A stretch of DNA of 64,000 bases. Origin: Novosphingobium sp. 28-62-57 (lineage in GTDB: Bacteria; Pseudomonadota; Alphaproteobacteria; Sphingomonadales; Sphingomonadaceae). Positions within the stretch are counted from its first letter, which is position 1. Every line of letters starts with the position of its first letter. The notes under the pieces were generated by a model. It did no database searches, was not told where the DNA came from, and saw only the letters and a list, made by a program, of their open reading frames with translations. A program made the position numbers and the translations under genes. Location of the stretch: assembly GCA_002256985.1 (NCBI GenBank), contig NCGO01000009.1, positions 124,001 through 188,000 of the forward strand. The letters are read 5' to 3'. Positions 1-64,000 of this stretch are shown here, piece by piece.

Positions 1-245
1 AGCGCGTGCACGATTTCATTGCGGAATATGTGGGCCAGCTCAATCCGGTGCTTAATCATCAGCAAGTGCGCGATGTAGCCTTGTTTATCAGTGCATCGAT
101 GGAAGGTGCGACCCCGTTTCTCGGCTATGAAAAGCCATGGGCAGACCGGATGTCGGCCTTTACCGCGATTGCTGCGCACAGTCTGGTGCATCTTGCCAAG
201 ACGATCACGCCGGCGCAGATTGCAGGCGTTGCCAACCGGGCTTGA
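1..245 (+). CDS. TetR/AcrR-type regulator, C-terminal part (cut by window edge)
   Basis: The frame is open from the left edge to the TGA at 243-245, so only about 80 C-terminal residues are visible; the GTG at 6 is probably internal. The stretch with ALFISASMEGATPF followed by GYEKPW resembles the ligand-binding C-terminal half of TetR/AcrR repressors. The DNA-binding helix-turn-helix is outside the window, so the family is an inference. It lies 135 bases upstream of the amine dehydrogenase cluster on the same strand and could be its regulator, although nothing in the sequence proves that. Confidence 0.6.
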   Translation, partial: RVHDFIAEYVGQLNPVLNHQQVRDVALFISASMEGATPFLGYEKPWADRMSAFTAIAAHSLVHLAKTITPAQIAGVANRA

Positions 246-380
246 CGACCAGATCGGCGTTGGAATCGCAGGTGTGATACCGAAGGTTTTCATTCGCAAC
301 TGCAACAAGGCACTTGACCGAATCTGGACAATCGTCAAGCCTTGGCCCACGCAGGGAACTGGCGACAGGTAGCGGGGGCC

Positions 381-1583
381 ATGATGACGTTTATCGGCGC
401 AGGGAAGAACAGGCTCGGAAGTAAGCCGGCATCGCTTGCCGTGGGGCTCGCCTTGGGCGCATCTGCGATTGCGGGGACCTTCGCATCGCCGCTGCTGGCC
501 GAAACCATGGTTGAGGCCGAAGAGGCCGAAGTCAACACGATCGAGCCACCCAAGCCGAACTGGTTCTTTGTGCGTGGTGGCTGGGGCTCTGCCGGATCGA
601 GCATTTTTGACGCTGGCACCGGCAAGATGATCGGCATGGTTTCCACCAGCCGCGATTCCGATCTGGCCATCGATCCTGATGGCAAGTTCTATTACGTGGC
701 CGAAACAATGTGGACCAAGGTCAACCGTGGCACGCGGATGGATCTGGTTTCGGTCTATGACAGCAAAACGCTCAAACTGGTCACCGAAATCCCCACACCG
801 GGCCGCCTGATCATCGGCGGGTTTAACACCAACTTCGTGCTGAGCGATGATGGCAAGACCGCCTACGATTACAATTTCGATCCGGCCTCGTCGGTCAACG
901 TGATCGACATGGTAAAGCGCAAGTTCGTGCGTGCGATTGAATTGCCGGGCTGTGCCAGCCTCATTCCCAATCCGGGCGTCGGTTTCTCAGCGCTCTGCGC
1001 CGATGGCACGTTGGCGACCGTGGCGGTGAAGGGCGCAACGCAGGACATCACGCGCACGGCAGAGTTCTTTGACGCTGCCGCCGATCCGATCTTCTCCAAC
1101 GTGGTCTATGATCGCAAGAAGAAGCTTGCTGTGATGGTGAGCTACACTGGCCAGGTCCGCACAGTGGCCATGGGCGCCGCGCCAGTGGTCAGCGCGCCGT
1201 TTTCCATTCAGGAAGCAGGCGGGATGCGCGCTGCCGATGTGAAGCCACTCGACGTGGCGTGGTATCCCGGCGGGATGCAGCCGACCGCTTTGCACCGGCC
1301 CACTGGCATGCTCTGGGTATTGATGCACAAGGGCGAATACTGGAGCCACAAGGAAGGGGCCGAGGAAATCTGGGGTCTCGACCTTGCGACCAAGAAAGTG
1401 GTCAAGCGCTATCCGGTCAAAGGCCATCCGCGCAATATCGAGATCACGCAGGATGATGCCGCGCTGATCATGGTCAATGGCATGGAAAACAATGCGATGA
1501 TCATCGATTCCAAGACGGGTGAGACCAAGCACGAGATCGAAAACGCAGGCGGCGGATTGATCACGGTGGTCGAACCGAAGTGA
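381..1583 (+). CDS. mauB: TTQ-dependent amine dehydrogenase large (heavy) subunit, MauB/AauB family
   Basis: About 400 residues, the usual size of the heavy subunit of methylamine or aromatic amine dehydrogenase. The ATG at 381 is preferred over the upstream TTG at 342 because it directly precedes a basic and then hydrophobic signal peptide (residues about 10-40, ending near SPLLAE). The mature part shows WD-like beta-propeller repeats (IDPDGKFYYVAE, LSDDGKTAYDYNF, ITQDDAALIMVNG), as expected for this periplasmic seven-bladed propeller. The heavy chain holds and shields the TTQ-bearing light chain. The last codons overlap the next start (GTGA at 1580). The order B-E-D-A matches the known mau and aau clusters; whether the substrate is methylamine or an aromatic amine cannot be told here. 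Confidence 0.86.
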   Translation: MMTFIGAGKNRLGSKPASLAVGLALGASAIAGTFASPLLAETMVEAEEAEVNTIEPPKPNWFFVRGGWGSAGSSIFDAGTGKMIGMVSTSRDSDLAIDPDGKFYYVAETMWTKVNRGTRMDLVSVYDSKTLKLVTEIPTPGRLIIGGFNTNFVLSDDGKTAYDYNFDPASSVNVIDMVKRKFVRAIELPGCASLIPNPGVGFSALCADGTLATVAVKGATQDITRTAEFFDAAADPIFSNVVYDRKKKLAVMVSYTGQVRTVAMGAAPVVSAPFSIQEAGGMRAADVKPLDVAWYPGGMQPTALHRPTGMLWVLMHKGEYWSHKEGAEEIWGLDLATKKVVKRYPVKGHPRNIEITQDDAALIMVNGMENNAMIIDSKTGETKHEIENAGGGLITVVEPK

Positions 1584-2128
1584 GCGAAACTGTCAACACG
1601 GCCCTTGCAATCTGCGGCGGTGTTGCCGCGGTCGGCAATGGTCTGGTTTTTCTGACAGCGGGCCTTGCCAAGTTGCGCAATCGCCGGGTCTTTCCGGGCG
1701 TGGTTGCCAACTACCGGCTCTTGCCTGAAAAGCTGATTGGCCCGGTTGCGACGGCGCTGCCCGTGGCCGAAGTGCTGATTGGTGCGGCGCTTCTGGGCGG
1801 GGTTTGGCTTGCGGTGGTTCCGGCGAGCGCGCTGCTGATCGCCTTTGCTGCGGCAATGGCGGTGAACATCGGGCGGGGGCGGGCGCATATCGATTGCGGC
1901 TGCGGCCGGTCTGAACTGCGCCAGCCGCTCAGCCGCACGCTGGTGCTGCGCAATCTGGTGCTGGCAGCCTTGTTGATCCCGGCGCTGTTTGCGCTGCCGC
2001 TGTTTGGCTCGCTCGAATGGGGCCTGTCGCTGGCAGGCGGGCTGGCGCTCTATCTGATGACCTTGCTGGTCAATGCGCTGGCGGGGCTGGCCGCAGGGCC
2101 TCTGGCGGTGGAAAGGAATTCGCGATGA
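1580..2128 (+). CDS. mauE: MauE-type membrane protein for amine dehydrogenase maturation
   Basis: 182 residues with about four to five hydrophobic helices. The GTG start overlaps the stop of the large-subunit gene as GTGA, so translation is coupled. The sequence contains a compact DCGCG motif near residue 105, typical of the MauE/DoxX-like family. In known mau clusters MauE is needed, with MauD, for correct disulfide formation and stability of the light chain in the periplasm. Its position between the large subunit and MauD is the canonical order. The function is from family knowledge, not directly visible. Confidence 0.85.
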   Translation: MSETVNTALAICGGVAAVGNGLVFLTAGLAKLRNRRVFPGVVANYRLLPEKLIGPVATALPVAEVLIGAALLGGVWLAVVPASALLIAFAAAMAVNIGRGRAHIDCGCGRSELRQPLSRTLVLRNLVLAALLIPALFALPLFGSLEWGLSLAGGLALYLMTLLVNALAGLAAGPLAVERNSR

Positions 2129-2730
2129 TGACCGCGCTGATCGTGGGGCAAGTGCTTTCGTGGGTGGTGATCGTCGCACTGGTGGTGGCCTTGCTCGCGC
2201 TGGCCCGGCAAGTGGGCGTGCTGCACATGCGTGTGGCCCCGGCCGGAGCATTGCAGACCAGTGGCGGGCCCGCCGTGGGCGGAAAGGCACCTGCCGTACC
2301 TGCGCGCACGCTGGAGGGCAAAGACGTGATCGTGGGCGGGCCGGCCAAGAACGTATCACTGCGGCTGCTGATGTTCGTTTCGGCCACATGCCCGCTGTGC
2401 AAGGGCCTGATCCCGGCCGCGCGCTCCTTCGCCAAGGACGAGCGGGTAGAACTGACGTTTGTTGGCGATGATACGGTGGATGCACAACAGGGCATGATCG
2501 CCGCGCAAGGCCTTGAGGACTATCGCTTTATCAATGGCCCGGAGGTGGGGCAGGCGTTCGAGGTGGGCAAGCTGCCCTATGCGGTGTTGCTCGATGCCGA
2601 GGGCGTCATCCTGTCCAAGGGGCTGGTCAACAGCCGCGAGCATCTCGAAAGTCTGGTTGTGGCCCACGAACTGGGCATAGCGACCGTGCAGGATTACATT
2701 TCGGGCCTGAAAAAGGCTGTTGCAGCATGA
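2125..2730 (+). CDS. mauD: MauD-type thioredoxin-like disulfide protein
   Basis: 201 residues from the ATG at 2125, which overlaps the mauE stop as ATGA and has a GAAAGGA ribosome site at 2111. An open frame reaches back to 2017 but lies inside mauE and lacks such a site. One N-terminal membrane helix (residues about 5-28) anchors a periplasmic thioredoxin-like domain with the redox pair C89-P-L-C92. MauD is thought to form or isomerise the many disulfides of the light chain. It sits directly before the light-chain gene, as in methylotroph mau operons. Confidence 0.87.
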   Translation: MMTALIVGQVLSWVVIVALVVALLALARQVGVLHMRVAPAGALQTSGGPAVGGKAPAVPARTLEGKDVIVGGPAKNVSLRLLMFVSATCPLCKGLIPAARSFAKDERVELTFVGDDTVDAQQGMIAAQGLEDYRFINGPEVGQAFEVGKLPYAVLLDAEGVILSKGLVNSREHLESLVVAHELGIATVQDYISGLKKAVAA

Positions 2731-2769
2731 TTGAGGCAGCATGACGGGGACAAGCGAAGGGGGCTTCAG

Positions 2770-3312
2770 ATGATCAGGTTCAATCCCGATGCAGCTGGCG
2801 AAAAGATGCTGCGGCGCCTGGCTGGCGGCACATCGCGCCGGGGCATTCTTTCCCGGCTTGGCGCCGCACTGGTGGCAGCGCCGGTCTTTCCGCTCCTGCC
2901 CGTCAGCCGGGCCGAGGCGGCCAAGCCGGACCGCTCGCCCGAAGCCAAGACAGCCTTTGCCCGCACCGCGCAGACGAAGGACGATACCAAGTGCAATTAC
3001 TGGCGCTATTGCGCGATTGACGGGTCGCTGTGCACCTGCTGCGGTGGCGGCATGCACACGTGCCCTGCCGGGTCGGAACCATCGCCGGTATCGTGGGTCG
3101 GATCGTGCATCAATCCCGATGACGGCAAGGCCTATATGATCGCCTATCGCGATTGCTGCGGCAAGCCGACCTGCGGCCAGTGCGGTTGCGACAATACCGA
3201 TCGTGAGACGCAGCTTTACCTTCCGCAGCTGAACAACAACGTGATCTGGTGCTTCGGCACGAGCAGCATGGAATACCACTGCTCCACCGCCATGATGATT
3301 GGCGCAGCCTGA
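2770..3312 (+). CDS. mauA: TTQ-dependent amine dehydrogenase light (small) subunit, MauA/AauA family
   Basis: 180 residues from the ATG at 2770, which follows a GAAGGGGG ribosome site at about 2756; the upstream TTG at 2731 looks less likely. A twin-arginine type leader (TSRRGILSRL, residues 21-30) ends near AEA at 48-50. The two tryptophans that become the TTQ cofactor are visible as W109 (VSWVGSC) and W160 (VIWCFG), 51 residues apart as in the Paracoccus protein. The conserved aspartates are in CAIDGS and AYRDCC. The mature part holds 14 cysteines, while the family usually has 12 in six disulfides; C91 and C135 appear to be the extras. It is the catalytic subunit that oxidises primary amines in the periplasm. 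Confidence 0.9.
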   Translation: MIRFNPDAAGEKMLRRLAGGTSRRGILSRLGAALVAAPVFPLLPVSRAEAAKPDRSPEAKTAFARTAQTKDDTKCNYWRYCAIDGSLCTCCGGGMHTCPAGSEPSPVSWVGSCINPDDGKAYMIAYRDCCGKPTCGQCGCDNTDRETQLYLPQLNNNVIWCFGTSSMEYHCSTAMMIGAA

Positions 3313-3319
3313 GGTTACG

Positions 3320-3835
3320 ATGAAGCGCGCGCTGGTTTTGGCATGTCTGGCGCTGCTGCTGGCCCCCCAGCTGGCGGCTCGTCAGGATCCGCGCGCTGCA
3401 ACGGTTACGCAAGGCCTTGCCGCAATCACCGACCCTGAACTGGCACGCGGCGACTATGTTGAACACTGCGCCGGTTGCCACGGCGTGCAGGGGCTGTCGG
3501 CCCCGGCAAAGCTGCCGGAACTGCGTGGGCGCGTGGGCTACATGATGTGCACGGCCGAGACGCGTGCCTACATGCTGCGCCTGCCCAATATCGCCAAGAG
3601 CCGCATCAGCGACAACCAGCAACTGGCCGACATGCTGAACTTCATGGTCTATAGCCTCGGCGGGGAAAGCGTGATCCCCGGCACGCAACCGTTCACGGCG
3701 GCCGAAGTGCGGCGCGAGCGGGCCTTTGCCTTGACCTCTGCGTCGCTGGTGGCAGAGCGCCGTCGCCATGTGGATACGGCCATCCGCAAATGCGGTGCGC
3801 CAGAGGAATTCCGGAACTTCTACCAGACGCGCTGA
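3320..3835 (+). CDS. Small periplasmic c-type cytochrome of the amine dehydrogenase cluster
   Basis: 171 residues from the ATG at 3320, with GAGG at 3311 as ribosome site, seven bases after the light-chain stop. It has a signal peptide (residues 1-20) and one haem-binding motif, C50-A-G-C53-H54; methionines near 105-110 (ADMLNFM) are candidate distal ligands. It is a mono-haem protein and far shorter than the di-haem enzyme MauG, so it is more likely the electron acceptor of the dehydrogenase than the TTQ-building enzyme. In the aromatic amine dehydrogenase cluster a small cytochrome rather than a blue copper protein is plausible at this position. The partner role is inferred from position. 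Confidence 0.75.
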   Translation: MKRALVLACLALLLAPQLAARQDPRAATVTQGLAAITDPELARGDYVEHCAGCHGVQGLSAPAKLPELRGRVGYMMCTAETRAYMLRLPNIAKSRISDNQQLADMLNFMVYSLGGESVIPGTQPFTAAEVRRERAFALTSASLVAERRRHVDTAIRKCGAPEEFRNFYQTR

Positions 3836-4301
3836 GCCCAGCGATATGTTCCGGTTTGGTGGATTAGCAACCGTTTACCTTTGATGCGCAAATACCTTGC
3901 GTGATCGGTTGCCCGGACCGGGTCTGCTTGGAAAAATCGGGCATCGCATAAGGTGTGATTCGCATCACAATTTGGCTTTTCAAATGCCAATTGCGCTCGT
4001 GATTTCGGGCTTTTTGACGGTTCGGCCAAATTGGAACCGATTTTGCGCCAGGCTTTGGTAAGCGTAGTTCTGGTGCCTGCCGGGTTGGCCAGTAGCTAAC
4101 CTACAGTGTTGTAAGTGATATTACGCAAGGCCCCGCATTTCTGCCAGAATGGCAGCAAACGGTTTGCTCATAAGCGGTGCATTCTTCCCTTTCGCTCTCG
4201 TGCAACTCGGTTACCACTTCGCTTCGATCACAGGGCGGCAAGTGGAGCCAGTAAGGGTTCGCGATTAGCTCCACCGCTCGGAAGTAGGATGACTTGGCGC
4301 C
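3836..4301. other. 466-base non-coding stretch between cytochrome gene and small ORF
   Basis: No convincing gene on either strand. It contains a CRP-like palindrome at 3954-3969 and a short hairpin near 4140-4154 (CTGCC and GGCAG around AGAAT). The base composition is a little more AT-rich than the flanking genes, as expected for a regulatory region. I see no tRNA or clear terminator. Confidence 0.5.
3954..3969. promoter_or_regulatory. CRP/FNR-family-like palindromic operator
   Basis: TGTGATTCGCATCACA has six-base inverted arms around four bases, and it matches the TGTGA-N6-TCACA pattern of CRP-type regulators. It lies about 120 bases after the cytochrome c gene and 330 bases before the next small ORF. 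The match is by eye and the target gene is not clear. Confidence 0.4.
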
Positions 4302-4496
4302 ATGCAAACAGCAGCAAGACCGCTCGAAGAAGTGTTCGAAGCCCTTTCCGGCGCGCTGGATGATCTGGACCAGCATGGGGAAGCTATGGCCGCGCTGCAT
4401 CTGGCCATGGCGGTTGATTGCCTGCGGGCGTGCCTTGTTCCCACGGCAGATCAGGTGCGCAGTCGCGGACACCTGAAACTGGTGGTATCTTCCTGA
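4302..4496 (+). CDS. Small hypothetical protein, 64 residues
   Basis: An ORF of 64 residues, acidic at the front (LEEVFEALSGALDDLDQHG) and then helical (AALHLAMAVDCLRACL), compatible with a small alpha-helical protein. The upstream ribosome site is weak (AGGATG about 12 bases before the ATG). Composition and amino-acid choice look like real coding sequence, and the antisense frame is less protein-like. I do not recognise a family and give no function. Confidence 0.42.
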   Translation: MQTAARPLEEVFEALSGALDDLDQHGEAMAALHLAMAVDCLRACLVPTADQVRSRGHLKLVVSS

Positions 4497-4818
4497 GTTT
4501 CAAAAGGGCAGGCCCAATCCCCTCCCGACGCATCCTGGGCACCCTATCCTGTAAAGCACGACTTCTATCTTCAATCTACCCTACAAATCGCGCAGCTTGT
4601 CGCGCGCACATAGTCTATCAAATAAATAGAGTTTAAAGTCAGCCATGGTGGGTGAGTGTGAGCGCATGCACTCTCACCTGCTGCCCTATGTCAAAATCTA
4701 CAGCCTGAAAGATCTGCTTGGTTCCGGCATAGTGCAATTTTAATGTCTATCGAAATTGTTGAGTTTATAGGAATGCACGGCGATACCGCGAATCGCCAGC
4801 AACAGGGGTGATCCATTG
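4497..4818. other. 322-base non-coding leader upstream of the YezD-like gene
   Basis: AT-richer than its surroundings, with a hairpin at 4652-4679 and AT-rich blocks near 4617-4640 and 4735-4765 that could include a promoter. No ORF is convincing. It probably drives the YezD-like gene and perhaps the TonB receptor. I could not match it to a known riboswitch by eye. Confidence 0.45.
4652..4679 (+). promoter_or_regulatory. Hairpin in the leader of the YezD-like gene
   Basis: Ten-base arms GGTGAGTGTG and CACTCTCACC pair with one mismatch around an eight-base loop. No T-run follows. It lies 140 bases before the gene start, so it may be a leader structure or an operator. Confidence 0.35.
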
Positions 4819-5004
4819 ATGGCGGAAAATGATGATGGCGGGAGGCCGCGCTTCGGCCCTCCTGAAAACCAGATCGAGGAGAGCCTTGCCAGTGTGCGCG
4901 AAGCGCTCACCGGTCTGAAATTCGGCTCGATCCAACTGACTGTCCATGAGGGGCGGGTGGTCCAGATCGACGTGACCGAAAAGCGACGGATCAAGCCAAG
5001 CTGA
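4819..5004 (+). CDS. YezD-like (DUF2292) small protein
   Basis: 61 residues from the ATG at 4819 (the TTG at 4816 directly precedes it), with AGGGGTG at 4804 as ribosome site. The core TGLKFGSIQLTVHEG followed by RVVQIDVTEKRR is the signature of the YezD/DUF2292 family, small proteins often found beside sulfur-assimilation or TonB-linked transport genes. The molecular function is unknown. It is followed after about 100 bases by a TonB-dependent receptor on the same strand, so the two may be co-regulated. Confidence 0.75.
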   Translation: MAENDDGGRPRFGPPENQIEESLASVREALTGLKFGSIQLTVHEGRVVQIDVTEKRRIKPS

Positions 5005-5108
5005 TCGGAAAACACGGCAACGACATTTCAACAATTCAATAAAACCAACCAGACAGCCGCTGACCGGACCACCGGAGGCATCGCTTTTGGAAACCATGAG
5101 GTTCTGCG

Positions 5109-7571
5109 ATGACTTTCCGTGTTCTGCTTCTGGCAGGGGCCACGCCTCTTGCCTTCCTTTCATCCAGCGCATTTGCTGAAACTGCAGCGTCGGCACCCGC
5201 TCTTGCCGAGACAGACGGCCCGCAATCGCAGGAAACGTCTGTCGGCACCGGCGCGAACGATTCCGGCACGATCGTCGTCACCGCGCGCCGCCGGGCCGAG
5301 ACCGCGCAGGATGTGCCGCTCGCGATCTCCGTTGTGGGTGGCGATCAGATTGACAGCACCGGCAGCTTCAACGTGGGCCGCCTGCAGCAACTGACGCCCA
5401 CCTTGCAGTTCTACTCCTCGAACCCGCGCAACACGGCGGTCAACATCCGCGGGCTGGGCGTGCCATTCGGGCTGACCAACGACGGGATCGAGCAGGGCGT
5501 GGGCATCTACATCGATGATGTCTACAACTCCCGCGTGGCGTCGGCCACGTTCGATTTCCTCGATGTGAAGCAGATCGAAGTGCTGCGCGGTCCGCAGGGC
5601 ACGCTCTATGGCAAGAACACCACGGCGGGCGCGATCAACATCACCACCAATCAGCCAACGTTCGATTTCGAAGCACGGGCCGAAGCAAGCGTGGGCAATC
5701 TGAACTTCGTGCAAGCCAAAGCGGCCGTATCCGGTCCGATCACAGACACGCTGGCCGCACGCTTTGCGGTGTCGTCCACCAACCGGCGCGGCACGATCTA
5801 CAATGTTACCTCGCAGCAGTGGATCCAAAGCCAGGACAACTTGGGCCTGCGCGGACAATTGCTGTTCCAGCCCAGCGACGTTTTCAGCATCACGCTGGCG
5901 GGCGACTATAGCGAGCAGGATGCCGTGTGCTGCGGCTCGGTGTTTGTGCGCACGGGGTTGACGCAGCGCGCGCTGAACCGCCAGTTTGCAGCGCTTGCGG
6001 CAGCGCAAGGCTATGCTCCTGCCAGCACCAAACCGTTTGACCGGGTGACCGATCTGGATGCCGCGCTGCAGGCGGGCAACAAGATTGGCGGCGCATCGAT
6101 CAAGGTGAAGTGGGATCTGGGGCAGGGCACGCTGACCTCTGTCACCGCGTGGCGGTTCTGGGACTGGCTGCCACAGAACGACCGCGATTTTACCGGTCTG
6201 CCCATCGTCACGCGATCGCAAAACCCTTCGCAGCAGGACCAGTACACACAGGAATTGCGCTATAACTATAGCGGCGACAGGTTTGACTTCGTGGTGGGAG
6301 CGTTCGGCTTCTACCAGCGCATCGATACGCAAGGCACGGAATCGCACGGCTCTGCGTCGACCAGATGGAATCTGGCCCCCACCAATGCGCTTTACAATTC
6401 CAACGTGCTGGATGGGTTGACCGCGCGCAACACGCAGTTTCTGAAGAACACCAGTCTTGCGCTTTATGGTCAGGCCAGCTGGAAGGTTACGCCGGAGCTG
6501 ACCCTCCAACCCGGCGTGCGCCTGAACTATGACAAGAAGGACGGCTTCTACCAGCGTCGCGTATTCACCGGGGCTGGCACCGAGATTCTGCTCGACGGGA
6601 CGACCAGTGCCACCAAGACGGCGCAGCTGGCGATCTTTACCCCGCAGGAAATCGCCCCGAAGTTCAGCGACTGGAACTTCAGCTTTGATTTCACGGCCAG
6701 CTACAAGATGGCGGACGGCGTTCTTGCCTATGCGACTTATGCCAAGTCGTTCAAATCGGGCGGAATCAACCAGAACGGCGTGCCGACCGATGCGCAGAAC
6801 AACCCGCTGCTGGGCACGGCCACGGTGAAGCCGGAATCGGTCAACCACTACGAATTGGGCATAAAGACCGAACTGCGCAGCATCGGCGCGATCTTCAATC
6901 TTTCGGCCTTCCGCACGGATATCAATGATTATCAGGCGAACGTGAACAACGGCCAGTTTGGCGTGTTGCGCGGATACCTCGCCAATGCCGAAGCGGTTCG
7001 TTCGCAGGGGTTCGAAGCGGATTTCTCGATCCGGCCGAGCGATCGGTTCAACGCCTATACCAACGCGGCTTATACCGATGCGACCTATCGCAAGTTTGTT
7101 GATGCGCCATGCCCGCCAGAGCTTGCAGGCGGAACCGTGGCAACGGGCACGCAAGCGCCGGGTGCTGCTGGCACACCGGGCGCGCTGAGCCCCGCTAACT
7201 GCGACATTTCCGGCCAGCGCCTGCCGGGCGTTTCAAAGTGGTCGTTCTCGTTCGGCTTTGAAGCGAATGCGCCCGTCTCCTTCCTGAAGCAGGATGGGCA
7301 GATCTACTTCGGCTATGATGGCAGCTATCGGTCGGGCTTCTCTTCAAACCCTACGCCTTCGATCTATACCAATGTCGATGGCTATGCGCTGTCAAACTTC
7401 CGCGCCGGTTTCCGCACGGATAATGGTTTCGACATCTATGGCTGGGTGCGCAATGCGTTTGACGCGAATTACTTTGAACAGCTGTTCGTCGGGCCGGGCA
7501 ACACCGGGCTGATTGCAGGGCTGCCGGGCGATCCGCGCACCTGGGGCTTCACCTTGCGCAAGGCGTTTTGA
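5109..7571 (+). CDS. TonB-dependent outer-membrane receptor
   Basis: 820 residues, a normal length for the family. The ATG at 5109 follows a GAGG at 5097. It has a signal peptide (residues 1-23, ending SSAFA), a TonB-box-like stretch (GTIVVTARRR, residues 56-65), a plug domain with VNIRGLG and IEVLRGPQGTLYGKNTTAG, and a 22-strand barrel type C-terminus ending in a phenylalanine (LRKAF). It would import an iron chelate or another large ligand using TonB energy; the substrate is not visible. The upstream YezD-like gene hints at sulfur compounds, which is weak evidence. A strong hairpin follows the gene. Confidence 0.92.
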   Translation: MTFRVLLLAGATPLAFLSSSAFAETAASAPALAETDGPQSQETSVGTGANDSGTIVVTARRRAETAQDVPLAISVVGGDQIDSTGSFNVGRLQQLTPTLQFYSSNPRNTAVNIRGLGVPFGLTNDGIEQGVGIYIDDVYNSRVASATFDFLDVKQIEVLRGPQGTLYGKNTTAGAINITTNQPTFDFEARAEASVGNLNFVQAKAAVSGPITDTLAARFAVSSTNRRGTIYNVTSQQWIQSQDNLGLRGQLLFQPSDVFSITLAGDYSEQDAVCCGSVFVRTGLTQRALNRQFAALAAAQGYAPASTKPFDRVTDLDAALQAGNKIGGASIKVKWDLGQGTLTSVTAWRFWDWLPQNDRDFTGLPIVTRSQNPSQQDQYTQELRYNYSGDRFDFVVGAFGFYQRIDTQGTESHGSASTRWNLAPTNALYNSNVLDGLTARNTQFLKNTSLALYGQASWKVTPELTLQPGVRLNYDKKDGFYQRRVFTGAGTEILLDGTTSATKTAQLAIFTPQEIAPKFSDWNFSFDFTASYKMADGVLAYATYAKSFKSGGINQNGVPTDAQNNPLLGTATVKPESVNHYELGIKTELRSIGAIFNLSAFRTDINDYQANVNNGQFGVLRGYLANAEAVRSQGFEADFSIRPSDRFNAYTNAAYTDATYRKFVDAPCPPELAGGTVATGTQAPGAAGTPGALSPANCDISGQRLPGVSKWSFSFGFEANAPVSFLKQDGQIYFGYDGSYRSGFSSNPTPSIYTNVDGYALSNFRAGFRTDNGFDIYGWVRNAFDANYFEQLFVGPGNTGLIAGLPGDPRTWGFTLRKAF

Positions 7572-7576
7572 GTTCT

Positions 7577-7608
7577 CAGGGGCCGGTGGTTTTGCACACC
7601 GGCCCCTG
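7577..7608. terminator. Bidirectional terminator hairpin
   Basis: Perfect 12-base stem (CAGGGGCCGGTG and its complement) with an eight-base loop. It sits in the 47-base gap between the convergent TonB receptor and AIM24-type genes, so it can serve both. There is no long T-run. Confidence 0.75.
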
Positions 7609-7618
7609 ATCCGATAAT

Positions 7619-8455
7619 TCAGTTATTTCCGCCAATGAAATCGCCAAATTCACCAAGGATCGATCCTTCACCGCGGTTCTGTCCGCCGCGCGATCCGGCA
7701 GCGGCCATCATGCGTCCAGCCAGACGCGAGAACGGCAGCGATTGAATCCACACTTTGCCAGGGCCGCGCAGGCGCGCAAAGAACAGGCCTTCGCCGCCGA
7801 ACAGCACCGACTTTACGCCGCCTGCCGTGACCAGATCGAAATCAACCGAAGGCGTATAGGCGGCCAAGCAGCCGGTATCGACGTGGAGCTCTTCGCCGGG
7901 GCCAAGTTCGCGTTCGACAATGGTGCCGCCCATCTGCACGAAGACCCAGCCGTCGCCTTCAAGCTTTTGCATGATGAAGCCTTCGCCGCCGAACAGACCG
8001 GTCATCACCTTGCGCTGGAACGCCACGCCAATCGACACGCCGCGCGCGGCGGCAAGGAAGCTGTCCTTCTGGCAGATCAGCGTCCCGCCCACGTCCGAGA
8101 GCTTCATCGGCAGGATGGCGCCGGGGGTGGGCGAGGCGAAGGCCACGCGGGCCTTGCCATGGCCATTGTGCGTGAACACCGTGGTGAACAGGCTTTCGCC
8201 CGTGACGAGACGTTTGCCCGCGCCCAGCAGCTTGCCCATGAACCCGCCCTGTTGATCGGCACCACTGCCATCCCCGAACACTGTGGTCATGCCGACAGCG
8301 GCATCCTTCCACACCAGCGCGCCTGCTTCGGCCACTGCGCTCTCACCAGGATCGAGTTCGATTTCGAGGAACTGCAGCTCCTGCCCCTTGATCTCGAAAT
8401 CAATGTCATCGGCGATGGAGGCACTGCGGCTGTGGGCCCAGGGGCTGTTGGACAT
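7619..8455 (-). CDS. AIM24 / TIGR00266 family protein
   Basis: 278 residues on the minus strand. The core pattern (LEIELDPGESAVAEAGALVW, two glycine-rich segments LFGGEGF and LFGGEGLFF, then RLRGPGKVWIQSLPFSRLAGR) is typical of the TIGR00266/AIM24 family, a beta-rich fold found in bacteria and in a mitochondrial protein. The biochemical role is unknown; it is probably cytosolic as there is no signal peptide. It is transcribed away from the cytochrome b561 fusion gene, with which it shares a 142-base promoter region. Confidence 0.87.
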   Translation of the reverse strand: MSNSPWAHSRSASIADDIDFEIKGQELQFLEIELDPGESAVAEAGALVWKDAAVGMTTVFGDGSGADQQGGFMGKLLGAGKRLVTGESLFTTVFTHNGHGKARVAFASPTPGAILPMKLSDVGGTLICQKDSFLAAARGVSIGVAFQRKVMTGLFGGEGFIMQKLEGDGWVFVQMGGTIVERELGPGEELHVDTGCLAAYTPSVDFDLVTAGGVKSVLFGGEGLFFARLRGPGKVWIQSLPFSRLAGRMMAAAGSRGGQNRGEGSILGEFGDFIGGNN

Positions 8456-8597
8456 GTTGGACTCCCGTTGAAACTATGAAAGCGAACGTAGCGATCCTGC
8501 ATGACAAGTAAAAGGAACATGCCTTGCGCTGGTCGATGCCGGTATGCCACTCGTCGTAACTGATACAATCGTCGATAATTTTTCGTGAAGGCTTCCG

Positions 8598-9872
8598 ATG
8601 ACGGCCATTTCCCCCTCGCGCTATGCCTCTGCTGCCATCGCGCTGCACTGGATTTTGGCGATTTTGCTGCTGTTTCAGGTCGGGCTTGGCGGCGGGCTTG
8701 AGCATTTGCCAAAGGGCGTGGCGCAGTTTGCCGGGTATCAGTTCCACAAATCGGTTGGCATCACGATCCTGTTGTTGAGCGTGCTCAGGCTGGGCGTTCG
8801 GCTCGCCCGCCCCCGTCCCGCGCCGGTGCCAGATGGCAAAGTGCAGATGCTGGCAGCACGCGCGGTCCATGTCCTGCTCTATGCGATCATGATCGGCGGG
8901 CCGATCACAGGCTGGGTAATCGTTTCAACCGCAAAAGTGCGATTGCAGACGATGCTGTTCGGGGTGGTGCCATGGCCCGATCTCCCGGTCGGGCAGGCCT
9001 TGCACGAACCGGCCGAGGTGCTGCATGGGCTGCTGGGGCCGATGACGCTTGCGTTGGTGCTGCTGCATGTCGCGGGCGCGCTCTATCACCATTTCAAGCG
9101 GGAGGACGTTATCGGCAGAATGCTGCCGAAGGCGATCGCCAGCCGTTCCGGCATCAGCATGGCCGCGGCTTTGGCCGTGGTCGCCGGATTTGCAGCACTG
9201 GTTTCCGGCAGAGGCATGACCTTTGCTGCGCCTGTTGCTGCACCGGTCACCGAAGCATCGACCGCAACGGCATTCGAAGACCCTTTGCCCGAAGCCAGCG
9301 CCAGCGCCCCCGAAGCCAGCGCCAGCGCCGAAGAGCCCGCGCCTGCCGCTTCCGAGGAGGCTGCAACAACCGCCAAGGCCAGCCCATGGGCGCTGGAAAA
9401 GGGCGGGCGGCTTGGCTTTACCGCCGATTACAGTGGCGATGCGATAGAGGGCTCCTTCGGGCGATGGGACGCCAAGATCGTGTTCGATCCTCAGGATCTG
9501 GCCGGTTCATCGATCCGGGCCACGATAGACCTTGCCTCGGTTGAAAGCGGCGACAGCCAGCGCGATTACATGCTGAAAAGCGACAGTTTCTTCGGCGTGG
9601 CAATCCATCCCACCGCGCAGTTCGTCTCCACCGCGATCCGCGAGGCTGGCCCTGATCGCTATGTCGCCAATGGCACGCTATCCTTGCATGGAAAGAGCAG
9701 GCCGGTTGCCCTGCGCTTCAGCCTGAAAATCACTGGTGATACGGCTACGGCCAATGGGAGCGCGAGCCTGCAGCGGCTTGCCTTCGGGGTGGGCGAGGCT
9801 GAATGGTCGGCCACTGATCAATTGAAGGATGCGGTGGGGATCGACTTCAGCTTTCGGGCGAGACGCAAGTAA
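8598..9872 (+). CDS. Cytochrome b561 fused to a YceI-like domain
   Basis: 424 residues with two domains. The first about 215 residues form a cytochrome b561 membrane domain with four helices and histidines suited to haem b (H17 in ALHW, H50 in QFHKSVG, and later ones in VLHGLL and LLHVAG). A low-complexity linker rich in A, P, E and S (residues about 225-265, with the repeat PEASASA) follows. The C-terminal 160 residues are YceI-like (GSFGRWDAKIVFD, DSFFGVAIHPTAQF, LSLHGKSRPV), a periplasmic lipocalin-like fold that binds isoprenoid lipids such as quinones. The fusion suggests quinone or electron handling at the outer face of the inner membrane. Its end overlaps the end of the convergent TetR gene by 26 bases. 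Confidence 0.87.
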   Translation: MTAISPSRYASAAIALHWILAILLLFQVGLGGGLEHLPKGVAQFAGYQFHKSVGITILLLSVLRLGVRLARPRPAPVPDGKVQMLAARAVHVLLYAIMIGGPITGWVIVSTAKVRLQTMLFGVVPWPDLPVGQALHEPAEVLHGLLGPMTLALVLLHVAGALYHHFKREDVIGRMLPKAIASRSGISMAAALAVVAGFAALVSGRGMTFAAPVAAPVTEASTATAFEDPLPEASASAPEASASAEEPAPAASEEAATTAKASPWALEKGGRLGFTADYSGDAIEGSFGRWDAKIVFDPQDLAGSSIRATIDLASVESGDSQRDYMLKSDSFFGVAIHPTAQFVSTAIREAGPDRYVANGTLSLHGKSRPVALRFSLKITGDTATANGSASLQRLAFGVGEAEWSATDQLKDAVGIDFSFRARRK

Positions 9873-10674
9873 GGCTGTCCGAACTGCGCAGGCCGGCAAA
9901 GAAAAACTCCGAATAGGCCCGCGCCCAGCGTTCGTTTTCCTCCCGTTCGGGCGGGGGAGCCGCTCCGGCCATGCGCACATGGCCCAGAATGCCCTCGATC
10001 CAGAAGCGTGCGGCAAGGTCCGGCTGAGCGAGCGCCAGATCCTGCTCTTTTGCGATGTTGGACAATTCGGCTGAAACGCTTTCAATGGCTTCGGCATACA
10101 TGGCATGGCGATAGCCATATTGGCTGTCCCCGAACTCCTGATCGCACCAATCCACCAGCCGTTCCATCATCAGCCCATCGGTGGATTGCAGGACTTCCAT
10201 GACCGCCGCCGCCCGCAGGCAGAACGCCTCCACCGCAGGAAGGCCAGCACCAATCGCGAGGATTTTCAGGCTGCGCTCAGTGGTTTTCAACGCCAGCAGC
10301 GCATCGAAGAATTCGCGCTTGCTGCCAAACCGGGTGTAGATCGTGGCCTTGCCGATGTGGGCATGGCGGGCAACGCGATCAAAGGTAAAAGCCTCAAAGC
10401 CGTGTTCGCGCAGCACGTCCCACCCGGCCTCAAGAATGCGCTGCGGCAGGCGCTGCGCCTCTTCAAGCGAAGGGCGACCACGCCGGCTGATCGTGGTCGC
10501 CCTGTTGTGGCCAGAATCTTGGTGACCAGAATCGCTTTCAGCCGTTCCCGGTCCAGATGCACTTGTCGCGCAGTTCAGACCTTTGTCGGCGCTCGAAGCC
10601 TCAGCCAGATGCAAATCGGTGATATCAATGGAGCGTGGAAGACCGTTGCTCTTCGCTTCGGTGGGTGAGGTCAT
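9847..10674 (-). CDS. TetR/AcrR family transcriptional regulator of the efflux operon
   Basis: 275 residues from the ATG at 10674; an upstream frame to 10788 exists but has no better ribosome site, so the start is uncertain. A polar leader of about 65 residues precedes the DNA-binding part: GRPSLEEAQRLPQRILEAGW followed by FTFDRVARHAHIG and KATIYTRFGSKREFF, a typical TetR helix-turn-helix. The C-terminal half is a ligand-binding domain. It lies downstream of and on the same strand as the efflux genes and probably represses them. Candidate operators are described at 10817-10830 and 15095-15115. Confidence 0.82.
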   Translation of the reverse strand: MTSPTEAKSNGLPRSIDITDLHLAEASSADKGLNCATSASGPGTAESDSGHQDSGHNRATTISRRGRPSLEEAQRLPQRILEAGWDVLREHGFEAFTFDRVARHAHIGKATIYTRFGSKREFFDALLALKTTERSLKILAIGAGLPAVEAFCLRAAAVMEVLQSTDGLMMERLVDWCDQEFGDSQYGYRHAMYAEAIESVSAELSNIAKEQDLALAQPDLAARFWIEGILGHVRMAGAAPPPEREENERWARAYSEFFFAGLRSSDSLTCVSPES

Positions 10675-10813
10675 GATTGCGGTCCCGCTCGCAGAGACGC
10701 TCTGCCAAAGCGTCGGCCATGCGGTTGTGAACCGGGCAAGACATTTCCAATCCTTCGCAGTAGGCCTGCCACAGGCGCGCCCCTGCATCCGTAAACCAGC
10801 GCATCGTTCCCAT
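10625..10813 (-). CDS. Small ORF overlapping the TetR start, hypothetical
   Basis: 62 residues if it starts at the ATG at 10813 (an alternative is 10804), preceded by GAGG. The sequence (MRWFTDAGARLWQAYCEG, then CPVHNRMADALAERLCERD) looks like a natural helical protein with three cysteines rather than noise. It overlaps the first 50 bases of the TetR gene in another frame, so it could be a translationally coupled leader gene. I do not recognise a family. It may also be chance. Confidence 0.38.
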   Translation of the reverse strand: MGTMRWFTDAGARLWQAYCEGLEMSCPVHNRMADALAERLCERDRNHDLTHRSEEQRSSTLH

Positions 10814-10816
10814 ATC

Positions 10817-10830
10817 CTCGTTCAAACGAG
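10817..10830. promoter_or_regulatory. Palindromic operator candidate upstream of the TetR transcription unit
   Basis: CTCGTTCAAACGAG has six-base inverted arms around CA and lies at the ribosome site of the small ORF before the TetR gene. Its core TTGAACGA recurs in the emrA promoter at 15093-15100. This makes it a candidate autoregulatory site. Confidence 0.4.
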
Positions 10831-10897
10831 CTATTATGGGAACAGAGTGCCTCAGCCAGTGGCAGAGTCAATAACCTATAAAATAGGCGAAACGGTC

Positions 10898-12343
10898 TCA
10901 TTTATCCGGTGCCGCTGCTTGCCACCCAAGACCGAGCGCCTTTTCCACCGCGATGAAGCCGGTCGCAAGTTCGGCTTTCGCTGACGCAGCGGCCATGGAC
11001 AGTTGCAAGGCCTGCCGCTCTGCATCCAGCCGGTCGGTCCGGGCAATGCGGCCCGCATCAAGGCGTTGCTGCTGCAGATCAACATTGCGGCGCGCGCGCG
11101 TTTCAGCATCGAGTGCCTTGCCCAAGGCGATGCGCTGGCCGCCAAACCGGGCGAGCGAACCTTCGGCGTCCTGCAGCGCGCGCAGCACGGCATTGCGATA
11201 ATTCGCTTCGGCCTCTGCGCTCGCGCCGCGCGCAACTTCGACCTGACGATCGGCCCGGCCACCGTCAAACAGGTTCCATTTGAGCTGCGGCAGCGCAATG
11301 CCGACGATATTGCCGGGGTCCAACACATCGCCGATGTTCTGCCCCCCAAGGCCCAGCAGGCCAAGGAATGAGATCTTCGGGAACTTGTCGGCCATGCGCG
11401 CGCCGATATCGGCATTGGCGGCGGCAAGCTGGCGCTCGGCCATGCGAATGTCGGGGCGGCTGCGCAACAGCAGCGCCGGATCACCGATGCTGATTTGCGC
11501 CGGGGGCAGCGGCACCGGGGCGGGCGCCGTCAGCAGGCTGTCGAGCGCACCCGGCTCCTTGCCCGCCAACACTGCGATCTGATCGATCAGCACCGCAATC
11601 TCGGCCTCGCTGCGAGCAAGGTCCGCCTCGCTGGCAAAGGCCTGTGCCTCAGCTGCGTTGACCGGCTGCTGCGCGGTCGTGCCCGCAGCAAACCTCTGGC
11701 GCGCGAGTTCCACCAGCGCGCGATCAATTTCTGCCTGACGCTGCTGCAATCCCCTCATCGCTTGCCGTGCGCGCAGGCCGACATAGGCCCGCGCGATCTC
11801 GGCAGAAAGCGTAACGCGCGCATCGGCAGCGCCCGCTTCAGCCGCTTCGGCGCGGGCGGTCGCGGCCTCAACCTTGCGGCGGGTGCCGCCAAACAGATCG
11901 ATTTCCCACGATGCGTCAAAGCCCAGATTGTAGGCGTTGATCTCGTCCCGCCCGCTGCCTTCGCCCAGCAGATTGCCCGGCACGTTGATATAGGGCGCGG
12001 CAAACGATGTGTTGATCGTAGGCAGCACCGCCGTGCGGCTTGCGGCCAGCGATGCGCGCGATTGGGCGACGCGCGCGTTGGCAGCGGCAATCGAGGGGGA
12101 ATCGGCCAGCGCCAGATCGACCAGTTGGTTCAACACCGGATCGCCAAGGCTTTCCCACCAGCGCGGGGAAGGGGCGGCAGGATTGGCACTGCCGTCAGCG
12201 CGGATGAAGCCCCCGCGCGCGGCGGCTTGGGGTGCCGCATCGGGCGCGCCGGCATAGTTCGGGCCGACAGTGGTGCAGCCTGCCAAGAGGGCCGCCAGCA
12301 ATGTGGCACCCGTGGCGCGGCGGAAGGACGAGGAGCGGAGCAT
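10898..12343 (-). CDS. Outer-membrane efflux lipoprotein, NodT/OprM family
   Basis: 481 residues with a lipoprotein signal ending LLAGC (cysteine 23), so the mature protein is lipid-anchored. The sequence carries two repeated halves rich in alanine-helical coiled coil, with the family pattern PRWWESLGDPVLNQLVDLAL near the front and LLRSRPDIRMAERQLAAANA in the middle. It forms the trimeric outer-membrane channel of a tripartite pump. Its ATG overlaps the stop of the EmrB-like gene by one base (TGATG), so the three pump genes are an operon. Confidence 0.88.
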   Translation of the reverse strand: MLRSSSFRRATGATLLAALLAGCTTVGPNYAGAPDAAPQAAARGGFIRADGSANPAAPSPRWWESLGDPVLNQLVDLALADSPSIAAANARVAQSRASLAASRTAVLPTINTSFAAPYINVPGNLLGEGSGRDEINAYNLGFDASWEIDLFGGTRRKVEAATARAEAAEAGAADARVTLSAEIARAYVGLRARQAMRGLQQRQAEIDRALVELARQRFAAGTTAQQPVNAAEAQAFASEADLARSEAEIAVLIDQIAVLAGKEPGALDSLLTAPAPVPLPPAQISIGDPALLLRSRPDIRMAERQLAAANADIGARMADKFPKISFLGLLGLGGQNIGDVLDPGNIVGIALPQLKWNLFDGGRADRQVEVARGASAEAEANYRNAVLRALQDAEGSLARFGGQRIALGKALDAETRARRNVDLQQQRLDAGRIARTDRLDAERQALQLSMAAASAKAELATGFIAVEKALGLGWQAAAPDK

Positions 12344-13932
12344 CAGTGTGCAGCCTTTGCGTGGTAGCCCTTGGGAAGCGGGCGAAGGAAGAGGACGAGC
12401 GGCGCGACCAGCACAATGCCAATCGTCAGCGCGAGGAAATCATCGTTGAAAGCCATCACCAGCGCATCGCGCATGACCATGCCATCGAGCGAGCGAAGCG
12501 CGGCGGCCATGCCGTCCGACCCTCCGCCATAGGTCATCGCCTGCTGGCTGACCCAGTCCTGCACTTGCACACTGTTGGCACTCAGCGAACTGTGGATGGT
12601 CCAGCGGTGAAACTCCCACCGCTCATCCTGCAAGGTGGCCAGCGCCGCAAGCCCAATCGAGCCGCCCAGATTGCGCGCCGCATTGAACAGACCTGCCGCA
12701 TCGCCTGCCTCATCGCGCGATACCGAACTGATCGCCGCCTGATTGAGGAACATCATGCAGAACACGGTGCCAAGGCCGCGCATCAACTGCGTCACCACGA
12801 AGTCATCGCCTCGCGATTGCGCGGTCAGCGTGATGTCGAGATAGCAGGACATCGCGAGCAAAAACATGCCGGTGCCCACGATCAGCCGCAGATCGACGCG
12901 GGAGATCAGGATCGGGAACAGCGGCATCATCATCATCGCCGGAATGCCCGAAAGGAACACGATCTTGCCGGCCTGCAAGGCGTTGTAATCGGCAACGGCC
13001 GCCAGAAACTGCGGGATGACATAAGCCGTCCCGAACATGACCGAGCCGAGCACGAAGGCGAGTGCAAAGACGGCGGCAAAGGCCCGGTTGCGCAGCAGCG
13101 CGAGCTTGATCACCGGGCGGCGGGCCGTGAACTGGCCGACGCCGATCATGATGAAGCCCAGCAGCGTCACTGCGCTCAACTGCCAGATCAGCGCGGAGTC
13201 AAACCATTGCTCGCGGTGCCCTTCTTCCAGCACGATGGTGATGCCGCCAAGCCCCAGCACCAGGCCGATCACGCCCAGCCAATCGGCATTGATCAGCTCA
13301 CCCAGCTGCATCTTGCCCTTGGGCAGGCCGATATAGAGCAGCGTCATCAAGATGATGCTGATCGGCACGTTGACGAAGAAGGCATAGTGCCAACTGAAAT
13401 TCTCGGTAATCCACCCGCCGACGAGCGGCCCCAGCACCGGGCCCATGATCACGGTCAGACCAAACAGCGCGGTGCCGATGGGCTGCTGCTGCGGCGGCAG
13501 GCGCGTGGCGATGATGGTGAGCGCGGTGGGGATCATCGCGCCTGCGGTAAAGCCCTGGCCCACGCGGCCCAGAATCATCATCGTGAGTGAGGTGGACAGC
13601 CCGCAGATGATCGAGAAGATCGTGAACAGGATCGTGGCGATCATCAGAAACCGGCGCAGGCCGAACACCCTCTCCAGCCACCCGGTCAGCGGGATGATGA
13701 TGATTTCGGCCACCAGATAGGCGGTCGCGATCCACGTCCCTTCGCTCGACGATGCGCCGATTTCCCCCTGAATAGTGGGAAGCGATGCGTTGACGATGGA
13801 GATATCCAGCGTGGCCATCAGTGAACCGATGGCCCCTGCGGCCACGCCGAGCCACGCGGTTATATCCGCTTTGCCTGTGGCAGGCGGCGGTGCTCCCACC
13901 GCTGCGCCATCAAGGGTTGCAGCGCTGCTCAC
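12343..13932 (-). CDS. emrB: EmrB/QacA-type MFS drug exporter (DHA2 family, 14 helices)
   Basis: 529 residues with about 14 hydrophobic segments. It shows DHA2 signatures: LDISIVNASLPTI in the first helix, WIATAYLVAE, and a motif-C like GPVLGPLVGGW in helix 5. It starts with GTG overlapping the emrA stop (GTGA). It would pump drugs or other hydrophobic compounds using the proton gradient, through the EmrA adaptor and the OprM-like channel. The substrate is unknown; regulation is probably by the TetR protein encoded at the end of the unit. Confidence 0.9.
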   Translation of the reverse strand: MSSAATLDGAAVGAPPPATGKADITAWLGVAAGAIGSLMATLDISIVNASLPTIQGEIGASSSEGTWIATAYLVAEIIIIPLTGWLERVFGLRRFLMIATILFTIFSIICGLSTSLTMMILGRVGQGFTAGAMIPTALTIIATRLPPQQQPIGTALFGLTVIMGPVLGPLVGGWITENFSWHYAFFVNVPISIILMTLLYIGLPKGKMQLGELINADWLGVIGLVLGLGGITIVLEEGHREQWFDSALIWQLSAVTLLGFIMIGVGQFTARRPVIKLALLRNRAFAAVFALAFVLGSVMFGTAYVIPQFLAAVADYNALQAGKIVFLSGIPAMMMMPLFPILISRVDLRLIVGTGMFLLAMSCYLDITLTAQSRGDDFVVTQLMRGLGTVFCMMFLNQAAISSVSRDEAGDAAGLFNAARNLGGSIGLAALATLQDERWEFHRWTIHSSLSANSVQVQDWVSQQAMTYGGGSDGMAAALRSLDGMVMRDALVMAFNDDFLALTIGIVLVAPLVLFLRPLPKGYHAKAAH

Positions 13933-15071
13933 TTGGCCGAGACCCGTTCCTGTTCCTTGCGGATCGCATCGAGCGAGGCCTTGGCGGCGCGGGTATCAAC
14001 CTCAACTGACAGCGACAGGCCGGGCACCAGCACCTTGCGCGATTCCGGCCCGGCGTTCAGGCGGATGCGCACCGGCACGCGCTGCACGATCTTGGTGAAG
14101 TTGCCGGTCGCATTCTGCGGCGGGATCAATGAAAAGTTCGCGCCCGTGCCCGGCGTGATGCTCTCCACCACGCCACGGAAATCGACATCGGGCAGGGCGT
14201 CTACGTGGACGGTCACCGGCTGTCCGGCCCGCATCAGGCCGATCTGGGTTTCCTTGAAGTTTGCCTCAACATAGATCGCCTCGGTCGGCACGATGGTCAT
14301 CAGGCGCTGGCCGGGCTGGATGAACTGGCCCACGCGGACGGTGGAATTGCCCACTTTGCCGCCAATCGGCGCAGTGATGCGCGTCGTGGCCAGATCAACG
14401 CTGGCAGCCTCGCGCTGGGCCTGTGCAGCCCGGATCTGGGCGGTGCTCTGGCCGACCTGCGCCTCGGCGCTGGCCACGCGATCCGTCGCTGCGGCAAGCC
14501 CGGCGCGCTTGGCGGCAACATCGGACGCGGCCTTGTCACGGTTGGCAATCAGTTGATCGAACGCCTGCTTGGGCTCCGCGCCACTTGCCACCAGCGGGCG
14601 CATGCGGGCAACTTCGCCGTTGAGATAAGCCAGCTCACGCAATGACGCATCGAGCGCCGCCCGCGCTTGCCCGGTGGCAGAGCGGGCCTCGGCAATTGCC
14701 GCGCGCGCGGCATTTTCGGTCGCACGCGCCACGTCCACTTGCGCGCTGCTCTGCGCAAGGCGCGTGTCGAAATCGGTCGGATCGATCTGTACCAGCAATG
14801 CGCCACTGCTGACGCTCTGGTTTTCCTGCGCCTCCACCTTGCGGACATAGCCCGCAAGTTTGGAGCTGATCGTCACGCCGTCTGCTTTCACATAGGCGTC
14901 ATTGGTCTCCTGCATATACCGGCCAACGGTCTGGTAATCATACAGTGACCACGCCCCGTACAGCGCGCCCGCGCCCAAAGCCACGACGGCAATGCGGCCA
15001 ATGGCCTTCTTGCGGCCTTCGTCTTTTGCCGGTGCGGATGAATCAGGGGCAAGATCGGTTGCGGCAGCCAT
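13929..15071 (-). CDS. emrA: EmrA-type membrane fusion (adaptor) protein
   Basis: 380 residues. A single membrane helix (residues about 25-45) is followed by a biotinyl-lipoyl half (VTISSKLAGYVRKVEAQENQ), a long alpha-hairpin with heptad alanine-rich repeats (residues about 105-225), and a second half with ITAPIGGKVGNSTVRVGQFI. This is the HlyD/EmrA layout. It links the EmrB-like exporter to the outer-membrane channel. It is the first gene of the unit; a palindrome 24 bases upstream is a candidate operator. Confidence 0.9.
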   Translation of the reverse strand: MAAATDLAPDSSAPAKDEGRKKAIGRIAVVALGAGALYGAWSLYDYQTVGRYMQETNDAYVKADGVTISSKLAGYVRKVEAQENQSVSSGALLVQIDPTDFDTRLAQSSAQVDVARATENAARAAIAEARSATGQARAALDASLRELAYLNGEVARMRPLVASGAEPKQAFDQLIANRDKAASDVAAKRAGLAAATDRVASAEAQVGQSTAQIRAAQAQREAASVDLATTRITAPIGGKVGNSTVRVGQFIQPGQRLMTIVPTEAIYVEANFKETQIGLMRAGQPVTVHVDALPDVDFRGVVESITPGTGANFSLIPPQNATGNFTKIVQRVPVRIRLNAGPESRKVLVPGLSLSVEVDTRAAKASLDAIRKEQERVSAK

Positions 15072-15094
15072 CTCAAGGTCCAGTCAAAATAATT

Positions 15095-15115
15095 GAACGA
15101 AATCGTTCCGTTTCG
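15095..15115. promoter_or_regulatory. Operator candidate upstream of emrA
   Basis: Two nested inverted repeats are visible: GAACG-AAAT-CGTTC (15095-15108) and CGAAA...TTTCG (15098-15115). This spacing and symmetry suit a TetR-type repressor. Parts of it recur by the TetR gene (TTGAACGA at 10817-10830; CGAAACGG at 10888-10895). Confidence 0.5.
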
Positions 15116-15314
15116 ATTTGCTACTTGGTTCCACGCCTTGGAAACTTCAAGTGCAGAAATTGCGACAACCTGTGCAAAAAATGCATGCAGCTGCAAAACC
15201 CGCCGTTGCGCGTCGGTTCGGCGATACAATTGGCAAAGCGCCGTCGTGTTCCGACGGCCCTGCCCAAAAGGACAGGCGCAGGCTCGGTTTGCTGAAATTG
15301 TGCGGAAAACTGCT

Positions 15315-15337
15315 CTATTGATCGATATAGTCAATCA
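15315..15337. promoter_or_regulatory. Candidate OxyR-type site upstream of ahpC
   Basis: Overlapping inverted repeats CTAT-N8-ATAG (15315-15330) and ATTGA-N9-TCAAT lie about 100 bases before ahpC. LysR-type regulators such as OxyR bind such ATAG/CTAT and T-N11-A patterns, and ahpC is a classic OxyR target. The spacing is not the exact consensus and no oxyR gene is adjacent, so this is a weak call. Confidence 0.35.
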
Positions 15338-15435
15338 AACAGGGCGGAATTGCTCATTGGAAATTCGCCCTGCCATGCACTACTTCCAGCCTCACAATCC
15401 GGTTTCCCAATCCAACCGCAAAAGGACCTGAGTCT

Positions 15436-15999
15436 ATGTCGATCGTCGGAACCAAGCTGCTGCCATTCCAGGCCACTGCTTACTATCAGGGCAAGTTCGT
15501 TGATGTCAGCGATGCCGATGTTGTGGGCAAGTGGGGCGTGTTCTTCTTCTACCCGGCCGACTTCACTTTCGTCTGCCCGACCGAACTCGAAGACCTTGCC
15601 AACATCTATGACGAGCTGAAGGGCCTCGGCGTTGAAGTCTATTCGGTATCCACCGACACGCACTTCAGCCACAAGGCATGGCACGACAGCTCGCCAGCCG
15701 TCGGCAAGATCAACTACTACATGCTGGGTGACCAGAACCACACGATCTCGAACAACTTCGGCATCCTGCGCGAAGGCGTTGGCCTTGCAGACCGTGGTAC
15801 CTTCGTGACCGATCCCGACGGCACGATCCAGCTGGTCGAAATCACACCAGAAGGCGTGGGCCGCAACGCCACCGAACTGCTGCGCAAGATCAAGGCTGCC
15901 AAGTACTGGCGCGAAAATCCCGGCCAGGTGTGCCCGGCCAAGTGGGAAGAAGGCGGCGAAACGCTGGCTCCTTCGTTCGACCTCGTCGGCAAGATCTGA
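15436..15999 (+). CDS. ahpC: Alkyl hydroperoxide reductase subunit C (typical 2-Cys peroxiredoxin)
   Basis: 187 residues, standard AhpC length. The peroxidatic cysteine is C47 (FTFVCPTE) and the resolving cysteine C166 (GQVCPAKW); the [12 protein letters not shown] stretch is also typical. It reduces hydrogen peroxide and organic hydroperoxides in the cytosol as a decamer and is re-reduced by AhpF, encoded next. The ATG at 15436 follows AAGGAC. The gap to ahpF is 180 bases and contains two hairpins, which may let ahpC be made in excess over ahpF. Confidence 0.97.
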
Positions 16000-16007
16000 T
16001 GTTACGT

Positions 16008-16044
16008 GGCAGGAAGATCGCCGCGTGGGGCTGATCTTTCTGCC
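16008..16044 (+). terminator. Hairpin between ahpC and ahpF (attenuator or mRNA stabiliser)
   Basis: Twelve-base arms with a single G-T pair around a 13-base loop start nine bases after the ahpC stop. No T-run follows, so read-through is likely. A second, weaker hairpin lies at 16059-16085 (CGGGCTG and CAGCCCG). Confidence 0.5.
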
Positions 16045-16179
16045 ATTACCCTCCCGGACGGGCTGTGCCAACCAAGGGCAGCCCGCCGGTTCCACGATGC
16101 CCGATCACACGCTCTGATGATCCCCCGTGCGCCGACCAGCCGGTGACGCGCGGCTCTGTATGCCCGAAAGGTTTGCAAA

Positions 16180-17739
16180 ATGCCCGTTCTTGATGCCAAC
16201 GCCACCGCCCAGCTGAAGGCCTATCTAGGCAATCTGCGGCGCCCGATCGAACTGGTCGCGACGCTGGATGACAGCGCCAAATCGGCCGAGATGCGCGCGC
16301 TGCTCGAAGAAATCGCGGTGCTGTCAGACAAGGTCTCCGCGCGCTTCGATGGTGCGGACGAGCGCACCCCCAGCTTTGCCATCCGCGCCGATGAGGGCCG
16401 GGCCGAAGCGGTGTTTGCAGGCCTGCCGATGGGGCACGAATTCACCTCGCTCGTGCTGGCGCTGCTGCATGTCGGCGGTCACCCGCCCAAGGAAGATGCC
16501 GAATTGCTGGATCAGGCCCGCGCTCTTGAAGGCCCGCTGCACTTCGAGACCTTCTTCTCGCTCACCTGCCAGAACTGCCCGGATGTGGTCCAGGCGCTGA
16601 ACATGATGGCCGCGCTCAATCCGAACATCACGCACGTCGCCATCGATGGCGCGCTGTTCAAGGATGAGGTCGAGCGCCGCCAGATCATGGCTGTGCCCAC
16701 CGTGTTCATGAACGGCCAGCCCTTCGGCTCAGGCCGCATGGACCTCGCGCAGATCGTGGCCAAGCTCGACACGAACGCCACGGCGCGCGCGGCTGAAAAG
16801 ATCGCGGCCAAGGAGCCTTTCGAAGTGCTGATCGTCGGCGGCGGCCCCGCTGGCGCAGCCGCTGCGATCTATGCCGCGCGCAAGGGCATCCGCACTGGCG
16901 TGGTGGCAGAGCGTTTCGGCGGGCAGGTGCTCGATACGATGGGCATCGAAAACTTCATCTCGGTCCAGCACACCGAAGGCCCCAAGATGGTCGCCCAGCT
17001 TGAAGCCCACGTGAGGGACTACGAAGTCGACGTGATGAACCTGCAAAAGGCGACCGCCTTGGTGCCTGCAGGCGAAGACGGTCTGCACGAGATCAAACTG
17101 GAGAACGGCGCAAGCCTGAAGACCAAGACGCTGATCCTCTCCACCGGCGCGCGCTGGCGGCAGATGGGCGTGCCCGGCGAAGAGGAATATCGCAACAAGG
17201 GCGTCGCCTATTGCCCGCACTGCGATGGCCCCTTGTACAAGGGCAAGCGCACCGCGGTGATCGGCGGCGGCAATTCGGGCGTCGAGGCGGCGATCGACCT
17301 TGCCGGGATCGTTGCGCACGTGACGCTGATCGAATTCGACAGCCAGCTGCGCGCCGATGCCGTGCTGCAGGACAAGCTGCGCTCGATGCCCAACGTCACG
17401 ATCATCACCTCGGCGTTGACAACTGAAGTGCTGGGCGATGGCTCCAAGGTCACGGCGCTGGTCTACAAGGACCGGACCACCGAAGAACTGCACACGGTCG
17501 AACTGGAAGGCATTTTCGTCCAGATTGGCCTGGTGCCCAACACCGAATGGCTCAAGGATACCGTTGGGCTGTCACCACGCGGCGAAATCGAAGTCGATGC
17601 ACGCGGTGCCACCAATGTCCCGGGCGTATTCGGGGCAGGGGACGTTACCACTGTGCCCTACAAGCAGATCATTATTGCGATGGGCGAGGGATCAAAAGCG
17701 GCCCTGTCTGCGTTTGACCATTTGATCCGCCACGGCTGA
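16180..17739 (+). CDS. ahpF: Alkyl hydroperoxide reductase subunit F
   Basis: 519 residues, the usual AhpF size. The N-terminal double-thioredoxin domain carries C130-Q-N-C133; the C-terminal thioredoxin-reductase-like part has the FAD site [17 protein letters not shown], the redox pair C345-P-H-C348 and the NAD site [15 protein letters not shown]. It passes electrons from NADH to AhpC. The start at 16180 follows GAAAGG. A 14-base tandem duplication spans its stop codon (17724-17751) and a terminator follows. Confidence 0.97.
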
Positions 17740-17810
17740 TCCGCCACGGCTGATCGGCTACGCTAGAGTTTCCCCGGAGAGACTGCCCCCTCGGCTCTTC
17801 GGGTCGCAGG

Positions 17811-17845
17811 AGCGGCGGCAGGGTTCGCGCCCTGTCGCCGCTTTT
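17811..17845 (+). terminator. Rho-independent terminator of ahpCF
   Basis: Thirteen-base stem with one G-T pair (AGCGGCGGCAGGG and CCCTGTCGCCGCT), a six-base loop TTCGCG, then TTT. It lies about 70 bases after ahpF. Confidence 0.8.
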
Positions 17846-17870
17846 GCGTTGGTGTCGATCCAAGAGAACC

Positions 17871-17962
17871 CCGTCACCCTGAACTTGTTTCAGGGTCCAT
17901 TTGTGGGCACAGACTGCTGTCTGATCGGAAAAATGGATCCTGAAACAAGTTCAGGATGACGG
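17871..17962. repeat. Dispersed inverted repeat element with 32-base arms
   Basis: Arms at 17871-17902 and 17931-17962 are reverse complements with two mismatches. Each arm also contains a small palindrome (CCTGAA/TTCAGG). It is non-coding and lies just before the HerA-like gene. Similar repeats are common in sphingomonad genomes, which I state from general knowledge. Confidence 0.75.
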
Positions 17963-18057
17963 TTGGTCTCTTCTCATCGCAACCGCGCCCACAAGGCCGG
18001 GGAAATCGCCGCGCCCTAGCCTTGCCGACTCCGCCCTCCTGCGTCACAGACGCAGCC

Positions 18058-19524
18058 GTGAGCGCAACTATCGTCATCGGTGCCGACCGGTCCGGCGCCC
18101 CTGTCCGGATCGACGTCGAAGAACTGCTTGCCACCCGCCTGCTGGTGCAGGGCAACAGCGGGTCGGGCAAATCGCACCTGTTGCGCCGTCTGCTCGAAGA
18201 AAGCGCGAGCATCGTCCAGCAAGTGGTGATCGATCCTGAGGGCGATTTTGTCACGCTGGCCGATGTTTTTGGGCACGTGGTGGTCGATGGCTCGGCCTAT
18301 GATGGCCCCGAAATCGCCAAGCTCGCCGCCCGCATCCGCAAACACCGTGCCTCAGTGATCCTCACGCTCGATGGGCTGGAACTCGAAGCGCAGATGCGCT
18401 GCGCCGCCGTGTTCCTCAACACCCTGTTCGATGCCCCGCGCGAGGAATGGTATCCCGCGCTGGTCGTGGTGGACGAGGCGCAGATGTTCGCGCCCGCCGC
18501 CGCTGGCGATGTGTCGGACGAAGTGCGCCGCCTCAGCCTTGCGGCCATGACCAACCTGATGTGCCGTGGCCGCAAGCGCGGCCTTGCCGGTGTCATCGCC
18601 ACGCAGCGCCTTGCCAAGCTGGCCAAGAACGTGGCGGCAGAAGCCTCCAACTTCCTGATGGGCCGCACTTTCCTCGATATCGACATGGCCCGCGCCGCCG
18701 ACCTGCTGGGCATGGAGCGCAAGCAGGCCGAAGCGATCCGCGATCTGGAACGCGGGCATTTCATCGGCCTCGGCCCGGCCATCTCCCGCCGCCCGATCAG
18801 CGTGCGCATCGCCGACGTGCAAACCCGCGCGCGCAACGTGGTGCAAGGCCTGATGCCGCTCCCCAATGCCGGCGGGGCCGAAATGGAATCGCTATTGCTG
18901 GCAGAACCGCTGGCCATGGAACCGCCGCCGCGTCCGCCCGAGCCCGAACTGGCCCCGGTCGAAGCAGGCGAACTGCTGGGCCAGATCGAAGGCTTCATCC
19001 CCGCCGCCGAACAGGTCGAACCCCCCGTCGCCCCTAGCCTGTTCGAAGCCGAGGAAACCGCCGCCAGCATCGCCTCGATCCTCGCCGAAATGGCGCAGGA
19101 GCCAGACTGCACGTTCCAGCCCACCGCGCAGCTCTATCAGGATTTCACCGTCCGCTGCCGCATGCTGCGCATCCTGCCCGGCATGGACCTGACCGCGTTC
19201 CGCCGCCGTTTCGCCATGGCCGTGGCCGGGATCACCGACGACACCGCGCCCGCATGGCAAGACCTGCTGCGCATCGCCCGCGACGTGCCCGACGATCTGC
19301 TCGCCCCGTTCCTCACGCTCGCCCGCGCCGCCGCAGACGGCGCGCCATGCCCGGATGACGAGCGCCTTGCCGAAATCTACGGTACCCGCTCCTCAGGCCG
19401 CATCCGCCGCCTGCTTGAACATCTCGAAAAGAGCAATCTGATCGTGGTGCGCACCGATTACGGCGGCAGACGCTCGGTCGGTATCCCGGCGCTGGGCCTA
19501 ACTACCGCCCCGGTCGAGGCCTGA
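18058..19524 (+). CDS. HerA/FtsK-like ATPase (DUF87-type ATP-binding protein)
   Basis: 488 residues from the GTG at 18058; an upstream extension to 17956 would translate the repeat element and is unlikely. Walker A is GNSGSGKS (residues 32-39) and Walker B is ALVVVDEAQMF (around 140); the conserved segment MCRGRKRGLAGVIATQRLAKL suits the HerA-FtsK ATPase superfamily. A proline/glutamate-rich linker (about 275-340) separates a C-terminal part ending in a winged-helix-like GRIRRLLEHLEKSNLIVV. It may move or unwind DNA, but no partner nuclease lies beside it. Confidence 0.8.
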   Translation: MSATIVIGADRSGAPVRIDVEELLATRLLVQGNSGSGKSHLLRRLLEESASIVQQVVIDPEGDFVTLADVFGHVVVDGSAYDGPEIAKLAARIRKHRASVILTLDGLELEAQMRCAAVFLNTLFDAPREEWYPALVVVDEAQMFAPAAAGDVSDEVRRLSLAAMTNLMCRGRKRGLAGVIATQRLAKLAKNVAAEASNFLMGRTFLDIDMARAADLLGMERKQAEAIRDLERGHFIGLGPAISRRPISVRIADVQTRARNVVQGLMPLPNAGGAEMESLLLAEPLAMEPPPRPPEPELAPVEAGELLGQIEGFIPAAEQVEPPVAPSLFEAEETAASIASILAEMAQEPDCTFQPTAQLYQDFTVRCRMLRILPGMDLTAFRRRFAMAVAGITDDTAPAWQDLLRIARDVPDDLLAPFLTLARAAADGAPCPDDERLAEIYGTRSSGRIRRLLEHLEKSNLIVVRTDYGGRRSVGIPALGLTTAPVEA

Positions 19525-19694
19525 GCGCAAGGGCTTCGTGCAGCCCCACCTGAAAAGGGTGCATCCCGCAGTGCAGCAGGATTTGCAGAAATGGCCATGT
19601 TTCACTAATGCAATCTTGCAGCGCACACGGGCCTGATTAGGGTCTATGGCGAAAAGCTATTGCAAGACGTTACGATTTGGAAGGAGCCGCCTGC

Positions 19695-20174
19695 GTGGCT
19701 ACGGCAGAAATATCCCGGCAGTCTGCCGTTCCGGAGCTTGATCTTGATGGTCTTGATTCGGTGCTCGGCCTGCATATCGGCACCGTCAACACCCTGTTCG
19801 TCACCCGTACGGAAAAGCGGCTTGATCCGCTCAGCGTCACGCCAAAGCAGGTCGCGATCCTGTGGCTGATCAACGCCAATCCGGGCGTCAAGCAGACCGA
19901 TCTGTCGAAATTCTTCCAGATCGAACGCCCCACCGTGCATCAGTTCGTGCGGCAATTGCTCAAGAACGAATTCATCGTGAATGAGCCGTCCAAGCTCGAT
20001 CGCCGGGCAGGGGGGCTGTGGCTCACCGATGCCGGGCGTGAAGTCCTGGCCACTGCCAGAACGCTGATTGCCGAGCACGAAGAAGAACTGACCGCTTGCC
20101 TGACCCAGCGGGAAAAGTCCGAGCTGTTCCGGATCCTGATGAAGCTCTATTTGCTGTCCCCTGCCAAGCCCTGA
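19695..20174 (+). CDS. MarR family transcriptional regulator
   Basis: 159 residues from the GTG at 19695, with a strong GGAAGGAG site eight bases upstream; the TTG at 19677 lies within that site and is rejected. The winged-helix pattern is visible: VTPKQVAILWLINANPGVKQ, TDLSKFFQIERPTVHQFVRQ, then the wing DRRAGGLWLTDAG. A pair of inverted heptamers (TCTTGCA at 19614-19620, TGCAAGA at 19661-19667) lies in its promoter and could be its own operator. The target genes are not known; a cytochrome c gene follows after 76 bases. Confidence 0.87.
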   Translation: MATAEISRQSAVPELDLDGLDSVLGLHIGTVNTLFVTRTEKRLDPLSVTPKQVAILWLINANPGVKQTDLSKFFQIERPTVHQFVRQLLKNEFIVNEPSKLDRRAGGLWLTDAGREVLATARTLIAEHEEELTACLTQREKSELFRILMKLYLLSPAKP

Positions 20175-20250
20175 CGAATACGCACGTCTGTTCAGGGGGA
20201 AGACATGCGGCAGATGCCATACCTTTGGCGTGATTGATGGAGTACACCCG

Positions 20251-20640
20251 ATGAACCGTCTTGCCCTGTTTGGTGCCCTTGGCCTCGCAATGGTCGCAGG
20301 CGCAGTCTCTCAGGCGGGGGCACAAGCTGCTGCTGGTGATCCGGTGCGCGGAAAATCGGTCTATGCGCGCTGTGCAGCCTGTCATGACCTGAACACCGGC
20401 GCCACGCGGCTCGGCCCATCGCTCAAAGGTGTGATCGGGCGGACTTCGGGCACATCGCCAAACTTCAACTATTCGCAAGCGCTCAAGGACAAGGCCGTGG
20501 TGTGGAATGCCGCCACGCTTGACCAGTTCCTCGCGGGCCCGGCCAAATACGTGCCCGGCAATCGCATGGCCTTCCCGCCGCTTGCCAACCCGCAGGATCG
20601 GGCAGACCTGATCGCATTTCTGGATCAGTCTGCGCACTGA
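20251..20640 (+). CDS. Small class I c-type cytochrome
   Basis: 129 residues from the ATG at 20251 (an ATG at 20239 in the same region is less suited; GGAG lies at 20239-20242). It has a signal peptide ending AGAQA, one haem site C41-A-A-C44-H45 and a likely methionine ligand M106 (GNRMAF). The arrangement fits the soluble cytochrome c2/c550 group, a periplasmic electron carrier. A strong terminator follows, so it may be transcribed alone or with the MarR gene. Confidence 0.87.
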   Translation: MNRLALFGALGLAMVAGAVSQAGAQAAAGDPVRGKSVYARCAACHDLNTGATRLGPSLKGVIGRTSGTSPNFNYSQALKDKAVVWNAATLDQFLAGPAKYVPGNRMAFPPLANPQDRADLIAFLDQSAH

Positions 20641-20684
20641 AATCTGGCAAGACTGCGCAGTTCAGACGTGATTATGCAGAGAAG

Positions 20685-20714
20685 AAGCTGCGGCACCAGT
20701 GGCCGCAGCTTTTT
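20685..20714 (+). terminator. Rho-independent terminator after the cytochrome c gene
   Basis: Perfect ten-base stem (AAGCTGCGGC and GCCGCAGCTT) with a seven-base loop, followed by TTT. Confidence 0.85.
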
Positions 20715-20860
20715 CATGTCTGTAGCCATGCTTGATCGCTCATGGTTGACGGCTTCTTCCCAGACCGGCACTTGAAATCCAGCGCAATTACCAATCATGC
20801 GGCAAGGATCGGGTGCATTGGCACAGCTCAGTCCTGTGCCGGACGCAAAAAGGATGAAGG

Positions 20861-22372
20861 ATGGATAAGGCTCTGATTAGCAAGGCTTTGATCGGTATCG
20901 CCGCATCCACCAGTCTGCTGTCGGTTCAGGCCCTTGCCCAACAGGCACAGACCACTTCGGGCGCGCTCCATGGCGTCGATATGGGCAATGGTGTGGCCGT
21001 GTTCATGGGCGTTCCCTATGCAGCACCGCCATTGGGGGAAAACCGCTGGCGGGCACCGCAACCCGTGCAGCCGTGGAAGGGCACGCGCGATGCGGGCAAT
21101 TTCGCACCCGATTGTGCACAGGCCCCGTTTCCGCCGGATGCCGCGCCGATCCGGACAAAGCCTTCGGAAGATTGCCTTTATCTCAACGTCTGGAAACCAG
21201 CCAAGGCGGGCGTGGCGGCAAAGCTCCCGGTCATGGTCTGGGTTCATGGCGGGGGCTTCGTCAATGGCGGCACGTCACCCGCCGTCTATACCGGAGACAA
21301 TTTTGCTCGCGATGGCATCGTCCTGGTCAGCATCAACTATCGGCTTGGCCGCTACGGCTTCTTCGCCCATCCGGCCCTCGCTGACGAAGGCTTCGGGGGC
21401 AATTTCGGCTTTCTCGATCAGATCGCCGCGCTCAAATGGGTGCAGGCAAACATTGCCGCGTTTGGCGGTGATCCGGCGAACGTAACCGTCTTTGGCGAAA
21501 GCGCAGGCGGCATGTCGATGCACATGCTGCTCCAAGCGCCCGAGGCACGCGGCCTGTTCCACAAGGTCATCATCCAGAGCGGCGGCGGGCGTGACATGAC
21601 TTTGCCGATGCCCACCATGGCCCGTGCCGCAAAGGCGGGCGAAGAGTTCGCCCCCGGCCTCGATGCTGCAGCGCTCCGGGCGCTTCCTGCGGAGAAGGTT
21701 ACGGGTGATCTGTCGATGATGACGATGACCAAGCCCGGCTACTCCGGCCCGATGATCGATGGCCGCACCATCTTTGGGTCCAGCATCGATGCCATCAACG
21801 CTGGGCTCTACGCCAAAGTCCCGGTCATGGTCGGCGCGAACTCTGCCGATGGTTTTCCGCTGACGACCGACAAGGCCGCAATTTTCGGCGAATACGCGGC
21901 GAACGCAGCAGAAGCCCGCCGTCTCTATGATCCCGACGGCAAGACGCCCGGCCTAGTCGTTGCCACGATGACCAGCGCAGACCGGATGTTCATCGAACCG
22001 GCCCGCGCCGTCGCGCGCGCTCTGGCAGCGCGCGGGCATACGGCCTATCATTTCCGCTTCGGCTATGCGCATCCGCAGGTAAAGGCAGTGATGGGTGGTG
22101 CACCCCATGCCAGCGAAATTCCCTATGTGTTCGATACCGTTGTGGTCCGCACTGAGCCAACTGCCAGCGCGCCCGGCGAGGATACCGTCGCACAGCGCAC
22201 GCACGATCTCTGGGTCAATTTTGCCAGAACCGGCGTTCCGTCACCCGCATGGCCTGTCGCAACAGCGGGCGATACCAAGGTCATGCTGATTGACGAGAGC
22301 GGCGCAAAGCACACCGAAGATCCTTATCGCGCACGCCTCGATTTTGCCGAAAGCCTGATTGTGGGCAAATAG
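20861..22372 (+). CDS. Type-B carboxylesterase / lipase family protein
   Basis: 503 residues with a signal peptide (residues 1-26, ending VQALA), so probably periplasmic or secreted. The alpha/beta-hydrolase features of the type-B family are present: GVPYAAPPLGENRW near the front, SEDCLYLNVW, the oxyanion hole HGGGF, and the nucleophile S214 in GESAGG; a histidine in GAPHASEIPYVF is a candidate for the triad. It would hydrolyse carboxylic esters; the substrate is not known. It stands alone between a terminator and the Rrf2 gene. Confidence 0.9.
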   Translation: MDKALISKALIGIAASTSLLSVQALAQQAQTTSGALHGVDMGNGVAVFMGVPYAAPPLGENRWRAPQPVQPWKGTRDAGNFAPDCAQAPFPPDAAPIRTKPSEDCLYLNVWKPAKAGVAAKLPVMVWVHGGGFVNGGTSPAVYTGDNFARDGIVLVSINYRLGRYGFFAHPALADEGFGGNFGFLDQIAALKWVQANIAAFGGDPANVTVFGESAGGMSMHMLLQAPEARGLFHKVIIQSGGGRDMTLPMPTMARAAKAGEEFAPGLDAAALRALPAEKVTGDLSMMTMTKPGYSGPMIDGRTIFGSSIDAINAGLYAKVPVMVGANSADGFPLTTDKAAIFGEYAANAAEARRLYDPDGKTPGLVVATMTSADRMFIEPARAVARALAARGHTAYHFRFGYAHPQVKAVMGGAPHASEIPYVFDTVVVRTEPTASAPGEDTVAQRTHDLWVNFARTGVPSPAWPVATAGDTKVMLIDESGAKHTEDPYRARLDFAESLIVGK

Positions 22373-22433
22373 CCCCATAGGTGCGTCACGTAGGGATCTC
22401 GCGCTAACGCCAAACTGGCGCAGGTAATTCTAC

Positions 22434-22455
22434 CGCTGGAATTGACATTCCGGCG
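22434..22455. promoter_or_regulatory. Palindrome upstream of the Rrf2 gene
   Basis: GGAAT-TGAC-ATTCC (22438-22451), extended by CGC/GCG with one mismatch, lies 21 bases before the Rrf2 start. The position suits autoregulation by a dimeric repressor. Confidence 0.42.
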
Positions 22456-22475
22456 AGAGCGTTCATTTGTTGGGC

Positions 22476-22910
22476 ATGCTCTCGCAAAAGACGCGATACA
22501 CGATCCGGGCCTTGCAGCATCTTGCCGATACGGTTGGGCAAGGGCCGGTGCGGCTTGATGCGATTGCCGAAGCGCAGAACATTCCGCGCAAATTCCTCAC
22601 CGTGATCCTGTCGGAAATGGCGCGCGAAGGGATAGTCATCTCGCACCGGGGCCGGGATGGCGGCTATGAACTGGCGCTTGCCCCGGTTGATATCCGTTAT
22701 GGCGATATCATTCGGTTGACCCGGGGCAGCTTGGCGCTGGTCCCTTGCGCCAGCCGCAATGCTTATGAACATTGCAACAATTGTCTGCCCGAAGCCGAAT
22801 GCCGGTTGCGCGGGCTGATGCTGCAACTGCGCGATGAAACGGCAGCGATCCTTGATCGCATTACGCTGGCCGATCCGATCAATGTGGAACCGCCCTTTAC
22901 CGAAGCCTGA
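22476..22910 (+). CDS. Rrf2 family regulator with candidate Fe-S cysteines
   Basis: 144 residues from the ATG at 22476. The start MLSQKTRYTIRALQHLAD and AEAQNIPRKFLTVILSEMAR are the standard Rrf2 winged helix. Four cysteines are grouped in the C-terminal part (PCASRN, EHCNNCLPEAEC), where IscR and NsrR bind an iron-sulfur cluster, so redox or NO sensing is plausible. It is not next to isc or suf genes, and its targets are unknown. An upstream palindrome suggests autoregulation. Confidence 0.85.
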   Translation: MLSQKTRYTIRALQHLADTVGQGPVRLDAIAEAQNIPRKFLTVILSEMAREGIVISHRGRDGGYELALAPVDIRYGDIIRLTRGSLALVPCASRNAYEHCNNCLPEAECRLRGLMLQLRDETAAILDRITLADPINVEPPFTEA

Positions 22911-22985
22911 CGGGAATTGCGCTGACTCGCGCAAAATCCGGTAACTTCACTTGGCGTTCAGGAACCTGCTGGCTATAGGGTCATC

Positions 22986-23792
22986 ATGACGCATCCTGCC
23001 CCGCACCGTCCCCTGCGCTTCGCCGTTATCGCTGCTGCCACTCTCGCCATCGGCCTGACCGCTGGTTGTGCCGGCGGCGGGAACAAGAAGAAGGACGTGG
23101 CCTATGTCGCGCGCGATGTGGACACGCTCTACACCGCAGCCAAGGAGCGTCTGGACCGGGGCGATTCCAAGCAGGCGGCGGCCCTGTTTGACGAGGTTGA
23201 GCGCCAGCATCCCTATTCGCCATGGGCGCGCCGGGCGCAGTTGATGTCCGCCTTCAGCTACTATGTCACGCGCGATTATCCCAAGTCGGTGCAGTCTGCG
23301 CAGCGGTTCCTGTCGATCCACCCCGGCAACAAGGACGCGCCTTACGCCTATTATCTGGTGGCCCTGTGCTACTACGAGCAGATCTCTGACGTCACGCGCG
23401 ATCAGAAAATCACGCAGCAAGCGCTGACCGCGATGAACGAGCTGGTCCGCCGCTATCCCAACACCGATTATGCCGCCGATGCCCGCTTGAAGATCGACCT
23501 GATCAACGATCACCTTGCAGGCAAGGAGATGGAAATCGGGCGGCTCTATCAGCGCAGTGGCAAATGGCTGGCCGGAACACTGCGTTTCCGCACGGTGGCC
23601 GAAAAGTTCCAGACCACCAGCCACGCACCCGAAGCGCTGTATCGCCTGGTTGAAAGCTACCTTTCGCTCGGCCTGCCCAAGGAAGCCCAAAAGGCCGCTG
23701 CCGTGCTGGGCACCAACTACCCGGGCAGCAAGTGGTATGAGCGGTCATACGATCTGATGAACAAGCACGCGCCGGGCACCACCGCGAGCTGA
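22986..23792 (+). CDS. bamD: Outer membrane protein assembly factor BamD
   Basis: 268 residues with a lipoprotein signal ending LTAGC (cysteine 28). The mature part is made of tetratricopeptide-like helical repeats (YTAAKERLDRGDSKQAAALF, QHPYSPWARRAQLMSAFSYY, SAQRFLSIHPGNKDAPYAYY), the BamD layout. It is the essential periplasmic lipoprotein of the complex that inserts beta-barrel proteins in the outer membrane. A perfect palindromic repeat follows its stop. Confidence 0.95.
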   Translation: MTHPAPHRPLRFAVIAAATLAIGLTAGCAGGGNKKKDVAYVARDVDTLYTAAKERLDRGDSKQAAALFDEVERQHPYSPWARRAQLMSAFSYYVTRDYPKSVQSAQRFLSIHPGNKDAPYAYYLVALCYYEQISDVTRDQKITQQALTAMNELVRRYPNTDYAADARLKIDLINDHLAGKEMEIGRLYQRSGKWLAGTLRFRTVAEKFQTTSHAPEALYRLVESYLSLGLPKEAQKAAAVLGTNYPGSKWYERSYDLMNKHAPGTTAS

Positions 23793-23840
23793 GTCTGAGG
23801 CGGCTCCAGAGCCAGATGACCTTACACTAAGCCGAAAAAG

Positions 23841-23910
23841 TCCCGTTCGTGTCGAGCGAAGTCGAGACACTTTGCGCGGTGTCTCGACTTCGCTCGACAC
23901 GAACGGGACA
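23841..23910. repeat. Perfect 31-base palindromic (REP-like) element
   Basis: Arms 23841-23871 and 23880-23910 are perfect reverse complements with an eight-base loop. The same core (CGTTCGTGTCGAGC...) recurs four times in the nuo operon. Here it lies between the ends of the convergent bamD and DUF481 genes, where it could stabilise or terminate both transcripts. Confidence 0.88.
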
Positions 23911-23956
23911 TGTGTTGGATCAATGCAATGTCATCCCGGTCTAGCGTCATCCCGCT

Positions 23957-24988
23957 CTAAAACCCATAAACAAGCGTCAGGCGGCTCGTCGTGTCAGTCC
24001 CAAGCCGCCCCAGTTCGGGTGCGGTTTCGTGCTGCACCATGTATGACAGGCGAGCTTTCAGTTTCCCGATCAGCTTTGAATCCAGCGCGGCCAATGTGTA
24101 GAACGTGCTGCCCGTGGCATCGGAATAGATGCTGGCATCCTGCGAGTATTGAAGGCCGGGCGAAAGGGTCACTTTGGCTTCCAGCGATGCCAGCCCTGCA
24201 ACCACCGATTCCCGCTCTGCCTCAAGCGGTTCGGTTACCCGCCAGGCGGGCCCGGCTTTCACGTTGATCTTGGCATATTCGGCGTTCAGCACTTTGTAAC
24301 CAAGGCCGCCTGAAATGCTGTAGCGCGATGCAAAGCCCTGAAAGCGGTCCTGCTCGTACTGGCCAAGGCCGAACACGTATCCACGCTCGTCGAACTTGTA
24401 GTTCGGCTCAGCGGAAAAGCGATACTGTTCGCGTGTGACGATCCCCGATGTTTCCTGATAATCCGCGCGCGCTACGGTGCCGATGCGCCAGTTCTGGCCT
24501 TCGGCCAGCAGTTTGAACCCACCGACCAAGCCGATACCCGGTGCATTCCCGGTGTTCTTGAACGCGCCTGCTTCACCCTCTCCGGTGATCTTCACCGCTG
24601 CGGCAACAATGACCCCGCCGTCCGCCCTCTGCGGCAGAGGAGTGGACACGGGCAGGGGCACGGGCGATTGTACCGGGGCAAGATTCACTGGCGCCGTCAG
24701 CGCTGCCAAAGCACGGGCATCTGCACGCTTCGGCCAAACCGCAATGTGCAGATCAATGGCTGCCACGGCCTGCGGCAAAGCGCTCTTGATCGTGCGGACA
24801 ACGGCATCCAATTGCGCGGCGTCGCCCGATTGCAGCGCAGTATCCAGTATCAGCGCTACTGCCGGGGGCAGGTCTGTGTCCGGTGCTGCTGCGGGCGCTG
24901 CCTGCGTTGGTGCCTGCGAGAGGGCTGTCTGTGCTGCAACGGCGGGTGTGGCCATAGTCAGGGCAGCAACCAGCAGGCAGGCAGACAT
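23957..24988 (-). CDS. DUF481 (YdiY-like) outer-membrane protein
   Basis: 343 residues with a signal peptide (ending AVAA near residue 19). Residues 20-125 are alanine/proline rich. The C-terminal 200 residues look like a beta barrel with alternating aromatic strands (YRFSAEPNYKFDERGYVFGL, SISGGLGYKVL, RLSYMVQHET) and a terminal phenylalanine (LVYGF), the DUF481 pattern. Members are described as salt-induced outer-membrane proteins; the exact role is unknown. Confidence 0.8.
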   Translation of the reverse strand: MSACLLVAALTMATPAVAAQTALSQAPTQAAPAAAPDTDLPPAVALILDTALQSGDAAQLDAVVRTIKSALPQAVAAIDLHIAVWPKRADARALAALTAPVNLAPVQSPVPLPVSTPLPQRADGGVIVAAAVKITGEGEAGAFKNTGNAPGIGLVGGFKLLAEGQNWRIGTVARADYQETSGIVTREQYRFSAEPNYKFDERGYVFGLGQYEQDRFQGFASRYSISGGLGYKVLNAEYAKINVKAGPAWRVTEPLEAERESVVAGLASLEAKVTLSPGLQYSQDASIYSDATGSTFYTLAALDSKLIGKLKARLSYMVQHETAPELGRLGTDTTSRLTLVYGF

Positions 24989-25092
24989 GGTCGATCATCT
25001 CCGAAAAAGTTATTAAATCAGGCTCTTATAGGCCAAACTCTACCTATTATGCCAACCTTCCGCCGTTGCGCCACACCAAAATTGGCGCGCGC

Positions 25093-26457
25093 TTATCGCA
25101 TAGGTTTGCGCCGCAGTGCCCACCATGCGGCCGCCACGATCACGACGGTAAGCGCACTGGCGATGAACTGCGGCTGAAGCTCGCGCACCAGTGCCATCGC
25201 CAGCAGCACGATCACGATGGCCCCCACGGTGGCATAGGACAGCCACGGAAACAGCCACATCCGCAAAGCTAGCGTCTCCGGTGCCGTGGCTTCGATGATC
25301 CGGCGCTGGCGGATCTGGGCAAGGCACACCATCAGGTAAATCACCAGCATCAGCGCGCCCGAAGCGCTCACCAGAAAGCTGAACACCGTGCCCGGAGACA
25401 GGACCGATGCCGCCATAGCGCCATAGCCGAACAGGCTGGCAATGATCGTCGCGCGGGCTGGCACCTTGCGCTTGTTCAGCCGGATCAGGCTCTGCGGCGC
25501 ATCGCCATGCCGCGCCAGCCCGAATAAGGCGCGGGATGTCACGTATAGCCCGGAATTCAGGCACGATAGCACCGCCACCAGCACCACCACGTTCATGATC
25601 GCCTCGGCCGCCGGAATGCCCATCAGCCCCAGCGAACTGGCATAGGGGGAAAGCCCCGGCTCGATCGTATCCCACGGCTGCACCGCCACGATCAGCGCCA
25701 GCGACACCACGTAAAACAGCAGGATGCGCAGCGCGACCGATCCGGTCATGCGCGCGATCACTTGTGCGGGCGCGCGCGATTCTGCTGCGGCCACAGTCGC
25801 AATTTCGGCCCCGCACAGCGCAAAGATCACGCTCGTCACCCCGCCAATCACCGCGCCCCAGCCCTTGGGCACGAACCCGCCGTGCGCTGTCCAATTCGCA
25901 AAAGTCGGTCCATCGGGCGATGTCACGCCAAAGGCCCAGAGCCCGGCAATCACGATAAACCCGATGATCGCGGCGACCTTTGCCGATGACAGCCAGAACT
26001 CGAACTCGCCATAGGACCGCGCCGAAAACAGGTTCACCATCGTCATCAGCGCCAGCAGCACGCTGCCGATCAGCCAGACCGGCAAGGGTACCCACAACGC
26101 AATGATCGCCGCCCCGGCAATCGCCTCGATCGCCACCACGATCACCCAGAAGTACCAGTAGAGCCACCCGGTCACGAACCCCGCCAGCGGCCCCCACGTC
26201 TCGCCAAAGCCGATGCGCACATGTTCGGTAAACGATCCCGCGCCGGGATTGAGCATCGCCATCTCGCTCAACATGCGCATGATCATCAGGATCACCACGC
26301 CCGCCAGCGCATAGCTGACCACCACTGCCGGGCCGATCTGGTTGATCGATGTGGAGGACCCCACAAACAGACCCGCCCCGATGATCCCGCCTATCGCAAT
26401 CATCGCCACATGGCGGGCATGCAGCGCGGTATCCAGCGTCTGGGAACTGTCGTTCAT
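25093..26457 (-). CDS. Amino-acid permease, APC superfamily (AAT/GabP type)
   Basis: 454 residues with about 12 membrane helices. The first helix holds the family motif AIGGIIGAGLFVGS and the region after helix 2 has GSFTEHVRIGFG; LCGAEIATVAAAESRAP is the helix-6 type signature of AAT/GabP transporters. It would import an amino acid or GABA with protons. The minus-strand DUF481 gene follows 104 bases downstream. The gene is divergent from the methyltransferase gene. Confidence 0.9.
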   Translation of the reverse strand: MNDSSQTLDTALHARHVAMIAIGGIIGAGLFVGSSTSINQIGPAVVVSYALAGVVILMIMRMLSEMAMLNPGAGSFTEHVRIGFGETWGPLAGFVTGWLYWYFWVIVVAIEAIAGAAIIALWVPLPVWLIGSVLLALMTMVNLFSARSYGEFEFWLSSAKVAAIIGFIVIAGLWAFGVTSPDGPTFANWTAHGGFVPKGWGAVIGGVTSVIFALCGAEIATVAAAESRAPAQVIARMTGSVALRILLFYVVSLALIVAVQPWDTIEPGLSPYASSLGLMGIPAAEAIMNVVVLVAVLSCLNSGLYVTSRALFGLARHGDAPQSLIRLNKRKVPARATIIASLFGYGAMAASVLSPGTVFSFLVSASGALMLVIYLMVCLAQIRQRRIIEATAPETLALRMWLFPWLSYATVGAIVIVLLAMALVRELQPQFIASALTVVIVAAAWWALRRKPMR

Positions 26458-26612
26458 CGCTAGTTTGAAACCTTAGGCTGAAAGTCTGAAGACAAGCCCC
26501 GACCATACCCAAAACCCGCCCCTGCACCAGCACCGCAGTGAAACGCCCCCTCAACAAAGGTTGCACCACCCCCCGCGCCAGCGCAGCATAGGCGCGACTG
26601 ATGGGGGAAGTG

Positions 26613-27245
26613 ATGGGCTTGAAGACACTCTGGAACGCGCACGTCGTACCGCGCATGATCAAATGCGCCTGTGGAGCGCCCGGCATTGCCGAACTGCGCG
26701 GCGGCATCGTGCCGCAAGCCAAGGGACGCGTGTTCGAACTCGGCTGCGGCGGCGGGCTCAACCAGCCGTTCTATGATCCCGCCCGCGTCACCGCTTTTGC
26801 AGGGATCGATCCGTCAGGCAAACTGCTCGATTACGCGCGTGAAGCCGCTGCACTCAAGGGCTGGCAGGCCGATATCCGCGAGGGCATCGGTGAGCAAATC
26901 CCCTTTTCCGACAATAGCTTCGATACCGCCGTCTGCACTTATACGCTGTGCTCGGTCGATGATCCGGCCAAGGTCCTGTCCGAACTGCGCCGCATCCTTC
27001 GGCCCGGCGGCACGCTCCTGTTCCTCGAACATGGCCTTAGCGACGAGGGCGGCGTGGCCAGATGGCAGCGGCGGATCGAGCCCTTGTGGAAGCCGCTGAT
27101 GGGCGGCTGCCACCTGACCCGCGCCGTCACCGCGCCGGTCCGCGCAGCAGGCTTCCAGGTGGACCGCTCCGATCACAAATACATGGACGGCATGCCCAAA
27201 TGGGCCGCGTGGATGGAGTGGGGCGCCGCCGTCAAGCCTGCCTGA
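26613..27245 (+). CDS. Class I SAM-dependent methyltransferase
   Basis: 210 residues from the ATG at 26613, with GGGGGAAG just upstream; the ATG at 26601 has none. The SAM site is visible as VFELGCGGGLNQ, the acidic loop as GIDPSG, and the post-motifs as IPFSDNSFDTAVCTYTLCSV and LRPGGTLLFLEHG. The closing AGFQVDRSDHKYMDGMPK resembles the METTL7/Menaquinone-type small-molecule group. The substrate is unknown. A terminator shared with rne follows. Confidence 0.86.
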   Translation: MGLKTLWNAHVVPRMIKCACGAPGIAELRGGIVPQAKGRVFELGCGGGLNQPFYDPARVTAFAGIDPSGKLLDYAREAAALKGWQADIREGIGEQIPFSDNSFDTAVCTYTLCSVDDPAKVLSELRRILRPGGTLLFLEHGLSDEGGVARWQRRIEPLWKPLMGGCHLTRAVTAPVRAAGFQVDRSDHKYMDGMPKWAAWMEWGAAVKPA

Positions 27246-27257
27246 CTCACCAAAAGG

Positions 27258-27289
27258 AAAAGGCCCCGCCATCACTGACGGGGCCTTTT
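27258..27289. terminator. Bidirectional terminator between the methyltransferase and rne
   Basis: Eleven-base stem AAAAGGCCCCG with its complement and a ten-base loop. The A-run and T-run at its two ends let it work in both directions for these convergent genes. Confidence 0.88.
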
Positions 27290-27318
27290 GTCCTTTGCCG
27301 ACTGCCGACTACCGCAGG

Positions 27319-30203
27319 TCAGTCGCCAAACGTGCGCTGCCACCAGCCGCGGCGCGGTGCTGCCGGTTCGCCCGCATCGGCGGCAACGTCTGCCTCCGCT
27401 GCCGGAGCCTCAGCCGTCACCGCTTCTGCAGGAGCCGCTTCTGCCGCCACGGCATCAGCCTTCTTCTTGCGCACCCGCTTGGGCTTTTCCGCCACTGCTT
27501 CGGCAGGCGCTGCCTCGGCCGCAGGCGCATCTTCGGCAGGCGCTGGCGCTGCCACATCCGGCGCAACCTCGGCCAGTGCTTCGGCATCGGCCTTCTTCTT
27601 GCGCACCCGCTTGGGCTTGGCCGGAGCTTCAACTTCTGGCACCTCTGCGGCCACAACCGGTTCAGCCGCAACGGCTTCCTCGGCAACCGGCGCTTCTGCC
27701 ACAGCCGCATCGGCCTTCTTCTTGCGCACGCGCTTCGGCTTGACCGGAGCCTCTTCGGCTACCGGCGCAACCTCTGGCTCTGGCGCAGGCTCGGCATCAA
27801 CCGACACTGCCACATCAGCAGCTTCCGGCTCACCAGCATCGGCCTCTTCGCCTTCAGCCTGCTCACCCTCGGCCTGCTCAACGCCGCCTTCACCGTTTTC
27901 ACGACCGCCACGCTTGCGACGGCCACGGCGGCGGCGCTTGCGCGGCCCACGGTCGTTACCATCATCGGTCTCGTCGGTGTGAACGGCATCATTGGCTTCT
28001 GCTTCGCTGCCCTCGGCTTCATCGCCGGTGGCCGCAAAGTCGGCAGCTTCGCCTTCAACGCCTTCACCTTCATTGGTCTGAGCTTCGCCATTCTCGTCAC
28101 GCCGGTCACGGCTGCGGCCACGACGGCGCTTGCGGCGCTTTCGTCAGCGCCGCGCTCGGCATCTGCCTCACCGTCAGCGTCATCGCCACCACGCTCACTG
28201 CGGCCTTCGCCGCCACGATTGCGGTTGCGGTTGCGATCGCGGTTGCCACGGCGTGGCTGCTCTTCGACTTCTTCTTCCTCGTCGAAGTCCTCCTCGACGA
28301 TATCGTCCTCTTCAGGCTCGATAATCGGTTCAAAGCGCGGCACGAACTCCGGCTTCGGCCCGCGCGAGGCGACGCGCATCTTCGCGCCTTCGTTCTCGCC
28401 TTCGGGGATCACTTCCACCGAAACGCCATAGCGTTCCTCGATTTCAGCCAGATCGGCGCGCTTGGCATTCAGCACATAGATCGCCGCTTCCTGGCTTGCA
28501 TAGAGCGACACCACGTTGCCCTTGCCCTTGGCGGCTTCGTCTTCGATCATGCGCAGCGCCGAAAGTCCGGCGGACGATGCGGTGCGCACCAGCCCCGAAC
28601 CATCGCAATGCGGGCAGGCGCGCGTCGTTGCTTCAAGCACGCCGGTGCGCAGCCGCTGGCGGCTCATTTCCATCAGGCCAAAGCCCGAAATGCGGCCCAC
28701 CTGAATGCGCGCACGGTCGTTCTTCAGCGCATCCTTCATCGCCTTTTCGACCTTGCGGACGTTCGATCCGTATTCCATGTCGATAAAGTCGATGACGACA
28801 AGGCCGGCCATGTCGCGCAGGCGCAACTGGCGGGCAATTTCGCGCGCAGCTTCAAGGTTGGTGGCAACGGCGGTCTGCTCGATGCCATGTTCCTTGGTGG
28901 AACGGCCCGAGTTGATGTCGATCGAAACCAGCGCTTCGGTCGGGTTGATGACCAGATAGCCGCCGCTCTTCAGCTGTACGACCGGATCGTACATCGCGGT
29001 CAGCTGGTCTTCTGCGCCATAGCGCTGGAACAGCGGCACCGGATCGGCATATTGCTTCACCCGCTTGGCGTGGCTCGGCATCAGCAGCTTCATGAAGTCC
29101 TTGGCGGCGCGGTAACCCTGCTCGCCTTCGACCACCACTTCTTCGATTTCGCGGTTATAGATGTCGCGGATCGCGCGCTTGATCAGGTCACTGTCCGAAT
29201 GGATCAGCGCTGGCGCCACCGATTTCATCGTGCGTTCGCGAATCTCGTCCCACAGGCGGGCAAGATAATCGAAGTCGCGCTTGATCTCGGGCTTGGTGCG
29301 CTGCAGCCCTGCGGTGCGCACGATGCACGACATCGAACGCGGCAGGTCCATCTCGGTCACGATGGATTTCAAACGCTTGCGGTCAGCAGACGAGCTGATC
29401 TTGCGGCTGATGCCGCCGCCATGGCTCGAATTGGGCATCAGCACGCAGTACCGGCCAGCAAGGCTGAGGTAGGTGGTCAGCGCTGCGCCCTTGTTCCCGC
29501 GCTCTTCCTTCACGACTTGCACCAGCAGCACCTGGCGGCGCTGGATCACGTCCTGAATCTTGTAGCGGCGGCGCAGCGCCATGCGCTTGGCGCGCAGTTC
29601 GTCGGCTTCCTTGCCCTGGGCGCGGCCACCCTGACGGCGACGACCCTGATTGCGGCCCCGGCGACGGTTGTCGCCCTCGGCACCACCTTCGCCGTCTTCG
29701 TCCGAACCTTCGCCTTCGTCGCGGCCTTCGCCTTCTTCGTCACCCTCGTGATCAAAGCCGTTTTCAACCACGCCGCCTTCGATCGTGGCGACCTGATCTT
29801 TTTCCGAAGTGTCGACTTCGGTTACGCCCTGATCGGAATCGTAACCATCGCCTTCATAACCATCATCGTCGTCATCGCCGTCTTCGGCGGCGCGCAATGC
29901 GGCTTCTTCCTCGGCGTGGGCTGCTTCTTCGGCCAGCAGCGCCTCACGGTCTTCCTTGGGGATCTGATAGTAATCAGGATGGATTTCGCTGAACGCCAGA
30001 AATCCGTGCCGATTGCCGCCAAAATCGACAAACGCCGCCTGCAGCGAAGGTTCTACACGGGTTACCTTGGCGAGGTAGATATTGCCTTTGATCTGCTTGT
30101 GATCAGCAGATTCAAAGTCGAATTCTTCAATCCGATTGCCCTTTAGCACCGCCACCCGGGTTTCTTCCTGGTGGCGCGCATCGATAAGCATGCGCGTGGT
30201 CAT
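27319..30203 (-). CDS. rne: Ribonuclease E/G (RNase E), apparent frameshift in the C-terminal tail
   Basis: Minus strand, ATG at 30203 with GGAG eight bases upstream; an open frame to 30287 lacks a site. An S1 domain (about residues 30-90) is interrupted by a long acidic and basic insert, as in other alphaproteobacteria. The catalytic core (VSIDINSGRST, GLVVIDFIDMEYGSNV) and the zinc link CPHCDGSG are intact. Near plus-strand bases 28139-28141 (TTT) the reading frame shifts: frame 0 turns into an implausible tail, while the minus-one frame continues with RRKRRRGRSRDRR and a family-like end (KPKRVRKKKA repeats, PRRGWWQRTFGD). Adding one base gives 961 residues. The lesion lies in the degradosome scaffold, not in the catalytic half. 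It may be a sequencing error. Confidence 0.87.
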
Positions 30204-30843
30204 TACAAATTCTCCAGCCGCACCGTCGCCGGGTTGCCCCTGCGTTGCTGGCGCGGAATATTTGGGATGGACGAACGTCTTGGGCACGGATCACTCCGGC
30301 GCGCTGATCGTTCGCAAATGCGGGTTTGCCGGATCGGAGCGTTGCGGCGCGCAGCGTGAACGCTGCCTTGCCCTGTCGCTCGCCGCCCGGCGGCGGTTGG
30401 TTTGTGTCTGCAGTGAAGATAACTCGCGGCGAAATGCGCGCGCCGTTGTGCGTGCATGCCGCAACCGCCCCTGTGGGGCAGTCTGGCAGGAACGAAACAC
30501 GGCTCATCATCACGGCATCAACCTTGTCGCGTGAAAGAGTCTGGCCTGCGCTTCACAATTGTGCGCCTGTCGGCTTGCGGGCTCGTGCTCTTCCACGTTG
30601 GCGGGGCTTGTGCCAGCGGGCTTTTCCTCGCCCACCGCGGCGCAAGTGTGCGCTTTTTTGCGGTATCAGCGTGAAATGCGCCGGTGCTGGCTCGCTCCGG
30701 TATGCAGGTGCTAGCACCCCATTTGCAAAGCGGCAATTAAAAGAATGTCACCAAGTATTCGTTAACGTGTCAGGTATTTGTTAACCAAACGGGCCATTTC
30801 CTGCTGGACCGGGCGGGCAAGGGCAGGGCATAGGCATCGCCGG
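30204..30843. other. 640-base divergent region between rne and the amidase gene
   Basis: No convincing gene. On the minus strand it would be the long rne leader, a place where RNase E autoregulates in other bacteria. Visible items are a hairpin GCCCC-TGT-GGGGC (30467-30479), a perfect 12-base palindrome GGTGCTAGCACC (30707-30718), and two direct repeats GTATTYGTTAAC (30755-30766 and 30774-30785) before the amidase gene. Confidence 0.6.
30755..30785 (+). promoter_or_regulatory. Pair of GTATTYGTTAAC repeats upstream of the amidase gene
   Basis: Two copies of a 12-mer with one mismatch are spaced 19 bases start to start, about 60 bases before the amidase start. The TTAAC cores resemble half-sites of the cell-cycle regulator CtrA, which would suit a cell-wall gene, but the spacing is not the usual TTAA-N7-TTAA. 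Confidence 0.38.
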
Positions 30844-31767
30844 ATGGATGACAGGGGTCTCATTGCTGCGATTTTTGCTGCGCCAGTGCTCGCGGCGGCG
30901 GCAATGTGGGCGGCCTTTTCGACCGGCATTGCAAAAGTCGAACCGCGCTATGTCGTCCGGCTTGATCTGCCTGCAAGCGGCGGCAAGATCGGCCTTCCGA
31001 AAATCGAAGGCCCTGCCGATACCTCGCGCCCGCTGGTGGTGATCGATGCAGGCCACGGTGGCCATGATCCCGGTGCCAGCGGGGCCAAGGGAGAGCGGGA
31101 AAAGGATCTGACGCTGGCGCTGGCCAAGGCCTTGCGCGATCAATTGCTGGCCGATGGCCGGGTCCGCGTGGCCATGACGCGTGATACCGACACGTTTCTC
31201 GTGCTCGAAGAACGCTCGGACATTGCCCGCAGGCTGGGGGCCGATCTGTTCATCTCGGTCCATGCCGATGCGGCCCAAAGCCCGGCGGCGCGGGGAGCCA
31301 CGGTCTACACCCTGTCCGACAAAGCCTCTGACAGCGTGGCCGAGGCCATGGCGAGCCGCGAAAACCGCTCCAACACGATCAACGGGGTCTCGCTGGAGGA
31401 CAAGGACGCTGTCGTGTCATCGATTCTGGTCGACCTTTCGCGGCGCGAAATGCGCGGGCGCTCGATACGGTTCGGTGAACTGGTCGTGCGCGAATCCACA
31501 GGGAGACTGCGCTTCCACGCCACGCCCCAGCGTGAGGCGGCCTTTATTGTGCTGAAATCGCTCGATCTGCCCTCCGCGCTGATCGAAGCGGGCTATATCA
31601 GCAACGCAGAAGACGCGAGCGCGATGCGCGATCCAGCGTGGCGCAAGGACTTCGCCCGTGCGGTGGCCCAAGCGGCCGAGATATTCCTCGCAGAAAAGCT
31701 GGCGCCTGCAACAATCGAGTCACCTGCGGCTGAGCCATCGTTGGCACAACGTTCGGACCTGCCGTGA
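30844..31767 (+). CDS. N-acetylmuramoyl-L-alanine amidase (Amidase_3, AmiC-like)
   Basis: 307 residues from the ATG at 30844. A hydrophobic segment near residues 6-25 is a signal or anchor. The zinc site of the Amidase_3 family is visible in VVIDAGHGGHDPGASG, with E in GEREKDLTLALAKAL, a later histidine in ADLFISVHADAA and the catalytic glutamate in SALIEAGYISN. It cleaves the peptide from muramic acid in peptidoglycan, mostly at division. The order rne / amidase-mrcA-prfB is common in alphaproteobacteria. The ribosome site is weak. Confidence 0.9.
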   Translation: MDDRGLIAAIFAAPVLAAAAMWAAFSTGIAKVEPRYVVRLDLPASGGKIGLPKIEGPADTSRPLVVIDAGHGGHDPGASGAKGEREKDLTLALAKALRDQLLADGRVRVAMTRDTDTFLVLEERSDIARRLGADLFISVHADAAQSPAARGATVYTLSDKASDSVAEAMASRENRSNTINGVSLEDKDAVVSSILVDLSRREMRGRSIRFGELVVRESTGRLRFHATPQREAAFIVLKSLDLPSALIEAGYISNAEDASAMRDPAWRKDFARAVAQAAEIFLAEKLAPATIESPAAEPSLAQRSDLP

Positions 31768-31855
31768 TCGCCTGTGCCTGCAGATCCAATTTCCCTGATT
31801 TTGCGCAACAGGCACTGGCTTGCCCGCGCAGGGCCGTGCTAGAGGCGCTCTCGTA

Positions 31856-34390
31856 ATGGTCGAAGAAACGTCCCAGCCGTCACGCTACAAACTCCTGCGC
31901 GGGGATGGCTTTGCGCGTTTGCGGTCCGCTCCGGCATGGTATCGGGCCAAATGGCGCACCAGCCGCTGGTTCCGTCTTGCCAACTATCTGCTGGCCGCGT
32001 TTCTGGTTGCATGGTTCGTGCTGTGGGTTGCGGTGATCCGTACGCTCCCTTCGGCAGACAGGTTGCTCACTTATCAGCCGCCGCTGCCCACGATGGTGCG
32101 CGGCAATGACGGTGAAATCGTGTCGAGCTATGCGCGCGAACGGCGCGTGCAGTTGCGGTTCGTCGATTTTCCCGAACCGATGATCAACGCGTTTCTGGCG
32201 GCTGAGGACAAGACATTTTGGACGCATGGCGGCATCGACATTTTCGGCCTTGCCGGTGCGGTGGCGGACTACGCGCTCAAATTCGGATCGGGCGAACGTG
32301 CGCGCGGTGGCTCCACGATCACGCAGCAAGTGGCCAAGAATATCCTGATTGGCGATGAATACTCGATTTCGCGCAAGCTCAAGGAAATGATCCTCGCGCG
32401 CCGGATCGAAGGCGTGCTGGACAAACAGCAGATCCTCGAACTCTACCTCAACGAAATCCCGCTTGGCCGCCAAAGCTTTGGCGTGCAGGCCGCTTCGCGC
32501 GCCTATTTTGACAAGGATGTGGGCGATCTGCTGCTGCATGAAGCCGCGTTCCTTGCGATCCTGCCCAAAGCGCCCGAACGCTATGGCCGCGCCAAGTATG
32601 AGCAGATGGCGCTTGATCGGCGCAACTATGTGCTTGATCAGATGGTCAAGAACGGTTGGGCCACGCCCCAACAAGCGGCCAGCGCTGCGGCCATGCCCTT
32701 GGGCCTCAAGCCGCGCCGCGCTGAAAACTACACCGCCGATGCCGGGTACTTCCTCGAAGAAGTGCGGCGGCAACTGATCGAGAAGTTTGGCGAAAAGGCC
32801 GAGAACGGCCCGAACAGCGTCTATGCAGGTGGTCTGTGGGTGCGTACCTCGCTTGACACGCAATTGCAGACCGCGGCGCAGAATTCGCTGCGGACTGCGC
32901 TCCTGCGGTATGCAGGTGGGCGGGGCTGGCATGGTCCGATTGCCAAGATCGATGTCGATGGGGATCGCTGGCAGACCGAACTGATCACCAGCAACATCTC
33001 CATCAAGTACCAGAACTGGCGGGTCGGCGTGCTGCTGTCGCGCTCCGGTTCTTCCGGGACGGTCGGCTTTTCCGATGGCAAGACCGCCGACGCAACAGGT
33101 CTCCCCGATGCGATCCGCCCGGGCGACATTACCGCCCTCGCGCCGGTCAACGCGGGAACTTATGCGGTGCGCACCGTCCCCGAGGTTTCGGGCGGCATGG
33201 TCGTGCAGAACCCGCAAAGCGGGCGGGTGCTGGCGATGCAGGGCGGCTTCGACGCGCGCCTCGGCTCCTTCAACCGCGCCACGCAGGCCAACCGGCAGCC
33301 GGGCTCCACGATCAAGCCCTTCGTCTATGCCACCGCGCTCGACAATGGCATGACGCCGGCATCGATGGTCGTCGATGGCACCTTCTGCGTCTATCAGGGC
33401 GCGGCGCTGGGCGAAAAGTGCTTCCGCAATTTCGGCAATGAAGGCGGCTCGGGCAGTCACACGATGCGCTGGGGCCTCGAACAATCGCGCAACCTGATGA
33501 CCGTGCGCGTCGCCAACGATGTCGGCATGGACAAGGTCGTCCGCACCATCGGCGCAGTCGGCATCGGCCAGTACGAACCGTACCTCTCGATGGCGCTGGG
33601 CGCGGGCGACACCACGGTGCTGCGCATGGTCAACGGCTACTCCGCCCTCGCCAACCAGGGCCGCCAGCACGCGCCGACGCTGATCGACTATGTGCAGGAC
33701 CGCAACGGCAAAGTGATCCTGCGGGCCGACAACCGCCGCTGCGATGGCTGTTCGATGCCGCAGTGGGACGGCAAGCCGATGCCGCGCTTTGCCCCCGGCG
33801 GCAAACAGGTCATGGACCCGCGCACAGCCTATCAGGTCGTCCACATGCTCGAAGGCGTGGTGGTGCGCGGGACGGCGGTGACGCTGCGCGATCTCAACCT
33901 GCCGCTGTTCGGCAAGACGGGGACCACATCTGGCCCCACCAACGTGTGGTTCGTCGGAGGATCGCCCGATATCGTAGCGGGGGTCTATATCGGCTATGAC
34001 CAGCCCCGCAGCCTCGGCGGATATGCGCAGGGTGGGCGGATTGCGGCGCCGGTGTTCAAGCAGTTTGTTCTCGAAACACAAACGCGGTGGAAGGATATTC
34101 CGTTCCGGGTGCCCGAGGGGGTGCGGATGGTGAAGATTGACCGCGTTTCGGGCAAGCGGGTGTTTGGGGGGACGCCGGATAACGATGTGGCCAAGGCATC
34201 GGTGATCTGGGAGGCGTTCAAGCCGGATACTGAGCCACGGCGGACCGCACGCGCCGGAGAAATGACCGCAAAACAAGCGGTTATCGATGCCCTGCGCCGC
34301 GCCCGGGGTGCGCGTGGCCTGCCCGAGGGCGGGGGCGATGAAGCGCCGGTGGAGCAGGATTTCCTGGAGGAACAGGGCGGCATTTACTAA
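31856..34390 (+). CDS. mrcA: Penicillin-binding protein 1A (bifunctional peptidoglycan synthase)
   Basis: 844 residues from the ATG at 31856, with AGAGG ten bases upstream. A membrane helix lies near residues 40-65. The glycosyltransferase domain has E117 in AEDKTFW and GGSTITQQVAKN; a central OB-type part follows; the transpeptidase domain has the active serine S484 (STIK), SRN and K687-T-G. It polymerises and cross-links peptidoglycan at the inner membrane. It follows the amidase by 88 bases and precedes a peroxiredoxin. Confidence 0.95.
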   Translation: MVEETSQPSRYKLLRGDGFARLRSAPAWYRAKWRTSRWFRLANYLLAAFLVAWFVLWVAVIRTLPSADRLLTYQPPLPTMVRGNDGEIVSSYARERRVQLRFVDFPEPMINAFLAAEDKTFWTHGGIDIFGLAGAVADYALKFGSGERARGGSTITQQVAKNILIGDEYSISRKLKEMILARRIEGVLDKQQILELYLNEIPLGRQSFGVQAASRAYFDKDVGDLLLHEAAFLAILPKAPERYGRAKYEQMALDRRNYVLDQMVKNGWATPQQAASAAAMPLGLKPRRAENYTADAGYFLEEVRRQLIEKFGEKAENGPNSVYAGGLWVRTSLDTQLQTAAQNSLRTALLRYAGGRGWHGPIAKIDVDGDRWQTELITSNISIKYQNWRVGVLLSRSGSSGTVGFSDGKTADATGLPDAIRPGDITALAPVNAGTYAVRTVPEVSGGMVVQNPQSGRVLAMQGGFDARLGSFNRATQANRQPGSTIKPFVYATALDNGMTPASMVVDGTFCVYQGAALGEKCFRNFGNEGGSGSHTMRWGLEQSRNLMTVRVANDVGMDKVVRTIGAVGIGQYEPYLSMALGAGDTTVLRMVNGYSALANQGRQHAPTLIDYVQDRNGKVILRADNRRCDGCSMPQWDGKPMPRFAPGGKQVMDPRTAYQVVHMLEGVVVRGTAVTLRDLNLPLFGKTGTTSGPTNVWFVGGSPDIVAGVYIGYDQPRSLGGYAQGGRIAAPVFKQFVLETQTRWKDIPFRVPEGVRMVKIDRVSGKRVFGGTPDNDVAKASVIWEAFKPDTEPRRTARAGEMTAKQAVIDALRRARGARGLPEGGGDEAPVEQDFLEEQGGIY

Positions 34391-34465
34391 GCGCTTTGCC
34401 CCCCAACATTGCCTGCCCACAAAGGCATTGGCGCGCCGGACAGGTGTCTGGTATTCGGCAAACCC

Positions 34466-35005
34466 ATGAACAAGCCCCTGATCGCCGCTGCCGCTGCAGC
34501 CATCGCCCTGTTTTCCGCCCCGGCTTCGGCTGAACTTGCCAGCGGGGCTTCGGCACCGGTGTTTGAGGCCAAGGGCGCGCTGGCGGGCAAGCCGTTCTCG
34601 TTCTCGCTGGCCAGTGCGCTGAAGAAGGGGCCGGTCGTGCTCTACTTCTACCCCAAGGCCTTCACCAGCGGCTGCACGCTGGAGGCACACGCCTTTGCCG
34701 AGGCGAGCGACCAGTTCAAGGCCGCAGGGGCCACCGTAGTGGGCATGTCGAACGATGACATCGCCACGCTGCAGAAGTTTTCGACCGAAGCCTGCCGCGA
34801 CAAGTTCGCCGTGGCTGCCGCAACGCCGCAAGTGATCAAGGCCTATGACGTGGCGCTGAAGGCCGCAGGTATTTCGACCGGACTGACCAAGCGCACCAGC
34901 TATGTGATTGGACAGAATGGCAAGATCGTGATGGTCCATTCCAACATGGATTACCGCGACCATGTGAAGCTGACGCTGGCCGCCGTGCGCAAGCTGAAGG
35001 GCTGA
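34466..35005 (+). CDS. Exported peroxiredoxin (BCP/PrxQ-like)
   Basis: 179 residues from the ATG at 34466. A signal peptide (residues 1-22, ending APASA) places it in the periplasm, which is unusual for this group. The catalytic stretch YFYPKAFTSGCTLEAHAF has the peroxidatic cysteine; a second cysteine in TEACRDKF may be the resolving one. GQNGKIVMVHSNMDYRDHV matches the Prx C-terminal part. It would reduce peroxides outside the cytosol. It is inserted between mrcA and prfB, which are often closer neighbours. Confidence 0.88.
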   Translation: MNKPLIAAAAAAIALFSAPASAELASGASAPVFEAKGALAGKPFSFSLASALKKGPVVLYFYPKAFTSGCTLEAHAFAEASDQFKAAGATVVGMSNDDIATLQKFSTEACRDKFAVAAATPQVIKAYDVALKAAGISTGLTKRTSYVIGQNGKIVMVHSNMDYRDHVKLTLAAVRKLKG

Positions 35006-35094
35006 CCGGAACCGCATTTCACGCTTGGGCTTTACATGCCTGTCTGCTTCGCTAAGCGGCGCAGTTCGTTTTGCGTTTGACCGGAGTGTTTTCC

Positions 35095-36222
35095 ATGCGT
35101 GCCGAAGGGCAGGCCCATATTGACCGCATCAATGCCGCACTGGCGCTGGTGCGCAAGTTCCTCGACTGGGACCGCGCCGTGCGCCGTCTGGACGAGTTGA
35201 ACGCCCGCGTCGAAGATCCGAAGCTGTGGGACGATCCCAAGAAAGCCGAGGAAGTGATGCGCGAACGACGCAGGCTTGAGGCATCAATCGGCACGGTGAA
35301 CCAGATCGGGCAGGAAATGGCCGACGCGATCGAGTTTATCGAGCTAGGCGAGATGGAAGATGACGAGGCCACCGTGAACGAGGGCCTTGCCACACTGGCC
35401 GCGCTGGCCGAGCGGGCCGACAATGACAAGGTGCAGGCGCTGCTGGCGGGCGAGGCCGATGCCAACAACGCCTTTCTCGAAGTCCACGCCGGTGCCGGCG
35501 GCACCGAAAGCCAGGATTGGGCCGAAATGCTGCAGCGCATGTACACGCGCTGGGCCGAACGGCATGGATACAAGGTGGAACTGGTGGATTACCACGCCGG
35601 TGAAGCCGCCGGGATCAAGAGCGCGACGCTGCTGATCAAGGGCGAGAACGCCTATGGCTATGCCAAGACCGAAAGCGGCGTGCACCGTCTGGTGCGGATC
35701 AGCCCTTATGACAGCTCGGCACGGCGGCACACCTCGTTCAGCTCGGTCTGGGTCTACCCGGAAATCGATGACAACATCGAGGTGGAGATCAATCCTTCGG
35801 ACCTGAAGATTGATACCTATCGCGCATCGGGCGCAGGCGGGCAGCACGTGAACACCACCGATTCGGCGGTGCGCATTACCCACGTGCCGACCGGGATCAT
35901 CGTGGCGAGCCAGAATGACCGCAGCCAGCACAAGAACCGCGCAACCGCGATGGGCATGCTGAAAGCGCGGATTTATGAAGCCGAACTGGCCAAGCGCGAA
36001 GCCGCGGCCAGCGGCGAATACCAGGCCAAGACCGAGATCGGCTGGGGACACCAGATCCGGTCCTACGTGTTGCAGCCCTATCAGCAGATCAAGGATCTGC
36101 GCACCGGGGTGGTATCGACCAATCCCAGCGAAGTGCTTGATGGCGCGCTTGATCCATTCATGGCCGCAGCCCTTTCCCAGAAGGTGACCGGCGAGAAGGT
36201 GACCGTGGAGGACGACGACTGA
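35095..36222 (+). CDS. prfB: Peptide chain release factor 2
   Basis: 375 residues from the ATG at 35095, after CCGGAG at 35081. The stop-codon-reading motif appears as S203-P-Y205 (SPF in E. coli) and the catalytic G248-G-Q250 is intact within YRASGAGGQHVN. It ends peptide synthesis at UGA and UAA. The frame is continuous, so the programmed +1 frameshift known in many prfB genes is absent. The stop overlaps the next gene by one base (TGATG). Confidence 0.97.
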   Translation: MRAEGQAHIDRINAALALVRKFLDWDRAVRRLDELNARVEDPKLWDDPKKAEEVMRERRRLEASIGTVNQIGQEMADAIEFIELGEMEDDEATVNEGLATLAALAERADNDKVQALLAGEADANNAFLEVHAGAGGTESQDWAEMLQRMYTRWAERHGYKVELVDYHAGEAAGIKSATLLIKGENAYGYAKTESGVHRLVRISPYDSSARRHTSFSSVWVYPEIDDNIEVEINPSDLKIDTYRASGAGGQHVNTTDSAVRITHVPTGIIVASQNDRSQHKNRATAMGMLKARIYEAELAKREAAASGEYQAKTEIGWGHQIRSYVLQPYQQIKDLRTGVVSTNPSEVLDGALDPFMAAALSQKVTGEKVTVEDDD

Positions 36223-36992
36223 TGCGCCGGGCTTCGGCCCTTGCACGTCTTTTGCCGGTCATCCTGGCATCGGGTCTGTTTGCCTGCAAACCGCTGGCAA
36301 AAGACGATGCCACAGGGGGCCGGGCGGCAACCGCGCAGGTCTTCCCGCGCGCCGAACGCCCAGTTTCCAAGATTGTCAGCACGCAGTTTTCCAATGAAGC
36401 CGACCGCGATCTGCAAGGCGAAGCGGCCAAAGTGATGGAACTGGCCGGGATTGCGCCGGGCATGAGCGTGGCCGATGTGGGTGCGGGCGAAGGGTATTAT
36501 ACCGTGCGTCTGGCCGAACAGGTGGGGCCGCGTGGCCGCGTGGTGGCACAGGATATCGATGGCGATGCGCTGCGCCGGTTGGGCGCGCGGGTTGAGCATG
36601 AGCGGCTGGACAATGTCTCGATCAAGCCCGGTGAAGCGGATGATCCGCGCCTGCCGGAGCGCAGTTTTGACCGGATTTTGCTGATCCACATGTATCACGA
36701 AGTGGATGAGCCTTATGCGTTCCTGTGGCGGATGTGGCCTGCGCTGAAGCCGGGGGGCAAGGTGGTGGTGGTGGATATGGACCGCCCGACCGAGCGCCAT
36801 GGGATTGCGCCCTCGCTGCTGACCTGCGAACTGGCGGCGGTGGGCTTTCGCTTGGAGGCGATTCACCGTAAACCGGAGATTGCGGGGTATTTTGCCCAGT
36901 TCGTGGCCGAAGAAACGCGGCCCGAACCGGACAAGATCAGACCATGCCGTTCCAAAGTGGCCAAAGGTGCGCCCAAGGATACTGGCGCTTAA
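36222..36992 (+). CDS. SAM-dependent methyltransferase-like protein with lipoprotein signal
   Basis: 256 residues, start overlapping the prfB stop (TGATG). The N-terminus is a clear lipoprotein-type signal (basic start, hydrophobic core, LFAC with cysteine 22). The rest is a class I methyltransferase: VADVGAGEGYYTVRLAEQVG, VVAQDID, SFDRILLIHMYHEVDEPYAF, LKPGGKVVVVDMD. SAM is cytosolic, so an exported enzyme would be odd; the protein may be anchored but unused as an enzyme, or the signal may be a membrane anchor facing inward. The function is unknown. Confidence 0.8.
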   Translation: MRRASALARLLPVILASGLFACKPLAKDDATGGRAATAQVFPRAERPVSKIVSTQFSNEADRDLQGEAAKVMELAGIAPGMSVADVGAGEGYYTVRLAEQVGPRGRVVAQDIDGDALRRLGARVEHERLDNVSIKPGEADDPRLPERSFDRILLIHMYHEVDEPYAFLWRMWPALKPGGKVVVVDMDRPTERHGIAPSLLTCELAAVGFRLEAIHRKPEIAGYFAQFVAEETRPEPDKIRPCRSKVAKGAPKDTGA

Positions 36993-37012
36993 GGCGCGTT
37001 GAAAGGAAATTA

Positions 37013-38422
37013 ATGTCTGCGTTCAAGGGGTTGAAGCCGATACTTTATGGTGGCCGTGAAGTTTGGCCACTGGTTGAGGGCGGCAAGGGTGTTTCAGCAA
37101 CGAACCACAGGAGTTCGGGCGCGTGGGCGGCTGCCGGGGGCATCGGCACGGTCAGCGCGGTCAATGCCGACAGCTACGACGCTGAAGGCAAGATTGTTCC
37201 ACAGGTTTATGATGCGCTGACGCGCAAGGAACGCCACGAACAACTGATGCGCTATGCCATCGATGGCGCGGTGGAACAGGTGAAGCGCGCGCACGAGATT
37301 GCGGGCGGACGCGGTGCCATCAACATCAATGTGCTGTGGGAAATGGGCGGCGCGCAGCCGATCTTGGAAGCGGTGCTGGATCAGACACGCGGGCTGGTAA
37401 CGGGTGTGACCTGCGGCGCGGGCATGCCCTACAAGCTGTCGGAAATCGCGGCGCGCTATAACGTGCATTATCTGCCCATCGTGTCATCGGGCCGTGCGTT
37501 CCGTGCGCTTTGGAAGCGCGCCTATCACAAGGTGCCCGAACTGCTGGGCGCGGTGGTCTATGAAGATCCGTGGCTGGCAGGCGGGCACAATGGCCTGTCC
37601 AACGCCGAAGATCCGCGCAAGCCCGAAGATCCCTATCCGCGCGTGAAGGCGCTGCGCGATGTGATGCGGGCGGAAGGGATTTCGGACGATGTGCCGATCG
37701 TGATGGCAGGTGGCGTGTGGTTCCTGCGCGAATGGGACAACTGGATCGACAACCCGGAGCTGGGCTCGATTGCCTTCCAGTTCGGCACACGGCCTTTGCT
37801 TACCGAGGAAAGCCCGATTCCGCAAGGGTGGAAGGACCATCTGCGCACGCTGGAGCCGGGCGATGTGCTGCTGCACAAGTTTTCGCCCACCGGCTTTTAT
37901 TCATCCGCCGTGCGCAATCCGTTCCTGCGCGCGCTGGAGGCGCGGTCAGAGCGGCAGATTCCCTATTCGCGCGTGGAAGCGGGCGAACATACCGTGCTGC
38001 TGGACGTGGGCGTGCGGGGCAAGAACTTCTGGGTGACGCCGAACGATCTGGCGCGGGCGCGCGAATGGCACGGCGCAGGCTATGTCCACGCGCTGCGCAC
38101 GCCGGACGACACGATGGTGTTCGTGACGCCGGAAGAGCGCGATGAAATCCAGCAGGACCAGAAGGACTGCATGGGCTGCCTTTCGCACTGCGGCTTCTCC
38201 TCGTGGAAGGACCATGACGATTACACCACGGGCCGCTTGGCCGATCCGCGCAGCTTCTGCATCCAGAAGACCTTGCAGGACGTGGCGCATGGCGGGGAAC
38301 TGGACAAGAACCTCGTGTTTGCGGGCCACGCGGCCTATCGGTTCAAGCAGGACCCGTTCTATTCCAACAACTTCACGCCGACGGTGAAGCAGTTGGTGGA
38401 TCGGATTTTGACCGGGGATTGA
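37013..38422 (+). CDS. Nitronate monooxygenase / 2-nitropropane dioxygenase family flavoprotein
   Basis: 469 residues from the ATG at 37013, with a strong GAAAGGAA site. The flavin TIM-barrel pattern of the family is present (GLVTGVTCGAGMP, HYLPIVSSGRAFRALWKRA, DVPIVMAGGVW, GSIAFQFGTRPLLTEES). A cysteine group near the C-terminus (C386-M-G-C389-L-S-H-C393, and one more in RSFCIQK) is not part of the classic enzyme and could bind metal or a cluster. It would use FMN to oxidise nitronates or a similar substrate. A strong terminator follows. Confidence 0.84.
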   Translation: MSAFKGLKPILYGGREVWPLVEGGKGVSATNHRSSGAWAAAGGIGTVSAVNADSYDAEGKIVPQVYDALTRKERHEQLMRYAIDGAVEQVKRAHEIAGGRGAININVLWEMGGAQPILEAVLDQTRGLVTGVTCGAGMPYKLSEIAARYNVHYLPIVSSGRAFRALWKRAYHKVPELLGAVVYEDPWLAGGHNGLSNAEDPRKPEDPYPRVKALRDVMRAEGISDDVPIVMAGGVWFLREWDNWIDNPELGSIAFQFGTRPLLTEESPIPQGWKDHLRTLEPGDVLLHKFSPTGFYSSAVRNPFLRALEARSERQIPYSRVEAGEHTVLLDVGVRGKNFWVTPNDLARAREWHGAGYVHALRTPDDTMVFVTPEERDEIQQDQKDCMGCLSHCGFSSWKDHDDYTTGRLADPRSFCIQKTLQDVAHGGELDKNLVFAGHAAYRFKQDPFYSNNFTPTVKQLVDRILTGD

Positions 38423-38447
38423 TTGGGGTTTTTGCGGGTTTGAGAGG

Positions 38448-38480
38448 GGCGGTTCCGGGGTGCCGGGGCCGCCTTTTTTT
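38448..38480 (+). terminator. Rho-independent terminator of the nitronate monooxygenase-like gene
   Basis: Eleven-base stem including two G-U pairs, a GGTG loop and a run of seven T. Confidence 0.9.
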
Positions 38481-38534
38481 GTTTATCGGTCGTAATCACT
38501 TCTGTGCTGGTTCGATTTAAGGCGAAATGAAGTG

Positions 38535-39344
38535 CTACGCTGGAGGTTGTTCTGAATTGGTTAGGCCAACTGCCGACGAAACGGCATTTGAGAAGATTTT
38601 CCACATTATTGCAGCTTCGTCGTCTACGCGCTCAAGATACCATGCTTGGAAGGCTTTTTTGTCTTTCGACGAGGGGGGACGTTTCTCTTCCGGAATGTCC
38701 TTGTTTATCGCTTCCATTATGGCCGTTATTGAGCCGTAGATCATGCCTAAAGTTTTTTCTACCATTTTACGTTCATCGTCGGTCTTTAATTCACCAAGTT
38801 GAAGTAAGCGGGAAACAAGAGAAGGTCGCTCATGGGCATGAGTCATTCGATGACGCTCCCTAAGGCGTCGTTCGAATTTCTCTTTAAATAATTTATGATA
38901 TTTAGGTGCTGCTTTATCGTCACCAACTCCAAGCTCTTCTCCGACGGCTGAAGCGAAACGTATCAATGTTTCTCCTTGCTCTAATACTCCATACAATTCG
39001 GAATTTCGCAACAAATACATATGTTCTGCGAATCCCATTCCAATCTCTGGGTTTGGTGATTGAAAATGGAATTTGTAGCGCTCAATGTATTGATAACGTC
39101 TGATTTTCTGAGCTAGAAAATCAATCTCCGTTAAGGCTAGATTGATTACCTGATCAGTTTTTCGGTAGTTATCGCGTGCGCTTGGGGCGACCATTTTATC
39201 AACGATATTGCTTACTTTTGTCCCGAAAGCATCATGGCCTGGCCTTATTGCTTGGACAACATGTGTTTTCCAGCGTGTCATGAACTGATTGACGGTGGCT
39301 TGGTCAACTTGAGAAGGTTCTTGGTAAGCTTCCTTAGTCATCAA
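38535..39344 (-). CDS. AT-rich orphan gene, hypothetical helical protein
   Basis: 269 residues on the minus strand. It is charged and helical with no signal peptide or membrane segment. The region is plainly AT-richer than the flanks: hand counts of two 60-base lines (38881-38940 and 39001-39060) gave 33% and 40% G+C. Near residue 165 the segment RRLRERHRMTHAHE contains R-x4-H, which resembles the catalytic motif of HEPN ribonucleases; this is only a hint. Its composition suggests recent horizontal gain. There is no neighbouring mobility gene. I do not recognise the family. Confidence 0.75.
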   Translation of the reverse strand: MMTKEAYQEPSQVDQATVNQFMTRWKTHVVQAIRPGHDAFGTKVSNIVDKMVAPSARDNYRKTDQVINLALTEIDFLAQKIRRYQYIERYKFHFQSPNPEIGMGFAEHMYLLRNSELYGVLEQGETLIRFASAVGEELGVGDDKAAPKYHKLFKEKFERRLRERHRMTHAHERPSLVSRLLQLGELKTDDERKMVEKTLGMIYGSITAIMEAINKDIPEEKRPPSSKDKKAFQAWYLERVDDEAAIMWKIFSNAVSSAVGLTNSEQPPA

Positions 39345-39453
39345 AAGAAAGTCCCCAATTCATGCCAATGAGATGCAAGGGCAGGCGTATTAGAAAATAG
39401 TCGATGCCTCCACTCCAACGCTGGGACAGCACCAACCCCTCCCAGCGCCAAAA

Positions 39454-40773
39454 TCAGTCCATTTCCCAAGCCCGTTCGCCGTGGCTGGTGATGTCGAGGC
39501 CTTCGCGTTCCTCGTCCTCGGTCACGCGCATCGGGATGACCATCGAGACCATCAGCGCGCAGACGACGGTGGCAAAGGCGCTCCATAGCGCGACGATGCC
39601 GACGCCTGCGATCTGGGCGACGAGTTGGCGGGCGAGGTCCATGCCTTGGGCATAGCCGGTGCCGCCGAACGATTCCGATATGAACAACGCCAGCAGGACC
39701 GAGCCGAGCATGCCGCCGACGCCGTGGACGGCGAAAACGTCGAGCGAATCGTCGATTTCGAGGCGTTTTTTGACGAGCTGGATCATCGGGTAGCAGACCA
39801 CGGTGGCCAGTGCGCCGAAGAGCATGGCGGCGCCCGGCGCGATGTATCCGGCGGCAGGGGTGACGGTGGCAAGGCCTGCGATGGCGCCGGTGGCGAAGCC
39901 GACCGAGGTGGGTTTGCCGACCGCGAACTTTTCGATCACCAGCCACACCAGTGCGGCGACGCAGGCGGCGACATGGGTGTTGATGATGGCAGACGCCGCG
40001 TCATCGTTGGCCGCCAGTGCCGAGCCGCCGTTGAAGCCGAACCAGCCGACCCACAGCAGCGCTGCGCCTGCCATCGTGAGCGAGGGGCTGTGCGGCATCA
40101 TCAGCGTCTTGGGGAAGCCCGCGCGTTTGCCCAGCAGCATGGCGACAACCAGTGCCGAGATACCGGCGGTGGTGTGGACGACGATGCCGCCGGCAAAGTC
40201 CATCGTGCCGAACTTGGTGGAGAGCCAGCCGCCGCCCCAGACCCAGTGGGCCACGGGCGCATAGACGATCAGTCCCCAGAGCGCGCAGAAGCCGACGACC
40301 CAGCCGAAGCGGGCGCGATCGACCCATGCGCCGACCATCAGCGCCGGGGTGATGAGCGCAAAGCACATCTGGAACAGCACGAAGGCGCTTTCGGGGATGG
40401 TGGTGTTGGCGCGCACGTTGCCGAGGTTGAGCAGCATCCACGCGTTGCCGCTGCCGAGCCAGCCGCCTGCAACGTCTCCGAACGCCAGCGTATAGCCGAC
40501 CATGATCCACAGCACCGAGGCGACCGACGCTATCGCGCCGACTTGCACCAGCACAGCGAGAAAGCCCTTGGCGCGCACGAGGCCGCCGTAGAACAGGGTG
40601 AGGCCGGGCATGGCCATCATCAGCACGAAGGCGGAGGAGACGAGAATCCATGCGGTGTCGCCGGTATCGGCCACATCTTCGGCGCTGATGGCTTCGAAGC
40701 CGGTTTGGGCGTGCAACAGCGTCGGCACAAGCAGGGCAAATAGCGCGACGAATGCCGCCATCACGTTTCGCAT
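39454..40773 (-). CDS. amtB: Ammonium transporter, Amt family
   Basis: 439 residues from the ATG at 40773 (two TTG codons precede it). It has a signal peptide (ending TLLHA) and 11 membrane helices. Family signatures are visible: AWILVSSAFVLMMAMPGLTL, FAGGIVVHTTAGISAL and the second histidine segment FAVHGVGGMLG, whose histidines form the conduction pair. It moves ammonium into the cell. The usual partner glnK is not adjacent, so regulation by PII must come from elsewhere. Confidence 0.96.
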   Translation of the reverse strand: MRNVMAAFVALFALLVPTLLHAQTGFEAISAEDVADTGDTAWILVSSAFVLMMAMPGLTLFYGGLVRAKGFLAVLVQVGAIASVASVLWIMVGYTLAFGDVAGGWLGSGNAWMLLNLGNVRANTTIPESAFVLFQMCFALITPALMVGAWVDRARFGWVVGFCALWGLIVYAPVAHWVWGGGWLSTKFGTMDFAGGIVVHTTAGISALVVAMLLGKRAGFPKTLMMPHSPSLTMAGAALLWVGWFGFNGGSALAANDDAASAIINTHVAACVAALVWLVIEKFAVGKPTSVGFATGAIAGLATVTPAAGYIAPGAAMLFGALATVVCYPMIQLVKKRLEIDDSLDVFAVHGVGGMLGSVLLALFISESFGGTGYAQGMDLARQLVAQIAGVGIVALWSAFATVVCALMVSMVIPMRVTEDEEREGLDITSHGERAWEMD

Positions 40774-40867
40774 CAACACAACTCCCTCTCGCGCGGCGCT
40801 TTAGAGCAACTTTGCAGCACCGCACAAGCGCGGGGGTGATCGATTGTTGTGCGAAACGGGGACGGGC

Positions 40868-41887
40868 TTAGACGAGGCCTTCGAGGACCTGATCGGGGGG
40901 GCGGTGGCCATCGGCCCAGAAGCGGATGTTGGCCATGACCTTCTCGCCCGAGGCCTGCCGCCCTTCGAAGGTGGCGCTGCCCATGTGGGGGAGGATCGCG
41001 ACGTTATCGTGCGCCAGCAGGCGGGGATCGACTTGCGGTTCATGTTCGAACACATCGAGGCCCGCGCCGCCGATGCGGCGTTCGACCAGCGCGGTGATGA
41101 GGGCCTCTTCCTCGACCAGATTGCCGCGGGCGGTGTTTACCAGATAGGCGTGGGGCTTCATCAGGGCGATGCGGCGGGCGTCGATGATGTGGTGCGTTTC
41201 GGGCGAGGCGGGGCAGTGGAGGGTGAGGATATCGGCCTGCGCCACCAGATCATCGAGGCTTTCGACATAGCGCGCGCCGAGCATCGTCTCCACCGCTTCG
41301 GGCAGGCGATGGCGGTTGTGGTAGGCGATGGTCAGGCCAAAGGCGCGGGCGCGATAGGCGACGGCCTGGCCGATGCGGCCCATGCCGATGATCGCCAGCG
41401 TCTTTCCGGCAAGGCGGTGGCCGAGCATGGTGGAGGGTGCCCAGCCCTCCCACTTGCCCGCACGCAACACGCGGCCGCCGTGGTTGAGGCGGCGGCTGAC
41501 CGAGATGATGAGGGCGATGGCCATGTCGGCGGTATCGTCGGTGAAGACGCCGGGGGTGTTGGTGACGATGATCTTGCGCGCGCGGGCGGCGGCGAGATCG
41601 ATATGGTCGATCCCCGCGCCGAAATTGGCGATGAGGCCGAGCTGGGGGCCGGCCTGCGCGATGAGGTCTGCGTCGATGCGGTCGGTTACCGTGGGGACGA
41701 GGACGTGCGCGGTCTGCATCGCGGCGACAAGCTGGTCGCGGCTGAGCGGGCGGTCTTGCGTGTTGAAGGTGGTGTCGAACAGCTGCGCCATGCGCGCTTC
41801 GGTTTCGGGCAGGAGGCGGCGCGTGACGGTGACGCGGGGCTGGCCTTCGACGCGGCGGACGGAGCGATAGTCGGCTGAGCTTGGCAT
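40868..41887 (-). CDS. D-isomer specific 2-hydroxyacid dehydrogenase (glyoxylate reductase-like)
   Basis: 339 residues. The NAD(P) site is IIGMGRIGQAVAYRA, and the catalytic arginine, glutamate and histidine are in LVNTARGNLV, FEHEP and ILPHMGSAT. The conserved NFGAGIDHID is also present. It would reduce glyoxylate or a related 2-oxo acid with NAD(P)H. It lies upstream of amtB on the same strand with a 94-base gap. Its start codon nearly touches the divergent SH3 gene region. Confidence 0.9.
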   Translation of the reverse strand: MPSSADYRSVRRVEGQPRVTVTRRLLPETEARMAQLFDTTFNTQDRPLSRDQLVAAMQTAHVLVPTVTDRIDADLIAQAGPQLGLIANFGAGIDHIDLAAARARKIIVTNTPGVFTDDTADMAIALIISVSRRLNHGGRVLRAGKWEGWAPSTMLGHRLAGKTLAIIGMGRIGQAVAYRARAFGLTIAYHNRHRLPEAVETMLGARYVESLDDLVAQADILTLHCPASPETHHIIDARRIALMKPHAYLVNTARGNLVEEEALITALVERRIGGAGLDVFEHEPQVDPRLLAHDNVAILPHMGSATFEGRQASGEKVMANIRFWADGHRPPDQVLEGLV

Positions 41888-42002
41888 GACATGCAGGCTA
41901 GGCGCGAGAGGTGCAGGCGGTCAAGCGGGGGGCGATACTGCGATGGTGGACAGTGCGCGCGCAGGTGTTGCCCAAGCTGCGCAATTTTGCGACGGATCGG
42001 GG

Positions 42003-42470
42003 ATGATCAAGCGGATTGCCATTATTTTTGCCATCGCGTGCGCGCCTGTTCCGGCATGGGGGCAGGGCGCGGATGAAGGCGTGCCTTATTGGGTCTCAAC
42101 CGCCAAGGACACCGCCAATATGCGGGTGGGGCCGGGGCGCGAGTATCGGATCAGCTGGACCTACACGCGCAAGGGCGTGCCGCTGAAAGTGCTGCGCGTG
42201 ATGGGCAGCTGGCGTCTGATCGAGGATCCGGACGGGGCGCGGGGCTGGATTCTGTCGCAGTTCCTGACCCGGGCGCGGGCGGGGATTGTGAAGGGTAGCA
42301 TAACCGGCCTGCGCGAGAACAAGGACGGCAGCGGACGCATCCTGTGGCGCGTGGCGCCGGGCGTGATCGGCAAGCTGGACAAGTGCGACGACGGCTGGTG
42401 CGAGTTCGACGTGGCTGGGCGCAAGGGCTTTATCAAGGCCAGCAGCGTGTGGGGCGGCGGGCAGCCGTAA
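42003..42470 (+). CDS. Exported bacterial SH3-domain protein
   Basis: 155 residues from the ATG at 42003; the open frame reaches back to 41886 but the signal peptide (MIKRIAIIFAIACAPVPAWG) fixes this start. The mature part carries two SH3-like units: DTANMRVGPGREYRISWTY with GSWRLIEDPDGARGWI, and then LWRVAPGVIGKLDKC with WCEFDVAGRKGFIK. Such domains bind cell-wall peptides or proteins in the periplasm. No enzyme domain is visible. Confidence 0.85.
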   Translation: MIKRIAIIFAIACAPVPAWGQGADEGVPYWVSTAKDTANMRVGPGREYRISWTYTRKGVPLKVLRVMGSWRLIEDPDGARGWILSQFLTRARAGIVKGSITGLRENKDGSGRILWRVAPGVIGKLDKCDDGWCEFDVAGRKGFIKASSVWGGGQP

Positions 42471-42501
42471 TTAGGTTTAGTTTGAACGCGGCTGTCGATA
42501 A

Positions 42502-42583
42502 GCCCACCCCGCTGCGACTAACTTCGCCTTCGGCTTCGTAAGTCTCGCTCCCCTCCCGCAAGCGGGAGGGGGTGGGGGTGGGC
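42502..42583. repeat. Dispersed palindromic repeat between SH3 and thiolase genes
   Basis: A perfect hairpin CCCCTCCCGC-AA-GCGGGAGGGG (42550-42571) is nested inside outer arms GCCCACCCC (42502-42510) and GGGGTGGGC (42575-42583). It lies between convergent genes and may act as a terminator for both. Confidence 0.7.
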
Positions 42584-42595
42584 CGTTTCTCTAAA

Positions 42596-43792
42596 TCAGA
42601 TCAGTTCCACCGCCAGCGCGGTGGCTTCGCCGCCGCCGATGCAGAGGCTGGCGACGCCTTTGGTCTTGCCGTGCTTCTTGAGGGCGGCGAGCAGCGTGGT
42701 GACGATGCGGGTGCCCGAGGCGCCGATGGGGTGGCCGAGCGCGGTGGCGCCGCCGTTTACGTTGATCTTTTCGTGCGGGATGCCAAGGTCATGCATCGCG
42801 AACATGGCGACGCAGGCGAAGGCTTCGTTGACTTCGAACAGATCGACATCGGCGATCGACCAGCCGGCCTTTTCCAGAACATTGTTGATCGCACCGACCG
42901 GGGCGGTGGTGAAATCCTTTGGCTCTTGCGCATGGGCGGCCAGCGCCACGATCCTGGCAACCGGCGTCAGGCCAGCGGCCTTGGCCACGCTTTCACGCGC
43001 GAGGACCACAGCGGCAGCGCCATCGGAGATGGACGAGGAGGTGGCGGCGGTGATCGTGCCGTCCTTGGCAAAGGCGGGCTTCAGCGAGGGGATCTTGTCC
43101 GGGCGGCCCTTGCCGGGGGCTTCATCGGTATCGACCACGACTTCGCCCGCGCGGGTCTTGACCGTGACGGGGGCGATCTCGTCCTTGAAGGTGCCATCGG
43201 CCACGGCAGCCTGTGCGCGGCGCAGCGATTCGACGGTGTAGGTGTCCTGCTGTTCGCGGGTCAGCTGATAGGCGTTGGCGGTATCCTGCGCGAAAGTGCC
43301 CATCGCGCGACCGGCTTCATAGGCATCTTCGAGGCCATCGAGGAACATGTGGTCATAGGCCGTGTCATGGCCGATGCGCGCGCCCGAGCGGTGCTTCTTG
43401 AGCAAGTATGGCGCGTTGGTCATCGATTCCATGCCGCCTGCGACGATCACATCTACGCTGCCCGAGGCAAGCGCTTCGGCGCCCATGATGATCGTCTGCA
43501 TGCCCGATCCGCAGACCTTGTTGACCGTGGTGGCCTGAACCGATTTGGGCAAGCCTGCCTTGATCGCAGCCTGACGGGCCGGGGCTTGTCCTAGGCCAGC
43601 AGGCAGGACGCAGCCCATATAGATGCGTTCGATACTGTCAGCGGCAACGCCAGCCCGCTCAACCGCAGCCTTGACCGCAGTTGCACCCAGATCGGTTGCA
43701 GCGACATCGGCAAGCGCGCCCTGCATTGCGCCCATCGGCGTGCGGGCATAGGACAGGATCACGACAGGATCGGCGGACGAGAATTTTGCCAT
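42596..43792 (-). CDS. Acetyl-CoA acetyltransferase (thiolase)
   Basis: 398 residues, the length of biosynthetic thiolases. The acylated cysteine is C94 (NKVCGSGM); H354 (GHPIGASG) and C384 (CIGGGEA) complete the active site. NEAFA near residue 320 is also conserved. It condenses two acetyl-CoA to acetoacetyl-CoA or runs the reverse step in fatty-acid or ketone-body use. It is not beside phaB or phaC, so a specific PHA role is not shown. Confidence 0.93.
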   Translation of the reverse strand: MAKFSSADPVVILSYARTPMGAMQGALADVAATDLGATAVKAAVERAGVAADSIERIYMGCVLPAGLGQAPARQAAIKAGLPKSVQATTVNKVCGSGMQTIIMGAEALASGSVDVIVAGGMESMTNAPYLLKKHRSGARIGHDTAYDHMFLDGLEDAYEAGRAMGTFAQDTANAYQLTREQQDTYTVESLRRAQAAVADGTFKDEIAPVTVKTRAGEVVVDTDEAPGKGRPDKIPSLKPAFAKDGTITAATSSSISDGAAAVVLARESVAKAAGLTPVARIVALAAHAQEPKDFTTAPVGAINNVLEKAGWSIADVDLFEVNEAFACVAMFAMHDLGIPHEKINVNGGATALGHPIGASGTRIVTTLLAALKKHGKTKGVASLCIGGGEATALAVELI

Positions 43793-43918
43793 GGCTTTTC
43801 GGCCCCTTGTGCTGGGTGTGGCGTTCGGGTGCTGATTGGCTTACCGGGCACCCGTGGGTTCTGGGTCGCTACATAGTGCTGCAGTGCAGCAAACGCAAAT
43901 GGGGCTTTGGTCTGAACC

Positions 43919-44722
43919 ATGGTTGATGCTGCATCTGTTGCCCCAGCCATGATCATGGGCTTGCCGACGAGCGTGCTGGTGACAGGCGCGGCGGTTTTGG
44001 GGGCCGTGATCGGCAGTTTTCTGGGCGCGGTCCTGTCCCGAATGCCCGAAGGCCGATCAGTGGTGCGCGGGCGTTCGGCCTGTGATGGCTGTGGCAAGGC
44101 GCTGACGGTGATTGAACTGGTGCCGGTGCTGTCGTGGGCCGCGCAGCGCGGCAAGTGCCGGACTTGCGGGGCACCGATCGGCGGCTGGCAACTGGCCTGT
44201 GAACTTGGCGGCGTGGGCATTGGTGTGGTGTCGATGCTGCTGGCGCGCGAAGGCTATGCGTTGGCCGCGATGCTGCTGGGCTGGCAGTTGCTGTTGTTGG
44301 CGCTGCTTGATCTGAGGCATCTGTGGCTGCCGCGCATGCTTGTCGGATGGCTGGCGGCCAGTGGCCTGCTTGTCGCGTTTGCGGCGGCGCGCGTGACCGA
44401 CGACGCATCGGTGCTTGGCTTTAGTCTGACCGGAGCAGCTCTGGGCTTCCTGATGCTTTGGCTGATCGCGCGTTTCTATCTCAAGGCGCGGGGGCGCGAG
44501 GGGATGGGATCGGGAGATCCCCCTTTGCTGGGGGCTATCGGCCTGTGGGTAGGGCCGCTGGGTGTGGTTGAGGTGATGCTGGGGGCCAGCATTCTTGGCA
44601 TCATTGCGGCTATTGTCATGCTTGTCAGCAAGCGTAAGGTCGATGCCGAAACGGCGCTGCCGCTGGGGACCTGTCTTGCCGCTACGGCATGGCCGATGTT
44701 CCTGCTGCAAGGGCTGGGATGA
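43919..44722 (+). CDS. Prepilin peptidase (type IV leader peptidase family)
   Basis: 267 residues with about seven hydrophobic segments. Features of the family: GSFLGAVLSRMPEGRS at the front, two zinc-type cysteine pairs (CDGC and CRTC), the first catalytic aspartate in LLDLRHLWLP, and a G-x-G-D motif as GSGDPPLL. The usual lysine after the GxGD is replaced by PP, a divergence from the common GxGDxKL. It would cleave leader peptides of type II secretion or pilus subunits; no such genes are adjacent. Its stop overlaps the next start. Confidence 0.82.
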   Translation: MVDAASVAPAMIMGLPTSVLVTGAAVLGAVIGSFLGAVLSRMPEGRSVVRGRSACDGCGKALTVIELVPVLSWAAQRGKCRTCGAPIGGWQLACELGGVGIGVVSMLLAREGYALAAMLLGWQLLLLALLDLRHLWLPRMLVGWLAASGLLVAFAAARVTDDASVLGFSLTGAALGFLMLWLIARFYLKARGREGMGSGDPPLLGAIGLWVGPLGVVEVMLGASILGIIAAIVMLVSKRKVDAETALPLGTCLAATAWPMFLLQGLG

Positions 44723-46176
44723 ACGATTCGGGGGAGCGAATGATGTTCAAGGAAACCGGGCGTGACGAGATGTTGGCCGCGCTGAATCTGCAGCGAGAGG
44801 CGTTCACGGCGGCCCGCCCGGAGGCGCTGTCTGTCCGTCATGACCGGCTTGAGCGCTGCGCGCGGATGCTGCTGGACCACGGCGAGGAATTTGCCCGCGC
44901 GATGAGCGCTGACTTTGGCCATCGCAGCCATGCACAATCGATGCTGACCGATGTGATGCCTGCGATGAGCCTGATCCGCTATTCACAGAAGCGGATGAAG
45001 GCGTGGAGCAAGCCGGAAAAGCGGCACGTGAACTTTCCGCTGAACCTTTTGGGGGCAAGGGCGGAGGTCCGCTATGAACCCAAGGGCGTGATTGGCGTGG
45101 TGGCACCGTGGAATTTCCCGGTGGGCCTGACGATGGGGCCGCTGGCGCAGGCCTTTGCCGCCGGAAACCGCGCGATGCTGAAGCCCAGCGAGTTTACCGA
45201 GCGGACATCTGAACTGATGGCGCAGCTTTTCCCGAAGTTTTTCGGGCCGGAGGAGGTCGTGGTGGTGCTCGGCGGGCCGCAGACCGGGCAGGATTTCTGC
45301 GCGCTGCCGTTTGATCATCTGCTGTTCACCGGGGCGACGTCTATCGGCAAGCATGTGCTGCATGCCGCGGCGGACAATCTGGTGCCGGTGACGCTGGAAC
45401 TGGGCGGCAAATCGCCGACGATCATGGGCCGCAGCGCCAATGTGGAGCGCGCGGCCGAACGCATCGCGCTGGGCAAGATGATGAATGCCGGGCAAATCTG
45501 CCTTGCGCCCGATTACATGCTGGTGCCCGAGGATATGGAGCATCAGGCAATTGGCGCGGTGCAGGCCAGTGTGGCGCAGATGTATCCGACGCTGCTGGCC
45601 AACGATGACTATACATCGGTCATCAATCGCCGCCATTTTGACCGGCTGACTGGGCTGGTGGACGATGCCGTGGCGAAAGGTGCGGAAGCCATCGTCGTCA
45701 ATCCCGGCAACGAGAATTTTGCTGGATCGAACGGCAATAAGATGCCGCTGACGATCCTGCGCAATGTGAACGACGACATGAAAGTGATGCAGGACGAGAT
45801 TTTCGGACCGATCCTGCCGGTGAAGACCTATCGCGGGATCGATCAGGCCATCGACTATATCAATGCTCATGATCGTCCGCTGGGGCTCTACTACTTTGGC
45901 GAGGATTCAGCCGAGCGCGAGACGGTGCTGGGGCGGACGATTTCGGGCGGCGTGACGGTCAACGATGTTATTTTTCATGTCTCGGCCGATGACCTGCCGT
46001 TTGGCGGGATCGGGCCTTCGGGCATGGGCAGCTATCACGGCGTCGAAGGGTTCCGCGCGTTCAGCCATGCGCGGGCGGTTTATAGCCAGCCCAAGATTGG
46101 GCTTGCGAAGATTGCCGGGTTGATGCCGCCTTATGGCGCGGCGACGGCGCGCACGCTGAAGATGCAGATCAAGTAG
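44719..46176 (+). CDS. Coniferyl-aldehyde-dehydrogenase-like aldehyde dehydrogenase
   Basis: 485 residues if it begins at the ATG at 44719 (ATGA overlap with the peptidase stop); starts at 44740 or 44743 behind GGGGGAG are equally possible. The dehydrogenase signatures are GVIGVVAPWNFPVGL, the general base E227 in LELGGKSP, and the nucleophile C261 in NAGQICLAPDY. The class with APDY is close to coniferyl aldehyde dehydrogenases, which oxidise lignin-derived aldehydes; that fits sphingomonad aromatics metabolism but is an inference. Confidence 0.87.
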   Translation: MNDSGERMMFKETGRDEMLAALNLQREAFTAARPEALSVRHDRLERCARMLLDHGEEFARAMSADFGHRSHAQSMLTDVMPAMSLIRYSQKRMKAWSKPEKRHVNFPLNLLGARAEVRYEPKGVIGVVAPWNFPVGLTMGPLAQAFAAGNRAMLKPSEFTERTSELMAQLFPKFFGPEEVVVVLGGPQTGQDFCALPFDHLLFTGATSIGKHVLHAAADNLVPVTLELGGKSPTIMGRSANVERAAERIALGKMMNAGQICLAPDYMLVPEDMEHQAIGAVQASVAQMYPTLLANDDYTSVINRRHFDRLTGLVDDAVAKGAEAIVVNPGNENFAGSNGNKMPLTILRNVNDDMKVMQDEIFGPILPVKTYRGIDQAIDYINAHDRPLGLYYFGEDSAERETVLGRTISGGVTVNDVIFHVSADDLPFGGIGPSGMGSYHGVEGFRAFSHARAVYSQPKIGLAKIAGLMPPYGAATARTLKMQIK

Positions 46177-46618
46177 CTTAGGATTCTGGAACGGGCCTCC
46201 GGAACGGTGAGGTTCGGTATTTTTCAGATATTGCGAAAAGGGGTTTCGCGCAGAGAACGCAGAGGAAGCAGAGATGAAGTGCAAGGCCGAAGGGCGATTG
46301 ACCCCAATGACCTTGGGAAAGCCTCAACGTTCGGATTTTTGAGGCGGCTGCGCCGCTGCTTCAACTTCTTCGCGATCTTTGCTCCCTTTGCGGGCTCTGC
46401 GCGAAACGTCTTCTTTGCATTGGCCTTACGGCAGGATCGTGGCGGCAGGGACAGTAGGTTAGGCATACGAATTATAAGGGCCGGTTTGAGGGTACGCATT
46501 GACCCGAAAAGGGGGAAAAGTGCCGTCGATAGCGGCTTCGTTGCAGCGCACACCACTTGCGCGAATGATCTGTCGGGACTAGGGCGCAGGCGAACAACGC
46601 AGATAAGCGAGTCAGCCC
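46177..46618. other. 442-base region upstream of nuoA with a repeat element and the operon promoter
   Basis: No gene. The first half carries a degenerate inverted repeat element (46243-46407). The second half (46408-46618) should hold the nuo promoter; a TTGACC at 46500-46505 is a possible -35 box but no clear -10 box is visible. Confidence 0.6.
46243..46407. repeat. Degenerate inverted repeat element upstream of nuoA
   Basis: Perfect 13-base terminal arms (GTTTCGCGCAGAG at 46243-46255, CTCTGCGCGAAAC at 46395-46407), with further imperfect pairing of purine-rich and pyrimidine-rich tracts inward. The layout suggests a small non-coding dispersed element; it carries no ORF for a transposase. 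Confidence 0.65.
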
Positions 46619-46993
46619 TTGGTCGATCTGTCTCAATACCTGCCGATCTTGATCTTTCTGGGCATTGCCCTGGCATTATCATCGGCTTTCGTGTTTCTGC
46701 CCATGGGCATCTCTCGCCTGACGGGCGCACACAACCCGAATGCCGAAAAGCTGAGCGAATATGAATGCGGCTTCCCCGCGTTCGAGGACCCGCGCAGCCA
46801 GTTTGACGTGCGGTTCTACCTCGTGGCGATCCTGTTCATCATCTTCGATCTGGAAGCGGCGTTCCTGTTCCCCTGGGCGGTGAGCCTGGGTGAGACGGGC
46901 TGGGCCGGGTGGACCACGATGATGATCTTCCTCGCTGAACTGGTGATCGGCTTTATCTACGCCTGGAAAAAGGGCGCGCTGGACTGGGAATGA
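46619..46993 (+). CDS. nuoA: NADH-quinone oxidoreductase subunit A
   Basis: 124 residues. The start is TTG at 46619, giving [12 protein letters not shown], a typical NuoA N-terminus; no ATG fits. Three membrane helices are visible and the conserved loop [40 protein letters not shown]. It is a membrane-arm subunit near the quinone site of complex I and the first gene of the operon. The stop overlaps nuoB as ATGA. A TTG start at the head of the operon could limit its translation. Confidence 0.96.
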
Positions 46994-47550
46994 GCAACAT
47001 GGCCACTTCTTCGCTCGTTGGTGCCGGTCAGGGTGCCGGTGCAATTACCGCTCCCGATCAGGCGTTTTTCGAAAGCCTCAATGCTGAAGTCAGCGACAAG
47101 GGTTTCCTTGTCACCAGCACCGAGGACCTGTTCCAGTGGGCGCGCACCGGATCGTTGTGGTGGATGACCTTCGGGCTTGCCTGCTGTGCGGTCGAGATGA
47201 TCCACGTGAACATGCCGCGTTATGACATGGAGCGCTTTGGCGTTGCCCCGCGCGCTTCCCCGCGTCAGTCGGACGTGATGATCGTGGCCGGCACGCTGTG
47301 CAACAAGATGGCCCCGGCGCTGCGCAAGGTCTATGACCAGATGTCGGACCCGAAGTATGTGATCTCTATGGGATCGTGTGCCAATGGCGGTGGCTATTAT
47401 CACTACAGCTACAGCGTTGTGCGCGGGTGTGACCGGATCGTGCCGGTGGACATCTATGTTCCCGGCTGCCCGCCGACCGCAGAAGCGCTGCTCTATGGCG
47501 TGATGCAGTTGCAGCGGAAGATTCGCCGTGTGGGTACGATTGAGCGCTAA
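46990..47550 (+). CDS. nuoB: NADH-quinone oxidoreductase subunit B
   Basis: 186 residues, start overlapping nuoA. It carries the ligands of the last iron-sulfur cluster (N2): C65 and C66 (ACCAVEM), C130 (GSCANGGG) and C160 (VPGCPPTAE). It passes electrons to quinone in the peripheral arm. An N-terminal extension of about 25 residues rich in small amino acids precedes the conserved part. nuoC follows after ten bases. Confidence 0.97.
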
Positions 47551-47560
47551 GGGGCAGGCG

Positions 47561-48295
47561 ATGACAGTTCTCCACTCTGCTCCGCGCTGGACCTCGAACG
47601 AGGGCGTGCTTGATACGCTGGTTGCCGCGCTGGGCGATATGGTCGTGGCTTCGAAGGAAGAGCACGGCGAAATCGTGCTGACCGTGGCGCGCGATCGTGT
47701 TGAGGATGCGCTGCGTCTGTTGCGCGATGAACACGAATACCAGCAGTTGATGGATATTGCGGGCGTTGATTACCCGCAGCGGGCAGAGCGTTTCGACGTG
47801 TGCTACTGCCTGCTTTCGGTCACGCGGAACCATCGGATCGTGGTGAAGGTCACCACCGACGAGGTTGCGCCGGTGCCGACCGTGACCACGCTGTGGCCCA
47901 ACGCCGGTTGGTATGAGCGCGAAGTCTATGACATGTTCGGCGTGCTGTTTGCGGGCAACCCGGACCTGCGCCGCATCCTCACCGACTATGGTTTTCAGGG
48001 GCACCCGTTCCGCAAGGATTTCCCGCTTACGGGCTATGTCGAGCTGCGCTATTCCGAAGAGGACAAGCGCGTGGTTTATGAGCCGGTGCAACTGGCGCAG
48101 GATTTGCGGCAGTTTGATTTCATGAGCCCGTGGGAAGGCGCGGATTACGTGCTGCCGGGTGATGAAAAGGCGGTGCAGGCGGCTCCGCCACCCAAAGTGG
48201 ATACGCCCAAGACGACCGAAAAGCCTGCCGATACCGGCGCTGGTGCAAAGGCCAACGCCGAGGCGGCCAAGAAGACCGATGGAGACGGCGCATGA
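47561..48295 (+). CDS. nuoC: NADH-quinone oxidoreductase subunit C
   Basis: 244 residues from the ATG at 47561, with GGGGCAGG just before it. The core has the conserved [12 protein letters not shown] and [13 protein letters not shown]. The last 35 residues are a low-complexity tail rich in K, A, P and T (from about VQAAPPPKV), not needed for the fold. nuoC and nuoD are separate genes here, unlike the E. coli fusion. Its stop overlaps nuoD (ATGA). Confidence 0.96.
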
Positions 48296-49503
48296 GCCTC
48301 TCGCTTGAACAATCGCCGACCACCGGCGATGATGTCATCACCAACTACACGATCAACTTCGGGCCGCAGCACCCGGCGGCGCACGGCGTTTTGCGCATGG
48401 TGATGGAGCTTGATGGCGAGATCATCGAACGCATCGACCCGCACGTCGGCCTGCTGCACCGCGGCACCGAAAAGCTGATCGAGCACAAGACCTACCTTCA
48501 GGCGCTGCCCTATTTTGACCGGCTCGATTACTGTTCGCCGCTCGCGATGGAGCATTCCTATGTGCTGGCGGTGGAAAAGCTGCTGAACATCGAGGTTCCG
48601 CTGCGCGCGCAGTATCTGCGCGTGCTGTTTGCGGAACTGACGCGCATCTGCAACCACATGCTCAACCTCGGTTCACATGTGATGGACGTCGGCGCGATGA
48701 CGCCGAACCTGTGGATGTTCGAAGTGCGCGAGGACTGCCTCAACTTCTTCGAACGCGCGAGCGGGGCGCGCATGCACGCAGCATGGTTCCGCCCCGGCGG
48801 CGTGCATCAGGACGTGCCGCTCAAGCTGCTGACCGACATTGCCGACTGGATCGACACGCGCCTGCACCCGCTGTTCAACGACGCGATGAGCCTCGTGGTC
48901 GACAACCGCATCTTCAAGCAGCGCAATGTCGATATCGGTGTGGTGTCGAAGGAAGACGCGCTGCGCTGGGGCTTTTCCGGGCCGATGATCCGCGGGTCGG
49001 GCATCGCGTGGGACTTGCGCAAGAGCCAGCCTTACGACGTTTATGACCGCATGGACTTTGCCGTTCCCGTCGGCACCAGCGGCGATTGCTATGACCGCTT
49101 CATGGTCCGCGTCGAAGAAGTGCGCCAGTCGGCCCGCATCATCCAGCAGTGCATTGCGCAGATGCCCGAAGGCCCCGTCGCCAGCACCGACCGCAAGGTC
49201 GTGCCGCCCAAGCGCGCCGAGATGAAGCAGTCGATGGAAGCGCTGATCCATCACTTCAAGCTCTACACCGAAGGCTTCCACGTTCCGGCGGGCGAAGTCT
49301 ATGTGGCAACCGAGAGCCCCAAGGGCGAATTCGGCGTCTATCTGGTGTCGGACGGCAGCAACAAACCGTACCGCTGCAAGATCCGCCCGACTGCGTTCAG
49401 CCACCTCCAGGCGATGGACTTCATGAGCGTCGGCCACATGCTGCCCGACGTGACCGCGATCATCGGCGCCATCGACGTGGTGTTCGGGGAGTGCGACCGG
49501 TGA
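48292..49503 (+). CDS. nuoD: NADH-quinone oxidoreductase subunit D
   Basis: 403 residues. Conserved features are [14 protein letters not shown] at the front, [14 protein letters not shown], the segment PYFDRLDY with the tyrosine near the quinone head, and the end [10 protein letters not shown]. It forms the quinone pocket with NuoB. The start overlaps nuoC and the stop overlaps the small NTF2-like gene (GTGA), so the operon is tightly coupled. Confidence 0.97.
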
Positions 49504-49850
49504 GCCATCTCGAAACCGCCAAGGCCATGATTGCCGCCTACAACGCGCAGGACGTAGATACCTACGTCTCTTACATGACCGACGATGCCTGCGAGGCGAA
49601 CTATCGCGGGGATGTGGTGCGCGAGGGCAAGGAGGGCACGCGCTCCGGGCTTGCTGCCGCGTTTGCACGTTGGCCACAGAACCATGCCGAGATCGTCGAG
49701 GCGCAGGCCATCGGCAATTATGTTTTGATGCGCGAGCATGTGACGCGCGGGCCGGCGACCGATGGTTCGGCGCTGGTGGAGCCGTTTGATGTGATCGCAG
49801 TCTATTCTTTCGAGGGCGACAAGTGCTCTCGGGTGGAGTTCATTCGATGA
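49500..49850 (+). CDS. NTF2/SnoaL-like protein inserted between nuoD and nuoE
   Basis: 116 residues starting with GTG at 49500, overlapping the nuoD stop (GTGA). Pattern: [33 protein letters not shown], then [20 protein letters not shown] and [20 protein letters not shown], which is the cone-shaped NTF2-like fold of the SnoaL/nuclear-transport-factor-2 group. These bind or convert small molecules, or serve as assembly factors. It is not a known complex I subunit. Position and coupling suggest co-expression with complex I. Confidence 0.78.
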
Positions 49851-50017
49851 GTGCTGTCGTAAAGTTCCTCCCCGAACCGGGGAGGGGGACCATCCGCAGG
49901 ATGGTGGAGGGGCACCCTCGTATTGACGCAACGCCGACAGGGCGGGATTTGGGGCCTGTGCCCCTCCACCAGCTACGCTGGTCCCCCTCCCCGTGCCGGG
50001 GAGGAATTTGTGGCTGA
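49847..50017 (+). other. Junction mini-ORF across the repeat before nuoE
   Basis: 56 codons. The ATG overlaps the stop of the NTF2-like gene (ATGA) and has GGAG at 49835-49838, eight bases upstream. It reads through the repeat and stops at 50015-50017, just inside nuoE (start 50010). It is probably a coupling relic and not a functional protein. Confidence 0.4.
49865..50006. repeat. Large inverted repeat before nuoE
   Basis: Arms of about 48-50 bases (49865-49914 and 49959-50006) are near-perfect reverse complements, and each arm folds on itself. The right arm ends in GGGGAGGAA, which serves as the nuoE ribosome site. Confidence 0.82.
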
Positions 50018-50678
50018 CCGCTTTATCGAACCCGACAGCCCGGAATTGCGCGCCCGTTGGGGTGGCTTTGCATGGACTGCCGAAAATGCCGAACAGGCCA
50101 AGGTGATCGTCGCGCGCTATCCGGCAGGGCGTCAGCGTTCGGCGGTGATGCCGCTGCTCGATCTGGCGCAGCGCCAGGTGGGCGCTGAGCTGAACACGCA
50201 AGGCTGGCTGCCGATTCCGGTGATGGAATATGTGGCCAAGTACCTCGACATGCCAGTGATCCGCGTGGTCGAAGTGGCGACGTTTTATACGATGTACAAC
50301 ATCGCGCCGATTGGCCGCTTCCACGTGCAAGTCTGCGGCACCACGCCGTGTATGCTGCGCGGGTCGGACGACATCATGGCCGCCTGCAAGGGCAAGGGCC
50401 TGAAGAAGGGCCACACCACGGCGGACGGCCTGTTCACGCTGACCGAGGTCGAGTGCATGGGCAATTGCGCATCGGCCCCGATGGTCCAGATCAACGATGA
50501 CAATTACGAAGACCTGACCGCCGCCGATATGGAGCGCATCCTTGACGAGCTGGCCGCAGGCAAGCAGCCGAAGACCGGCACGCAATTGCCGGGCCGTCAT
50601 ACGGTGGAACCGGCAGGGGCTTTGAGCAATCTGACGGCGATGGTTGATGCCAACTACGATTACCGGGGGGAGTGGTAA
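50010..50678 (+). CDS. nuoE: NADH-quinone oxidoreductase subunit E
   Basis: 222 residues from the GTG at 50010; the longer frame to 49923 would translate the repeat and is rejected. The ribosome site GAGGAA at 50001 belongs to the repeat arm. The binuclear cluster (N1a) ligands are in VCGTTPC and ECMGNC. It sits with NuoF in the NADH dehydrogenase module. A proline/threonine-rich tail ends the protein. Confidence 0.95.
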   Translation: MADRFIEPDSPELRARWGGFAWTAENAEQAKVIVARYPAGRQRSAVMPLLDLAQRQVGAELNTQGWLPIPVMEYVAKYLDMPVIRVVEVATFYTMYNIAPIGRFHVQVCGTTPCMLRGSDDIMAACKGKGLKKGHTTADGLFTLTEVECMGNCASAPMVQINDDNYEDLTAADMERILDELAAGKQPKTGTQLPGRHTVEPAGALSNLTAMVDANYDYRGEW

Positions 50679-50681
50679 GCC

Positions 50682-50786
50682 ATGAACCTGCTGCAACAAC
50701 ATCCGTTCGTGTCGAGCGAAGTCGAGACACTGTGCGCGCGGCTTCTCGACTTCGCTCGAAGCGAACGGGGAGGGTTTGACCTGTGA
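50682..50786 (+). other. Junction mini-ORF across the repeat between nuoE and nuoF
   Basis: 34 codons plus stop. The ATG lies four bases after the nuoE stop and has GGAG at 50669-50672. It runs through the palindrome and its TGA (50784-50786) overlaps the nuoF GTG. This preserves gene-to-gene coupling. Confidence 0.45.
50703..50768. repeat. REP-like palindrome between nuoE and nuoF
   Basis: 25-base arms beginning CCGTTCGTGTCGAGC pair with two mismatches. Same family as the element at 23841-23910. The GGGGAGGG just after it is the nuoF ribosome site. Confidence 0.85.
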
Positions 50787-52069
50787 GCCTTCAAGATAAA
50801 GACCGCATTTTCACCAACGTCTACGGCTTCCAGCCCTGGAACCTGAAGGCTGCGCAGGCGCGCGGCGATTGGGACAATACCAAGGCCCTGATGGAGCGCG
50901 GACAGGACGCGATCATCGAGGAAATCAAGGCTTCCGGCCTGCGCGGTCGTGGCGGTGCGGGCTTCCCCACCGGGATGAAATGGTCGTTCATGCCCAAAGA
51001 AAGCAAGGACGGCCGTCCGAGCTTCTTGGTGATCAACGCCGACGAATCCGAGCCGGGTTCGTGCAAGGACCGCGAAATCATCCGCCACGATCCGCACAAG
51101 CTGATCGAAGGCGCGCTGGTGGCGGGCTATGCGATGCGCGCGCGCGCTGCCTACATCTACATTCGCGGCGAATATATCCGCGAGGCCGAAACGCTGTTCG
51201 CCGCCGTACAGGAGGCTTATGACGCGGGCCTGATCGGCAAGAATGCTTGCGGTTCGGGCTACGATTTCGACGTATTCGTCCATCGCGGTGCGGGTGCTTA
51301 CATCTGCGGTGAAGAAACCGCGATGATCGAAAGCCTTGAAGGCAAGAAGGGCCAGCCGCGTCTTAAGCCGCCATTCCCGGCAGGCGCAGGTCTCTATGGC
51401 TGCCCGACCACGGTCAACAACGTGGAATCCATCGCGGTTGCGCCGACGATCCTGCGTCGTGGCGCTTCGTGGTTCTCCTCGTTCGGGCGTGATAACAACA
51501 AGGGCACCAAGCTCTTTCAGATCAGCGGGCACGTAAACCGTCCCTGCGTGGTCGAAGAAGAGATGAGCATCCCGTTCAGCGAGCTGATCGAAAAGCACTG
51601 CGGCGGCATTCGCGGCGGGCGTGACAACTTGCTGGCGGTGATCCCCGGCGGATCGTCGGTGCCGCTGGTTCCGGCCGCCGAAATCTGGGACGCGCCGATG
51701 GATTTCGACGGCCTCAAGGCGGTCGGCTCCGGCCTTGGCACTGCTGCGGTGATCGTCATGGACAAGTCCACCGACATCGTCCGTGCGATTGCCCGCCTGT
51801 CATACTTCTACAAGCACGAATCTTGCGGCCAGTGCACGCCCTGCCGCGAAGGCACCGGCTGGATGTGGCGCGTGATGGAACGCCTGCGCACCGGCGATGC
51901 CGACGTTGGCGAAATCGACATGCTGTTCAACGTAACCAAGCAGGTCGAAGGCCACACGATTTGTGCGCTGGGCGATGCGGCGGCTTGGCCGATCCAAGGC
52001 CTGATCAAGCACTTCCGCCCCGAGATCGAGCGCCGGATTGCCGAGAATGTGCGGGAGGCAGCAGAGTAA
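50783..52069 (+). CDS. nuoF: NADH-quinone oxidoreductase subunit F
   Basis: 428 residues from the GTG at 50783, with GGGGAGGG upstream. The NADH/FMN site is seen as [15 protein letters not shown] and the cluster N3 ligands in [11 protein letters not shown] and a later cysteine in HTICALGD. It accepts electrons from NADH. Its stop overlaps nuoG by one base (TAATG). Confidence 0.97.
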
Positions 52070-54078
52070 TGCCTAAAGTCAAAGTGGATGGCGTAGAGCT
52101 CGAAGTCCCGGCAGGCGCTACTGTCCTGCAGGCGTGCGAGCTGGCCGGGAAGGAAATTCCGCGCTTCTGCTATCATGAGCGGCTGAGCATTGCTGGCAAT
52201 TGCCGCATGTGTCTGGTCGAGGTGAAGCCCGGGCCGCCCAAGCCGCAGGCTTCGTGCGCGCTTCCGGCCACCGAGGGCCAAGAAATCCGCACGGATTCCG
52301 AGATGGTCAAGAAGGCGCGGGAAGGGGTGATGGAGTTTCTCCTGATCAACCACCCGCTCGATTGCCCGATCTGCGATCAGGGCGGCGAGTGCGATCTTCA
52401 GGACCAGTCGGTTGCCTATGGGCGCGGTGCTTCTCGTTATGACGAGAGCAAGCGTGCGGTGACCGAGAAGTACATGGGGCCGCTGATCAAGACGACGATG
52501 ACGCGCTGTATCCACTGCACCCGCTGCGTGCGGTTCAGCGAGGAAGTGGCGGGCGTGGACGAAATCGGCGCGTTTTATCGCGGCGAGACGATGCAGATTT
52601 CCACTTATCTGGAAAAGGCTGCGGCGCACGAATTGTCGGCCAATGTGATCGACCTTTGCCCGGTCGGCGCGCTGACTTCGCGCCCTTATGCGTTCGAGGC
52701 GCGGCCGTGGGAGCTGAAGAAGACGCTGTCGATCGACGTATCGGACGCCATCGGATCGAACATCCGGCTCGACAGCCGGGGCCGTGAAGTGATGCGCATT
52801 CTGCCTCGCGTGAATGATGACGTGAACGAGGAGTGGCTGTCTGACCGTGCGCGCTACATGGTCGATGGCTTGACACGCCGCCGTCTGGACAAGCCGTGGT
52901 TGCGCCGTGATGGCAAGCTGGTTGCGGCTACGTGGGCCGAGGCTTTTGACGCTGTGGCCAAGATCAATCCGGGGTCGTCCGTGGCAGTTATCGCTGGCGA
53001 TCTGGTCGATTGCGAGACGATGTTTGCGGCCAAGAAGTTGGCTGGAGCGCTGGGTTCGACCTTGCTTGAAGGCCGCCAGACCGGTTTGGCCTATGATACG
53101 TCGAACATAGCTGCGGTGAACTTCAACTCGACGCTGGCTGGCATCGAGGATGCGGACGCGGTGCTGATCGTGGGGTCAATGATCCGCGACGAAGCGCCGC
53201 TGCTCAACACTCGCCTGCGCAAGGCAGTGAAGAAGGGCGGACGCGTGTTCATCGTCGGCCCGCAGTGGGATCCGACTTATCCCGCGACCTTCATCGGCGA
53301 CGATGTGGGCGTGCTGGGCAATCTGCCCGAAGCGGTGATCGAGGCATTCGGCAACGCTGAACGTCCGGCGATCATCGTGGGCGGGGCAGGGCTGGCCAAG
53401 GGCGGTCTGGAAGCTGGCCTTGCTTTTGCCGAGCAGTTCAATCTGGTGCGTGAGGGCTGGAACGGCTTCAATGTGATCCACATGGCTGCAAGCCGCATGG
53501 GCGGGTTGATGCTGGGCTATGCGCAACCGGGCGGCCTTGCCGATCTGGTTGCGGCCAAGCCGAAGATGGTGATTTCGCTGGGCGCGGACGAGGTGGACTT
53601 CACCAAGTTTGCAGGCTCGATGATCGTGCACATCGGCCATCATGGTGACAAGGCGGCGCATGCAGCCGACGTGATCCTGCCTGCCGCCGCGTTCAGCGAG
53701 AAGGACGGCACTTACGTCAACACCGAAGGCCGCGTGCAGTATGCCGAGAAGGCCGTGTTCGCGCCCGGCGATGCCCGCGAGGACTGGACGATCCTGCGCG
53801 CGATGGCCGATGCGCTGGGCGTTTCGGTCGGCTTCGACAGCTTCGAACAGCTTCGCGCGGCGATGGTTGCCGAAGTTCCGGCATTGGGCGTGGAAGGTCT
53901 GGCCGATTACGGTGCGTTGCCTTCGGCTCTTTTGGGCGCGACGGCAGAGGGCGTGATTGCGGGCTATCCGATCAAGGACCGCTATCTGACCAACGCCATC
54001 GCGCGCTCCAGCCCGACGTTGCAGCGCTGCTCGGCAGAACTGTTGCATGGTGAAAGCTTCGCGGAGGCTGCGGAATGA
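52069..54078 (+). CDS. nuoG: NADH-quinone oxidoreductase subunit G
   Basis: 669 residues from the ATG at 52069. The N-terminal clusters are all visible: the 2Fe-2S ligands in CYHERLSIAGNCRMC, 4Fe-4S ligands in CPICDQGGECDLQ and CIHCTRCVRFSEEV, and VIDLCPVGALTSRP. The C-terminal part is a molybdopterin-oxidoreductase-like fold that has lost its cofactor. It is the largest subunit of the peripheral arm. GGAGG at 54063, within its end, precedes the following mini-ORF. Confidence 0.97.
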   Translation: MPKVKVDGVELEVPAGATVLQACELAGKEIPRFCYHERLSIAGNCRMCLVEVKPGPPKPQASCALPATEGQEIRTDSEMVKKAREGVMEFLLINHPLDCPICDQGGECDLQDQSVAYGRGASRYDESKRAVTEKYMGPLIKTTMTRCIHCTRCVRFSEEVAGVDEIGAFYRGETMQISTYLEKAAAHELSANVIDLCPVGALTSRPYAFEARPWELKKTLSIDVSDAIGSNIRLDSRGREVMRILPRVNDDVNEEWLSDRARYMVDGLTRRRLDKPWLRRDGKLVAATWAEAFDAVAKINPGSSVAVIAGDLVDCETMFAAKKLAGALGSTLLEGRQTGLAYDTSNIAAVNFNSTLAGIEDADAVLIVGSMIRDEAPLLNTRLRKAVKKGGRVFIVGPQWDPTYPATFIGDDVGVLGNLPEAVIEAFGNAERPAIIVGGAGLAKGGLEAGLAFAEQFNLVREGWNGFNVIHMAASRMGGLMLGYAQPGGLADLVAAKPKMVISLGADEVDFTKFAGSMIVHIGHHGDKAAHAADVILPAAAFSEKDGTYVNTEGRVQYAEKAVFAPGDAREDWTILRAMADALGVSVGFDSFEQLRAAMVAEVPALGVEGLADYGALPSALLGATAEGVIAGYPIKDRYLTNAIARSSPTLQRCSAELLHGESFAEAAE

Positions 54079-54197
54079 TGAGCCTTCTAGCTGTCAATCA
54101 CAACCACAGCCGTTCGTGTCGAGCGAAGTCGAGACACGCTGGCGCTGCGGATGGTGTCTCGACTGCGCTCGACACGAACGGGGGTAGGGTGCTGTGA
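54078..54197 (+). other. Junction mini-ORF across the repeat between nuoG and nuoH
   Basis: 39 codons plus stop from the ATG at 54078 (or 54075, which overlaps the nuoG stop as ATGA). GGAGG lies at 54063-54067. The TGA at 54195-54197 overlaps the nuoH GTG. Confidence 0.45.
54110..54181. repeat. REP-like palindrome between nuoG and nuoH
   Basis: 28-base arms (54110-54137 and 54154-54181) pair with one mismatch. Same family as the elements at 23841 and 50703. Confidence 0.87.
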
Positions 54198-55240
54198 CTT
54201 CATTTTTCCAAGGTCTTGGCCTCTCGTATGAGATGGCCTGGGGCGTGGCTACCGTGTGCGGCATCCTGCTGATCGCGTTCCCGCTGATGCTGGGCGTTGC
54301 GATGATCATCTATGCCGACCGCAAGATCTGGGCGGCGATGGCGTTGCGCAAGGGGCCGAACGTGGTGGGGCCGCTGGGCTTGCTGCAGTCGTTCGCGGAC
54401 GGTCTGAAGGTGTTCCTGCAGGAAACCATCATTCCTTCGGCGGCGAACAAGGGCCTGTTCCTGATCGCGCCGATCATCACCTTTACCGTCGCGCTGATGG
54501 CGTGGGCGGTGATCCCGTTCAATTCGGGCGCTATTCTGGCCGATATCAACGTTGGCCTGCTCTACGTGCTCGCGATTTCGTCGCTCGGCGTTTACGGGGT
54601 GGTGATCGCGGGCTGGTCGTCGAATTCGAAATACCCGTTCTTCTCGGCGATGCGCGCTTCGGCGCAGATGATTTCCTATGAAGTCTCGATCGGGTTCATT
54701 CTGATCTGCGTGGTGCTGTGGGCGGGGTCGTTCAACCTGAATGACATCGTGCAGGCGCAGAAGGGCCACGTGTTCGGCATCGTCAACGGCTTCGTCGCGA
54801 ACCCGCTGCTGTTCCCGATGTGGGTGATGTTCCTCATCTCGGGCATGGCCGAAACCGCACGCGCGCCGTTCGACCTGACCGAGGCGGAATCGGAACTGGT
54901 TGCCGGGTATCAGACCGAATACTCGTCGATGGCCTTCGCGCTCTACTGGCTTGGCGAATATGCCAACGTGCTGCTGATGTGCGCGCTGAACGCCGTGCTG
55001 TTCTGGGGCGGATACCTGCCGCCGCTCGACATTCCGGTGCTCTATCTGGTGCCGGGTTTCGTGTGGCTGCTACTCAAGATCCTGTTCTTCTTCTTCATCT
55101 TCAGCTGGGTAAAGGCGACCGTCCCGCGCTATCGCTACGACCAGCTGATGCGCCTTGGCTGGAAGATCTTCCTGCCCACCTCGCTGCTATTCGTGGTGCT
55201 GGTGAGTGGTTGGTTGATGCTGACGAGGTTTGGAGTGTGA
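54194..55240 (+). CDS. nuoH: NADH-quinone oxidoreductase subunit H
   Basis: 348 residues from the GTG at 54194, after GGGTAGGG. It has eight or nine membrane helices and the conserved [31 protein letters not shown] and the acidic loop [20 protein letters not shown], which links quinone reduction to proton pumping. Its stop overlaps the following lipoprotein gene (GTGA). Confidence 0.97.
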
Positions 55241-55563
55241 AATTTATGCTCCTAACTCCAATTGCGCTGTTGGCCACGGCTTGTGGCCAAAGCACCGTAG
55301 ATACTGGTCGTTATCAGATGTCTGGTGACCGGGTTATCGACACTCAGACGGGTTGCGTTGTTGAGCGTCAACTTGACATGGTAAAGATGGAATATCGGGT
55401 AAACGCATATAACCCGTTCAACAAAGACGATGCGACCTGTGCTGCTTTGAGTTCACCTATGCCAATTGATAGCAGGTCTGAGGCTGAGAAAGAGCAGGCT
55501 GACAAAGAGGTCCAAGCCGCAATCGACGTGTTGTCAAAGCCAACGGATAGAAGCACCCAATGA
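55237..55563 (+). CDS. Small lipoprotein inserted between nuoH and nuoI
   Basis: 108 residues from the GTG at 55237, overlapping the nuoH stop; the stop overlaps nuoI (ATGA). The N-terminus is a lipoprotein signal with LLATAC (cysteine 16). The rest is polar with two cysteines in QTGCVVERQ and DATCAALSS and a helical charged end. Hand counts give 43-53% G+C in its sequence, lower than the nuo genes. It matches no complex I subunit I know. It is tightly coupled on both sides, so it must be co-translated with nuo. Confidence 0.72.
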
Positions 55564-56045
55564 CCGTCTCGCAACTCATCAAAAGCTTTACGCTTTGGGA
55601 ATTCCTCAAGGCGCACTGGCTGACCTTGAAGTATCTCTTCAAGCCCAAGGCGACGATCAACTACCCGTTCGAGAAGAACCCGCTTTCCCCGCGCTTCCGT
55701 GGTGAACATGCGCTGCGGCGTTATCCCAACGGCGAAGAGCGCTGCATCGCGTGCAAGCTGTGCGAGGCGGTGTGTCCGGCGCAGGCGATCACCATCGAGG
55801 CCGAACCCCGCGCCGACGGCAGCCGCCGCACCACACGCTATGACATCGACATGACAAAGTGCATCTTCTGCGGCTTCTGCCAGGAAGCCTGCCCGGTCGA
55901 TGCCGTGGTCGAAGGGCCAAACTTCGAATACGCGACCGAAACGCGCGAGGAGCTGCTTTACGACAAGGCCAAGCTGCTCGCGAACGGGGACAAGTGGGAG
56001 CGGGCGATTGCCGCGAACCTTGAAGCCGATGCGCCGTATCGCTAG
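55560..56045 (+). CDS. nuoI: NADH-quinone oxidoreductase subunit I
   Basis: 161 residues. Two ferredoxin-type 4Fe-4S motifs are intact: [16 protein letters not shown] and [16 protein letters not shown] (clusters N6a and N6b). It feeds electrons to NuoB. The start overlaps the small lipoprotein gene (ATGA). Confidence 0.97.
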
Positions 56046-56058
56046 GGGGCCGATCAAC

Positions 56059-56214
56059 GTGACCAACAGGCACCAAGACCCGTTCGTGTCGAGCCCTTCG
56101 ACTGCCTGCCTCTGGCAGGCGCTCAGGATAAACTTCGGCCAATCGGCCGAAGTCGAGACACTTGCGCGCGGCCTCTCGACTTCGCTCGAGGCGAACGGAG
56201 GTAGAGAATCATGA
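56059..56214 (+). other. Junction mini-ORF across the compound repeat between nuoI and nuoJ
   Basis: 51 codons plus stop. The GTG lies 13 bases after the nuoI stop behind a G-run (56046-56050). The frame passes through the whole compound repeat and its TGA (56212-56214) overlaps the nuoJ ATG. Confidence 0.4.
56080..56198. repeat. Compound REP-like element between nuoI and nuoJ
   Basis: Starts with the CCGTTCGTGTCGAGC core and ends with GCGAACGG like its relatives, but a further repeat-like segment of about 50 bases (with CTGCCTGCCTCTGGCAGGCG) is inserted after the first arm. Confidence 0.75.
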
Positions 56215-56828
56215 TCCAGGTATTTGCCTTCTATCTCTTCGCCACGCTCTGCATCTTCAGCGGTGCGGTGACGATCCTTGCGCGCAATCCGGTGCATTCG
56301 GTGCTCTGGCTGATCCTCGCGTTCTTCAACGCTGCCGGCCTGATGGTGCTGGTGGGGGCGGAGTTCATCGCGATGCTGCTGGTCATTGTCTATGTCGGCG
56401 CGGTTGCGGTGCTGTTCCTGTTCGTGGTGATGATGCTCGACATCGACTTTGCGGAACTTCGGGCAGGGTTCATCAAGAACTTCCCGCTGGGCATTGCGCT
56501 GGCGGTGGTGCTGTTCGTCGAACTGTTCGTCGGCCTTGTCGTGCATGGCGCGGGCGGGGTTGAGCTGGGCGTTGCCAGCGGTATGGCGACGCAAGCGGCG
56601 GACATGTCGAACATTCAGGCCATCGGCGCGCTGCTCTACACGCGCTACCTGTTCCTGTTCGAAGCGGCGGGCATCATCCTGCTGGTCGCCATGATCGGCG
56701 CCATCGTGCTGACGCACCGTGAGCGCAGCGGCACGCGCGGGCAGAAGGTGTCCAAGCAGAACGCGCGCCGTCCTGAGGACGCAACGATCAACATGCAGCC
56801 GGAAAGCGGCAAGGGAGTTGTGCTGTGA
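56211..56828 (+). CDS. nuoJ: NADH-quinone oxidoreductase subunit J
   Basis: 205 residues, ATG at 56211 preceded by GGAGG at 56196-56200. It has five membrane helices with [19 protein letters not shown] and the conserved glycine-rich helix [18 protein letters not shown], part of the proton-channel connection. The C-terminal tail is polar. AAGGGAG at 56811 within its end sets up the next start. Confidence 0.96.
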
Positions 56829-56941
56829 ATTGCGCCAATCCCCAATCCCCGATCGTGTCGAGCGTAGTCGAGACACTGTGCGCGGCTTCTCGACTTCGCT
56901 CGAAGCGAACGGATGTGGTTTTGCAGGAGGCCGCACGATGA
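56825..56941 (+). other. Junction mini-ORF across the repeat between nuoJ and nuoK
   Basis: 38 codons plus stop. The GTG overlaps the nuoJ stop (GTGA) with AAGGGAG seven bases upstream; the TGA at 56939-56941 overlaps the nuoK ATG (ATGA). Confidence 0.47.
56849..56912. repeat. REP-like palindrome between nuoJ and nuoK
   Basis: Arms begin CCGATCGTGTCGAGC and end GCGAACGG; pairing is imperfect. Same family as 50703-50768. Confidence 0.8.
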
Positions 56942-57243
56942 TCGGCATCGAACACTATCTGGTCGTCAGCTCGATCCTGTTCGTGCTGGGCGTGCTGGGG
57001 ATTTTCCTTAACCGCAAGAACGTGATCATCATCCTGATGGCGATCGAACTGATCCTGCTTTCGGTGAACATCAACTTCGTCGCGTTCAGCGCGTTTCTGA
57101 ACGATCTGGTCGGACAGGTCTTTGCGATGTTCGTGCTGACCGTGGCGGCGGGCGAGGCTGCCATTGGCCTTGCTATTCTGGTCATCTATTTCCGTGGTCG
57201 CGGCACGATTGCCGTGGACGACGTCAACCGGATGAAGGGCTGA
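56938..57243 (+). CDS. nuoK: NADH-quinone oxidoreductase subunit K
   Basis: 101 residues from the ATG at 56938, behind a strong AGGAGG at 56925. Three membrane helices; the conserved glutamates are in [12 protein letters not shown] and [11 protein letters not shown]. It forms part of the proton channel. The nuoK frame is also open upstream through the repeat, but the start with AGGAGG gives the normal length. nuoL follows after nine bases. Confidence 0.96.
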
Positions 57244-57252
57244 GTTGGGGCA

Positions 57253-59301
57253 ATGTCTTCCATCCTGATTATCGTTTTCCTGCCGCTGCTGGCAGCGATC
57301 ATCGCCGGGCTTGGCAACAAGCGCATGGGCGCGGTGCCCGCCAAGGTCATTACGACCGGGGCACTGTTCATTTCGTGCGCGCTGTCCTGGCCGATTTTCC
57401 TCGGCTTCATGGGCGGCTCTGCCGAAGCCAGCGTCACGCCGGTGCTGCAGTGGGTAAAGTCGGGTTCGCTCGACTTTGACTGGGCGCTCCGGGTTGACAC
57501 GCTGACTGCGGTCATGTTGGTGGTTATCACCAGCGTCTCGGCGCTCGTCCACCTGTACTCTTGGGGGTACATGAGCGAGGAGCCGGATTGCCCACGTTTC
57601 TTCGCCTACCTCTCTCTGTTCACCTTTGCCATGCTGATGCTGGTGACGGCCGACAACCTCGTGCAGATGTTCTTCGGGTGGGAAGGCGTGGGCCTTGCCT
57701 CGTACCTGCTGATCGGTTTCTGGTTCCGCAAGCCAAGCGCAAACGCCGCCGCGATGAAGGCTTTCGTGGTCAATCGCGTGGGCGACCTTGGCTTCATGAT
57801 GGGCATTTTCGGGACGTTTCTGGTGTTCGGCACCGTTTCGATCCCGGCAATTCTTGAAGCCGCGCCCGGCATGGCCGGATCGACCATTGGTTTCCTCGGC
57901 TATCGTCTCGATACGATGACCGTGCTGTGCATCCTGCTGTTCATCGGCGCGATGGGCAAATCGGCGCAGCTTGGCCTGCACACGTGGTTGCCAGACGCGA
58001 TGGAAGGCCCGACCCCGGTTTCGGCGCTGATCCACGCGGCGACGATGGTCACCGCCGGTGTGTTCATGGTCTGCCGCCTGTCGCCGATGTTCGAAGTCAG
58101 CCCGACTGCGCTGGCCATGGTGACCTTCGTGGGCGCGATGACCTGCATCTTTGCGGCTACGGTCGGCACGACGCAGACCGATATCAAGCGCGTGATCGCC
58201 TATTCGACCTGTTCGCAGCTGGGCTACATGTTCTTTGCGGCGGGCGTGGGCGCTTATGGCGCATCGATGTTCCACCTGTTCACGCACGCCTTCTTCAAGG
58301 CGCTCCTGTTCCTGGGCGCAGGATCGGTGATCCACGCGATGCACCATGAGCAGGACATGCGGTACTATGGCGGCCTGCGCAAAAGCATCCCGTTGACCTA
58401 CTGGGCGATGATGATGGGCACGCTGGCGATTACTGGCGTGGGCATTGTTGATGTGTTCGGCTTTGCCGGGTTCTATTCGAAAGATGCCATCCTTGAAGCC
58501 GCCTATGCCAAGGGCACCGAGCTTGGCTATTTCGCTTTCTTCATGGGCATCTTCGCCGCGCTGCTAACCAGCTTCTATTCGTGGCGTCTGATTTTCCTGA
58601 CGTTCCACGGCAAGCCGCGCTGGGAGCAGTCCGAGCATATCCAGCACGCGGTTCATGAAGCGCACGGCCATGACGACCATGCCCACGGACACGACGATCA
58701 CGCCCATGCGCACCATCACGATGAGCACAGCGACGGCACGGCAGGCTATCACCCGCACGAAAGCCCGCTGAACATGCTCGTTCCGCTGGGCGTGCTGTCG
58801 GTTGGCGCAGTGCTGGCCGGGTTCGTGTTCCACCATTCGTTTATCAGCGAAGGTACCGGTGCGTTCTGGATGGGTTCGCTGGTGTTCGATGAGCACACGA
58901 TCCATGCGATGCATGAAGTGCCGACGTGGGTGAAGTGGGCACCGTTTGTGGTGATGGCGACCGGCTTGCTGATCGCATGGTATGCCTACATCAAGAACAC
59001 CCGCTTCCCCGCCGCGTTCGTCGAGCAGTTCGGGTTCCTGCACAAGTTTCTGCTGAACAAGTGGTACTTCGACGAACTCTATCACTACATCTTCGTCGTC
59101 CCCGCGATGTGGCTGGGCCGGGTGTTCTGGAAGGTTGTCGATCAGGGCGTGATCGACCGGTTCGGCCCGAACGGGGCTGCATCGATCGTGGCCTTGGGCA
59201 GCCGCGCCGCCGTCAAGCTCCAGTCGGGGTATCTTTATAGCTATGCGCTGGTCATGCTCGTCGGCCTTGTCGGCGCGATCAGCTGGGTGATCGCACAATG
59301 A
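57253..59301 (+). CDS. nuoL: NADH-quinone oxidoreductase subunit L
   Basis: 682 residues with many membrane helices; the antiporter-like core shows [35 protein letters not shown] and [20 protein letters not shown]. Between helices a histidine-rich loop (residues 462-502) has 16 histidines in 41 residues with many aspartates. It is the distal proton pump with the long lateral helix. The stop overlaps nuoM (ATGA). Confidence 0.97.
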
Positions 59302-60860
59302 ATGGGTTTCTTGGGACCGGTTTCCCGATCCTCTCACTAATGCTGCTGGTGCCGCTGCTGGGCGCGGTGGCCTGCCTTGTCATGCCGCGCGAACAGGCGC
59401 GCAGCGTTGCGCTGATTGCCACGCTGATTGACTTTGTTCTGGGCGTAATCCTCTGGGCCAATTACGATATTGGTGGCGCACAGTGGCAGTTTACCGAAAG
59501 CGCCGCGCTGTTTGCAGGCTTCTCGTGGAAGCTGGGCATTGATGGCATTGCGCTGCTGCTGATTGCACTGACCGTGTTCCTGATGCCGATCTGCATCGGG
59601 GCCAGCTGGACATCGATCGACAAGCGCGAAGGCGAGTACTACGCGGCGTTTCTGGCGATGGAAACGCTGATGATTGGCGTGTTTGCCGCGCAGGATATCT
59701 TCCTGTTCTACATCATGTTCGAAGCCGGCCTGATCCCGATGTACCTGATCATCGGCGTGTGGGGCGGGGCTGATCGCATCTATGCCAGCTACAAGTTCTT
59801 CCTCTACACGCTGCTCGGATCGGTGCTGATGCTGATCGCGATGTTCTGGATGGTGAACGAAGCAGGCACGACCGACATTCCGACGCTGATGGCCTACAAC
59901 TTCCCGGCACAGGCGCAGACGTGGCTGTGGCTGGCGTTCTTTGCCAGCTTTGCCGTGAAGATGCCGATGTGGCCGGTGCACACCTGGCTGCCCGATGCGC
60001 ACGTTCAGGCCCCTACCGGTGGTTCGGTGATCCTGGCGGGCGTGCTGCTGAAGATGGGTGGCTATGGCTTCATCCGCTTCTCGCTGCCGATGTTCCCGGA
60101 AGCTTCCGCCCAGTTCGCGCCGTTGGTGTTCTTCATGTCGATGGCGGCCGTGGTGGTCACCTCGCTGATCGCGCTGGTGCAGACCGATATGAAGAAGCTG
60201 ATCGCCTATTCGTCTGTCGCGCACATGGCGATTGTGACGGTTGGCCTGTTCGCGTTCAACCAGCAAGGCCTCGAAGGCTCAATGCTGATCATGCTCAGCC
60301 ATGGTCTGGTGGCGGGCGCGCTGTTCCTGAGCGTGGGCGTGATTTACGACCGCCTGCACACGCGCGAGATTGCGCGCTATGGCGGCTTGTCGATCAACAT
60401 GCCGTATTACGCGGTGTTCTTCCTGCTGTTCACGATGGCCTCCATCGGCCTGCCGGGGACGAGCGGGTTTGTCGGCGAATTCCTTTCGCTGCTGGGCATT
60501 TACCAGATTTCGAGCTGGGTTGCGCTGGTCTGCACCACCGGCATCATTCTGGGCGCGGCCTATATGCTCTACCTCTATCGCCGCGTGGCCTATGGCGAGC
60601 AGAAAAACGCCGATGCCGCCGCGATGCCCGATCTCGACAAGCGCGAGTGGGCGATGATGATCCCGCTGGCTGCCGTGGTGTTGTGGATGGGGGTGTACCC
60701 CGAAAGCTTCATCGCCCCGATGCGCAAGGACATTGCCGCGCTTGATGCGCGCCTTGCGCAGGCCAAGCCCAAGGGCGATGCCCAACCTACTGCTGGCCAA
60801 GGAACTTCCGGAAAGCCGATGGCAAATACTCATGAAGCCGCGCACGGGGAGGCACACTGA
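59298..60860 (+). CDS. nuoM: NADH-quinone oxidoreductase subunit M
   Basis: 520 residues, antiporter-like. Conserved features include [37 protein letters not shown] and [16 protein letters not shown]. It is a proton-pumping membrane subunit. A hydrophilic tail of about 40 residues ([17 protein letters not shown]) ends it. Stop and the nuoN start overlap by one base. Confidence 0.97.
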
Positions 60861-62323
60861 TGGACTTCGCCCGTTCGCTGGCGCTGACTGCGCCTGAAAT
60901 TCTGCTGTCCGTGTCGGGCCTTGTGTTGCTGATGGTGGCGGCATGGGGTGGCGACAAGGCCTCGCGCCTGATCTCGATTGCGGCCGTGGCCGTGCTGACT
61001 GCCTGTGCGTTCCTGACCGCGCCGACGCTGTGGGGACAGGCGATGGGGGCTGAGGTTTCGGCCTTTGGCGGGCAGCACCGGGCCGATGCCTTTGCGGCGT
61101 TCGCCAAGCTGCTGATCTATGCCAGCGCCGGCGTGACGCTGATCATCGCGCAGCCATTTTTTGACAAAGCAAGGGCGATGCGGGCGGAGTTTCCGTTGCT
61201 CGTGCTGTTTGCCTCGCTTGGCATGGGGATGATGGTTTCGGCAGGCGATCTGCTGGCGCTGTACATCGGGCTCGAACTGAACAGCCTTGCGTCATATGTG
61301 CTGGCATCGTCGCTGCGCACCGATGAACGTTCGGCGGAATCGGGCCTCAAGTACTTCGTGCTGGGTTCGCTCGCTTCGGGCATTCTGCTTTTCGGCATGA
61401 GCCTGACCTATGGCTTTACCGGCACCACCAGCTTTGCCGGGATCAATGCCGCGCTTTCGGGCGGGCTGCCCACGGGGGCTACCTTTGGTCTGATCTTCAT
61501 GCTGGCAGGCCTAGCCTTCAAGATCAGCGCCGCGCCGTTCCACATGTGGACGCCAGACGTGTATGAAGGCGCGCCGACGCCGGTGACGACGTTCTTTGCC
61601 ACGGCATCGAAAGTATCGGCGCTTGGCCTGCTGATGCGCGTGGCGTTCGAGGCGTTTGGCAACCAGACGCAGGCGTGGCAGCAGGTCGTGATCTTCATGG
61701 CGCTGCTTTCGATCGTGATCGGTGCGCTGGGCGCGATTGGTCAGAACAATATCAAGCGCCTGATGGCCTATTCGTCGATCAACAACGTCGGCTTCATTCT
61801 GATCGGCCTTGCCACGGCGACGCGGGCAGGGGCCTCGGCGATGCTGGTCTATATCGCGATCTATGTGGCGATGTCGGTGGCGGGCTTTGTGGCCGTGCTG
61901 CTGCTGCGCGATGAAAATGGCCAGCAGGTTGAGGCGATTTCGGATCTGGCGGGGCTTTCCAAAACGCGTCCGTGGATTGCGCTGGCGATGGCTTCGGTGA
62001 TGTTCAGCCTTGCCGGCATCCCGCCGCTGTTCGGCTTCTGGGGCAAGTTCGTGGTGTTTCAGGCAGCCGTGCAGGCCGACATGATCGCGCTGGCGGCCAT
62101 CGGTATTGCAGCATCGGTGATTGGCGCGTTCTATTACCTCAAGGTCGTCAAGGTCATGTATTTTGACGAGGCGGTCGATGTGGTGAAGGGCCAGGGCGAA
62201 ATGTCGCACACCGTGCTGCTGGTGCTGTCCAGCTTGGCCATTTCGCCGCTGGGTTATCTTGGCACCAAGTGCCTGGGCACGCTGGCGGACTATGCCGCCG
62301 CTGCGCTGTTCCCGGTCGGTTGA
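60860..62323 (+). CDS. nuoN: NADH-quinone oxidoreductase subunit N
   Basis: 487 residues, the third antiporter-like subunit, with LYIGLELNSLASYVLAS, FHMWTPDVYEGAPTPVTTF and NIKRLMAYSSINNVGF. It ends the nuo set. Four bases after its stop lies the likely start of birA, so the downstream genes are in the same transcription unit. Confidence 0.97.
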   Translation: MDFARSLALTAPEILLSVSGLVLLMVAAWGGDKASRLISIAAVAVLTACAFLTAPTLWGQAMGAEVSAFGGQHRADAFAAFAKLLIYASAGVTLIIAQPFFDKARAMRAEFPLLVLFASLGMGMMVSAGDLLALYIGLELNSLASYVLASSLRTDERSAESGLKYFVLGSLASGILLFGMSLTYGFTGTTSFAGINAALSGGLPTGATFGLIFMLAGLAFKISAAPFHMWTPDVYEGAPTPVTTFFATASKVSALGLLMRVAFEAFGNQTQAWQQVVIFMALLSIVIGALGAIGQNNIKRLMAYSSINNVGFILIGLATATRAGASAMLVYIAIYVAMSVAGFVAVLLLRDENGQQVEAISDLAGLSKTRPWIALAMASVMFSLAGIPPLFGFWGKFVVFQAAVQADMIALAAIGIAASVIGAFYYLKVVKVMYFDEAVDVVKGQGEMSHTVLLVLSSLAISPLGYLGTKCLGTLADYAAAALFPVG

Positions 62324-62327
62324 GCTG

Positions 62328-63059
62328 TTGATCGAAACGCTTGCGGAAATCCCTTCGACCAATGGTGCGCTGCTGGCGCGCCTTGGCGGGGGGGAGCATG
62401 TTCCTGAGGGATACTGGCTGGTCGCTGACCGTCAAAGCGCGGGGCGCGGGCGGGCGGGGCGCGTGTGGTCCGACGGCTTTGGCAATTTCATGGGATCGAC
62501 TGTGGTGCATTTGCGCGCCCATGATCCCTTGCCGCAGACGCTGGCACTGGTGGCGGGCCTCGCGGCGCATGAAAGCGTGATGGCGCTGGTTCCGCAGTTC
62601 CAGGACTTGCGGCTGAAATGGCCGAATGACCTGCTGGTGGGCGAGGCCAAGCTGGCGGGTATTCTGCTCGAACGGCAGGGTGAGGCGGTGGTTGTGGGCA
62701 TTGGTGTGAACCTTGCCCAAGCGCCGGAAGTGGCGGATCGGGCTACGGCGAGCCTTGCGGGCTTGGGTTTTGCCGTGGAGCGCGATGCCTTTGCCGCGGA
62801 ACTGGCGGCGCGGTTTCGCGATGCGGTGGATCGGTGGCACTATGGCGAATGGCCGTTGCTGCGTCAGCAATGGGTGGCGCGGGCCTTGCCCACAGGGACA
62901 CTGGTTTCGGTCAAGGATCGGGAGCAGGGCACGATCATCGGCGCGTTTGCGGGTATCGATGACGATGGCGTGGCCCTTCTGCGCTTGGCGGATGGCGCAG
63001 TCCGTGCCATCCACGCGGGCGACATAGATATGGTGGGTTCTCATGCTTTTGGCGGTTGA
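62328..63059 (+). CDS. birA: Biotin--[acetyl-CoA-carboxylase] ligase
   Basis: 243 residues from the TTG at 62328; an ATG at 62292 inside nuoN is an alternative. The biotin-binding features are visible: STNGALL near the start, [15 protein letters not shown], the lysine in LKWPNDLLV, and GIGVNLAQ. It activates biotin and attaches it to carboxyl carrier protein. There is no N-terminal helix-turn-helix, so it is a monofunctional ligase without repressor role. It overlaps coaX by 17 bases. Confidence 0.92.
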
Positions 63060-63843
63060 TGTCGGCAATACCAACATCGTCTTCGCCCTGTTTCAGGGCC
63101 GCGCGATCAAATCGCGCTGGCGCGTGGCGACCGATCCGCGCCGCACGGCCGATGAATATGCGGTGTGGCTGCTGCAACTGATGCAGCTACAGGGCTTCGA
63201 TCCCAAGGATGTGAAGCAGATCCTGATTTCCACCGTGGTGCCGCGCGCGCTGCACAATCTGACCGTGCTGTCGCAGAAGTATTTCAAACTCGATCCGCTG
63301 ATTGCCGGGCAGGCTCCGGTGGAGTGGGGGTTTGAGGCCGATATTGATGATCCGCGCTCACTGGGTGCAGACCGGGCGGTCAATGCGATTGCGGCGCATG
63401 CCCGCTATCCCGGCGATCTGATCGTGGTGGATTTCGGCACGGCGACGACGTTTGACGCGATTGATTTCAACGGGGCCTACAAGGGCGGGATCATTGCGCC
63501 GGGGATCAACTTGTCCTTGGATGCGCTGGTCAATGCTGCGGCCAAGCTGCCGCGTATCGCCATTGAAGCGCCCACGAACAGCAAGAGCGTGATCGGGCGC
63601 AACACCGAAGACCAGATGCACATTGGCGTGTTCTGGGGCTATGTAGCGATGATGGAAGGCCTGATCGCGCGGATGCGCGCGGAAATCGGGCGTCCGGCCA
63701 AAGTCGTGGCGACCGGTGGCCTTGCCGTGCTGTTTGGCGAACATACTGATATTTTTGACTATGTGGATACCGACCTTACGCTCGATGGGCTGGCGATTTT
63801 GGCTGAGCGGACTGGCCTTGCAGAGCGAGTAGAAAATTCGTGA
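63043..63843 (+). CDS. coaX: Type III pantothenate kinase
   Basis: 266 residues. Signatures: [17 protein letters not shown] for phosphate binding, [16 protein letters not shown] and the catalytic region [14 protein letters not shown], then [15 protein letters not shown]. It phosphorylates pantothenate, the first step of coenzyme A synthesis, and is the CoaX type insensitive to CoA. The stop overlaps the next GTG start. Confidence 0.95.
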
Positions 63844-64000
63844 AATCTTCCAAAGAATTACTGTTTCTGGCGCTCGGTGGGTCGGGCGAAATCGGAATGA
63901 ACGTCAACCTCTATTGCTGTGATGGCAAGTGGTTGATGGTGGATCTCGGCATGACCTTTGCCGACCCGCACTACCCCGGCATCGACCTCGTGTTCGCCGA
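63840..64000 (+). CDS. rnj: Ribonuclease J, N-terminal part (cut by window edge)
   Basis: Starts with GTG at 63840, overlapping the coaX stop (GTGA). The visible 53 residues include [19 protein letters not shown] and the metallo-beta-lactamase start [13 protein letters not shown], then YPGIDLVF, as in RNase J. The zinc-binding HxHxDH motif lies beyond the window. The order nuoN-birA-coaX-rnj is common in alphaproteobacteria. Confidence 0.88.

Follow-up and report, generated by a model that had tools for sequence, protein, structure and literature searches.

How can selfish palindromes live inside a core respiratory operon? The question is raised by the nuo locus of Novosphingobium sp. 28-62-57, which we analysed within a window of 64,000 nt (contig NCGO01000009.1, positions 124,001-188,000; GCA_002256985.1). 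As the initial annotation had proposed, a dispersed palindrome was found in each of the five long spacers between nuo genes, and at 5/5 a mini-ORF spans it, while the remaining nuo junctions overlap or leave a gap of ≤10 nt. Two of these remaining junctions are overlaps with small extra genes, one SnoaL-like and the other a 108-aa ORF with no Pfam match at E 0.01 (Table 1). An Rfam scan of 46000-63000 returned no family reaching its gathering score.

Table 1 Features of the nuo locus (window positions).
Feature	Location	Positions	Strand	Details
SnoaL-like gene	nuoD/nuoE interval	49500..49850	+	Pfam SnoaL_2 2.6e-13; GTGA overlap at start and ATGA overlap at stop with neighbours
Mini-ORF 1, 56 codons	before nuoE	49847..50017	+	ATGA start to TGA 5-7 nt inside nuoE
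Palindromic repeat, CCTCCCCG...CGGGGAGG family	before nuoE	49862..50009		arms 49862-49892 / 49979-50009
Mini-ORF 2, 34 codons	nuoE/nuoF	50682..50786	+	old nuoF start position to GTGA, new nuoF start 50783
Palindromic repeat, TCGAGCGAAGTCGAGA family	nuoE/nuoF	50703..50768		
Mini-ORF 3, 40 codons	nuoG/nuoH	54075..54197	+	old nuoH start ATGA to GTGA, new nuoH start 54194
Palindromic repeat, TCGAGCGAAGTCGAGA family	nuoG/nuoH	54110..54181		arms 54110-54137 / 54154-54181
108-aa ORF	nuoH/nuoI interval	55237..55563	+	GTGA and ATGA overlaps, both ends
Mini-ORF 4, 51 codons	nuoI/nuoJ	56059..56214	+	ends ATGA at nuoJ start 56211
Palindromic repeat, TCGAGCGAAGTCGAGA family	nuoI/nuoJ	56079..56198		split by nested 54 nt
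Mini-ORF 5, 38 codons	nuoJ/nuoK	56825..56941	+	GTGA, old nuoK start position, to ATGA, nuoK start 56938
Palindromic repeat, TCGAGCGAAGTCGAGA family	nuoJ/nuoK	56849..56912		

The five mini-ORFs were recovered with the lengths (34-56 codons) and coordinates first claimed for them. Three begin in an overlap with the upstream stop (ATGA at 49847, ATGA at 54075 and GTGA at 56825), and the starts at 50682 and 56059 lie 3 and 13 nt after it. Four of the mini-ORFs end in an RTGA shared with the next start, and the stop of the fifth, TGA at 50015-50017, falls within nuoE's GTGGCTGA. SD-like sequences stand ahead of the starts (GGAG, GGGGGGAG, GGAGG and AAGGGAG), with a G-run ahead of 56059. Taken alone, these five cases are weak evidence, four of the five distances being in one frame class; the comparative sets are strong.

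Palindromes in four of the spacers form one family, with a core, TCGAGCGNAGTCGAGA, that has 100 forward and 90 reverse sites in the same genome (≤1 mismatch). The palindrome before nuoE belongs to another family with 39 matches, and its right end, GGGGAGGA, is SD-like for nuoE (start 50010). Most classified repeat copies of the genome (50/82) lie between convergent genes, and 6/82 lie inside called genes (27/179 in a wider set). A RAYT-type transposase was considered as mobiliser and rejected: the genome holds a single Y1_Tnp gene, with no repeat core within 1.5 kb.

Ancestral junction states were read from 40 same-genus nuo loci. The predicted ATGA or GTGA overlap in repeat-free relatives was borne out at G/H, where 31/33 repeat-free loci have a 4-nt overlap (the two departures are a 1-nt overlap in L041 and +17 nt in L049), and at J/K, where 31/40 loci have a 4-nt and 6/40 a 1-nt overlap. 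At I/J the stop is followed by 9-28 nt and then ATG. The usual E/F sequence is TAAg(cc)ATG or TAATG, and six loci have small ORFs there. Because the junctions of repeat-free relatives match them, 50682, 54075 and 56825 are the old nuoF, nuoH and nuoK start positions, kept upstream of the repeat as had been claimed; at the nuoE junction 49847 is no more than a candidate old start, gap-free relatives reading TAATGG. As an old nuoJ start, 56059 is right to within a base or two, but reads GTG where relatives have ATG. The comparison of junction sequences thus supports the first reading, in which old starts of overlapping genes may now open a coupling peptide.

Repeats at these junctions differ between species. 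The rule also holds in a sister species (L380), in which E/F has a homologous palindrome while those at the X/E, G/H, I/J and J/K junctions are different ones; its stops relative to the next start are at +7 (X/E), +3 (G/H), -2 (I/J), +3 (J/K) and +3 (E/F). Mini-ORF 4 holds a nested 54-nt in-frame stretch missing from homologous copies in L381 and L382; the frame is unchanged by this stretch and by a 3-nt length difference at J/K.

The comparison sample comprised 142 nuo loci, nearly all from Sphingomonadales. Duplicates (L083-L085), short loci (L161-L189) and the non-sphingomonads among L117-L160 were dropped, L119, L123, L124, L130 and L135 being kept from the last range. L115, labelled only Alphaproteobacteria, was kept, and L093 and L227, both counted, are apparently one contig and contribute none of the inserts discussed here. 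Removal of inserts with arms <16 nt (185/234) left 49 palindromic inserts, in 43 clusters and 11 sequence groups. A spacer was scored as crossed by an open frame that starts at or near the upstream stop and whose own stop lies no more than 3 nt ahead of the new start or 10 nt past it.

Such a frame crosses the spacer in 44/49 palindromic inserts, and in 43/49 with a single fixed downstream start. Frame-randomised copies gave 17.4 ± 3.2 passes of 49 (maximum 28 in 2000 sets) and shuffled inserts 10.0 ± 2.7, the comparison with shuffled repeats being one that the initial annotation had suggested. Chance, by which stop-poor, GC-rich repeats would be expected to be open anyway, could draw on palindrome arms that, read by eye, have no stop codon. 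However, the randomised maximum stays far below the 43 observed, and since the other two frames are closed by stops in 33/43 and 34/43 inserts (about 78%), openness is not a mere trait of stop-poor repeats; we give chance almost no weight. The near-universal crossing frames suggest that mainly insertions passing ribosomes from gene to gene survive. A stop/start overlap of 4, 1 or 8 nt (d = 3, 0 or 7) was found in 38/49 inserts, NTGA at the upstream stop in 32/49, and SD-like pairing ahead of the new start in 46/49, compared with 20% at random positions within inserts. A loose-threshold set, with junctions A/B, D/E and E/F excluded, gave 76/80; two of the four misses (L237 J/K and L097 C/D) are mis-called starts, still scored as misses.

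According to the initial annotation, early stops in relatives that carry these repeats, or open frames no commoner than at other sites, would have spoken against its reading. The results went the other way, and real exceptions remain: in L240 the G/H frame overruns the nuoH start and the I/J frame ends 34 nt early, in L244 the E/F frame stops after 4 codons, and in L094 I/J has no start. The C/D relay of L240 has a TTG start. C-terminal prolongation of upstream proteins was considered as another solution and rejected, with one doubtful extension through a palindrome (L086 nuoC) in 1,816 gene ends. In a check of N-termini, 28 genes had no start close to where one was expected, most of them being truncated or weakly matched.

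We propose that a repeat placed between coupled genes is kept chiefly where a mini-cistron relays termination-reinitiation, and we put the probability of this reading at about 0.75. Mobile palindromes of several unrelated families would insert widely, including at the stop/start overlaps of coupled operon genes. The old start, whose Shine-Dalgarno sequence lies within the upstream gene, would then open a mini-cistron through the repeat, which would end on the downstream gene's new start, usually with a 4-, 1- or 8-nt overlap, and a second Shine-Dalgarno-like sequence would adjoin that start. Ribosomes leaving the upstream gene would reinitiate on the mini-ORF and unwind the hairpin, terminate at the downstream start and reinitiate once more, so that subunit coupling would survive the insertion; the peptide itself would have no function of its own. 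From this arrangement we infer that the mini-ORFs are translated and that ribosomes reinitiate, as well as the fitness reason. Independent initiation of the downstream genes is also conceivable, since almost every new start has an SD-like sequence. According to passages of PMC10666635, spacings of -4, -1 and -8 are enriched, and at ~20 nt coupling was almost lost in the six pairs examined; contrary to this on distance, a passage of the review PMC12548453 refers to studies in which little was lost at distances up to +25 nt.

Two further explanations concern the ORFs themselves. The mini-ORFs might be genes for functional small proteins, as non-repeat ORFs of about 35-60 aa occur at E/F in many relatives. 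However, where species carry different repeats at one junction the peptides differ as well, and Pfam gave no match at E 0.01 for any of the five in the window; we consider such genes highly improbable. Alternatively, the ORF could be encoded by the element and inserted with it as a cassette, as for MIRUs (mycobacterial interspersed repetitive units). The left core does lie in one frame (PFVSSEVET-like) in 8/10 nuo cases, but genome-wide it occupies frames 0, 1 and 2 in 10, 4 and 6 cases, and the right core occupies them in 4, 5 and 4 nuo cases and 3, 6 and 7 genome-wide. The involvement of 11 sequence groups also argues against a cassette, and this explanation is largely refuted and very unlikely.

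In mycobacteria the MIRU ORF overlaps at both ends, and insertion is targeted to NTGA stop/start sites. The relay principle is not new, because MIRUs, reportedly described by Supply et al. (1997, Mol Microbiol 26:991), are a published precedent, one that the initial annotation had not named. As portrayed in a passage of PMC12548453, a MIRU is a mobile short repeat at a start codon whose small ORF is coupled to its neighbour with -4 nt spacing, and the insertion therefore has minimal impact; the ORF lies within the element, so its frame is fixed. The repeats studied here resemble MIRUs, with which they are compared by description, in having a short ORF joined to its neighbours by stop/start overlap, as in the 44/49 crossed spacers. 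They differ in that total length and flanks, not an element ORF, determine the frame, that several unrelated palindrome groups take part with cores in all three frames, and that a given junction is repeatedly occupied by different repeats. As to targeting, NTGA accompanies 32/49 nuo inserts, but 50/82 classified genome copies lie between convergent genes. Because the frame is not element-encoded and the rule is common to unrelated repeats, we regard this as a new variant of MIRU-like coupling, and its novelty is the spread of the mini-cistron principle over unrelated repeats.

Repeat sites outside nuo extend the pattern. Where a start overlaps the upstream stop, 18/23 non-nuo same-strand sites follow the relay rule and 5/23 fail (20/25 follow it with two nuo sites included), the number of such class-R sites being enriched because some were collected by searching for an ATGA or GTGA that precedes a repeat by 8-36 nt. 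Of the control sites, which lack such a start, 7/35 keep the corresponding frame open as far as the next start, or 6/33 without nuo E/F and I/J (Fisher p 4e-6 for 20/25 vs 7/35, sites of different species being treated as independent). An exactly overlapping mini-ORF with an ATG or GTG start ≤20 nt past the stop was found at 8/48 sites of the control class.

These controls bear on anti-polarity, by which a translated insert would shield a long hairpin from Rho and RNases, and exact stop/start overlap would be a by-product because frames fusing with or entering the next gene are harmful. Early stops are rare in nuo palindromic inserts, which anti-polarity also predicts, and nearly the same pattern is expected from it. 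The inserts form stable structures (median MFE -65 kcal/mol), and at I/J, which has no ancestral 4-nt overlap, the pattern is kept in 10/12 palindromic inserts. However, the stop falls exactly on the start in the 38/49 inserts with d = 0, 3 or 7, and when no start overlaps the upstream stop, these repeats between same-strand genes are open only in the 7/35 above. Anti-polarity therefore appears unlikely, though it keeps some weight.

The proposed relay has likenesses to other known systems. ATGA, TAATG and 8-nt overlaps mediate termination-reinitiation in complex-subunit operons according to passages of PMC6728339 and PMC10666635. The overlap types are alike, the -4, -1 or -8 spacing being present in 38/49 inserts; the difference here is a repeat-made relay cistron between the two genes. 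In the bicistronic design, SD1 precedes a short leader ORF, SD2 lies inside the leader's end, stop and start overlap, and leader translation melts structure. The layout is the same here, but natural and derived from repeat insertion, whereas the design is synthetic. A passage of PMC12548453 describes the design as using a short ORF to deliver ribosomes, and one in PMC10969869 describes Rickettsia palindromic elements as palindromes tolerated in translated sequence with the frame kept. The Rickettsia elements are fusions inside genes, whereas the repeats here form separate cistrons between genes. REP/BIME elements are short, high-copy, mostly extragenic palindromes, and a REP can accompany a RAYT gene flanked by the same repeat. 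High copy number (100 + 90 core sites) and scarcity in called genes (6/82) are shared, but the genome search, with its one Y1_Tnp gene, found no RAYT gene flanked by the repeat. To our knowledge, the mini-cistron rule is not among REP features. MITEs have terminal inverted repeats with target-site duplication; the elements here have inverted repeats, and no duplication signal was found around 62 full copies, whose element boundaries are uncertain. Among the matches listed, titles and abstract beginnings yielded no literature on these sphingomonad repeats, passages of PMC4741004 say nothing about them, and three short core strings had no match in the searched literature texts.

The locus and its relatives supply dozens of natural replicates of a gene overlap broken by insertion and, as proposed, rebuilt via a mini-cistron, and therefore the argued need for stop/start overlap in complex-subunit operons may be readable from evolution. 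Tentatively, overlapping operon junctions in general could sort mobile palindromes of any family by frame, so that mainly relay-making lengths stay, repeatedly and with turnover between sister species. Under the same tentative generalization, relay cistrons may seed small in-operon ORFs at the same nuo junctions, a possible route to the birth of small in-operon genes. Small ORFs of about 35-90 aa do occur at these junctions, mostly overlapping at both ends.

Dispersed palindromes are present in five nuo spacers of the window, each crossed by a mini-ORF. The initial annotation had proposed that every long nuo spacer holds a palindromic repeat spanned by a mini-ORF that couples the flanking genes, and the coordinates, lengths, starts and stops of its five mini-ORFs all check out. 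The remaining nuo junctions are, as it had stated, overlaps or gaps of ≤10 nt, including those of two extra genes in the operon, a SnoaL-like gene and a 108-aa ORF. Four of the five palindromes belong to one main family, whose core occurs at 100 forward and 90 reverse sites in the same genome; the palindrome before nuoE represents a separate family. Of the 142 nuo loci compared, at least 68 carry the SnoaL-like gene by tblastn. The 108-aa ORF, lipoprotein-like by eye, had no Pfam match at E 0.01 and was not detected by tblastn in 40 same-genus relatives.

Features of the nuo operon in window coordinates
Feature	Position	Placement
nuo operon (nuoA-N)	46619-62323	
SnoaL-like gene	49500-49850	between nuoD and nuoE
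Mini-ORF 1	49847-50017	SnoaL-like gene/nuoE
Mini-ORF 2	50682-50786	nuoE/nuoF
Mini-ORF 3	54075-54197	nuoG/nuoH
108-aa ORF	55237-55563	between nuoH and nuoI; GTGA and ATGA overlaps
Mini-ORF 4	56059-56214	nuoI/nuoJ
Mini-ORF 5	56825-56941	nuoJ/nuoK

The 142 loci, drawn from the genus, the family, named contigs and three sister species, are Sphingomonadales nearly throughout. They hold 234 inserts of 40-300 nt, of which 49 are palindromic with arms ≥16 nt and fall into 11 sequence groups (shared stretches ≥20 nt, single linkage). An insert was counted as spanned if a frame from an ATG or GTG at -3 to +16 of the upstream stop ended at -3 to +10 of a downstream-gene start; this was true of 44/49. Merging similar inserts per junction left 43 clusters, of which 38 pass because all five misses are single-member clusters; insert and cluster counts were taken without phylogenetic tree correction. 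The misses are C/D, G/H and I/J of locus L240, E/F of L244 and I/J of L094. At C/D of L240, though, a frame that begins with TTG ends on the new start. The genome of this locus (G071) is the only one in the set with rule-breaking palindromes at both G/H and I/J; its exceptions perhaps reflect relaxed coupling or very recent insertions. Frames also spanned 12/18 inserts with arms of 12-15 nt and 126/167 with arms <12 nt, a class that includes real small genes and was poorest at A/B (1/6), I/J (12/25) and B/C (4/7).

With one fixed downstream start, 43/49 palindromic inserts pass, compared with 10.0 ± 2.7 (maximum 20) for shuffled copies and with 17.4 ± 3.2 (maximum 28 in 2000) for frame-randomised copies of the same sequences. 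Within these 43, a stop precedes the new start in the mini-ORF frame of 4, and in the remaining two frames of 33 and 34. An earlier set, which overlaps with this one and leaves out A/B, D/E and E/F, has 17/20 palindromic inserts ending on the new start (6.3 expected) and 17/20 in one length class (binomial p 3e-6 at one third, ignoring kinship).

Outside nuo, counts rest on automatic calls from a codon-usage gene finder that gave the assigned starts for 14/14 nuo genes and the SnoaL-like gene and missed the 108-aa ORF. Same-strand pairs holding a main-family repeat were split into those with and those without a start that overlaps the upstream stop. In the first group, 20/25 mini-ORFs end ≤8 nt from the downstream start, 14 exactly overlapping (18/23 and 12 minus two nuo cases). 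In the control class (no overlapping start), taking spacers ≤200 nt with nuo E/F and I/J included, the corresponding frame ends so in 7/35, three exactly (Fisher p 4e-6 for 20/25 versus 7/35, and 8e-5; kinship ignored). Across the whole control class, a mini-ORF beginning at an ATG or GTG ≤20 nt past the stop overlaps exactly at 8/48 sites, so relays occur there too.

According to two published sources, coupling peaks at spacings of -4 to about +3 nt (PMC10666635, PMC12548453), with -4, -1 and -8 enriched and coupling nearly abolished at ~20 nt in six tested pairs (PMC10666635), although the latter review cites contrary studies with little or partial loss farther out (PMC12548453). Given these spacing limits, coupling should not survive a 100-nt hairpin insert, and a mini-cistron linking the old and new starts would re-establish it. 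If selection merely avoided harmful overlap, stopping early would be the simplest harmless solution; that early-stopped mini-ORFs are rare speaks against this. Sequence cannot tell apart reinitiation, hairpin unwinding and Rho protection as the selected effect; our preference is reinitiation, since the stops lie on starts and the control sites behave differently. The palindromic inserts fold strongly, and Shine-Dalgarno-like pairing is available at 46/49 new starts versus 20% of random positions inside inserts. The outward end of the 62 full main-repeat copies in this genome is CGAACGG[GA] and then a G/T-rich stretch, and thus can help form a Shine-Dalgarno-like sequence before the next gene.

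Among 40 same-genus nuo loci, some incomplete, G/H is a 4-nt overlap in 31/33 repeat-free cases, and J/K overlaps by 4 nt in 31/40 and by 1 nt in six. At E/F most read TAAg(cc)ATG or TAATG, and six loci have small ORFs there; I/J without a repeat has a stop, 9-28 nt and a start. It follows that old starts persist upstream of the repeats, as proposed, at 50682, 54075 and 56825, and nearly so at 56059. Persistence of an old start is not supported for nuoE; gap-free relatives read TAATGG there. Non-repeat ORFs of ~35-60 aa, with mostly overlapping or near-overlapping ends, occupy E/F of some relatives (e.g., L031, L041, L042, L043), and E/F gaps reach 374-410 nt in L047 and L049.

Coupling across a repeat insert by a mini-ORF is a principle already known from mycobacterial MIRUs. 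Unlike in MIRUs, the reading frame here is not element-encoded, unrelated repeats follow the same rule, and the rule behaves like a length filter on inserts. These repeats are REP-like; we rejected filing them as REP or MITE because we found no RAYT gene flanked by repeats and no target-site duplication. In this genome 50/82 classified copies lie between convergent genes, which suggests either tolerance at such sites or a role as terminator-like or mRNA-end elements. A number of repeat matches lie <100 bases from contig starts in five genomes (G049, G358, G381, G382, G427), which points to assembly breaks at the repeats.

The inserts turn over between close relatives. In the sister species carrying locus L380, 12/14 Nuo proteins are ≥90% identical to those of the window (range 81-99%). 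The E/F repeat is common to both, and X/E (X, the SnoaL-like gene), G/H, I/J and J/K hold other palindromes. The five L380 mini-ORFs stop at +7 (X/E), +3 (E/F), +3 (G/H), -2 (I/J) and +3 (J/K), counted from the next start. Length differences from other related loci keep frame. At J/K, the window insert and that of locus L381 are 3 nt apart in length; the homologous I/J repeat measures 165 nt in the window versus 111 or 112 nt in loci L381 and L382, the difference being a nested 54-nt stretch, or 18 codons, in the window.
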